NCBI RefSeq assembly: GCF_036669915.1
Contig: NC_089320.1
Location: 22,241,948 to 22,305,947, forward strand
DNA: 64,000 nucleotides
Origin: Pocillopora verrucosa
Taxonomy: Eukaryota; Cnidaria; Anthozoa; Scleractinia; Pocilloporidae
Direction: 5' to 3'
Part shown: positions 1-64,000 of the stretch, in pieces
Numbering within the stretch: the stretch's first letter is position 1
Layout: each line of letters opens with the position of its first letter
The notes under the pieces: model-generated
Told to the model about the DNA's origin: nothing
The model's database searches: none
The model's input: only the letters and a program-made list of their open reading frames with translations
Translations under genes and position numbers: made by a program

Positions 1-1295
1 ACTCACTATCTATTGTGCTAGGTACGCAAAGCGTACATAAGTATTGTATCAAAATACATTTGATACACATTTTATACATGGATCTTTTCTATGAATTTCC
101 CGCCCTGTCCCCAGCCCGTGAATTGACCAGTATACAAACTCTGTTCTAACCAAGTCCTCCTTTTGACAAATTTTGGCATCGACGAAAGCTGTTTCAATAA
201 CCTGTTCATTAACCTGTTCATTAACCTGTTCATTAACCTGTTCATTAACCTGTTCATTAACCTTTCATTAAACATGTACCTCATTAAAAATGAGGTGCAT
301 GTTACACCTCATTTCTTTCTTACCACAATACTCTACAACCATACAACAATAGGCACATGCAGTCATAGATTGCCTTTTATTTTAGGAGCAGCACTTCTAC
401 CACTTAAAGGGCCTTCGAGACACTGTTTCTGAGTAAACTGAGTTAAGCTCATTCTTTTTCTTGACTTGATTTTACTGTTCTGAGTTCAAGTTCGTAATTG
501 ACTTTATATAAAGCTAGAAGCTGTTTCGTCGTTAACAGAAGTCTGGAGACCTTCAAAATGTAAACTTTGATTCCAATTTTTGCATCAACAAATAAATTAT
601 CTTTGTTTTCATCCATATCCATATTGTTGATATCGTTAATGGATTAATAAATTTTCATCAGTGTGTGGTAATCATTCTAAGTTGCAATCAACGTAGTCAG
701 TTGAAATAAACGGAGCAGTTCATGTATTATGTAAGCTATCACAGACAGACCCTTGCCGTTAAGCCACAGCGTATTCCCTGACAGGGAAACAGTACTAACA
801 AATCATGAAAAAATTTAGGTGTAATCATAAAGTTCTGGAAGAACTTAACAAAAGAAAAAACGAACTAAGTTTTTGTTTCAGTCGGTCGTTCTTTTGAAAA
901 TCTCATCGATCATTCAGTTTGAATATAAAAAAGAATAAAGTAAACTCGGCATTAATGTTGGAGGAATGTGAGGACTCCATTTGAAAATTTACGTAAAGAA
1001 AATACGTAGTATTTGGTATATTGGTTTAATTAAATAAACTATCTGAATAACATTTTAAACAAAACACCCTCAAGAAAGGTTAGATAGGTCTGCAATGCAT
1101 ACTTGTGTTTTATACAGCTGTCACTCCCTTGGTTATTCGTACAAAGACTTGAATTATCGGCTATTTTTTTTTTTATTACGCGTATCAAAAGCTTTTACTG
1201 GCATACAAGTAACGTTTGAACTACTAAGTTTTGAAAGATAACTTTAAATACTTAAACCATTCATCCCCTTCACTTTAGGATGCGATCGTTTTAGC
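1..1295. other. Non-coding flank downstream of the first poly(A) polymerase gene
   Basis: AT-rich sequence with no convincing exon. It holds a 12-bp minisatellite (listed separately) and, just after it, a short hairpin around 273-301 whose arms read catgtacctcatt and atgaggtgcatg. The open frames across the minisatellite only reflect that 12 is a multiple of three. The part next to 1296 probably contains the 3' UTR of the minus-strand gene. Confidence 0.6.
201..260. repeat. 12-bp minisatellite, five copies
   Basis: The unit cctgttcattaa occurs five times in a row without a mismatch, then decays into cctttcattaaac. Because the period is a multiple of three, both strands stay open and give low-complexity ORFs that should not be read as genes. 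Confidence 0.95.
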
Positions 1296-2824
1296 TTAAA
1301 AAATGTCTTGTAGAGATGCATTCTGTTCCAGCTGAGTTGAGGCAGATTGAAAGGCATTCTTTATGCGTGTGAATTCGCTCGAGTTATACACGCCCCTTGT
1401 GACATTTCCTTCGTCTGTCGGATCTTCCAGCTTAATATAGGGCCCATTCCAAACTCTTCCATACCGTGAAGTTGGCTGAGTATTTCCCATTCGAACAGAT
1501 ATGGTTTTTTTCCAATCAAAAGAGGAGTAGTACTTGAAAAACCCGATCAGCAACTCACCAACGTTTTGCGTGTTCTTGGATTTGTGTGACTTTACTTGGG
1601 GAGGAGCGCTGCCGGTGAGTTTGGATATGACATCATTTTCTGTTGATCGGAAGAGCTCTGGGAAATCTTTTTGGAGCGAGGGGAGAACAGGGGGAGAACA
1701 CCCGGCTTGTAGGTAATTAATGACAAGTAGCACAACTGCGAAACCTGTGGACCAAAAAATTGAGCTATAGTGAGATATTAAACCTTTACCATGGAATAAT
1801 TAAATCAAGTTCAAGTTTTAATGAAAAAATATTGCAAAATACCAGGGATTTAATAGTCTTCATCCTGACTTCCACAGTAAAAGGTACATTTCCTACCAAA
1901 TGAGGATGCAGCCTCACCCTCCCCCCTGCCCCCTTCTTGGTACTAGAAGGGCACTTACGAAATTGGTAAGAAACGTAGTCGGTGGAGAAAGAAATAAACT
2001 TATTACGAGGAAAATTATAAAGCCGTCCGTGGTTTCTTAGAGGTAATTCGATAAATTGTCCAACAAGGAATACAAGTTCATCTATATCGGTGTAAAAAGC
2101 ATACCGAATAGAAAAATATCTTTATTAGGCATTACCAGCAAGTCGGTGTAATCTTGCGTTGGTAATCTCAGCCTTCTGAGCCCACAGTCTGATAATGACA
2201 ACCAGAGGTTTCACTCTTGGATCGCACTCGGAGTAACATTTCAAAAGGAAAGCGTTGCGAACATTTGCCCAGTTGTTGACGGAGATGTCAGATTCAAAAG
2301 ACTTTTCCTTGTCTTTGAGTTTTATGATTGGAATTCTAGCGTCGGTGATCACCTGCAAAAGTTATGTTAGCCTTCGTAAATGTTAAAACACTTCGTTACA
2401 CATAGCTTCACTTTAATTAATATTTCATTAAAGTTTGCATAATTAATCGTTTTTCAAAAAGGCTTTCTCAGGGAGACAGTGATATTGACTCAATAGATTG
2501 AAAAGACCTTACCCTTGTTTCAAAGCGTCTGGGTGTCCTGGTGAAAAGCGATTCTATTCTTCTTAACATGTAATCTTCAGCATCTTCCCTGCTTTTAGCA
2601 GTCAAAATGAGATCGATGTCGCTATCAGTGCTTCCGAATCCGTTTGCAGAAGACCCGCACAACACAAGGCGACAGCTAGGATAAAGCTCTTGGATAATAA
2701 GCTCCATTTCCCGCCGCCATGAGTCCTTTTGATCATAAATTTTTGGCGTTTGTTGGTTTGCTGAAAATTTCTCTTGAATCTGACAGCTCAACTGAGCGTC
2801 TCTATCAGTGTTTTCATTAGCCAT
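1296..2824 (-). CDS. TENT2-like: GLD2/TENT2-like non-canonical poly(A) polymerase, paralog 1
   Basis: Three exons (2824-2513, 2352-2136, 1744-1296) join in phase to 325 residues. Such enzymes add adenosines to RNA 3' ends using ATP. Exon 1 carries the nucleotidyltransferase signature GSSANGFGSTDSDIDL with the two metal-binding aspartates (DSDID). The third catalytic aspartate is probably the D of FESDISV in exon 2. Exon 3 encodes the PAP-associated domain, with GELLIGFFKYY and ISVRMGN followed by an EDPTDEGNVTR segment typical of GLD2. The protein is much shorter than vertebrate GLD2 because it lacks the long disordered N-terminus. No RNA-binding domain is visible, so a partner would have to supply RNA. 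The start ATG opens the frame shortly before the first conserved segment. A head-to-tail paralog lies 1.5 kb upstream. Assignment to GLD2 rather than another TENT subgroup is by similarity only. Confidence 0.85.
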
Positions 2825-4318
2825 AATTATCGACCCAAATCTGAGTGAAAATGAATGAAAAATAAGCCCTCGGGTGACAACAAAGTTGTTGCTTACCAGA
2901 GAATTTGTGTTTACTTCGACGAAGTTTCAAACGTTTTCTAAGAAAACGCAATATCATCCGTAAACAATAAAATTCCCAGAAATGCCTCGCATTGTTAATT
3001 GTGATTGGTCCATTACAATGTAAATTCTGACATCCTGTTTACAGAGTGTTCTAGAGTTTAATTCATTACTCGAACTCACCCGCTGAAAATGCTTAATAAA
3101 TTCAGATTATTGTTCTTTACCCGCTCTGACATTAGCAAAATAATTAAAATAATTTAGATAACGATTAGGAATATCAATTTTAAAAGTATTCAGTCAATGA
3201 GTCTGAAACAGTACAAGGAAATATGACATCCTTTTTGGTGGTTTTAACGTGCTATGGCTGTCACCATATCCTCAATTGCGAACAGTTTTACATGGAAGAA
3301 TAACACTAGACATTCTGAACAACTCCATCCGTCATCAGAGATACAGTGGAATCTGTATTAAGCGGTCGCTTGTCAAACTCCCGAAATTTTTCCCCTCTAA
3401 ATACGTCAATTTTCACTTTAATCTCTCGAGTCAAATCAGTATTCCATGTTTATCTCCCGAAATCGATGCTAGCACTGTGAATTCAAGTATCCTCAATACT
3501 TTGTAGGTCATCTTTCTACTATGGACTGTTAGGACAAATGTCACACACGAACATCACACAAGCTATTTGCGGATCAACCTGTATTGAGTCCGTAAACCTG
3601 TAATAAACGGTCACCCTGGCCATTCCCTTTGGGAAACCGCTTAGTACAGGTTCGACTGTAACTTTCATCGAATATTTAAATCCTACTTGGATAAAATGTT
3701 TATTACTGAGAATTAGAAAATCAGTTTCGAACTCTTCATTCTTAATTAACGCTGCGAAATTTGAAAGAACGAAAGTTGAATCAAGACCTTCACTTTGATT
3801 ATCGTTTGGTTTGCTGTCTGGTGTTTGATAAACGACTTTTTTTAATGTTTACAAACCTATTAACTATGATATTTAAGATTAACAAAAGTCAAATTGTGCG
3901 CTGCACCACAATGAATTGCCCAGACTTTATTCGTCTCCCTTATGTAATCATAGGAACTTATTCAAGTTACTTCAGTGAGGTCAGACATACCAAATACAAG
4001 TGAAGAGGCACTGGCCCGCGTCAACTAAACACGTTTACTCAGCATTTACAAAAAGATACTAAAGTAAGACGGAAAAATTAATCATAGAGATACAACGAGA
4101 CAAAACTTACCAAATGATGAGGGAAATACGGGAAGGACGACACAATCGGGGTTTAGAGAGAAGGAAAACAAGCAACAAGACTGTTGCTATATATTACAAA
4201 ATTTCAATTGAATTAATCATAATAATATGAATAGCAATTATGTTTCGAGTCTAAATTGATTTCGTTGTGATTGAGTGGTTTATCTCAAAGTATACTTATT
4301 TATCTGATGAGATGTAAA
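2825..4318. other. Intergenic spacer between the two poly(A) polymerase paralogs
   Basis: This spacer holds the promoter side of paralog 1 and the 3' side of paralog 2. The only structured element I see is a 315-bp TA-flanked inverted-repeat element (3344-3658). The small ORFs at 3249-3506 and 3761-4003 have no domain, no paralog and no splice context; the first overlaps the transposon. Confidence 0.6.
3344..3658. mobile_element. pogo/Tigger-like MITE with TA target duplication
   Basis: The element starts CAGTGGAATCTGTATTAAGC and ends with the inverse of CAGTCGAACCTGTACTAAGC. It is flanked on both sides by the dinucleotide TA (3342-3343 and 3659-3660). Terminal CAGT(G/C)GA and TA duplication are hallmarks of pogo/Tigger-type Tc1-mariner elements. 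At 315 bp and without an ORF it is non-autonomous. Family naming rests on the termini only. Confidence 0.75.
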
Positions 4319-6146
4319 TCAAAGAATACTTTCCAAAGACGAATTCCTATTCAAAATTTTTGACGCAGTCTTGAAAGACTGTTTAATGCGCCTGGCTTCA
4401 TACTCGTCAAACACGGCTCTGGTTACATTTCCTCCGTCCGTGGGATCCTCAATTCTGATTTTAGGTCCCCGCCAAACCTTAGAATGCATTTTGGTGGGTT
4501 CCGTGTTTCCCGTACGAACAGAAATGGTTTCTGCCCACTGGAAAGCAGAATAATACCGGAAAAACGCGATTAACAATTCTCCAAGACTTTCCTCGTTTTT
4601 TGACTTGTACGTCTGGATTTGAAGTGGAATTTCATCGGTTAGTTGGTGAATTACTTCGTTTTTTGACGTGTCTTTGATAAGTTCTGGGAAGTCTTTATGC
4701 AGTACAGGCAGGACTGGGGGAGAACAACCGGCTTGTAGGAAGTGGATGACCATGAGAACGATAGCAAAACCTAGACATGATGGAGAGTGGCAAGCAGCTA
4801 AATTTATTAAAGCATCACAGTTACATGCAGTAAGCATAACTACACATTCGAAGCGGGGGAATCCCAGAAGCGGCACAGGTTTATACGAGAGATCTTAAGA
4901 GTCCACATGTCTCCTCACACATAGGCCCCCAATGCTAATAAACTTGTATCAATCAGGTTATAAGTTCCAACTACTGTCTTTATAAAAAACAAATAACAAT
5001 TAAAAAAGTCTCCAAATTTTCGCGATAAAGGTTAATTCAAGTTCTTGTCAGGAGTCGCAGGTAGTGTTAGAGTATAGTTTGAATTACTCCAAGATACAAC
5101 ACAATACCCCCTTCGCTTACAGTCTTCTCATCCTTCTCTTCCGACCTTCAACAATGTTAAATGCTTCTTGATACATTACCTGGAAGCCTCTTAAACTTGG
5201 CTCCGATAATTTGAGCCTTTTTCGCCCATAGTTTGATCACAATTGTCAACGGCTTCACTCTTAAGTCACACTCAGAGTAGCATTTTAATAGGAAGGCGTT
5301 CGTCAAGCTGCTCGAATTCTCCAAAGTGATGTCCGTTTCAAACGAGTTCTCTTTATCCTTGAGAATAATTATGGGGACTTTGGCATTTGAAACAACCTGA
5401 AAGTAGTTACAATTACTCTCTGTTAACTACGCCTTAGTTCTGTGGCCGTTTTATAGATGTGCCATGTTCAATTATGCAGAATCACACTTTCTCGTTCTTT
5501 CAACGCACTTTTACCTTCTCTTCCCCCCCCTACCAAGGCAAAAATTGTAGATTGCATTTTGTTTACTATATACTAACAGGGGCAGCTGGTTCAGACTGCT
5601 TCTTTTTTCTAATTGGATCACCAGGAGATCTTTCAATCTTCCGCTCAAATATCGTTCGATCCAAACAGCCTCCATGAACGAGTATTTCTGGATTATACCA
5701 GAACGTAATATATAAAGAACAAACAGGCGATGCGGATATTTATGCGTGGTAATTATCTCAAGCTAAAAGAGATACCAAATTAAATTATCAATTGGAATAA
5801 CAAACACTGATACCTCTGTTTCAAAGCGGCGAGGCTTGCGACTGAAAAGCGATTCGATTCTCCTGAGCGTATATGTTTCTCTGGTGACGGCAGTTCTGCC
5901 TTCGATGCCCAGCATTAGAGTCAAATCGATGTCGCTATCGATGGTTCCAAATCCGTTCGCAGACGAACCACACATCACAAGGCAACAGCTGGGGTACAGC
6001 TCTTGGATGATAAGTTCCATTTCCTGCCGCCATGTATCTTTCTGGTCGTAAATTTTCTGTGTTTGTTGATTCGTCGAAAATTTTTCTTCAATCTGAGAGC
6101 TGAGTAGGGAATTTGATAAACCCGTTTTCCCACTGGCACTCGCCAT
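4319..6146 (-). CDS. TENT2-like: GLD2/TENT2-like non-canonical poly(A) polymerase, paralog 2
   Basis: Three exons (6146-5814, 5396-5180, 4770-4319) join to 333 residues. The middle exon is 217 nt in both paralogs and intron phases are identical, so this is a tandem duplication. Exon 1 shows GSSANGFGTIDSDIDLTL with the catalytic DxD pair; exon 2 has FETDITLEN with the probable third aspartate. Exon 3 shows the PAP-associated domain (GELLIAFFRYY, ISVRTGNTEP, EDPTDGGNVTR). The longer N-terminus starts MASASGKTG. Both copies keep the catalytic residues and open frames, so neither looks like a pseudogene. In exon 3 of both copies RL(P/A)GFA(I/V)VL replaces the SSYSLVL-type stretch usual in GLD2. 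Its start lies 806 bp from the EED start codon on the opposite strand, so the two genes may share regulatory DNA. Confidence 0.85.
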
Positions 6147-6951
6147 TATGGACGTAAATTGGATGTAAAAATCTACTAGGAGATACTATGCACCATCTTC
6201 AACTTTCCCAAAATGAAAGGCAATTTCCGTGCTTTTTCCGTCATCGCGTTAAGTGTAGGTCCTAACGTGTTTAATTTTTTCTTCCACGAAATTTGGTATT
6301 TTCTAAGAAAACGCGGACCAAATCAATATCTGAGCAACTGCCCACCTACCCCTCCCCTAACCCAACATTAACCCTGAGTTGTTATCAATTGAATGTTGTT
6401 GTTTTAGGGGAGGGGTAGGTGGGCAGTTTCCCAGATACTGATATCCGTTGTTAATGGTCAAGTTTCCTAGAAAATCATGTTGTGCGGTGATTGGTCAGTT
6501 TTCCGTGTCAATGCTTCTCTTGTGGATGCTAAAATGAATTATTGCTTGCATACACTACTAACCAAAATATATCAGTCACCAGAAATCTACAAAATTTCTG
6601 GCTGATAAAATAGTCCTCTCTATGAAAGAGGAAAGAGGACTTGGTTTTCCGGGATTAATTTAAGAGAAATGAGATTGGCTGTGACTTTTCAATACTGATA
6701 ATGGAAGCTACACTTTAGTAGCTTTATTATGAAATGAAGAATAATAAGAAAACAAAAATGTAAACATTCTTTGTCAGCTTACCTCTTTTCACAAATATAC
6801 TTCCTTGCAGTAGGAGGAGAGGACTGGGTAGAAAGTGCGTGACATTTTACCGAGTGTTTAGTCATGTATGTGACAGATAGTGTACCGACTAGTTTTAAAC
6901 GCCTTTCACTGGGAACAAAACATAAATTCTAAACACAGTTTGGTTTTAGCA
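6147..6951. promoter_or_regulatory. Divergent intergenic region between poly(A) polymerase paralog 2 and EED
   Basis: The two genes are transcribed away from each other across about 800 bp, so core promoters of both must lie here. No TATA box could be assigned with confidence. A small inverted-repeat MITE occupies 6324-6442. An in-frame upstream ATG at 6880 would add 24 residues to EED, but the ATG at 6952 gives the acidic and serine-rich start expected of this protein. Confidence 0.5.
6324..6442. mobile_element. Small MITE with long terminal inverted repeats
   Basis: The arm actgcccacctacccctccc at about 6337 is followed after a short AT-rich centre by its exact inverse ending near 6430. 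The outer ends atatctgag and cccagatac also pair imperfectly. The element is about 119 bp with no coding capacity. The superfamily cannot be told. Confidence 0.75.
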
Positions 6952-9900
6952 ATGACCGAAGAAACACCATCGTCTCTTCAGCAAGATGATCCTGTGGATA
7001 TGGAAGGCACAGGATCAGATGTAGAACTCGAAAGAGGAGGGAAACAAGCAAAACTTGACGAAGAAGACAGCGACAATGATTCCACCGTCAGCAGTTCCAA
7101 TTCGAATTCAACGCAAGCCACAATTGGAAAGAGAGGATTTCGTGGAAAAGGCAGGAAGAAGAAAAGTTTAGCGTTCAAATGCGCGAATTTTCTTAGGGTA
7201 TAGTGGATTTTTCACATCTTTTCCAGTTATTCAAAGTTCTTATGATGACATTTGAAGTTTTGGTCATTGACGTTTCCCGCGCACTTAAAATATCTTTGTT
7301 GGAGCTGGGAACCACGTGCATCGCTTTTCAACTTGGAAAGCTTTAAGTTTACAGAACGCATGCTTTTGTTCTAAGAAAGACAAGGAAAAGAAATGAAGCA
7401 GATATGATGGAATCTTGCGAGTAATTACTGCTAAGATTCTGACTTTGTTTCTACCCTTCGCCTGCCATCTTAATCAACTTAAATTCGGTAGTGATCATTA
7501 GCTAAACTCTCCCCACAGTAGTACTATTCTGTCAAGTAGACAATGTGTGAAAATCGAGAAAATTTTCAGTACGAATTTGCTGGTTTCATCAGAGAAATGT
7601 TCTGGTTATTTGCAAGGAGAAATACCCTTAATATCATGAGAGTAAAAAGGTACATACATCAAGTAGTGAGTAGCATTCCAATCAGTGAACCTGGTGAAAA
7701 AGTGTTATCAGATTAGGATTAAGTGATGTGTTGCTGTTTTCTGAGTGTGAATGAACAATAAGTTAAGATATGACATGGTATGGCCACAAATATGTTGACT
7801 AGGACAAGTCACATCTTGAAAAGACAGGGAATATTTCAGAGAGTCTTGTGTGCCTGTAAACAAGTTTATTTCATGTTGTCACTTTAGTCATAGTTGAGCG
7901 TAATTTAAATTGATCAAATTTGAATTATATTTGAATTTAGGGCATCAGGAAATACTAGTTGCTTCCATGATTTCTTGCACAATTTGCTTTGTTACAATAG
8001 CAAGGCTTGTTACATTGTTATATTTTATTACATGTAGATTTAGGATTCATGGATTTTGTCAACTAGATTTTTTTCTTGTGTGAATATAACAGGAGGATCA
8101 CAAACAGCCTATATTTGCTGTGCAGTTTAATCACAATGTACCAGAAGGAACAGATGATCTCAACATGTTTGCAACAGTTGGAAGTAACAGGGTAATATAA
8201 AGGTTTTAAAGAAAATTTTGTGCATCAGGAAAAATCTAACTCTCCCATGATGATTTAAACCAGGAGTAGTCCACTTTCCCTGTCAGATATTCTACCAAAT
8301 GAACCTTAGAGCCCTTTTTGGTGAGCTAGTCTTCATACTAGGATGAGAAATGTTAGAGGTGTCTGGGAAGGTTTAGAGTGGGACTGGTGATGAATGTTGA
8401 CCCTGGTTGCTTTGTTAAGGAAGATGTACTGTATTTGTCAAAAGTGGAATTTTATTTTGAACCTCAAGAAAACCACTTTATGCAAAGGGGTTTACCAAGT
8501 TTGTAAAGTGGAAATAAGATACAGAATGTGAATTCTGAACAATGTGATTTGTCCTCAGGTGACAATCTACCAGTGTGAAGCAAAAGGTGTGATCAAGCTA
8601 CTTCAAGCATATATGGATGCTGATGTATCTTTTTCATCTAAATTTGAGAACTCTTACTTGCCCTCTGCCCTACAAAGTATACAAGATAAGCTTTATTTTC
8701 AGTTCTGTCAGAGGAGGTTAGCCAGTCTAATATGACTGATTACTATATATTAAATGAAGAGTGTAAGTTTCTAAAGAAACTGTGGTGCTGTGTCAGTGGG
8801 GGAGTATAATATGATAATTTGGTTTTATCAACTGAGTTGATAACTGTAAATTGGTCACTGTTAAGAGTTTCAAGAGCTTTGAAACTCTTCATGGTGGCCT
8901 ATTTACATTAATTTATCAACTCATCTGATTAAACCAAATTATCTGATTACCAGATATTGTTCTCAGCTGGTAACCAGTCTGTTTGTTAAGACATTTATGA
9001 GTTCAAAAAGTGCTCCATCTACATTAGTCATTATAAACCTTTAACAACTCATAGCCAGAGGAGAGTTTCTACACATGTGCGTGGTCCTACCATCCTGATA
9101 CAGGGGAGCCTTTGCTTGCTATTGCTGGTACAAGAGGAATCATCAGATTCATCAGGTTATTATCATGATGATAATTAATGAGTGTTATGAATCTTTCTGT
9201 TGTCTATTTCAGTGGTTCGTGTTTTTTATTTAAACTTGTCATTCTCTTCCCTAAATCAGATGTCCTATTACTTGTTTGTGAATATGGTAGATCATCAAAC
9301 TTTTACTTAAGTTCCCAAAGGAAAAAGTTTGTCTCATTAACTAAAGGTATTTTACTTAAATGTGTTTTATTCTGTTTCAGTCCAATAAGCATGAATTGTA
9401 TCAAGGTTAGTAATCATTTTTTGAGTTTGTATAGTTTTTTCTAGTTATTTGCAAGGACCAAATTTATTGTGCACTTCTTGACGTATTTACTGGTGATGTA
9501 GTGATTTCCTGTATGAAAATACTAACCCAATAGTAATTTTATAAACTTGATTTTGGTTTCCCATTGATCTCTTTAATGCGCTGCAGCCCTTATCTGTGCG
9601 GAAATTTTTGGGTGAAAGGGTGTGGCTTATAAGCAGGCATTGATGGTATATTTAGTTAGAAATGTATGATTATTTCACTGATATATTTGTCACTTGTGTG
9701 TGCTGATTGTTACTCACAGCATTATATTGGTCATGGAGGAGCCATTAATGAACTTAAGTTCCATCCAGTGGATCCTTATTTACTTCTATCAGCAAGCAAA
9801 GGTAACACAATTGCATGCTTTTCAATCAAGTATGGCAAGTTATCTGGGATTGCTTTATTGCTTTTGGTCTGCTTTGCTCTGTGCCTAAAGATCATAATTA

Positions 9901-12900
9901 TAGCTTTTTATGCATCACACAGTTGGTATGACAACCATTTTATTCTATCAAGGCAGGTAAAGATAATTTGTCTCAAAGCAAGCTAAGGTTATATTTCAGT
10001 TTTTTGTTTGTTTGGCAGATCACAGTCTAAGACTTTGGAATATCAAAACAGATGTGTTAGTTGCAATATTTGGTGGAGTGGATGGACATAGAGATGAAGT
10101 CCTCAGTACAGTATGTATCTCAGAACAATATCTCTTAGTTTTTCTTCTTTCTCTTGTTTCCTCGTGGGGCGTCAGTGGTCCAGTGGTTAGTGCGCTGGAC
10201 TCTGGGTTGAAGGGCCCGGGTTCAAGTCCTACCAGGGGCATGTCGCTGTATCCTTAAGCAAGATGCTTTACCCACTTTGCTTCGTCTCTCGGATAAGACG
10301 TAAAGCCGGAGGTCCCGTCTCACAACCCTTCTATATTACAAAATAAATTGTGGGACGTAAAAGAACGCACGCACTGTTCGCAAAGAGTAGGGCACGTAGT
10401 GCCCGGTGTTGTGGTCTATCTCGATTTGTGCCGTCGTAGGTCTGGGTGGGTGAGGTGTGATCACAATGGACTGAAGCGGCTGCCAGAGGCGCCTTTAATA
10501 TGCTGACGTCCGATCTCACCTCTCTGGTTCCTCCGCAATTCAGCCCTTGGCTGCAAGTGAGGAAATTGGCACCATTCATCTATCTATCTATCTATCCTCT
10601 GTTTTCCTTTTCTCTCCTTTCATTTCCCTCATCATCTCATGGAGCCAATTAACATACTCTTTGGGTTTTTAAAGAATATAAAAATTGAAATGCAGAGTAC
10701 TGCTTCTCTGGGGCTTGGCCAATTTCACCACATTCTGTTTCCTTTTTCTATTAATGTTCAGTTCACTTTGCTTTCTTTGATAGTTATTGAATTCTGTGAT
10801 CCTTTCAATATTTTATCCAAGTTCAGTTTATAGACTGAAGCAGTACCCCTCTCAATATGATAAAAACAAACCAAGTGGAAATTTTAGAAAGGCTTTTTTT
10901 AAACTGTGAAATTATTCTGAAATTAACTTACAATTTAGTTAAACATTAACTTTTAAGCTTCATTTTGTTTGTGACACAGATTGTTTGTGAACTTTTCACA
11001 GGAAAAGTGTGAGGTGTCATGTTGTTCTTGTTGACGTGTCTTTTGATTTGTTCAAGGACTTTGATATTCTGGGTGAAAAGATGGTGTCCTGTGGTATGGA
11101 TCACTCACTGAAGATATGGTCTCTTCAAACTGATGCCGTCAAGAAGGTAAAATCAAACTGAAGATTTTTCAGGCTTGTAAATTCCTAAAATTTATCTCGG
11201 GATGCAATCAAAAGCCCCGGTGTAATGTTCTACATACAGTAATTGTTTGTAATGTCAGCACTGAGTTTTGTCGTAATTGTTAAGGTATCTTTGAGGGAGA
11301 CATGATACCAAAAGCTGAATGAGCTATAGTGTGTGTTTAATCTAAGTTACAATTTATCTTTTAACATTTGATTGCTTTCTCCTCATTTTTTCTCTTTCTT
11401 GTCTTAGGCTATTGCGGAGTCCCATTCGTACGATCAAAGCAAAACTGAGAAGTGAGTATTTCCCAGGCAGAATTTACTTTCCATTATGCATTGTTCGAGA
11501 AATACCTGTCATGAAATAACTCTCCTCTCCACCCACATTTTGGTCTCAAACCAGACAGCAGCTGCAAAGAAGGATAGTTAGGGGTTTATCAGACTCTATC
11601 CAATAGTGACACATGTTATTGTATTATAATTTATGTGACAGCTGTTGGAAGTTAAACAACAGAGGTTGACAAAGAGACATGTTATGTTAACTTAATGCTT
11701 AATGTCCTTGCCATGTATTCAAGCAGCTGGATTCAAGCCTAGGCCTCATCATTGGGATTTGTTTTTTTTCAAGACATTTTACTTTCTCAGTCACTCTCTT
11801 GTATCCAGTAATAGCAGTCACATCCATTTGATAATTTGTTGGCAAGCACACAAACCTTTATGTGGTACTATTTTTAGGTTTTAATTTGATTGGTTTCAGG
11901 ATTTTACTAAAGTATAAAATAAATGCAGTTTCTTGTCTTTAAATGCTAAGCAGTTGGCCCCTTAGCATCACTCAGGAGAGAGGAGCATTGGCCAAAACCA
12001 GTCAGCTTTACTTTAGCAAAAGGCTGCCTTACATGCCTGTGTTTTTCTTCTTCACTTGTCCTGTTTGTTTGGTCTTTGTGTTCATATGTTTATAACAACT
12101 TTTTTTCTAGCACTGGTCGTGTTATGGGTAAATAATCCCATACTCTTTAGTGGTGACTTCTAAGTGATTTGTTGTCTTTTTATTGCAGAGCTTTTCACAC
12201 TGTCAAGCTCCACTACCCTGACTTCACCACCCGCGACATTCATAGAAACTATGTGGACAGTGTTCGCTTCTTTGGTGACCTCATCTTGTCTAAGGTCAGT
12301 TACTTTTATCACTGCAGAATAGTCAAGCTCTGTTATGAAAAAGGGGAAGACTCATAAAAAACATCTATCTGAAATTTTGATCAAGCGCTCAAAGAGAGCA
12401 ATCGGGGTGTGGCTGGCACTTTATTTGACCCCCTGATAAATACCACATTAACACCACCTAATATTGTACCCCTTTCTGAAGCTTTCCTTGGTGATTTCCA
12501 CAGATACCTGGCACAAGAACTTTGATATTATATTTATAATAAAATATAGGTGAAGGGACAACAAAACATCCTGGTGAACTGACTATAACTAAACCTGGTT
12601 TTCTACCTTTGGATTTTGAGTGTAGATGAAGAAAAAACAAAAAAATTGACACGCGTAAGAGGGAGACCTGGGAAGGGTAGATTTGTTTGAAAATCATTAC
12701 AGTTGTAACAACAGTTGTGTTCATGATTGGAGGATCTTTGAATTCACCCTCTTTAAACGCAACTGAACCTTTCCATTTATGAATCTATCTTGTTTTCAGT
12801 CATGTGAAAACTGCATTGTATGCTGGAAACCACAAGAGCGATTTGAGGACATTTTTAATGGGGTAAGAAATAGAGAATGTATTTATTTCATTACAGAGGG

Positions 12901-14928
12901 TATGTACCTCGTAGTTATCATTTTCCCTTTTGGTCTCCAGAGTGGTTAGGTCATCAACTTATTAAGTGAGTTGATTTTTATAAGGACCTCCCATTAATCC
13001 TTGTTGGTGAAGTTTGCATCCATAATGGAGCGAGTCAAAACAATTACAAAAGTGATAATTAATTCCTTACCCTCTCTCTTTTGCAGCCTTTCAATTCTGA
13101 TCGGGTTGTAACAGTACTTCACCGGTGAGGAAATGCGGATTGTTTCCATGAGGAAAAATCTTTTTTTCCGTACTCAAGTGTTCATTTATGCAGGGACTAT
13201 TTGCATTCTTCAATGTTAGTATCTTTTTCTTTTTTTCTTTTTTTTGTACAGGTTCGAGTTTTCCCAGTGTGATATCTGGTACATGAGATTCTCTTTAGAT
13301 TACGAGCAAAGGGTAAGCATTTATTTTCAGAATCTTTTACTGACGTTATCAACCCAACGGTGAGCACATGGGAGTCTGGATCGAGAGAGCTTGGTATTTG
13401 AGCTCTGACCAGAGTAACTTTGAGGTTTGTTTGCAGAAGACATGTCTCTCACACAATGCCCGACCTTCTCTGGTACAACAACTTCTAATTCGGAAATGTG
13501 TCAAAACACTATTCAGTATGTTAACCAAGAAAACGCAGATGAAGTGAAGAGGGCTTTTTCTTTACTTGCTTGCCTTTTGGATGGCTGAGACCTAGAAAGA
13601 AAAACGGAAACAGTCGTTTGTCTTAGCCTTTTATACTCCAACATCAGTATGCGTATTCTCTCTGCTGTGGTCTTTACATTTCTTATGGTACTGACAGGGA
13701 GAATTTGTGGAAAAATCAAGAGCCTCTTCAATAGGTGATCATTTCCAATATTCTTACGACCTTAATGGTTGATTCAGAAGTAATACTGTCCCGAGAAATT
13801 AGAGGCTGGGTACTGTTAGGTATTAAAGTATTAAGACGCGGTTAACTCCTTTCTTTTAAGTCTTTAAAAAAGAATTACACTCTTTGCAGCTAAGACGCTT
13901 TGCAACTGTAACTGAGAGCGCAAAATTGACCACATCATAACTTTTATTACAATTTCTGTTGCATTCCAGCTAATGGCGGTTGGGAATCAAACAGGGAAGA
14001 CATTCGTTTGGGATATTGGCGTTGACGATCCAACAAAAGCTAGGTAATGCAAATTATTACGATACATTTCTATTCAAGTTCAAATGTTTTTTTTAATTTC
14101 GTGTCCTTGGTTGGTATTAAAATTTGTGTTGAAGAGATATTTAGACATTGGTGAGAAGGTCACAATCGTGGTTAGTTATCATTCATTGTGGTTGCCAAAT
14201 ACTGAAAATAAGGCCATGTAGAAGACACGTGACCATTGCAAAGTCCGGCAATTTTGCTACGAAATTTACATACATGCATGACAAGCAACCACGTGATCTC
14301 GTGAAACTAACTTCAAGTAAAGTATACAAATCTTAACCTGCTGTGCTGGTTTTTTTGGGCGTTAACGTTAGAAGATCGCGGTCGTTTGTCCGACTAGCCA
14401 TGTTTGATTTAGAGTTGAAGTGAAGGGTGGGGGAGGGGGCAGGGAAAGGCCCCACTCCCTCCCTCCTTCCTTTTGACCGCCGCTCATCGACTTTCCGAGT
14501 TTTCCGCTGCTGTAAAAATCAAAGATTGCAACTATAATTTTCACCAAGAGTACTTGGCGCTAGCCCGCCAAAATTATGACTGCTCTGTAGTTTATAAAAT
14601 CTCGAATAACCATTTCTTCAACCTCTCAGATACGCTTATTTCTTTTCTCAATAATATCCTAGGGGTAGACTTATTTGCATAAACTGCATGTTGTTATCTT
14701 AGATCGACAACGCTTGGGCACAACAAGTGTGTATCGGCCATCAGACAGACGGGATTTAGTAAGGACGGCAAGTAAGTCTGCACTGAAATGTCTACAGAGT
14801 TTAGATTTACATATCGTTAACTTTGAAAATTGTTACATATCGAATCTACTTCTGATTTCTTTCTTTTCAGGATTCTAATATCTGTTTGTGATGACGGAAC
14901 GTTATGGAGGTGGGACAGAGTCAGATAA
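6952..14928 (+). CDS. EED: EED, WD40 subunit of Polycomb repressive complex 2
   Basis: Sixteen exons join to 437 residues (human 441): 6952-7197, 8093-8191, 8559-8624, 9055-9155, 9381-9405, 9720-9801, 10019-10110, 11057-11146, 11408-11451, 12189-12294, 12800-12862, 13087-13124, 13252-13312, 13970-14043, 14703-14771, 14871-14928. An acidic, basic-patched N-terminus is followed by a seven-bladed WD40 propeller. Diagnostic stretches are [65 protein letters not shown] and the C-terminal [11 protein letters not shown] reads H3K27me3 through an aromatic cage and scaffolds EZH2/SUZ12 in the nucleus. The cage aromatics (F in FAVQFN, Y in FYTCAW, WY in DIWYMRF) are all present, so histone reading should be intact. 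Introns carry a tRNA-derived SINE and a PLE fold-back relic. Exon 5 is only 25 nt. Confidence 0.96.
8764..8955. mobile_element. Degenerate PLE terminal-repeat fold-back in EED intron 3
   Basis: The left end gtttctaaagaaactgtggt and the arm atcaactgagttgataactg match the fold-back repeats near 24.1, 50.0 and 53.1 kb. The opposing arm ends in caactcatctgattaaacca. The central ribozyme-like core kept by other copies is deleted here. It is the most decayed of the five copies. Confidence 0.7.
10166..10597 (+). mobile_element. tRNA-derived SINE with a conserved central domain (Nin-DC-like)
   Basis: The head holds RNA polymerase III promoter boxes: A box TGGTCCAGTGG (10176-10186) and B box GGTTCAAGTCC (10219-10229). 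The body contains gataagacgtaaagccgga, gtgggacgtaaaagaacgc and cgcaaagagtaggg. These resemble, from memory, the Nin-DC domain found in SINEs from cnidarians to vertebrates. The tail is a (CTAT)n run ending at about 10597, as expected for retroposition by a LINE. It sits in EED intron 7, sense to the gene. A second copy of the body lies near 44.4 kb. Confidence 0.8.
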
Positions 14929-15620
14929 AAATCAGTTCTGTCGTGTCACTGGTTTGATGTATAATAACTCGGACAACACATTTTTTTACTGTATATTTTT
15001 CGTCCTATAACGAACTTTTGTTTAATTAAAAGAGACTGGTAAAAGAGCGTGCTGTCGTACTTGTGCTAATTACCGACAAATATGGATATCAAACAATCTG
15101 AGGCCTCCCTTGATTCGCCGAGCTTTTACAATTTGATGAAGTTTTGATATAATCCACGTTTAAAGTTTCCCCACTCCATCATGAGCCTTACCAAACCAAG
15201 CATAAGTGAGAGAAGTCATTATGGGTTCGTTGACACGAAATTGCCAGATCTTGCCATTTTCCTTTGGGCTGCGCTGTAATGGAGAAAGGATTATTAAAAT
15301 TCTGACCTCAATGAAAGAATTCACAGTTAGCCTACGAGCAGGTCATGTTAGTAGCACTTCGGCGAGAGCGTTTTCCCGCCCGCGAGAAAATAAGAAGCCT
15401 TGACCGACGGGAGCCGGCAAGATGGCTGTGAAAGGTCAAGCTCCGCTAGAGCCCCGGCAAACTTCTCCCCGACGTGTCCCAAATCTTCCCGCCGGAGGAG
15501 AAACGCGCGTCCCCTCGGCTTTCGCTTCCTCAGCGCGCGCGCTTCACGTGTTTGTTCACTTATGACGCACTTTTTGGTTTAAGAAAGTAACTTATTCGTT
15601 GATGGGAAAAGAAGCAAACC
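14929..15620. other. Intergenic region between EED and the orphan gene
   Basis: It begins with the EED 3' UTR (a possible AATTAAA signal near 15022). From about 15360 it becomes clearly richer in G and C than its surroundings, with many CG dinucleotides, up to the start codon at 15621. This is likely the promoter and 5' UTR of the orphan gene. The 60-codon ORF at 15400-15582 is probably a by-product of that composition. Confidence 0.5.
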
Positions 15621-16205
15621 ATGGCAGATTCCGTTTGTGTCGATGTTAAGGACCAAACTGTCGCTTACAACAGCACAACAGGAAGTGAACCTGTAGGCCC
15701 TACAGATACAAGCTACGTCGTAGAGATTCGCTCTCAAAGAAATCAAAGTGCTACATGCAGGAATTGCGTAAAAATATTAAAGAAAACGCAAAGGCAAACT
15801 CTCTACTCCAGGATTCGGGAGTATTTAGTAGCTGAACGAAATATTGACGTGAAGTTGAAGCGTTTCAAAGTAAAATCCAATAGCGCGATCAGTCCGTTTG
15901 CCTTTCTGCGCAAACTCTTCGCGGCTTTGTTCCAGCATGAAACGGAAGCGAAATTCACAAGCGACGAACTGGAAAGACTCACAGAATATCAGTTGGGTGC
16001 GCTAAAAGAATCCTTGAGGAACTTAATATCTGAGAAAACGAAAGAGCTACAACAGGAAAAATTGAAACGCATTAAGGAGAGACAGGCCTTACTTGGGTCT
16101 AAACAGAAGGCGAAGGATTTAGAGACAGAGGCTTGGGTCACATTACGGCCATTCTTAAATAAACACCCTTCCTTAGACGATCTTACGAGAGTTCTAATGT
16201 TTTAG
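15621..16205 (+). CDS. Intronless orphan protein, 194 residues
   Basis: A single-exon ORF I do not recognise. The ATG sits in AACCATGG, a good animal start context, just after a GC-rich promoter-like stretch. AATAAA at 16322-16327 lies about 120 bp past the stop. Residues 1-45 look disordered. Residues 46-65 hold a CRNCVKILKKTQRQ segment. The middle is basic (VKLKRFKVK), then SPFAFLRKLFAALFQHE resembles an amphipathic or hydrophobic helix. From about residue 115 to 180 the sequence is strongly charged and helical, probably coiled coil. There is no signal peptide or clear membrane span. It could be lineage-restricted or an intronless retrocopy; no parent gene is visible here. Confidence 0.65.
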   Translation: MADSVCVDVKDQTVAYNSTTGSEPVGPTDTSYVVEIRSQRNQSATCRNCVKILKKTQRQTLYSRIREYLVAERNIDVKLKRFKVKSNSAISPFAFLRKLFAALFQHETEAKFTSDELERLTEYQLGALKESLRNLISEKTKELQQEKLKRIKERQALLGSKQKAKDLETEAWVTLRPFLNKHPSLDDLTRVLMF

Positions 16206-16936
16206 GAGTGTTGTAAACTGACTCGGTTTGGAGTATAAGACATTTCGTAATTGAAAAGAATAAGAAGGGAGTGATGGATAAAGTTGTGTGTTAATAACGT
16301 GGGAAAGTCTATACAGATTTTAATAAACTTTGTTCGCTGTAATCAAAGGAATTCGGATCTGCATTCCGTGCCAGTTAGCTATGTACATTTACCACCGGAA
16401 AAAGGGGCATGTTCCAGCATTAGAATAATCCAATCTTGAGCTTTGAAGCTTTTGCTAAAGGAAAAATAAAATCCTTCAACAACGAAATGAGTTCTCCTCT
16501 CACCTAAAAAATGAAATCAGGAAAGAGAACATCAGAAAGGCCACTGATTAGTCGCTTATAGTAATGTTATTTCAGGGATTAATAAATTAATGCCTATTTA
16601 AGTAACACGTAATAAAAAAATCAGACTTTTTGGAGTTGGCCGTTTGTGGGCCCTTGTCTTACCAACAGACTGGCGTTTAACTGTCCCAGGCAAAAGCAAA
16701 CCCATAGTTTAGGAGAAACGTATGGACGAAAAGGGTCTGGAGAGTCTTCTTGTACTCCCAGTTTAGAAATAATATATAACAAGCAGTACAATAGTGTTCT
16801 TCCAAAATCCCGACTGAGATATTGTAAAGGGAAACCAATAAAAAGTGCGGTTTATTGCTTAAATAAACATCTGTTATACAAGAACCCTTTCAGTCTGTCT
16901 GGCTTTGTAAACAGAGGTTTATTACCACGGACATGA
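16206..16936. other. Convergent 3' region between the orphan gene and CMSS1
   Basis: Short AT-rich stretch holding the 3' ends of two convergent transcripts. The orphan gene's AATAAA is at 16322-16327. A 96-codon ORF at 16646-16936 overlaps the presumed CMSS1 3' UTR on the opposite strand and has no recognisable feature. Confidence 0.5.
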
Positions 16937-19900
16937 TTAACTACGTACTTCTGGTATATCTATCATTCTCCGCAGCTTTTGATCTCTCCATGTCCAGTCA
17001 AGAATTACATACTTCAATCTTTTAGTTTTTAATGAATCTGAAAGTGTGAAAAAAGAATCTTTAATCGACAAAATGATCCTCGCAGGTGAACTGCAATGGA
17101 AGAAATTTCAGAAAAGGAAGTCTGAAAACAATTTAGGTTTCGAAGGGGTACGAAGCAGTACCTCCCAGATTCTCGTGGGTCGTTACCTCATAATGAGCTA
17201 AAGGGCACTTGTTGAGAGAGATGTAAAACTGGGTTGAGGTAAAACTACTCTAAGCATGTTCAGTTACTGAGACGAATCAGCACTCTTGCTTAGCAATAGC
17301 TGCCCAGTAGGCTCTTATTATTAGCGCTGCAGGACGCGCGTTTCTCCGCCCACGGGGAGATTTGAGACAAGTCATGCAGGGATAGGTTTTCCGGGGTTCG
17401 TGTAGCTCAAGGCCTCGTACTTTCCTAACGAAACGAAGAAACGCTCGTGCCGTGGTCGTGCCGAAGCACTAATATCGCGGGGCTGCTCCGAGGCTTGCTC
17501 AGCAATCGAGCGTCATGGCTAAAAGCATGCAAAGAGGCAATTTGGAGTCGACTGATTACAAACAGAGCCCGCTCACCATTCTGTATTAGCTTTAAAATTC
17601 GACTTGGTGTCCCAATGCCGAAATGAACCACCTGGGACTCTAGAAACCGCTCCTGCTCTGAAACCTGCAGAAATAAATTCCACCTGGAATGAGCGATGAA
17701 GATCTGAAAGCGGTAAAATTCACACACGTCACGCGCGCCATAACAGTTTCAAGGACAAAAAAGACGATTTTATCGCCTGGTTTTCAGGAAATATGACATT
17801 TTTCCTGGTTCACTGAGCGCGAACTAAAGGAGATGGGCGTCAAACGGTCACACCACCATGATGTCAAATTGCGCGATGGTTCTTTTAAAAAGCGTTGGAA
17901 AAGCGGATACCTCTCCCAAAAATATTTTCCCAAACTCATTTCTTATCGTCGAAACGGCTTCATAGCCCAAATAATTTAATTTCTCAACCTAGAAACCCAC
18001 AGAGCTTGCCTTAAACATGTAAACTCTTCTACCTTCATGTGCTTGGCGAATAATTTAACCGTTTTGCATTTTCCTTTGAATTCTGTCGCTGCCCTGTAGA
18101 AAGTAAGAGGAATTTCATGTCTTCAGGTAATTCACCAAGTAGATTAATCTCTTGAGATCTCTAGACCTCTCATTCCCCTTACCCCTGGGATAATGATCTA
18201 ATGACCCATCCCATCTTTTCAATTACCCCTTGGATTATAACCTACTGCCCCCCAACCCATCTTTTCCGTTTACCCCATTGTTGTTCCTTGCACATTATTT
18301 ACAGGACTTGCCTTCAGCTTAAACTGTAATCAGTTTAGGATACATCATAAATGCCTTACTAACCTGTTAAGTTCCACAACTCTTGTGGCTGCTGATGAAA
18401 CAAACAGGAGCAAGGGAGAGCCATGATCACCTTTATTGTTTAGTTTATCCACATCTCTTGTCCACTGAGGAACAACTGCAACAGATGCAATCAGATGAAA
18501 GACAATCAGCGATGGATTCGAAGAACTAACTGAAAGGTCACAACTTCAACTTGAGTCGGAGCATGTGGATTTTGTTCTTAATACACTGGGCCATGAACAT
18601 CATCTTTTGTGGTAATTTTCCTCCCATTTTAACATTTAACCCTTTACACCCAAACATTAGAGTTCATATTCTCCCCTCTGTTCTCTTGACATTATGGTAC
18701 TGTTTGTAATTTTCATGGGAAGAAAACCAATCCTTTCAAGAAAGGTTTGCACCTACATTGTAGCCTCATTTCAAACTGAGTGTTCTCAGGCACAGAAATT
18801 GCCTGTTCAAGTCAGGTAACTGGTTATGTCCCACAAAGTGTTCTTTGTTATCAAAATGTGTTGGGTTATCACATGTGTACAGTTCAATAGAGCAGTACAC
18901 TCTACAGGCATAGCATAAATGGTTGTGACACCCACCATTATTCAGGTAAGAAAGGAGTTCATTTAGAGATCCGTTGTGAATAGAATCATCCACCAAACAA
19001 CAGGAATCTAAAAAAATATAAAAATTGAAAACAACTGCTTCTAAAATCTTCTGTAGTAAATTTACCATACAAATTATTGCATACCACAGCAATTAGCAAA
19101 GCTGAGAGACTTTAAACTTCAGAAATTCCAAACTCACTGTCTCATTTAGAATTAAGGCTACAAGCTCTTAGCCCTTCCAAGAATGTGCTTAGGCAAGCCT
19201 GCATCCAAAAATAACTTGCATAGTTTGACCAACTCAGGTTTGCACATTGTAAAGCAACTAGAAACATTTGCTACTTCTATTGGATGGGACACTATTAGTC
19301 TATACCAGGTTACCCTTCTCAAGTTCTGTCAAATTTCATGAACAGTTCCCCTGTGCCCGTCAACTGGGAGTCAGAGAACTAACAGACCATGATCAGAAAT
19401 TCTTATACTCCTGGTTGGAGACAAGCAGAGTGAAAATTAACTTTCTTTGCAAATAACACATAAGAAAGATGCTTGCCAAGGTGTTAATCTGGATCTTGAT
19501 GTCCAATTACAACAGAATTCACCACAATAGGCAGCTATGTCTCTCACAAAGAGTATAGCCATTACTGTTCAATATTTTTGGCTAAGTTTCCAAGGTTTCC
19601 AAGTTTCCAAGTTTTATTATTTCACACTATTTACAGAAAAAAATAACTTAAAAATAACTTTAAAAACTTTCTTTATCATAATTTCTGGTTAATCTACCCT
19701 TCAAATAACATGAACAGTGATTCTCAACAGACTCTTAACTACTTGTGTTTAAGTGCACAGAAAAAAAGGGGTCAGTAGAGATCTTCATTGGATATCTCAT
19801 TTCTTTAAATGGGTGAGCTTTGAGTGAGGGAAGGGGGGTAGGTATGAAAAAGAAAGTCAATTTTTGGCTTCAAGCTGTTTAGACTGATGCTTAATAGGAT

Positions 19901-21167
19901 GCTTAATCATCATGCAATTTGGTCAACAAAAAAGCACAAGCTTTAAAGCTACATCTTGTCTTCCTTGGTGCTGTAAATAATCCCTTCTTACCATCAATGC
20001 TCACATCCTCAAGTTCTAATGTTGTCAGTGATCCTGCAGTACTGTCACAGAAAGTTGACCACAATACATTTGGTGCTTCTGAGCCTTGAAGTTTTGTTGA
20101 TATACTTTCAATCTGTAAAATGTTACAGCATTCACATATTACAATCATTAAAATTTTTTATGACAATAGCATGGAAATTCTCCAAACAAATATATTAGTA
20201 CTTCCATCCATGTATTGCCTTCCAGATTTGCAAAGGGCATTCATGATTATATCTAGCTGTAAGGGTTGTCAAATGTAATCACAAGTTTTGTGAATACACC
20301 ACTAAAAGCCGATTAAATCAACCGTTAAAAAAGGGGGGGGGGGCTAAACTTCAGAATACCCCACAACTTTGGTCCGCCTCACTTACATGTGTCGGGAGGC
20401 TTTGAAGATCGAGGCATAACACAATAGATGCTATTCTTATTCAATGTACATGTAAATGAGTTGCGGGGTATTCTGAAGTTGCTCCAAGGGGGGGGCAAGG
20501 TTAATCTACAACTGGAAGAAGACACACGAATAAGTGACACTCCAATTATAGCACACCTATTTCAACCTGTCTCAATCATAATTCCAAGAAGATACTAACA
20601 GAGATCCTGGCTAGTTACAACAGTATCTTTCAGTTACAAAGAAGTAATACCTTAGACTTTTTCCTCCTTTTCTTTGCTTTTGATTCATTTGGACCATCAT
20701 CACTGAGCTTTATCTACAAGAAATAACACAGGATTTCAGTGAAAGATACACAGCGTACAACAAAAATTATCAACGAGACCTATTCTCTGCCGGTTGGTGG
20801 GCAAGATAGACAAAATAACTTTCTGGAGACGCGTCCCATCCGGTAATTCTATCATGCGCCTTGTTTTAAGCAGAGGATGACTACAAAGACTAAAGAAATA
20901 ACCAAATACAAGGCCACAAAGACAGTTTGGCAAACTCTTTACTCACTTGTTTACTGCTGTTGTTCTCCGAATGACCTTCGACATCTTCACCTTTTCGCCG
21001 CTTATTTTTCCGTTCTGTTTCAATCTCTTATGGTAAAATTCAAGTAAAGATAATTAATAATCATTATTTTCTCAAAAAAGGAAGAAAATTCACAAAGCAG
21101 AGAATTTACCTGTATCCTCGACGTCTTTTTCACTCAACCACCATTCGTCCCCCAAAGCGTCCGCCAT
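16937..21167 (-). CDS. CMSS1: CMSS1, small ribosomal subunit biogenesis factor homolog
   Basis: Nine exons join to 251 residues (human 279): 21167-21110, 21026-20947, 20713-20651, 20112-19992, 19007-18936, 18475-18364, 18093-18033, 17664-17577, 17037-16937. The start [10 protein letters not shown] is nearly identical to the vertebrate MADDLGDEWW. A basic stretch ([19 protein letters not shown]) follows, likely nuclear or nucleolar targeting. The body has [48 protein letters not shown] and the terminal [19 protein letters not shown]. These are the family signatures of a DEAD-box-like fold. Yeast Cms1 is linked to the small-subunit processome. Introns hold a small MITE (20348-20479) and a short C-rich imperfect direct repeat near 18170-18290. 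Exon phases all agree. Confidence 0.93.
20348..20479. mobile_element. MITE of about 130 bp in CMSS1 intron 3
   Basis: The left arm acttcagaataccccacaac and the inverse right arm gcggggtattctgaagt form terminal inverted repeats of about 20 bp with one or two mismatches. Poly-G runs lie just outside both ends. No coding capacity. Confidence 0.75.
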
Positions 21168-21305
21168 ATTTGATAAAAACGGTCAAAGACTGGTTACGAC
21201 TATTTCCAGTTCCCATGGACGTGCCACTAACTTTCGTGCGCTGATTGGCTAGCTCGGTTCACTTTGAGATATGCTTCTTTTCACTGGTTTGGAAACTATT
21301 TAAAA

Positions 21306-21615
21306 TTGCTGGTTTTCACGTGACGTCACTAAATTTCAAACTTCAGAACTATTGATCCTCCTGAGATTTTACTTTCATGATGTATTAGAGCAGCTAAAAA
21401 CTAATATTCAGACAAATTTTCACTCCAAATGGGTTCTTGGTTTAGTGATAGACTACTCTTGAATTTCTAAGCTTTTGCGTGACGTGGCCTTTACATGACG
21501 AGCGAGAGAGCTGTTATGTTGGTTTAAAAGGTGACTTATTTAGGGAAATTCAGCTATCTGAACAGTTCTTGTATTAGAATAAAGTATTATTGTTACGTTT
21601 ATGAGTTCTTAGAGA

Positions 21616-21660
<45 letters not shown>

Positions 21661-21661
21661 G

Positions 21662-21693
<32 letters not shown>

Positions 21694-21767
21694 AGGTGGG
21701 CACCAGCATGGCGGCTCCATACAAATCTCTATAAATTTGGGAAAAACGTTTCTCCTCATATCTTCCG

Positions 21768-21808
<41 letters not shown>

Positions 21809-21865
21809 ACATATCTAGCTTCTTTCTATTTCCAGATTCTAGACTAAATCGATTGAACGGTTTTT

Positions 21866-21909
<44 letters not shown>

Positions 21910-21914
21910 GGCAA
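21306..21914. mobile_element. MITE-like element with terminal inverted repeats and a central palindrome
   Basis: The left end attgctggttttcacgtgac and right end, read in reverse, attgccggttttcagtgtca pair over about 25 bp. Inside, at about 21670-21717, ggccgccatgttggtgccca is followed after four bases by its near-perfect inverse, predicting a stable hairpin of about 20 bp. No transposase ORF is present. Confidence 0.65.
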
Positions 21915-22629
21915 TACTCATTCAACCCAATGACGTTCTGTCATAAAGCGGAAGAGTTTCAGCTCGTTTCTCAACAAACAACTGTTCATTAAATCCTTTG
22001 GGTATTTTCCCCTCAAGCTTTAGAAGAAATTTCAATTAGTTCCCAAAAACTTCAAAGCTAGTGTTCAAAGTTTTTTTTTCCAGACATTAGAAGTTACTGC
22101 GCCTAAAAATGCGGTTTTTGGACCCTGAAGTCTGACCAAGGCGTTTCTGATCTATATCAAAAGGTTCCGTCTGATCAGACATCACAGTCCGAGATCAGAA
22201 GGAACCTTCCGAGTTTTCATAATAAGGAATTTACGATATTCCTAAATACAATGTTTGTTGCTGCTGTTTCTTTCATTGCCATGAGCAGAACCAGAGTACA
22301 TTGGGCGTTTGTTCAAATTTCAAAAAAATTGATTTTTTTAACTCGGAGAAATTTTTCACCGCTAAATCGGAAAATTCTCAACCGAGAAGTTAAATGAAAG
22401 CTAACATAACTAATTTTTTTGCCTAATAGATACGGTGATTTATGCCACTACTATCTACAGTTGTATAAAAAAAGTTCGATGACTTTTAAGTTAACTTCTG
22501 TACAAAATGTATAACAACATAATACTTCTTTGTAACAATGTAACACCCTTACAGAGCGTATCGAATAACTAGCATTTACAATTTATGAAAAGATATAACA
22601 TTCTTTAATCTCACTGTATTTTTTCAAAC

Positions 22630-23060
22630 TGTGTCTAAGTGCCCAGCAGCCAGGCACGGTCTTAAATGGACTAAATGCCCGGCAGTCAGAAATTTCCAAA
22701 GAATTTTCCCTGCGAGGTTCTTTCAAGCTTTTCAAGATTATCAGATGTTTGTTTAGAAATGTTTAGCGATTTCAAAACTTGCTTCTTTTTTCGAAAGACG
22801 AACTTTCCGAGCTTGTAATACCGAAAAATCGCTAGACTTTCGAGACTCACATAATATTTCTGACCTAACAATTTCATGGCATGCAGAAGCTCAGAAAATT
22901 CGTCAAATAAAAACCGTCAAAATTTTTGGAATTTCTTGGCATTTCTAAACAAACATCAAACACTTATTAGGTTTGCATGAGGTTTTCTGTGGGAATTCGG
23001 TGAATATTTCTGACTGTAGGGCACGGTCTCAAATAGACAAAATGGCCAGCAGCCACTTAA
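22630..23060. repeat. Fold-back repeat
   Basis: gcccggcagtcagaaattt near 22677 is opposed by aatatttctgactgtaggg near 23003. Further inside, atgtttgtttagaaatg near 22745 is opposed by catttctaaacaaacat near 22940. The flanks both carry gcacggtctyaaat. This nested pairing describes a palindromic element of unknown class. Confidence 0.6.
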
Positions 23061-23464
23061 TTGTTTGCCTAACCCTGACCTCTGTCGGAAAGGGAAATAA
23101 TTCAGAAGTCAAAATTTGATTAAACGTCATCTGCCAAGCAAATGAATGACCGTGTAAAACAACCAATACACAAGGTGAGTGTTAGACACCAAACCGATAT
23201 TTTACAAGAGTACGTGTGAATATATAACAATAAGATGTCTTACGCGGGAAACATTTCTTATTGCGTTATAATGTGATGCGTTACATTGCTTTACGTCGTA
23301 CCGCCGCGCAACACTTTCCATTGTGTTGCATTGCATATTGCGTTAGCTTGGTGAAACTCTCAGATTAAGCCAGTTCTTAACCTTCGAAAAAGGCAATTCT
23401 ATTCCACTTTATGTTTTATTCTATAGCTATCTACAAAACAGGTAAATACACCATTTTAAAAGTC

Positions 23465-35514: not shown

Positions 35515-38500
35515 TTACATTTTCCTCACTTCCAATTCTCCATTGATAGGCCCGCGGCAAGTGGGGCAACGAGAATCACCTTTGCTCTTATGCTCAGTTA
35601 TACATCTTCCACAATAAAGAAAATGTATGCAAGGCATAATGACACAATTACGTTGTCGTTCAAAGCAGATTTGGCACAGTTCCGATCCTCTAGATTGTTC
35701 TAGCTCTCTCTCTAACTGGCCTATTCTCTCAGTGTTTTTCATGTTGCTCTCTTCTGCGTCCTTAAACTTCTGCTCGAACTCTAATCTCAGTTCATCAGAA
35801 ACCTGCCTGCGTTGAATTTCAAAACTTTGGCGTATTTCAGAAAGACCGGGTTCAAGTTGATAGTTTCTGTCCAACACTGCCTGAGCAGCTCTCAAAGAGT
35901 CCAGTTCGCCTTTGAGGTCTAAGTTATCGTCTTTTAACTTTGTTGCACTTTCAACCAAAGAAAAAAGCTGGGATCTTATGTAACTCATCTGCGCAAGCTT
36001 TAAAGCAGTTTCTTCATCAACTTGACCAGTAGACAGCTGACCTACAAATACTTAAAAAAAAAAACCACAAAACCATGGATTGAGCCATCAACTTTCTTAA
36101 CTGTCATCGCCCAGCATGAAATTTTTAAAACTCTTAAATTACTTTTTAATTGGCGAATTAATCAGGTGATATCAAGCACAGGGAGGGGATACTAACTTGG
36201 GTTCCTTTTGATAACTTTCAAGTGCATGGCACTTCTCTTCTACAAATTGCTTGTTTAGCGCATGTCGTCACGCATGCTAGAGCGTCTTTCACTTGACACT
36301 TAATGAAAATTTGTTCATATTGAATTATTTAGGTACCAACCTTGGCCTTGTTTGTATTCTCGGTACTCACTGACACCGTGGGGCCAAGTGAAAAGAGTTA
36401 TGCCATCCAGTGATCCATCGTTCCATGTCCCTTCCTGAATGGTCCCATTTGGTAACTTCAAGATCCCATATCCTGTCATTTTATCATACTGCCACAAACC
36501 CTCATATATAGCACCAGATACAAACGTCATCTTTCCATGACCATGCCTAGCAAACAGAAGACTGGGCATAAAGCAAAAATCTCTCTCCTTTTCTCTTTAA
36601 TATCTGGCAGTTTGCTTTTAAGGCTGAAAATAGAGATTTGCATTGTGTTGCCCTGAGTAGCTGTTCTTAGTTCATAGAGTTTTCAACTAACAGTCACTTC
36701 TCTCTTAGTGAACACCTACTTACATGGACCATGGGGCTTAGGCAAGATTTTCAGAAAGGGGGGTAGGTCTACCTGTGCGTTCTACTTGCATTTGGGAGCA
36801 TGCCAGGTTGGTTTGCTATGATTAATTGACTCAAGATACAAAGAAAAGGTTACATGCACACTCTCTACCACAAGCTATGCTTTTAGGAAGCTCAGACTTT
36901 GTCCTTGCTGTTCCAGTTCTAGGTCTTGCTCAAAACAGTTTACAGCTCTGTTGCTTTTACAACTTAACAATACAACTCTACTTTCTCGACACACCTCATG
37001 TTATTCCTCCATCCACCAATGTAAAACCCATGTTCATTGACTTCTGGGCTGTCACTTTTTACAGGTACTGTCAGAATAAAGCCTTCCCCTTCACCGTTCC
37101 TCATACCTGCAACACATGTAACAATAACAGAAAGTTCCCCAACAAATTAGATGCATGGCGTTAGTTTTACTGATAGAAACTTGTTTCAGTGTTTCTTACA
37201 CCTTCCTCCTGCTCTTACTGTAATGTCGTTTCAACAAACAATAATACTATTTTGACCTATGCCAATTTTTGATGTCATCAACATCAAAAAGGAGTGAACA
37301 ATTTCGTTTTTGCCTCCAAAATGATCCTCAGATCATGAAACAAAGAACCTTTCTCAAAAATGACCAAGTCAACTTAAGTTGTTTGGGGGAGCTCTAATTC
37401 AAGGAGTCTGGGAGGCCCTGTATAAAGGAATCAAAGGTCTTTTTAGATACTCTCAGTTGGAACATCAAGGCATCATATGACTACAGAATCAATCAATACA
37501 ATTTCATATGAGCTACATAGAAGCTACAAGCTCAAGGTGGCTACTTGGGGTGAGAAATTCAATCAAGTCCATCACGGCATAATGTCTGGGGCAAACTCCA
37601 AGAATATTACACCTAATGGTTCTCACATTTCTCCTTATCCTTTATCCCTCTAAACCAATCTGACAGTTGTCCCAGATATTTACCTCTGAACCAGTCTCCT
37701 CTGTATAAAAGTCTCCCTGTCACAGTTTTCAGGCTTCCATATCCATGGGGAAGTTTCCGCTGACCTCTCACCTCACTGACTGCCTGGGAGGTTACAGGTC
37801 CATTAACCTGACATATACATTTCAGTGCATCCTTGCTGGTCATTGCTTTGACTTGGAAGCTGGTAAAAGGGTTTCTTGCATAGCGACAAAGCATTGTAGT
37901 TTTAAGTGCGATCTCCTCAAGATTGGCACCAACAGTCTGCATGTTATCTTGTGATGATTCTGAGCAGGAAGAAACCAACACAAGTAAGTATCTTATTAAT
38001 GGCTCTCAATCTCAAACGCATTTTTTTTATACAGGTAACATGATGGAACAATTCTGGGGTGTTCCGTCACCAAGGTTGTCACTTCCTCCAAATAAGTTGA
38101 TAACCAGCCCATCATCTGAGTCTCTGCACAAGAGGGAATACATACGTGGGTATATATGTTTTTGAGGGACATGTAACACCGAATAAAATGTTTCCACTCA
38201 AACTGATACCTTTTGTTGGACACTACGTGCATTTAAACATGGTTTTCTGTCTTTTATTTACATTTATTTCCCTAGTAGAAAACATGCAAAAATCCAGGAA
38301 TAGCTTAACCTTTTAACTGACCCAAGATCTCATTAGTAATTCTCCTTACTGTCTGCCATACAGTTCTTATGTTGTTAGGTTTGAGAATTTGGTATTGGAT
38401 CAACTAATTATCCCCAAATTGATAATTTTCTTTATTCTCATCACTTATCTAGTTGATATTGTAAGGAGAAATTCATCTTGGTCACTTATGGGAGTTACAG

Positions 38501-41174
38501 GGTTAAATGTTTTTGAATTTTTAAAGTTTTCACAGGGGCTTCATATCAATAGGAATGAAAGCTTTTTTGATTTTCTTGAAGCAGAAAAAACAATTTAGGA
38601 AATCATTTTCAAACAATCAATGTTATCATCGCAGACATCACTATTCACATTCTCAATTGCATTCCTATTTTCACTCATATTATTTCTGTTTTGTCATTTC
38701 AGTTTCACTTCATATAAGCAGTAATCCTTCACTGTCGCCCCTACATGTAAGCTGATAAGTACTGGTGTGAATTACAATATTCTAAGAGCAGACACAGACA
38801 TCAGTATCTGTACCTGGAGATGAACTATTATTTGATGAATCAGCTGATTCACCAGTAATCATTGAGTTCAAGGTGATTAATCTTTGAAAAAAATTTCTTT
38901 GAATTTCTGTACTGCCCATCAGCCCCACTAAAGGATCCTTAAGCTCACACAATAGATCCCTTGGATCATCATCTGGATTCTCATCAGAGCTTTCTGCATG
39001 GCTGGTCTCCAGTCTATTAGAACCAGTGTCTCTATGTCCCTCAGATCTGGCAGCTTTCTGTCCCAGTTTGAGCAACACCAGCTTATGGAGAGAGTTTTGG
39101 ATTTGCATGCACTTGATAATGCTCCCGTGCAGAGAGGACATGAGGTCTTTTCCCATTGAAACAGTCACCATTGGTGCTTGCTCTGATTCTTCAGCTGATT
39201 GGTGAGACACTTCACTGGGATCAGTTGATGGTTGTGTGGTGGAATAATGGGAGCTCTGTGATGTTTGCTCTTGAGCATTGTTTGTGATAGAATCTGTGTC
39301 CACTGGAAACAAATGCAAAATCCTTAGGACAGGGCTCACAAAATATTATCCATGAAAGATTATTGATAATTTAAACTTTTTGAAATTCTTGTGCTTTTTG
39401 CTGTCATTCACATACAACATAAGTTGCTTTAAGGAGCATGCAAAAAAAGAAACTAGTTTTATATATCCTGATTTTAACTTGATTACTTTATACCATAAAT
39501 TGTGTGAATAAACTGAAGCTGTTCCTTATTAAAAAAGTTAAATTATAAAACAAATAACTCTTTTTCTTACTCGGGCTGGGATTCTTCATTTCAACACTTG
39601 AATTTGACCAATGATGTAAGGTAAAGCCTCTTGAATAATTTCTAGCTGAACTTTTGAATTGTTTTTCTGACCTTTTGGTTTTTGGTTTCTTCACATACTT
39701 ATAGTCCTCTAAACGCAGCTCCTAAATAGTTTACAAAGATAGATACATAATCACCCAGGAGTTAAACAAGTTATTTCTAATTAATTTATTACAGTTAACT
39801 GAGTTACTGAAAAATTGTCATATGGTTGCTTTTTTTGGCTTTCGCCTGAAACTGGGTTAAAGGTAACCATAGAAATTAATTGAACAACAGTTGATTTTTT
39901 TTTTTTTAACCAAGTTTATTAATTTCTAATCACCTTTCTGCATAATTAAATCCAGGTTATAGTGGCCTTTTATCAGTGCCAAGATGTGTGGGAGATAAAT
40001 TCAGTGTTCTACAAGGCAGAGTCAAGTGCATATATAAGCATCTAGACAAAAAAATAAGTTTCTATTAATAGCAAAATCACCCAAACAAAAGTTAACTGTA
40101 CTTACCTCCACACTCTTTTGAGAATAAATTTCCATCATGGTTATGGTTTGAAACCTTTCTTTAAATCCTTGAAGATCAAGTGATGACAATGAAGTGGCCT
40201 AGTGTAATCATGAGACATTCATCTTAATCAGAAAGGGTTATAGTACACTATGAACAACAATCATAACAACAGGTCAAACATAGATTTAATATATAAATAT
40301 TCTATAAATAATATTCATAAAAGAAGTATAATTTGTTGTTTACAGAGGAAAGCTACTTCGCAACCACCCAATTAGACCTTGTCAAAAAGGTTTGGGGTGC
40401 ACTTAAAACTTTCTGAGTCTGCTACTTACACAAAATTGTATGGGTGTTCCACAGAGTGTCCATGCATTTGGATAAATTACTGAAAAGTAAAAATTCATCA
40501 TACAAATCATTGAAAATATCAATCATCAAAGTTGGGTGCCACTTACAGGACTGGTGGAACTATATATGGGCTACATGCAAGACCAGTTTTCAATTCATTG
40601 TAGAAACCTCAATATTTCTGCAATAAGGCTTTACTCTTCTGTAGTCATTGCTTGATGTTACCTGAATGAGATCAAATTCATTACAGTACTCTTTTGGTTT
40701 AAAGCCACATCCAAACTGATATCCGTCAAAGAGGTTCAAATCAATATACTTCAGACAAACATGACTTGTATATTAATGTTACATGAAATGCCCCCTCCAC
40801 TCATCCAAAATAGAAGAAAGACAGAGCTAGATTACAGTTCTTAACCAAGGTGAATACTAAAATTAAGGAATTTTTTTATCTTATGTTTCTACTAACTGAT
40901 ACTCCTGACATATTTCTAACCTGACTATTTGTAACATAGAATTTGTGGGTTATTTAAGTTAGAGGTGCAAATGGAGCAAAAAATATCAACATGAGGGAAG
41001 CTTGTAAAAAAGGAGGATGCTGAAAAAAGCTGAGCCAAAATAAGATTCTGGCACATTAAGGAATTTTGCCTTACATGGAGGTAGATTAATACTTTGTCCT
41101 GAATACAAAAGATATTCCTGATGATCATCTTCTTCAAATGCAACATTCCAACAAATAGCCAACTCTGCAGCCAT
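35515..41174 (-). CDS. RING paralog A: GLEBS motif, helical domain, MORN repeats, coiled coil, RING finger
   Basis: Nine exons (41174-41075, 40479-40430, 40198-40106, 39721-39571, 39302-38814, 37959-37684, 37106-36995, 36546-36341, 36041-35515) join to 667 residues. Residues about 46-92 match the NUP98 GLEBS motif, the Rae1/Gle2 hook: GTPIQF, then FQTITMMEIYSQKSVEELRL and EDYKY. No FG repeats are present. Residues 132-294 contain a helical block with SIIKCMQIQNSLHKLVLLKL. Residues 295-492 contain YARNPFT and MORN repeats ([20 protein letters not shown]). Residues about 515-610 are coiled coil. Residues 615-655 form a C3HC4 RING (CQIC, MPCIH, YCGRC, CPTC). It is probably a ubiquitin ligase, with Rae1 or Bub3 as candidate partners; that is inference. 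It lacks the SH3-like and heptad segments of paralog B. A non-coding first exon may lie at about 41822-42120, where a good donor site is visible. Confidence 0.85.
38309..38502 (+). mobile_element. piggyBac-like MITE flanked by TTAA, in RING gene A intron 5
   Basis: TTAA duplications at 38305-38308 and 38503-38506 flank an element beginning CCTTTTAACTGACCCAAGAT and ending GGGAGTTACAGGG. It shares agatctcattagtaattctc with the copy at 55.5 kb. TTAA duplication and termini of the form CCC...GGG are the piggyBac signature. Confidence 0.75.
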
Positions 41175-42904
41175 GATTAAAACACTTGAATTATCTTTGC
41201 ATGTCAGCAAATTCTGCAAAATTAAAAAATACAACAGCACAGACTCCATGGACTTAATCAACCAGAGACAGTTAAAACTCTTAATTTTTGTTAAAGAAGC
41301 AGAAGTTTGGTAATCATGTATGGTGACATGATATATGCATCAGTGTCTTCCTACAAATCACAACAGAGGGTACAGGCTTAGGGGTAAGGGTTAGGGTCTG
41401 TACTCAAGCCATTAAGTTGCCATCTCCCCTCCCTCCGAGCCAGACCTTATCCCAGTTTCCTTGGCATGAAGCTACTAGAAGTATTACCACTTCCCCCTGA
41501 ATGGTATGCTCAAATCCCATCACAAGGTTATCCCCCAGCATTTCATCATGCTACACTACAAATTTGTTGGCAACCATTACACACTCAGCAATAACCCGTT
41601 ATGTCAGAGGAAAATGTACCATTTGATACCAATCGCAGGTTGTAATTTTGGGTAAGCTGTCAAATGTGCCAAAAATAATCCAAATGTCTTTCTTCAATGG
41701 CAATTGGTTAATTGTGTAATTCTTCTTAATATGATGTTCTGTCGATTATATCAAATTTGCATGATTTACAGCCTGAAGAAAAATGGAAGCCGGAAAACTA
41801 CTGAAGAAAGGACTTACCAGGATAATCCCTGGCCAGTCTCACCTCAACGTGATCGGGACCGGATCTCAACCGAATTCCGGTTCTGTTGAGTTGTTGTTCT
41901 GTTGGTCGAGGAAAAACCGAAAGTCAAACCTCGTCGATATCCAGAAGCCTCCTTCCGGTTGTAAGAGTGAAACTTGTGCAAAACATGATTAAATAAGCTG
42001 GAAAAAATTCCTAGAGCAAAATCGTTCTGCTTATATACTTCTCTGTGAAGCAGAAGTGTCCTTAAGTAGCTTTTAGGTAATCTCTGTAGGTTCCGGTTGA
42101 GACACGGAAGCTTGATTAGCACGACCGAAATGACTTCTGGTGTAGATAGAGTCCCGTTTCAGCAAAGCGGGTATGAATGTAGGTCTAGCGGAGTCATCTT
42201 CAACACAGCTTAATGTCTAGAGATTTTCATTTTTATCTTCTTCTCTTTTTTTTTTTTTTTTTTTTTTTCTTTTCGAAAGTTATAAATTGAAGATGACTGC
42301 TCAATAAAATTGTTGACTTCTACTTCCGGATCAAGCCCCAGTTTGGCGACAAATTGGCATAACCACGATATTCACAAATTAAGATGTGCGGCAGTTCCTT
42401 TCGTAACCTCTTTAAATTCTGCCCATGGTTTACTTATAAACCGGAAAGTCCCAAGCTGAACATGACATGACCGTCTCTATTTCAAAGATTTAGTTGAATA
42501 AATTGATAATCTCCTCCTTTCCCGCTTCGACGAAGTTACCATTCCCGCTATCGGACATTGATACAGCGATAAACGAGCCAACTGTTCATTGATTACCTGT
42601 ATATTCTCCTTCACCTATTAGCACTGGCGTAACCTCTTTCGGCTAAAATAGATGAAAGATGATACCTAATGTCTCGGAAAATAAATGATAATCCCACGAT
42701 CGCCTCTTTAGAAGCGTAATTCCTCTTCACCAAGTGGCACAAGCAATGGTAAACGTGGAAGTAAACGTTGTCGTATTATTTCGAGTTTTGTACGTATATG
42801 GTGATCGAAGTCCTTCATCAAGTAAATATCTCATGACGGCCTAAAAGAGTTAAAATGGGAACTATCTTTAACCAATTTGAAATGAAATGAATAAAGTACC
42901 ATCA
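41175..42904. other. Upstream region of RING gene A
   Basis: Probably holds the promoter and a non-coding first exon of gene A: on the minus strand a strong donor (CTG followed by gtaagt) sits at about 41822. The sequence around 41850-41960 is comparatively CG-rich. A poly-T tract of about 25 bases lies near 42246-42270. No coding exon is supported; the plus-strand ORFs at 41704-41992 have no features. Confidence 0.45.
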
Positions 42905-42907
42905 AAC

Positions 42908-43355
42908 ATAGTAATTTAGTATTATCAAGTGAGTTAATAACGTAAATTGACCACCATAAAGAATTTAAAAGCTGACGTTTCTAGCTTTAGCCCTTCGCAG
43001 AGCGATTGGAGGAATTCTGGGTTGTGTGTGGGATTACATGTAGAAAACGGAGCTACGTTATATGGTGACGAGAAAAACAAAAATAAATTGGTTGAATGAA
43101 AAGCGCTCGTTGATACCGTGGGGATTAAGAGTGCCTATTTGAAAGATAAATTTTTGTTCCAAATTTTGGCGGCTTTCCGAACTGCCTAGATGTAGGGAAA
43201 GGCCGCAAACGGCCATATATTTCTTAGAATGATAATGGAGATTAAAGTGTCCAGCGACTGGTTTGGGTGCGTCCTTGTCATTTCTTTCCACGCTGCGAAG
43301 GTGTTTTCGTAATCGGTCACCTTGTCGTCCTCCTGTTTCCACAATGTACAACTAA
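42908..43355 (-). mobile_element. Penelope-like element: 5'-truncated tail with GIY-YIG domain and terminal repeat
   Basis: On the minus strand, 43351-43058 encodes a C-terminal GIY-YIG endonuclease relic of PLE type: YIVETGGRQGDRLRKHL, then PVAGHFN, GLSLHLG, RQNLEQKFIFQIGTLNPHGI. The catalytic motif reads YIV instead of YIG, so the domain is probably dead. Directly downstream (about 43015-42908) lies one arm of the repeat family found near 24, 50 and 53 kb. That arm includes a damaged hammerhead-like core (CUGCGAAGGGCUAAAGC). The order ORF then repeat with ribozyme-like core is how PLEs are built. It lies between RING genes A and B. No reverse transcriptase domain remains. Confidence 0.8.
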
Positions 43356-43626
43356 ACAACAACGAAACGTCAGGCGCTACAACCGGCAACAGTACTTCTC
43401 AGGACGAATCTCACCCGGACGATCAGATTACAAGATCAACTTTAAGAAATGTCATTCTTACAAAACGAATTTTACGTTTCTTAAATCATTTTATTCGTAA
43501 GAAATATTAAAACAATTGTCTTAACATTTACAATGATACAATGACTATACATTGAGTTCGATTTGGTTTACAACTCGAGTATAGATTGAACGACAATAGT
43601 TTTCTCATTTATTGAGAATGTATGGT

Positions 43627-46600
43627 TTAATGATCAAGATTACAGAAAAGTTTAGCGGTGACATCCCGCTTGCAAGAAGGGCATTTGATAGAGGAGCCCT
43701 TCATTAATTCTTTTACACAAGTTCTACAGTACAAAAAATGGCCACAGGGCATGATGAGGCAGTCACGAGGCTGTTTGGCACACTGCTTACAAAGCACAGA
43801 GCTCCTGGATTTTTCGAGTTCCATTTTGAGATCGAGAATTTTTTGGGCACTTTTCGCCTCGGATTCTTTTACTTTGTTTAAATTCTTCTCAAACTCTTGT
43901 TGCTTTTCCGTACAGTCACGCTCTAGCTGCTCCCTAAAACTTTCACGAATTTCAAACATAGCAGTGTGGTAATGACTTCTCAACTCAGCCTGTACCATCT
44001 TATGCATGCTCTGTTGCTCACTGAGACGTAGTTTCTCGGCATTTAGCTGAATTACACATTCACTCATGTCTGAAATCTTGGACTGAATGGAACGCATTTG
44101 AGACAGCTTCTGAGCAGCTTCCTTACCGATTGCACAGGAAGACAGGAGACCTGAGGATCAAACGACAAAATAAATAAAAAAAGAACAATTTTACTTCTAT
44201 ACCAGGAGTAGTCCCCCTTTCCGAGTAATAACAATCAATTTATAATTTAACTCAATATCAATTTCTTTACTATTCATTATAAATTAAATCCAACATATTT
44301 GGTTATAGGGAAAATATTTAGTTATTCATTCATTTTTTTATTTGTGGTATGGCCCAGCTCAGCCTTAAAGCTGGTTTAAATGGAATCCGGTGTAAAACAA
44401 CAACTAGGCCAAAACACAACACTGAGAGCAACGTCACCTACTCTGCGAGAAGTACACGGGTTCTTTAACGTACCCCGCCAACAGTACGGTATAGATGCAG
44501 GCGATGAGATGGGGACTACTGTTTATCATCCTTATCTGAGAAGACTAGAGCATCTTACCATTTGCAGATGCTATAGCAAAGGCAGAACATTCTCCTTAGT
44601 TACTTTAAGATCTTGATCAAAATGAATTAAACTACGCCCGTTATATGATGGAAACACCTCTCAAATTTAAACATCTTTTATCGAAACGCGGGGCTAAATT
44701 TTAGTTCAACCCATTGATGATGTTGAAATGTACATCGAATGTCGTGAGGTGAACATCTGTTCTCACTTAAACAAAACAATCGAGTGGTTTAAAGCACTAA
44801 CCTCGACGCTTATCATATTCTCGAAACTCAGTGACTCCATGAGGCCAAGTAAACTGCACACATCCATCTATGCACCCATCTTTCCAACTCCCCTCTTGAA
44901 CAGCACCATCCGGAAGCGTCAAAGTCCCATAGCCGGTCATTTTGTCGTACTGCCAGTCACCTTCGTATACAGCACCGGAAGAAAACATCATCTTTCCATG
45001 ACCATGCCTAGAGTAGGCCCAAACAATTTCATCAACACGTAAGGCTCGGTTGAACTAAGCAATAGAATATATAGTCTATGTGAAAGTACATCTGTGTAAA
45101 AGCGAAATTGAAAGCAAATTACGCCCTTTTCAGTAAATTAGAACCATCTTATATTTCTATGTTGGTGTGTGTACTTAGTCAGAAACGAGTTGAGGCTCTT
45201 ACAAGTCTTTCCGAAACAGGAAATTCGAAGCTCGATCATTTGAAACCAATTTCTTTGTCTTCTTTCTGCGCGATGACCTTAGAGATGCATTAACACAAGT
45301 GTTAATTCTCATTGAGTAGCTGTTACTGGACTTATTTTTTCTTGGTTATCTCGGTGATTGTTTCTTTGATTAAGTCGTCTACTAAACACGTCAATGCATA
45401 TCTCTTTTCAGCAGATATCTGCGTACTGCAGCCCGTACTTTGTTTTTACCTCATATTGTTTTTCCATCCACCACTGTAGAGTCCATGTTTAGCTGTTGTT
45501 AGATTGTCGCAAGGCAAAGAAAGGATGAGACCTTTACCCATCCCATCTCTCTTGCCTGTGTGCAAAACAGAGATCTTCCATTACTATTAAAGAGTTACAC
45601 TTTCTTGCGCATGATACTGCACGACCAGTCATTAAATATTCCTCAAAATTAAGCATTTTGCTGAGTGTTAAGTCTTGTTCATGGGCGATTAACATGCCTT
45701 GGCCTTGCATTATCTTTGAGTAGGGATGGAATTACATTACATATTTTTACTATTTTTGACCTTTTTACTACTTTTACTACGTTTCACTTTGTAGCCTAAG
45801 ATACGTAATTTTCAGCTCGTGAAGAAATAAAGACTACTAATGAGACTCAAGTTACATAGGGTGCGATAATGAAACACTAATTGATACTTATCAGGTATGA
45901 AAAATAACACGGGGACGCAAAATAACAGTCAACGATGATTCACAGAGACAGAGGTAATTGTCCTCGCTTTTCATCGACGATGATGTAAATACCGATGATC
46001 AGTTTTCGCTTTGTAGCCTTTTTAAATAGTACTGAATAGTTTCTAACAGTAGCCGGACAGTTGACCAGACTGAGCGTTACCTTTACACCAGTCTCCTGTG
46101 TACAAAGTTTTACCCATCACCGTTTTAAGGCTACCATGACCATGTGGAAGTTTCCTTTGACTACTTGCATTGTAGTTGGTTACTGCAAGAAAATAACGAT
46201 GCAGTAAGTGATAAGCTTTACCTGAAGATGTCTATGTAGTTTTTGTACCTTGCTAACACAATGGAAGTATGAAAAACTACTCAGAAGTGGTCTTAAGTAT
46301 ATATTGGTTCCTATTTTTTCCCTCATTCATGCAACGAGATTTGAAAGAAGCGGAAGAGGAGCATTGATAAACTTAAAGAAAAAAATTTTCTAACGTGTTC
46401 TAACGTGTGTCACGAGATTGAAGTTGCCAGTGTGAAGCGCTACGTTTTGACTGTATACTAAGTACCAGTCCTCTTCAGGCAACCTATAATAGGAACAGAT
46501 GGAGTCATATTTAACTTGAAATGCACATCAACGCCATTTCTTAGCGTTTCTTTGTCTGGTGGATCTCGGAGAGGAAAAAAATAATCATTAACCGTCGATT

Positions 46601-48793
46601 TCAACTGTCGATTAAATATCCTACATTGGTCTTCATATCCAAAGGAAGCACACAGGACAAAGGAAACAAGCGCATTGTGACAAATTGACGCTCCCTAAAC
46701 CAAAATTGTACCTGCAGCTCCGCTGAACGGTAGTTTATCGTAATATACATGCTGTACCACATCCTCTGTAGTGGAAGCTTTGGGTTGTTTATTTGTAAAA
46801 GGATTTCGTACATATCCGCACTCCACTCTGTTCTTAAAGATAACTTCCTCAAGAAAAGATTGCACCGCCAAAATGTCTGCCCGTGGCTTGCTTTTCATTT
46901 CTGCAAAAAGGACGCCATGGTCACGGGTCAGGAAACACTAAACGTGCCGAACAACACACTGAAAAAATTAATGCCGAAAAACTGAGTACCACCTGAGGGC
47001 CAACCTTACCTAGAGAAGGGCGTGATTTGGCTTTCGGCAGTACGTAGAAAGGCTATCATAAAATTTCTAAAGTTTCAATTGACATTCGTTCCATACATGT
47101 GATTGTTGTTAATATTAGTATGTTTAATATTATTTCACAGTATAAACGACAACAGGATATGCACCGGATTGGTCAATATAATATTACTTGGTTTTTCTCT
47201 AGAAGGGTAAGACAACGACTAGCACTCACCGCGTTAGTAAATGCCCACCTTAACTCAGTTGTTAACATAAGCATCGGAGAGAGAAAAAACTTCAATTAGG
47301 ATACCCAGTTCTAAACAACGTTTATCAATTAGTTTATCAATCATCTACACTGTATCACTTTACCTAAACTGCCACTCGACAGCTCAAGAGTTGCCAAGCT
47401 GACTGCTGTTAATCTTTGAAAAAGTGTTTTTTGAATGCTTAAACAACGCATCAAAGCTTCCATGGGTTGTTTCAGATCACTGAGGAGAACCTGTGTATCA
47501 TGTTTACAATTTTCTCCTGTACTGCTCACATCAGAAGCCTCGTGTTCATCTGAGGCATGAACACTTCCCTGGACATCGGTGTCAGGTTGGCTTGAAGAGC
47601 ATGAAGCACGACCAGCTATTTGGAGAAGAACAAGTCTGTAGAGGGAGCTCTGGATTTGTATACACTTAATGATGCTCTTCAGCAGGGCTTCTGACAACTG
47701 TTTTCCTTCAGAAACTGTTAGCATTTGACCCGTTTCTTTTTCAACTCGCGGATGAGCACTGACTTTCGAGGTGAGACCAACGATTGATTCGCGGAAAAAA
47801 TCTTGTTCAGATGATCGTAGTTGTTTAGCGTCAACTGATTCTGCGCTGGACTCTATGATCACTGGCGAGACAAGTGTGGCACTACATTAGTTTAAATAAT
47901 GTTGTGAGGACAAACCTATGCTTGATAACTTCAAGCCATCTGGAGGAAAACCTGCCGAGACTAGCGCGATCTTTAAACGAAATAGTGCTCAGAATGTTGT
48001 AGTCTCTAAAAAATCCTTTCGTTCCCAATTAATTGTGGACATGTTCTTTTGAGCTGATACGGATGACCAGGTCAAATAAAATGGCGCATCAAAGGAGTCC
48101 ATGATACACTTCAAGTAATTGATCCGGATTCGAAAAAAAAAGATTGCAATACAGGGATGTGCCTAATCAAACGTTGCTAAGCCTGTATTATACTTTAGTA
48201 GAGCCATTCTTAAATTATTGTATAATTGCTTGGGGTAATGCCTATTAGTGAACTGTGCAAACTTTATTTATATTACAAAAGAAAGCTATAAGAATAATGA
48301 CCTTTTCCAGCTTCACTGAACACTCAAGTCCTTTATTTGAAGACTTGAATTTTATCAAGCTGTGTGATATCATTACCCTTCAACTTGCAGTGTTTATGTA
48401 TAAGTTCCATTACCAACTTTTACCTTCAATCTTTGATATTTTTTTCAATCCTGTCAGGGACATACATAGACATAACACTAGGTTGTCCTCCAGGATGACT
48501 TATGCCAAAACAAATTATGGAATTTTCAACATAAGGTTCCAACATAAAGCTTCTCTCCCTCAAACGTTTTAAGAAAAAGTTTAAGCCAATTCTTATTGCG
48601 AAATATTAATTGCAGATTTACCAAAACTACAGTTTATTCAGGCTTTCCATTGTTTAAAACTAGAATACTTGGCTTTCTTTTTTCGCCTTTCTTTTTCTAC
48701 GAGCTTTTTCTTTTCTCTTTACGTGTTTTGTGAAGTGTGTGTGCGTGTGTGTGCGTGTGTGTGCGTGTGTGTGCGTGTGTGTGCGTGTGTGCG

Positions 48794-48836
<43 letters not shown>

Positions 48837-49994
48837 GTGGTACCTGACCCTTTAATATAATCATTTATTAATAACCTAAGTAAGGCTGCCCTATCTTTTT
48901 AGACCTAGGTTATTACAGGTAGCCTGTATTTTTTCATGTAATATTATTTTTTGTATTATGAAAATTAATGTAGGGTACAAATAAAGTCGTTGTAGTTGTT
49001 ATTGTTATTGTTGTTGTTAAGAGGGTGTAATCTCTTGGTCTAGCCAATAAATACGAAACCAATCAGTTTTCTTAATATATTACTGAAATAAGTGTTGATA
49101 AAACAAAGTGCTACTGAGCAATAGTTTTTACTCACTTGGAGTTGCATTTTCCTCTTTCACGGCGGAGTCAAACAGCGACTTCAAGGGTTTATCCTTTCTT
49201 TTCTTTATACTTGGGGTTTCAAATGAACGAACCTGGCTATTGTCTCTACCTAATTAAATACAAAACGGATTAAAAATGGAAACATTTCATCAAAATTATC
49301 AACACTTTAGCCAAAGATTCTTTTTCGTTTCAGCCCAGTGCTTTCAATAAGACTTGGCACCCGCCGGCGCTCCGGTGGGTATTCTGTTGTGAATTGCCGG
49401 GTATAGTTTGGAAGTTTTCAAGAAAACTCACGAAGTGTGACCCAGAATACCTCGAGATCTTCGATAGTTCTTTCAGTCGATCGACTTCCACCTTGTAAAC
49501 AAGTTTTGACAAAAATGATCAGATATTGTCTTATCATATATTCCAGCATACATTTCATACATTTCCAGCGAAAAAAAAATTTTGAGTTTCCAACAACATA
49601 CTGACTCAAATTGTTTTCTATATTATTCGCCGACGGGTGCTTTACCGAGGTAGCCAACGTCTTCAAATCTTATTGAAAACACTAAGTTTTAATACTTATC
49701 AAATATGACTAATATCTTAACGGTTTGATAAAACGATTCAAATACATGTAAACATCAAAATTAAATTTTAGCTTACCAAGTTTAGCAAGGAATTTTAGCG
49801 GTAAAATCTTCAGTTCCTCAGTATCCTCCATTTTAACAATTGCATCAGGGTAGTCAATATTGATTAATGTTCCTCTTCTTGAACGGCCATCTCCGAACAT
49901 AATTTTACTCTTAAAAGTTAAAGGACATTACGGGTAAGTGAAGAGCCAAATAATATCCTTTTCAAAACCAAGTAAGCAGATCTAGATGTATAAA

Positions 49995-50037
<43 letters not shown>

Positions 50038-53000
50038 GGTATAGCAGGTAATTTAGTGTTAACAACTGGGTTGAAAACGTAAATTAGCCACCGTAAAGGG
50101 TAAAAAAGCTGACGTTTCGAGCGTTAGCCCTTCGTCAGGGCGATTGAAGGGCTAACGCTCGAACCGTCAGCTTTTTTACCCTTTACGGTGGCTAATTTAC
50201 GTTTTCAACCCAGTTGTTAACATTAGATCTAGATGTATATCGAAACCAAATATGAATTCTGACAATTGAATGAAATAGGAATGCAATACACATGATATAG
50301 AATTCAGCATTAGAACATCATCATGTCCTGTCCAGGGAGTCTAGTCACTGATTAATAAGCGTGTAACGGGTCGCTTAGATAATTATTGTTCAGCCAGATT
50401 TTCTGTTCGCCATTTTTTTCTTACCCCATAAGCCCCAAAATACCAACAACAACAAGGATGCTAACTATAAAAGGAAAAAAAAAGTTAATTCTATACGGAC
50501 TAATAAAATACGATGAGCGATGTTGAGAGTAACTTAGCTATACTTACTTTGTCGTTTTTAGATAACTTCACCGGATCAATATTTTCAATCGAGATGAGGA
50601 CCGGGTGGTATTCATCGTATAGTTTCACTAAACACTGGCGTCCACTTACTGAGCGCACCACACCCTTTTTGTTTATCAGCCTCTTACCTGCCTGTGAATA
50701 GAGGATCGTACCCAAATCAAAAGAGTCACGTCAGTGTTACACATGCAAGGGAAAAAGGAGGAAGTATGAATCTCGCTGAACGAATGTCCCTTTGACAGAA
50801 TATACGACCACTTCATTATTACCATGCTCTACTTTTTCTCATTCACAATTCTATAGTCTACGGACCTACACAGTTATAACTGACTCCTTCCTTATTTTTC
50901 ATCCTCGTCGATTAAACCACCTATGCCATTTCCCTCTTTTGGATTTTGAGGTCGCAAAAAGTTCAGTTTGAACATCATACCTCTTTTCATTAAAAATTTA
51001 GGTGACAAGTATGCCACAGTCTTGGATTTTGAAATACTCTTTCTCCTTGAGCACAAGGCTTACAACACACACCGTTAACGTCGACTATCCATTGTAGCAG
51101 CATACAGGGTGACTGTCGCGTTGACCTAGTTTCGTGACTTTTCACACCACCAGCCCCTTCCTCACTTCTTCCAAAATTTTAGTTGGAAGACAATAGGATT
51201 CATTCCTTACGTGAGAATTCAGATTTTCTTTTTTCCGAGTATGGCTTTGTCAGAGGTAGACCTCAATTGTCTTTAACTTTCATCATGCTGCCATTTTATT
51301 AGCTTTTTATGTTTCAGCAGAAGGCAAAATAGTTCTGCGTGCCGATGTACTGTGCGCGTACTTGCTCTTCTTCTTTGACAGAAGAACCAGGGAAAACTCA
51401 AATTTCAATTCCTAACCTCAGTAATAACTTACCTTGTACGTTTCATTGATTTGTACTTCAATGTCAGTTGGGTCCCATTTTGCGGCATCGAATCCTGTGA
51501 ATCGTAAAGGAAGATAAACTAAAAGCAATTTCGTGGATGAAATTAACTTTCTGTCACATCGAGGAGCGAGACGTTATCTTCTAAGAACTGACTGTATTTC
51601 ACGGAAACGAGCTAACAGGTAGTAAAAACAAAATGACGCTGAAAATTGATAACGCCTAAATAAAACTGCAACCGCTTAAGTCTTCCCTTTTAAAACCACA
51701 AGAACTGCACTTTAAGGTAGTAGTACTTGCCTAGACCTACTTTACAACTGGATAACAATTTCTGGCATTAATAACACTCACTAGTACCCATTTCAAGCAT
51801 GTTACTTTGATTTATAATTCTCTTTTGTACCGTAACCATGAACTTTTCACGGAGGTAAAGGATTGCAAAGGTGTTTTTTTTTCAACTATTTCCTAACCAA
51901 GTCAAGAGAAGATCAAGAAACGAGACTGAAACTAAGTTACTTTTAGACTCAATATGTTTGCTTCTTCAGGAATGATGTTACTTAAGTCACGCGTGTAGCT
52001 TAGATATCGCGTGAAATTTGATTAAGATTCGTACACGAGAACATTTATTCCAAGACCCTCCGACGTGTGCATGGATTTAAAGTGTTCTGAAAATAACTGA
52101 GACATACGGCCCATAAGGGAGTGTCTCTCTCCTTTATCTTCCCTACGCATAATATTTCCGAAAAGATCGTCAAAACAAATTTTAAAAAAAATATTCTAAT
52201 TCATCTCGGGAGTCTCCAGAGTTCGCTGATACCAAACTAAAACATTTACAATTAATAGACAAAGATTCAGCCCCTCACCTTCCAGAAACGACCAAAATGA
52301 ATTGCAACGAGCTGCAGAAAAGCTGGATGAAACAGTGTAGTTAGGTGACGAAGGACTGTAGGTTGGTGACGTGGGACGGTAGCGTAGTGAGGTAGGATTG
52401 TACCTTGGTGACGTAGGACTGTAGCTTGGTGACGTAGGACAGTAGCTTGGTGACGTAGGATAGTAGGTAGGTGATGAAGGACTGTATTTTGGTGACGAAG
52501 GACTGTATGTTGGTGACGAAGGACTGTATTTTGGTGACCAAGGGCTGTGCTCATACACTGACGACGTAAATTTGTAAGGTGTCGAGTGGGGAAAATAGCT
52601 CAGTCGAGAACTGCGAGGTTTTCTAGAGCTAGAGGACATGGTACGGAAGCCAGACGAGGAAGAAAAAGAACTACATCCAGAGCAGGTGTAAAGATAGTTT
52701 TCATTTCTATCAGTAGCAGACGAGGAGCACGTGGTTGAAGAACTCTTTCCAAATGGCTCTTTCTGGGCACTAGTCTTATTCTGGTACTCATAGTCTTCAA
52801 AGCGCAACTCCTGAGCAATTTAAAACGTCTACACTTAAGGACAAGTTAGCTATCCTTAAGTCACTATGTTTGAGATTTCATGCTCCAGCAGTCATAATGA
52901 GAGGGAGCCAGAATGAGTGATTTATTGGCTCTTACATCTATGGACAATCATTTCCTATGATATATTATAGACATACTCGATTTATAAGTCATACTCAGCT

Positions 53001-53211
53001 GTAATTAATATCAGGTAATTTAGAGTCAACAACTGAGTTGGAAATGTAAATTGACCACCGTAAAGAGTAAAAAAGGCTGACGTTTCGAGCGTTAGCTCCT
53101 CGTCCAATCGCTCTGACGAAGGACTAACGCTCGAAACGTCAGCTTTTTTACTCTTTGCGGTGGCCAATTTACGTTTTCAACCCAGTTGTTAACACTAAAT
53201 TACCTGCTATA

Positions 53212-53260
<49 letters not shown>

Positions 53261-55878
53261 ATTCATTTGTAATTATATATCATTAAGTTAATAAAAGATC
53301 ATGATCAGATGCCTCATGGAATTACAAAAAAATTGAGCAAATACTCAGAGCCTTAATTTCTACGTTGATAACCTATTTAACCTACTTCAATGCTCTTGTT
53401 TGCATATTCATCCATCATAGTTATGACTTGAAATCTTTCATTATACTGTACATCACTGGAAAGTGACACTGTGGTCTAAAAAAAGAACAGTCATTCAAAA
53501 ATTAAAGAAGGACATAAACTAGGGAATGGAATGTCATCAATAACAGCAATTTAACACCGAAACATTTTCAAGTTTACCAGAATGTTAATTGCAGAAAATA
53601 TCTAACTAATTAAAAAAATACCTTCACTAGATCACTATTGAGGTACTACAATTTATTTTTCATTTTCCAAAGCAAGGCTAAGAGTGTGAAATAAAAAAAA
53701 TTTTAGGAATTTAATGTTACCTATATCTTTAATTAAGTAAAGGTACAAATTAAGTTCTGTTAATAGCTTGGTACATGAAATTGTTTGAAATATTTAGCAA
53801 ATTAATAAATTCACTCAAAATAGCTCCTTGACCATATCCCATTTTTTCAATTTCTTTACAATCGTGGTTTATCTCATATATTTATTAAGTTCAATAAATT
53901 TTTTTCACAAAGAAAATTTAATAAAACATAAATATTGTGTTATTTTTTGAAAATTCAGGGTTGCAATAATTCAAACATCCTCTTTTCTTGTTTTAATTTA
54001 ATCTTTTCATGATCATTTTGAATTGCAATTCTAAAAGACTTTGTTAGAGTAAAAATTTAGTCATTTTGTTTCTGTGTGAAAAAATATTGATGGTTAACAT
54101 AGCTAAAGGAATGCAAGCTTTTTTTGGAACCAATATTGATTTCAGTATTTGCTCTATGGGTACAAAGACTCATCAAGAGTCAGCTTAATGCTGATTCACT
54201 TTTAGAAATCATCTAAGCCACTGTTCAGTCAAACTTCTGAATGTAAAGTTACTACTGACAATAGAAAAAAAAAGAGATGGCATGTAAGACAATAAAAAAA
54301 GTTTACAAAAATGGTTGGATTAACAAACAAAAGATTGAATGCAATGAAACAAATCAACATTGTTTTGAAATAAGAATTGGAAATTTCATTAAAGAACCAA
54401 TCAAATATTTTGGTTATCTGCAGAAGCACATTACCATTTTTTGGTCATCTCACTTTTTTTCACAAAATTTATCACTGCAGACAAACACCTAGTGGTTCCT
54501 TAACCTCTAAACTATCTGTCAATATTACAGAAGCCAGTGGTTGTGATGGCATAAGTGACAAGATAACTAAACTATATGCACTAAAGGTCTTTAAATAATC
54601 TATAAAACCATACAGTCACATGTCTTTAGTAATTAACTCCCCACTTCCTTTACAAAAATATCCTAGAGACTAGATCTGAAACTTGTGAGTCTCTTGCTGC
54701 TATTCAATGCTAAGTTACATAAACCACTAAAGAGAAAATAAACAATTTTTTGGAAGCGATTTTAATCTTAATTGAATTTAAACAATAAATAATACAATTT
54801 TTAATTGTCTTGGCTCCTTAAATTTACAATGCATGTAATAAGTATATATTAATATTTCTTAATTTAGACCAACAATCAGATTGGATCTGTAAGACCAAAT
54901 AAGATCATGTACAGAAAATATCATATGGATCAGATAATTACAAAAATGATACCTCTTTCACCATTTTTAAATCCTTTCCATCATAAATCAAGAGTGTGGG
55001 ATGGTCGATCAATATCTAATTTAGCATAGCTACCCATATCATTAAATTTGTCACAAGCTGAGCAATTACAGTCTGAAGTACCATCAGTGGTGGAAATCAT
55101 CCATTGAGAGTGAATTGTGATAATGACTTAATAATCACTCTGCTACTACATAGAAAAACTTACACGAAACTGTATTGGATGCGTTCCAATTGTCTCCCAT
55201 GTCTTAAGCTTTTTACCTAGAATGTGAAATAAAACATGCCATAAGCATTTAACTATCAACATTATCATATAAAAATTTTCTATTTTCACCTTGCCTTAGA
55301 TTTGTCAAACTTGCCTCAATCTGAATTTTTTATGCCCTTACATGAAAAGAAATTCCTATTGAAATCATTTTGCTTGTCCCTGTCCATAACTTTGAATCAT
55401 TAATCATAATTTACAACTTAAGATGGACATTAATTGAACTGTAATTAAGTGTACCAACAGTAATGAGTCACATGTTGCCAATTTTAGCACATAGTATAAA
55501 TATGTTATGTATAGACTAGTTAACCCTCTAACTCCCAAGATCTCATCAGTAATTCTCCTTACTGTTTGCCAAATGATTTTCATTAGGTTCGTATGGGGAA
55601 TTTTTTATTGGATCAATTAATAATCCCATAATTGATAATTTTCTATATTCTCATCACTTGTCTGCTTGATATTGTATAGAATGATATAATAAGGAGAAAA
55701 TCTGTCCTGATCAATTACAGGAGTTGAAGGGTTAATAAATAATTATTAATTATCAAAATAAATTTTCATAATTACAGGGAGTAGAAATTGTTTCTCCTGA
55801 GTATAAAAATAATTCTGGCTCACTACAGTTGTCATCTTCAAATACAACATGTAAAGCTGTTTCCAAGGATAAGGCCAT
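43627..55878 (-). CDS. RING paralog B: GLEBS motif, Pol II CTD-like heptads, SH3-like pair, MORN repeats, RING finger
   Basis: Fourteen exons (55878-55776, 55216-55164, 53475-53386, 52810-52279, 51494-51433, 50691-50548, 49909-49777, 49249-49136, 47861-47364, 46900-46712, 46182-46081, 45555-45450, 45007-44802, 44150-43627) join to 951 residues. An in-frame stop just upstream supports the ATG. The GLEBS motif (residues about 47-93) reads GTHPIQF, then [20 protein letters not shown] and EDYEY. Residues 177-239 are nine heptads like YSPTSPS. Residues 281-372 form two SH3/Tudor-like units ([36 protein letters not shown]). A basic stretch IKKRKDKP could be a nuclear signal. Then come the helical block ([20 protein letters not shown]), MORN repeats ([20 protein letters not shown]), a coiled coil and a C3HC4 RING at 898-938. 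Introns hold two PLE repeats, a LINE fragment and a piggyBac-like MITE. Role is inferred: a Rae1-linked ubiquitin ligase, possibly nuclear. Confidence 0.85.
44345..44600 (-). mobile_element. SINE body, second copy of the family at 10.2 kb
   Basis: Read on the minus strand, acgttaaagaacccgtgtac, cgcagagtaggtgacgttgc and cagtgttgtg align in order with the body of the SINE at 10166-10597. The tRNA-like head was not found, so the copy looks truncated. It lies in the last intron of RING gene B. The shared block covers the part resembling the Nin-DC domain. Confidence 0.6.
48110..49020 (+). mobile_element. CR1/L2-like LINE 3' fragment, decayed
   Basis: The plus strand encodes relics of the C-terminus of a non-LTR reverse transcriptase: [20 protein letters not shown], two in-frame stops (TAG TGA near 48245), then [25 protein letters not shown] and [10 protein letters not shown]. 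The order (LYxxLVxPxLxYCxxxWG then LQKKAIRI) is characteristic. The insert ends in aataaagtcg and a (TTG/TTA)n tail near 48990-49018, and includes a GT microsatellite. It interrupts RING gene B intron 8, antisense to the gene. Confidence 0.8.
48736..48838. repeat. GT/GC microsatellite
   Basis: About 100 bp of gtgtgtgtgc units grading into pure GT, inside the LINE fragment. ORFs reading through it as alternating Cys/Val/Arg are artefacts. Confidence 0.95.
49995..50226 (-). mobile_element. PLE terminal-repeat fold-back in RING gene B, with hammerhead-like core
   Basis: The left arm gtaaattagccaccgtaaag is opposed by ctttacggtggctaatttac, and the outer end agtttctaaagaaactgtgg matches the other copies. 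On the minus strand, 50138-50108 keeps the complete core (CUGACGA, GGGC-UAAC-GCUC stem-loop, GAAA, CGUC). The plus-strand arm keeps a damaged version with GAAC instead of GAAA. It lies in the intron between the two SH3-like exons. Confidence 0.8.
52337..52528 (-). repeat. Coding 21-bp minisatellite: RNA polymerase II CTD-like heptads
   Basis: Nine consecutive 21-nt units within exon 4 of RING gene B encode [56 protein letters not shown] and YSPSSPN, followed by Tyr. Y1, P3 and S5 are kept in all nine, P6 in eight of nine, S2 in five. The DNA unit is approximately ggtgacgtaggactgtagctt on the plus strand. Confidence 0.92.
53012..53258 (+). mobile_element. PLE terminal-repeat fold-back in RING gene B intron 3
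   Basis: The arms gtaaattgaccaccgtaaag and ctttgcggtggccaatttac pair, and the right end gacgcagcaccacagtttct matches the other copies. The plus strand 53113-53143 reads CUGACGA, GGAC-UAAC-GCUC, GAAA, CGUC: the core is complete but stem II has one mismatch. The minus-strand arm has a disrupted CUGA. Confidence 0.8.
53640..55100. other. Large AT-rich intron of RING gene B
   Basis: The intron between exons 2 and 3 (53476-55163) is very AT-rich, with long A and T runs and no exon with proper splice flanks and family similarity. ORFs around 54229-54598 are composition artefacts. Confidence 0.6.
55524..55731 (+). mobile_element. piggyBac-like MITE flanked by TTAA, best preserved copy
   Basis: TTAA at 55520-55523 and 55732-55735 flank a 208-bp element beginning CCCTCTAACTCCCAAGATCT and ending CAGGAGTTGAAGGG. 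The termini pair as inverted repeats (CCCTYYAACTCC). No ORF. It lies in RING gene B intron 1. Confidence 0.85.
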
Positions 55879-57783
55879 TCTTGCTTACAGACAGTGCACA
55901 ATTGTGGTTATCTGCAGTCAATAAAATCTCCCAAATGTTCCTGAAATTGAAGAGAGAAGAGTAAACATGACTGATCTAAGTGAATAATAAAACAGTCATT
56001 CTAATTACATTACACATCTAGATCTTCATGAACACTGATAAAATAAAAACAAAATAAAATAAAAAAATAAACAACTTATTAGAGAGTTTATTCTCTAAGT
56101 TGTCATTGATGCCCTACTGTCAAGCAAACACTCATATTAATCTAGGTTATATGTGGTAGTCGCTTGAAGTAGTAAATCATGAAAATTTACTTTTGGATCA
56201 TATATTGATTGTCTTTATTCAAAACACATTGAGAAAGATAATTTCTACCTCTTGTTTAGATTTTATATTAGAGGCTCTTCAGAGCAAAGATCATCAAATA
56301 TAATTATGTAAAATAAAAATATTCAACATATAGTGCAAGATACTATTTCAAAATCACTATTGTACTGTCAGTAGAACAATAACTTGCTTGAAAAGGGTGC
56401 CATTCACCTAAAAAAAGGGCAGCCTCTTCTTTAGGAGAAGGTATGCATATCATGTCATATGTGTATCACGTCATCTACAGTCTGAGATGAAAACTGTTGA
56501 TTACACTGTCTGCAGGGAATTTAAATTATCTCCCTCAAGCAAGCCAGATTGTTGCATTGGGCAGGCCCAATTTGACAAGAGTGTTTTACAGCAGTACGAT
56601 TTTAACTCCAAAGATTTAAAGAACATGACTTTTAGAGTATTAATTTTAACATTGACTGGAAAAATTAAGTTGAGGTTTAATTTTTTTTGCACTGTGCTGA
56701 GATATATGCCTTCAATTTGGTAGTAAATCACAGCTAGCATGCAAATGCATTGTGAATGCCCGATAAATTCTCACAGGTGTAAAAAGAATGCGAACATTAG
56801 AGGAGTTAAAAACTGTGCAGAAAAATTACTGCTTGACACAAAACAAGAGAAAGAAGTTCCTGCGGTAAAAATAGCTAAACTGGAAAACTTCAAATCAACA
56901 CATGCCTGTTAGTTGAGCCTTTGGGTGGGTGGGCTTAGTGAAGGAAGCTTCCACAGAGATTAAGGTCATAATTTGGGGAGTACAAGTTTCTTTGACAAAT
57001 TTACAGTACCAGAGAGACTAATTTCCTAGATCATTCTTCAAATTCTAAGATAACGCTGTCCTATACTATAAGGCAAGCTTATTTCTCCTGATTCAGCGAT
57101 ATTGCCCTATTTAGCGTTCCTCGCTGGATTGTTCAGTAGGACTTCGTTGTGGCTCGAAATTTGCATTGACATGTTCTAGCTCTTCTTCGATCATGAAAAA
57201 TCAGCGACCTAAACACCACAACGAAAAATAACGAACACTAAACACCCCCATACTTTAGCCAAAAGTGAACACAACTCACTTCCGGGTAGACGGCTGAGAT
57301 TATTATAAATACTTACAGGTTTAAGCTAGCCAACACCAAGCCAAATTACTGAAAGCAATCTTTACATACACACTTGTAACTATCCACTGTATCCCCAAAA
57401 TATGCAGATTTATCGGAAGTTCGCCATCCATGAAAGTGTACGTAAAACTATTTGAAAACTCTCAGTTCATGGGTATCAACCTACACACTAGACAGCCCGA
57501 AAGGACTTATGGAACTAGAACCTGGCGCTTAGCTCCTGCAGTGGTTGGAGGGTACGTTTTTATTAGGCGGGGGGGGGGAGGGGGTGGGATCGGGGTATTT
57601 AAGAAATTTTTTGCGAAAAAAAAATGGATTAATGTATGACTCTTCACAAATACCTACACAAAAACATCTGATCCTCCCCCCACCTCCTCCAAGACAAAAA
57701 TAACCGGAAGTGAAAATAACTAAACTGAAGTGTAACTCACATAACGTGTCTGCGCACAAAGCACTTAATTGCGTGGCGTGTGA
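55879..57783. other. Upstream region of RING gene B
   Basis: An acceptor site (cttcaatttcag) at about 55940 upstream of the first coding ATG suggests a non-coding first exon further up. The rest is AT-rich up to about 57100. A G-run of about ten (ggcggggggggggagg) lies near 57569-57590, with a C-rich counterpart near 57676. The ORFs at 56487-56740 and 57430-57639 have no supporting feature. Confidence 0.45.
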
Positions 57784-57807
57784 TTGCACGGTGAAAACTT
57801 GAAAATG

Positions 57808-59250
57808 GGCAATGTGTTTAGAAAAAGGGTACAGGCTGTACGAGGTATAGAAAGAGGGAAATGCGCTTGTGGTGAATGCGAGGATTTCATGAGGTCAGAT
57901 GGAGCAACTTGTGGCTGTTGTGGCTGTTTGCCGACTCGCCATTCTAAAAAGGATGCCCGCTACTCCTCTGACTCTGTTGGTGGCACATCTGACTCTGTTG
58001 GTGGCACATCTGACTCTGTTGGTGGCACATCTGACTCTGTTGGTGGCACATCTGACTCTGTTGGTGGCACATCTGACTCTGTTGGTGGCACATCTAACTC
58101 TGTTGGTGGCACATCTGACTCTGTTGGTGGCACATCGGGTGCGTGAACAAGTGAAAGTGCAAGTCCAGAGAAGTGGAAAGATGAAGACCTGGGGTGGTTC
58201 CCGAACCCAAAGGGCGAATATACTGAATTCTAAAATAGTATTCTGCCAAAATTCTAACTGTCCTTTTGGACCACTTGTCGATACAAGGAAGCTTTCGCCG
58301 CTGTTTCGTGACTGAAAGAAAGCGCCAGTGGGAAGTTCGCGAGGCTTTGAAAGCAATAAATCACAAGTTGGCTTTAGTGAATTCTGATAATCCAGCGGCT
58401 GCAGGGAGATTCATGCAGCTTTATATGTCGTGTCAAGAGCGAAATGGCCAACTATATAAACTTTAAGTTTATATAAGGATGAGAAGGATAAGACTACCAG
58501 CGCTCCACTTCTAACTCGACGACCATATCCCGACTATGGCAAACTACCAAACTTCCATTCTCTCTTGGAATGCAACCCCCCACCAATGGCCGTGAGCCGG
58601 ACGACTTCCAGCCTCGAGCTCAGATTAAGCGATTGTTTAAGGAAAGTGAACTAGTTAGTGGCGACAGCGTGGCTATTAGAAAGTTTTCAGATAAATATAT
58701 TGTCCCCGAAAAGCTTGTGGCAGAGTATGTTGAGCAACTTGCCGAGATAAAAATGCCCCAGGAGAAAAAGAAAGGGGAGACTGAAAGGGAGCGAACGGAA
58801 CGGCTGAACTGGGAGTATAGTGACATTGACTGCGTTGGACTGTACAACTCCGATAAGCTGTCGTCCTTGAGGGTGGACGAGCTATCCTCGTACTTTTCCT
58901 CTTACAAGATCACCTTCAAAGGGTAGAAAGCTGAAAAGGTCGCAATGATCAAAGCGCACATTGGCAGCTTGCTGTACGATTCAATGGAGTGTCGACAACC
59001 TCGGCAGCCCCCACTGAGAAATGTGCAGCAACAAGTGACCGCAATTTCCGAGGTTGAAACTGACTCGCAAAATGATGTAGTAGATCGAGTTGTCGGTTCA
59101 AGCCTGAGTAGCTTAAGTGACGAATCGTCACCGGTGACTAATTTTATACCAGAACCCCGCGCGGAAACATTACCGCCGTCAAAATATGGACGAAAGCGGC
59201 CACGGGTCGAGAGAGACGATTATGTTAGCTGGGAGAAGATAGTTTTTTAA
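57808..59250 (+). pseudogene. Decayed cysteine-rich ORF with 21-bp minisatellite and charged C-terminal ORF
   Basis: An N-terminal frame starting MGNVFRKR carries a Cys/His-rich stretch (CACGECEDFM, CGCCGCLPTRH), then eight heptapeptides DSVGGTS, and stops at 58146. Further on, 58570-58926 and 58945-59250 are in the same frame, separated by one TAG. They encode LFKESELVSGDSVAIRKFSD, EKLVAEYVEQL and a SAP-like LRVDELSSYF segment, then a Ser/Pro-rich basic tail. Frame breaks and the stop suggest a dead gene, likely of transposon origin, but I do not recognise the family. A spliced gene with missed introns cannot be excluded. Confidence 0.5.
57970..58137. repeat. 21-bp minisatellite, eight copies
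   Basis: The unit gactctgttggtggcacatc plus t is repeated eight times; one copy starts aactctg. The near identity shows recent expansion. It encodes DSVGGTS on the plus strand and is open in other frames of both strands as well. Confidence 0.95.
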
Positions 59251-59492
59251 TATTATATTTCGACACCTGAAAATAATTTAGATTAATCTTGGCTTATAGC
59301 TTTGCTTGTATATACAAGTTTTAGGTTTCTATAAACTTCGCGTGTTTGTTAACAAATAGGACTCAACTAAGCGACAAGAAGTAATTTTTCCTTGCCAAAA
59401 AAACTGTGGCCCTCCCCCGGTTGCGAATAAAACAGGTTTGACCCTCCCCAATTTGTGAAAAATTTACTAATGACCCTTCCCTCCGAAGCCCC

Positions 59493-59590
59493 AGCCCCCC
59501 CCCCCCCCCCACAAACACACACGCACGCACGCACACACGCACGCACACACGCACACACACGCGCACACGCACGCACACACACACCCACAA
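59493..59590. repeat. Poly-C tract and CACG/CA microsatellite
   Basis: A run of about 17 C is followed by roughly 70 bp of acgcacgcacac-type units. ORFs on either strand through it are artefacts. Confidence 0.95.
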
Positions 59591-59950
59591 CAAAAAAAGG
59601 TACCTTCCCTAGGCTGGGGATCCCACAGATGGCATGAGTTAAAACCCAAAAATGAATTCTGGACGACAGACGATGGATGACATGCCCATGTTAGAACCAA
59701 AGTTGTCACAAAATCTTTTATTTCAAAACTAAAAGATCTATTCCGTAATGCAACGTCGCATAAATTACGAAGATTAATTTAGTCTTGTACCCAGACCTTC
59801 CATGGCCAAGCGGTGATTACATTTCAGTCGCTGTTGAAAAGTAGGTTCGAACATCTGGACTCAGCCAAATTGTACGCGCTCTTATAGAATAGAGTGTAGT
59901 TTTTTCCGGAGAGGTGGGTGCCAAAGGGTTTTTTACGTGGTTGTAATTAA

Positions 59951-60152
59951 CCGTTTAACTCCCATGAGTGACCAAGACAGAATTTTTCCCTACATTATCA
60001 TCATAATATCAAGCAGACGAGTGATGAGAATAAAGAAAACATCAATAAGGGATTATTAGTTAATGCAAAACCAACTTCTCCGAGATAACATCATATGAAT
60101 TGCATAGCAGACAGTTTAGAAAATTTCTAACAAGATCTTGGGAGTTGAAGGG
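59951..60152 (-). mobile_element. piggyBac-like MITE flanked by TTAA, downstream of RING gene C
   Basis: TTAA at 59947-59950 and 60153-60156 flank an element ending in tcttgggagttgaaggg. Read in reverse it matches the copies at 38.3 and 55.5 kb (gatcttgggagttgaagggt against the inverse ccctctaactcccaagatct). Confidence 0.8.
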
Positions 60153-60340
60153 TTAAGGCCAAAATTAATGTGATGCGTGAATTTTCCAGGAAGCGAGGCA
60201 ACGTGTTCCGTGAACTTACGAATCAGCGCGAGGCGTGATTCGTTTCCAGAAATTTACGTGACTGGTGAATTTTTCTTTCGTTTAGGAGAAGTAATGACTA
60301 ACACTTGAGTCCACTTTTAAAACTTTAAAACTTTCCCTGA

Positions 60341-63300
60341 TTAGTGATTCACGTTACACAACATTTCTCCAGAGATAGGCCCACGGCAAGTAGGGCAGCG
60401 GGAGTCACCTTTCCTTTTATGCTCAGCCACACATGTCCTACAGTACAGCAAATGAGTGCAGGGCATAATGATACAGTCGCGTGGGTTTTCAAAACAAATC
60501 TGGCACAGTCTCCCTCCTTTGGCTTCTTCCAGCTCCTTTTCTAATTCTCGTATTCTTTCGGAGCTTTTCGATTTGCTCTCTTCTGCATCTTTTACCCTCT
60601 GTTCGAACTCTTTTCGCAGTTTTTCAGAGTCGAGCTCACGTTGACCATCAAAGTACTGGCGAAGTTCCAAAATAGCCGCTTCATGTTTTTCGTCTAACTC
60701 AGCCTGTCCTACTCTCAATGTGTTCAGTTCGTCTTTGAGAGCCAGGTTCTCGTCCTTCAACTCAGCCGCGCATTCACGCAGTGCTAGGAGCTGGGATCTA
60801 ATGGGACTCATCTGCGTAAGCTTTACAGCAGTTTCTTTGTCAATTTTAGAGCAAGGCAGCTGACCTGGAAAAGGTTTCAAAAAAGCGATAAAGGTTTCAA
60901 CTTTCAACTGTTTTTTACTTAGTTCAATGATCAGTATATATTGTAAATTATCGAGTATCGGGTGCAAGACGCACGTCACGGCCATACCATATACACAAGC
61001 AGTGTCCACAACTTTCAACTTCTCTCCTTATCAGAGCACATTTTCTTTCCCATTAAATACCACAGCCAAAGTTAGCATTACTTTCTCACTCGTTATGAGT
61101 TCGCCGTTCAGTCTTTCAAAAGATTCACCATAAAATGACGCATTTCACTTTTTCATCAGGCCATCTAGTTAAAACTAACCTTGACCTTGTTTATACTCGC
61201 GGTACTCTGTGACACCATGTGGCCAGGTGAAGAGAACACAGCCGTCCAACGACCCGTCCTTCCAATTCCCTTCTTGAATGGTTCCATCCGGACACTTCAG
61301 GGTCCCATATCCAGTCATTTCATCATACTGCCACTGACCCTCGTATACGACCCCGGACACAAACGTCATTTTCCCCTTGCCATGCCTGAAAATAAAATAA
61401 GTAGTTTGGGCTAAAGTCTTTTCTTTCCAATTCGAGAAAAGATCGACAATTAACGTGAGGGGCTGAAGCAAATTCTGAGTTAAGTCGGATGAGAGTATAT
61501 TAAAAGGAAGGGAAAGAGAAATAGAGGAAGCAAAAATAACTATAAATGCATTTTTCTGATCGTTCAAAACCCGTCTGGAAGGGCCACAGTTAACTCTCTC
61601 AAAGATAGATAACTTCTTAATGGACAAACGAGTCCCCCATAGATCATCATAGACAGGACTTAGCTTTCCAAAGACAGTGGAGATTTATTCTGATTAAAAC
61701 TTTAGATCGGCTGGGATGGACTCTCAGTTTATCAGGGGAGGTGTTCCTTTCGAAGGAGTTAACTTAGTCTGCACTTTGCTCTTACCCTTCAAAATTTTTT
61801 GTCTATAAAATCTACTAATTTCACTACGGAAAGAAAATGGTGTCTACGAGTGCACCGTCAAAATTATGTTCAACGTACCTCATGTTGTTTTTCCATCCTC
61901 CACTGTAGAATCCATTTTCGATAGTGCCTGGGCTGCTACCCACTAACGGCACTGATAGAATAAGTCCTTCGCCTTTGCCATGTCGCTTGCCTGCAGTGCA
62001 AGAAATACGTTCAAAGGACATCATCTAATCGCTTCACTGATAATTTAGCACATTTTATGAAGACTCCTGGACAGAAGTGAAAAAAGCTTCTAAAAGGATA
62101 CGGAGAAGAATCATGGCGATGTGTAAGAGGTACATTGAACGCGAGGGAAGTGGAGAGGATGAGTAGGGTACAAGAAAGGAACGAGTACTAGAGGTCCTAA
62201 TCTCCTTGGCAATCTAATCTAATGCAGAACCATCTGCGTTCATCATCTCAATCCTTACACAGCCTCCTTTTCTTTATTACTCCTTTGCATTTACTTAAGA
62301 GGGTTGTCCCTCTTTTTTTTTCTTTATTTATCCTTTGCATTTACTCAAGAGGGTTGTCATTTTCGTTTAATTTCAATTAGTTATCTTTCCATGTCAACAT
62401 TTAGTTATTTCCCTCACGGTAATTTCCATACCGCAAAAAAAAAAAGGAGTCAAAATATCCCGCCAATGCAGATTACCTCTGCACCAGTCTCCTTTGTATA
62501 AAAGCTTCCCTGTCACGGTTTTTAGGGTTCCAAATCCATGAGGAAGTTCCCGCTGACCACTCGTCCCAACTTTGACGGTTCGAGAGCTTAAGGGCCGCTC
62601 ATCCTGACATACATGATGTAGGACATCGTCGCTAGTTATTGCCTTAACTTCTTGGTTGGTGTAAGGGTTTCTTGCATAGTAACACGGCATTTTGGTTTTA
62701 AAAGCGATCTCTTCGAGGTCGGAACGAACTGTCAGTATGTTAACTTGACGGGATTCTGTAAAATAACAAGGACACGAAAGCAAATTGTTGAGAATGTACA
62801 TTGTTTAAAATTTTTTCATGTAGTGTTAAGTACTTCTTCACCTTGACCCTCTCTTAAAGATGCGCCATCGTTAGGCGGGTCAGCGAATTCGTCAGTTATC
62901 ATCGAGTTCACGGCGACCATTCTTTGAAAAAGTCCTCTTTGAATTTCTGCAGAGCGCATTAAGGCCTCTAAGGGGCTTTTGAGCTCACACAGGAGAGTTC
63001 CTAGATCACAATCCTGATTCTTTCCGGCGCTTTTCTCATCACTCGCCTTGGGCCCCGGGAGAACATCATTTTCATCTTTAGGTTCGGCAGCTCGCTTTTC
63101 TAGTTTCAGCAACACAAGTCTGTAGAGAGAATTCTGGATTTGCATGCATTTGATAATGCTCTCAAGGAGGGAATCCATAAGTTCCTTCCCTTCTAAAACA
63201 GTCACGGTTGGCGCTAACTCTACCTCGTCAGCTGGGGGGAGAAAAACTTTGCTAGGATCTGCAGAAGTTTGCGCCGTAAAATTTATTATCGGAGAAAAGG

Positions 63301-64000
63301 AAAACTTGTGTGATGGTTGCGCTTGAGTGCGAACTGTGCCAGGACCTGTGGCCTCTGAAAAGAAAGTTAAAAACAGTTGAGTATTTGCCGCACTGAATTT
63401 AAATAATTAAGAAATTTCCCTGTTGTAAGGATACCTTCTCTCGTGAGCTCCCTCTACAAGTTTCCCCACTTACTGCACCCTCGCTTTTTCTGTCTGGCAG
63501 GATAGACATATCAATAAGAATAAGAGGGGAACGGGGGACTTTCCTTTTTTTTCGTGTTACGTCAACTGACTGAAAGGTGAAACGGTCTCGTTAATCATGT
63601 TAAGTGGAATTGCAGAGATCAAAATCTGATCCTGCCTGTTATTTCATCAGTTGTTGTCGGTTAAAGCTTTTAATTTGTAGCGAGATAAGGAATGTTAGGT
63701 TATCAGCTTGTTTTTAAACGTGTTTTTTTTCCTTCCCTTACCAGCCACTCCAGATACGATCACATCATCAAAGCCAGAATGACTATAGATTTTTCTGTCA
63801 AGCGTTTTCTGCCTATCAAGATATTCTTTTCAATTGTTTCATTTACACTAAAAAGTAAAACGTAAGGTGCTAGAAGAAAATTTAAGCTACACTCAATTAA
63901 GCAGGCCAGGCATAAAGGTGACGGTGTGGGGTTTCTTACTTTGGCTTGCAAAAACCCCCGCACTGGATGATTTAGACCAAATATTTGCTGTCTTCTGTTT
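60341..64000 (-). CDS. RING paralog C: helical domain, MORN repeats, coiled coil, RING finger (5' end outside window)
   Basis: Exons read with confidence: 63354-62842, 62755-62477, 61990-61879, 61385-61180, 60864-60341. A further exon ends at 63742 with a clean GT donor but its acceptor is unresolved. One more likely ends near 63941 (GVFASQ before a gtaag). The order and sizes match paralog A: the 112-nt and 206-nt MORN exons are identical in length. Visible are [73 protein letters not shown] and a long coiled coil (ECAAELKDENLALKDELNTL). The RING is C3HC4 (CQIC, MPCTH, YCRTC, CPTC) with tail GEMLCNVNH. The N-terminal part, including any GLEBS motif, lies beyond position 64000. Role is inferred as for A and B. 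Confidence 0.85.

Follow-up and report, generated by a model that had tools for sequence, protein, structure and literature searches.

The CTD of RPB1 is described as an RNAPII-specific segment in the accessible part of PMC3335468, and comprises 52 repeats in mammals according to the accessible part of PMC4042876. A run of nine heptads of the same kind lies in the 64,000-nucleotide stretch of the Pocillopora verrucosa genome analysed here (hereafter designated as the window), within a gene for a protein with MORN repeats and a RING finger. The locus thus raises two questions: what kind of protein carries the heptads, and does their likeness to the CTD have a functional meaning or is it the product of repeat expansion?

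The heptad array and the gene that carries it

The nine heptads are uninterrupted and in frame on the minus strand (52528-52340). Y1, P3 and S5 are present in every repeat (9/9 each) and P6 in 8/9, L replacing it in repeat 7; position 4 is either T (5/9) or S (4/9), and position 2 is S in 5/9. The original prediction had placed the array at 52337-52528, which is correct to three bases (52340-52528 in our analysis), and the invariance of Y1, P3 and S5, as well as the retention of S5-P6 in eight repeats, agrees with our counts. Degenerate units precede (HSPWSPK) and follow (YTVSSSF) the array. At the DNA level, the heptads constitute a 21-bp tandem array (10.1 copies, 82% matches), of which the majority sequence translates into YSPTSPS. 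When the window was translated in six frames, the pattern Y.P[ST]SP.Y was matched 8 times, always within the heptad array (8/8); 100 mononucleotide shuffles gave 0 matches. We thus reject a chance origin of the block in random sequence; these shuffles rule out random sequence only, and leave repeat expansion in play. The Pfam family RNA_pol_Rpb1_R was matched by the exon-4 ORF at 29.8 bits (cutoff 20.3) and by the whole protein at 17.6 bits, which is below the cutoff. Matches of the heptads to CTD stretches of RPB1 reached up to ~60 bits; HMMER flagged a large composition bias in them. A second 21-bp array was found at 57967-58136, upstream of the heptad gene and ~5.4 kb from the heptad array; it has 8 copies, 7 of which are identical, reads SDSVGGT in one plus-strand frame, and is unrelated in sequence to the heptad array.

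The heptads belong to one (copy 2; 55878-43627) of three related genes arranged in tandem on the minus strand within the window (Table 1). We combined ORFs, splice sites and a comparison of the paralogs into a model of copy 2 with 14 exons and 951 aa, which has no internal stop. All of its introns (13/13) are GT-AG, although the exon boundaries were set by eye with GT-AG in mind and this count is hence partly built in. Exon 1 is related to the first exon of paralog A, also referred to as copy 3 (41% over 34 aa, E 0.001), and exon 2 showed a weak match to the same paralog (14 aa, E 0.48). As originally predicted, the heptads fall in exon 4 of this model, which unites MORN, RING and heptads in one open frame of 951 aa. 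Nevertheless, they do not stand right behind the GLEBS motif as had been claimed: 87 residues, 26 of which are Ser, lie between GLEBS (aa 64-89) and the heptads (aa 177-239). The heptads share an open frame with the second half of GLEBS in exon 4, so that the frame in which the 21-bp repeat is read is set by GLEBS and was not picked at will from those that are open.

The domains at both ends of the protein were assigned with scores above the Pfam cutoffs. Nup98_GLEBS matched copy 2 at 40.0 bits and copy 3 at 30.0 bits (cutoff 27), and GLEBS chains of Nup98 in PDB match the motif of copy 2 at E ~6e-5. The MORN (43.9 bits) and RING (zf-C3HC4_3, 38.7 bits) matches of copy 2 both exceed the curated cutoffs, and all eight metal-ligand positions of the C3HC4 RING are invariant across the three paralogs. 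Exon 9 had no Pfam match at E 0.1, and the long stretch in exon 14 gave weak, sub-cutoff matches of coiled-coil type in the paralogs. The basic stretch KKRKDKP in exon 8 is a possible nuclear localisation signal. Scanning with the MORN/RING alignment yielded 43 stretches and 0 relatives in viral contigs, and 82 stretches and 1 relative in genome contigs; this single relative, from a Thiomargarita MAG, is 35% identical over query residues 1-127, which correspond to the MORN part. No description of a family joining MORN, RING, GLEBS and KOW6-7 was found in the open-licence PMC literature. The heptads, the open spliced model and the domain assignments are read directly from the sequence, from which we infer that the gene is transcribed and spliced as drawn.

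Table 1. Positions, within the window, of the exons of copy 2, of the heptad array and of the two other paralogs.
Feature	Position	Strand	Remark
Paralog A (copy 3), 9-exon 667-aa model, GLEBS + MORN + RING	35515..41174	-	
Third paralog (copy 1), 3' part, MORN + RING	60341..63354	-	5' part outside the window
Copy 2, exons 1 and 2, N-terminus	55878-55776, 55216-55164	-	
Copy 2, exon 3, first half of Nup98-type GLEBS	53386..53475	-	motif crosses exon 3/4 junction
Copy 2, exon 4, second half of GLEBS, Ser-rich linker, heptads	52279..52810	-	phase 0 in, phase 1 out
Nine CTD-like heptads, Y-x-P-(S/T)-S-P-x	52340..52528	-	aa 177-239 of the 951-aa model
Copy 2, exon 5, start of SPT5-type KOW6	51433..51494	-	
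Copy 2, exon 6, remainder of SPT5-type KOW6 and start of KOW7	50548..50691	-	
Copy 2, exon 7, SPT5-type KOW7	49777..49909	-	phase 1 out
Copy 2, exon 8, basic stretch KKRKDKP	49136..49249	-	aa 388-394
Copy 2, exon 9, region common to the three paralogs	47364..47861	-	
Copy 2, exons 10-13, common region with MORN repeats	46900-46712, 46182-46081, 45555-45450, 45007-44802	-	
Copy 2, exon 14, long stretch, then C3HC4 RING finger and stop codon	43627..44150	-	

Besides the three paralogs, the window contains two tandem related exon sets of the TUTase/Cid1-type poly(A) polymerase kind (1296-2926 and 4319-6185), which match PAP_assoc and the nucleotidyltransferase palm. A minus-strand ORF with a weak, sub-cutoff match to the PTR2 transporter adjoins an ORF for DUF4397 (37.6 bits, cutoff 30.6), a domain known mainly from bacteria (23465-23854 and 24374-25117), and an ORF at 9660-9986 has weak, sub-cutoff matches to WD40/THOC3 beta-propellers. 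An interspersed repeat with the core GACGTTTCGAGCGTTAG occurs at 50040-50220, at 52990-53250 and near 24119. Its 53-kb copy has an inverted arm, and two copies are located in introns 3 and 6 of copy 2, flanking the heptad and KOW6 exons.

An SPT5-type KOW6-KOW7 pair behind the heptads

A point absent from the original prediction is that exons 5-7 encode KOW6 and KOW7 of SPT5. In the 951-aa protein, Pfam KOW6_SPT5 matched aa 266-320 at 35.7 bits (cutoff 27) and KOW7_SPT5 matched aa 324-372 at 59.2 bits (cutoff 27.1), the former starting 26 residues beyond the last heptad. The best PDB matches by phmmer were KOW6-7 of human SPT5 (6ER0, E 2.3e-22; 5OHQ, E 3.7e-22), to which 46/109 residues are identical. 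Of the interface residues named in the accessible part of PMC6076269, 5/7 are identical (W979, D983, I984, K1042 and R1049), while I1044 is replaced by M and D978 by K. Five basic groove residues are proposed as a recruitment surface in the same part of that paper; K1083 is kept here, R1079 is replaced by K, and K987, R989 and K1017 are replaced by Q, N and Y, respectively. The possibility of KOW6-7 being a separate gene was rejected by the open frame and the shared exon. An NCBIfam scan with the 333-aa piece from GLEBS to KOW7 gave no match, and the scan of viral contigs with KOW6-7 gave 7 stretches matching a pattern and 0 relatives.

The likeness to SPT5 appears to extend to the arrangement of the C-terminus. 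With the heptads and KOW6-7 as the phmmer query, the match to full-length human SPT5 was colinear over residues 888-1084, and the end of KOW7 aligned no more than 3 residues from the end of the 1087-residue human chain. The score rose from 79.7 bits with KOW6-7 alone to 89.3 bits with the heptads and linker included, a gain of ~10 bits over CTR2 that may reflect just Pro/Ser/Tyr composition. The alignment suggests that the heptad block occupies the place of CTR2, but is written in the heptad language of RPB1. The heptads need not come from RPB1: the SPT5 tail (at the CTR2 position) or a minisatellite growing in place would be a sufficient source, and both may have contributed. At E 0.1, the 951-aa model gave no Pfam match to NGN or KOW1-5, the domains by which SPT5 is held on Pol II, and we thus do not file the protein as an SPT5. 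The 11 Pfam families matched in the model at the same threshold include no polymerase domain of RPB1, nor was any Nup98 domain other than GLEBS, including the autoproteolytic domain, matched at E 0.1.

Paralogs, codon pattern and rival explanations

The original prediction stated that paralog A has no such block, and this is borne out by the sequence. The model of paralog A contains no heptads, and tblastn with the KOW and GLEBS pieces at E 10 showed no match to KOW from its GLEBS exon up to the next exon; the candidate idea of KOW or heptad remnants in this paralog was rejected on both grounds. Its GLEBS exon passes directly to the common exon, and the intervening intron is in phase 1. With a phase 1 intron at either end, exons 5-7 of copy 2 are a symmetric 1-1 block; together with the phase 1 intron of copy 3, this fits either exon shuffling into copy 2 or loss from copy 3. 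The end of the copy 3 GLEBS exon (NSSVEMKNPSPM; window 39571-39721) resembles, by alignment, the end of exon 8 of copy 2 (49136-49249). This resemblance would fit a loss, and hints that the heptad-KOW block may have disappeared from paralog A instead of being a gain of copy 2. Copy 2 is the most divergent of the three over MORN-RING: copies 1 and 3 are 65% identical there, while copy 2 shares 47% with copy 3 and 52% with copy 1. In the partial model of copy 1, 3/4 donors are GT, and the first, as drawn, is not.

The absence of the array from paralog A would also be expected if the heptads were a 21-bp minisatellite that evolves neutrally within a disordered linker, in which case the GLEBS/KOW6-7/RING protein would be real but the CTD likeness a convergence devoid of CTD-like function. 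We regard this explanation as rather unlikely, albeit the heptad DNA is a 21-bp tandem repeat, another, unrelated 21-bp array lies ~5.4 kb off (57967-58136), and the linker before the heptads is rich in Ser (26/87). A neutral repeat would not readily account for a consensus of exactly YSPTSPS, for the location of the array at the CTR2 position ahead of SPT5 KOW6-7, or for the distribution of changes among the heptads, which gather at positions 2, 4 and 7 and mostly spare Y1, P3, S5 and P6. Compared with the consensus, the nine heptads bear 24 base changes: 1 replacement and 3 silent changes at Y1/P3/S5/P6, and 18 replacement and 2 silent changes at positions 2/4/7. The p value of 8.6e-6 from these counts is too good, since they treat the changes as independent; within the core positions alone, the counts give p 0.068 for the excess of silent changes. 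A test on columns is more trustworthy. Replacement columns of the core vary in 1/9 cases, versus 6/8 at positions 2/4/7 (Fisher p 0.013) and versus 3/4 silent columns (p 0.052), and the respective p values are 0.020 and 0.067 when the third base of the Tyr codon is omitted. The comparison among the heptads came out in favour of a spared core as far as the replacements are concerned (1/19), but only modestly in the column test (p = 0.013). The distribution of changes is consistent with constraint on Y1, P3, S5 and P6, as expected if the CTD core matters; we grade this evidence as moderate, because homogenisation of tandem repeats can also yield uneven columns.

Alternatively, the heptads might be an ordinary CTR2 captured together with KOW6-7 from an SPT5 gene, in which case they would serve the role of CTR2 and their likeness to RPB1 would be incidental. 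The colinear order of CTR2, KOW6 and KOW7 as in human SPT5 is consistent with such a capture, and the symmetric phase 1-1 block of exons 5-7 is what exon shuffling would be expected to leave. We nevertheless consider the capture improbable, as (i) the exon that holds the heptads also holds the second half of GLEBS and is separate from the KOW exons, and (ii) their match to RPB1 heptads (up to ~60 bits) is far above that to human CTR2 (~10 bits gained). That the GLEBS/heptad/KOW exons and the MORN/RING exons were joined artificially from different genes or transcripts is very improbable: the intron between exons 8 and 9 is 1.3 kb long, the donor of exon 1 (GTAATT) looks weak, and the model was drawn from sequence alone with boundaries set by eye, but GLEBS crosses exons 3/4, the heptads are in exon 4, KOW6 crosses exons 5/6, the frame is open across all 13 junctions, and GLEBS of paralog A lies directly ahead of the same MORN/RING exons.

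A putative ligase with an SPT5-tail-like module

The best explanation, to which we give roughly an even chance, is that copy 2 encodes a RING E3 which uses a module resembling the SPT5 tail to dock to the machinery of Pol II elongation or mRNA export. The co-occurrence of GLEBS, CTD-like phospho-acceptor repeats, SPT5 KOW6-7 and RING in one protein would point to a ligase acting at elongation or mRNA export. The protein would be a RING-type ubiquitin ligase, of which the GLEBS in the N-terminal half is expected to bind a WD40 protein, RAE1 or BUB3. The heptad array in the CTR2 position and KOW6-KOW7 would together form a module with the layout found at the very C-terminal end of SPT5, and it is most likely through this module that the ligase would dock to proteins involved in Pol II elongation or at the RNA exit. 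We predict that the heptads are phosphorylated by kinases of the CTD or SPT5, such as CDK7 and CDK9, and that they are read by CTD-binding domains. The RING would then ubiquitinate a partner recruited through GLEBS, through KOW6-7 or through the heptads.

What is reported on the SPT5 tail bears on this arrangement in both directions. According to the accessible part of PMC6076269, KOW6-7 of human SPT5 showed no binding in vitro to nucleic acids or to Rpb4/7 and has no partner assigned. This weighs against the proposal, as do the changes at four of the five basic groove residues (one of them R to K), the sub-cutoff Pfam score of the CTD repeat in the whole protein, the modest column test and the absence of NGN and KOW1-5 matches. 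On the other hand, KOW6-7 is proposed there to recruit proteins, which would suit a docking role; the region bearing KOW6-7 is stated there to be found only in metazoan and plant Spt5. CTR1 is given as a CDK9 target in the accessible part of PMC7455706, and CTR1 and the CTR2-CT region are described as redundant in repressing elongation in zebrafish in that of PMC2735033. The original prediction had suggested a link to the CTD, transcription or mRNA export. The KOW6-KOW7 pair after the heptads and the Nup98-type GLEBS strengthen this link, so that the interpretation is partly supported.

A more far-reaching version, which we hold possible but doubtful, is an animal E3 with a portable Pol II tail, in which functional CTD heptads, SPT5 KOW6-7 and a RAE1-binding GLEBS are united in one chain. 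Such a protein would be a substrate of CTD kinases, would either compete with CTD readers or recruit them, and would link ubiquitination with elongation, pausing or the export of mRNA. CTD-type and KOW6-7-type sequence in one non-polymerase protein with an export-type motif and a RING is an unusual combination, and would serve as a natural test of whether the CTD code and the SPT5 tail act as portable modules. Likewise, a protein reusing just KOW6-7 would provide a handle on a module that has no assigned function in the accessible part of PMC6076269.

Each part of the protein has a counterpart in a known system. Copy 2 shares a RING with eight ligands and MORN with C3HC4 RING proteins carrying MORN repeats. 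The GLEBS motif, above the cutoff in both copy 2 and copy 3, is shared with Nup98, but copy 2 holds 2 FG dipeptides and 0 GLFG. Among the matches listed for the open-licence PMC literature, the accessible text on CTD-like sequence outside RPB1 deals with yeast mimics and viral CTD binding. Yeast Trf4, Mpp6 and Sen1 are non-polymerase proteins with CTD mimics, a precedent for such mimicry outside RPB1, and the accessible parts of PMC4186968 and PMC7110113 describe these mimics as short single motifs bound by the CID of Nrd1. Copy 2 is similar to these in that a CTD-like sequence is placed on a non-polymerase protein, whereas it possesses nine full heptads in place of single short motifs. With the CTD of RPB1, it has in common nine consecutive heptads of the consensus YSPTSPS, but its array has nine repeats, is internal, and is not on RPB1. 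As for the C-terminus of SPT5, a Tyr/Ser/Pro repeat block is followed by KOW6 and KOW7 in both proteins, in the order of human CTR2-KOW6-KOW7; in copy 2, the heptads are of RPB1 type, GLEBS stands in front, and the chain runs on into MORN and RING.
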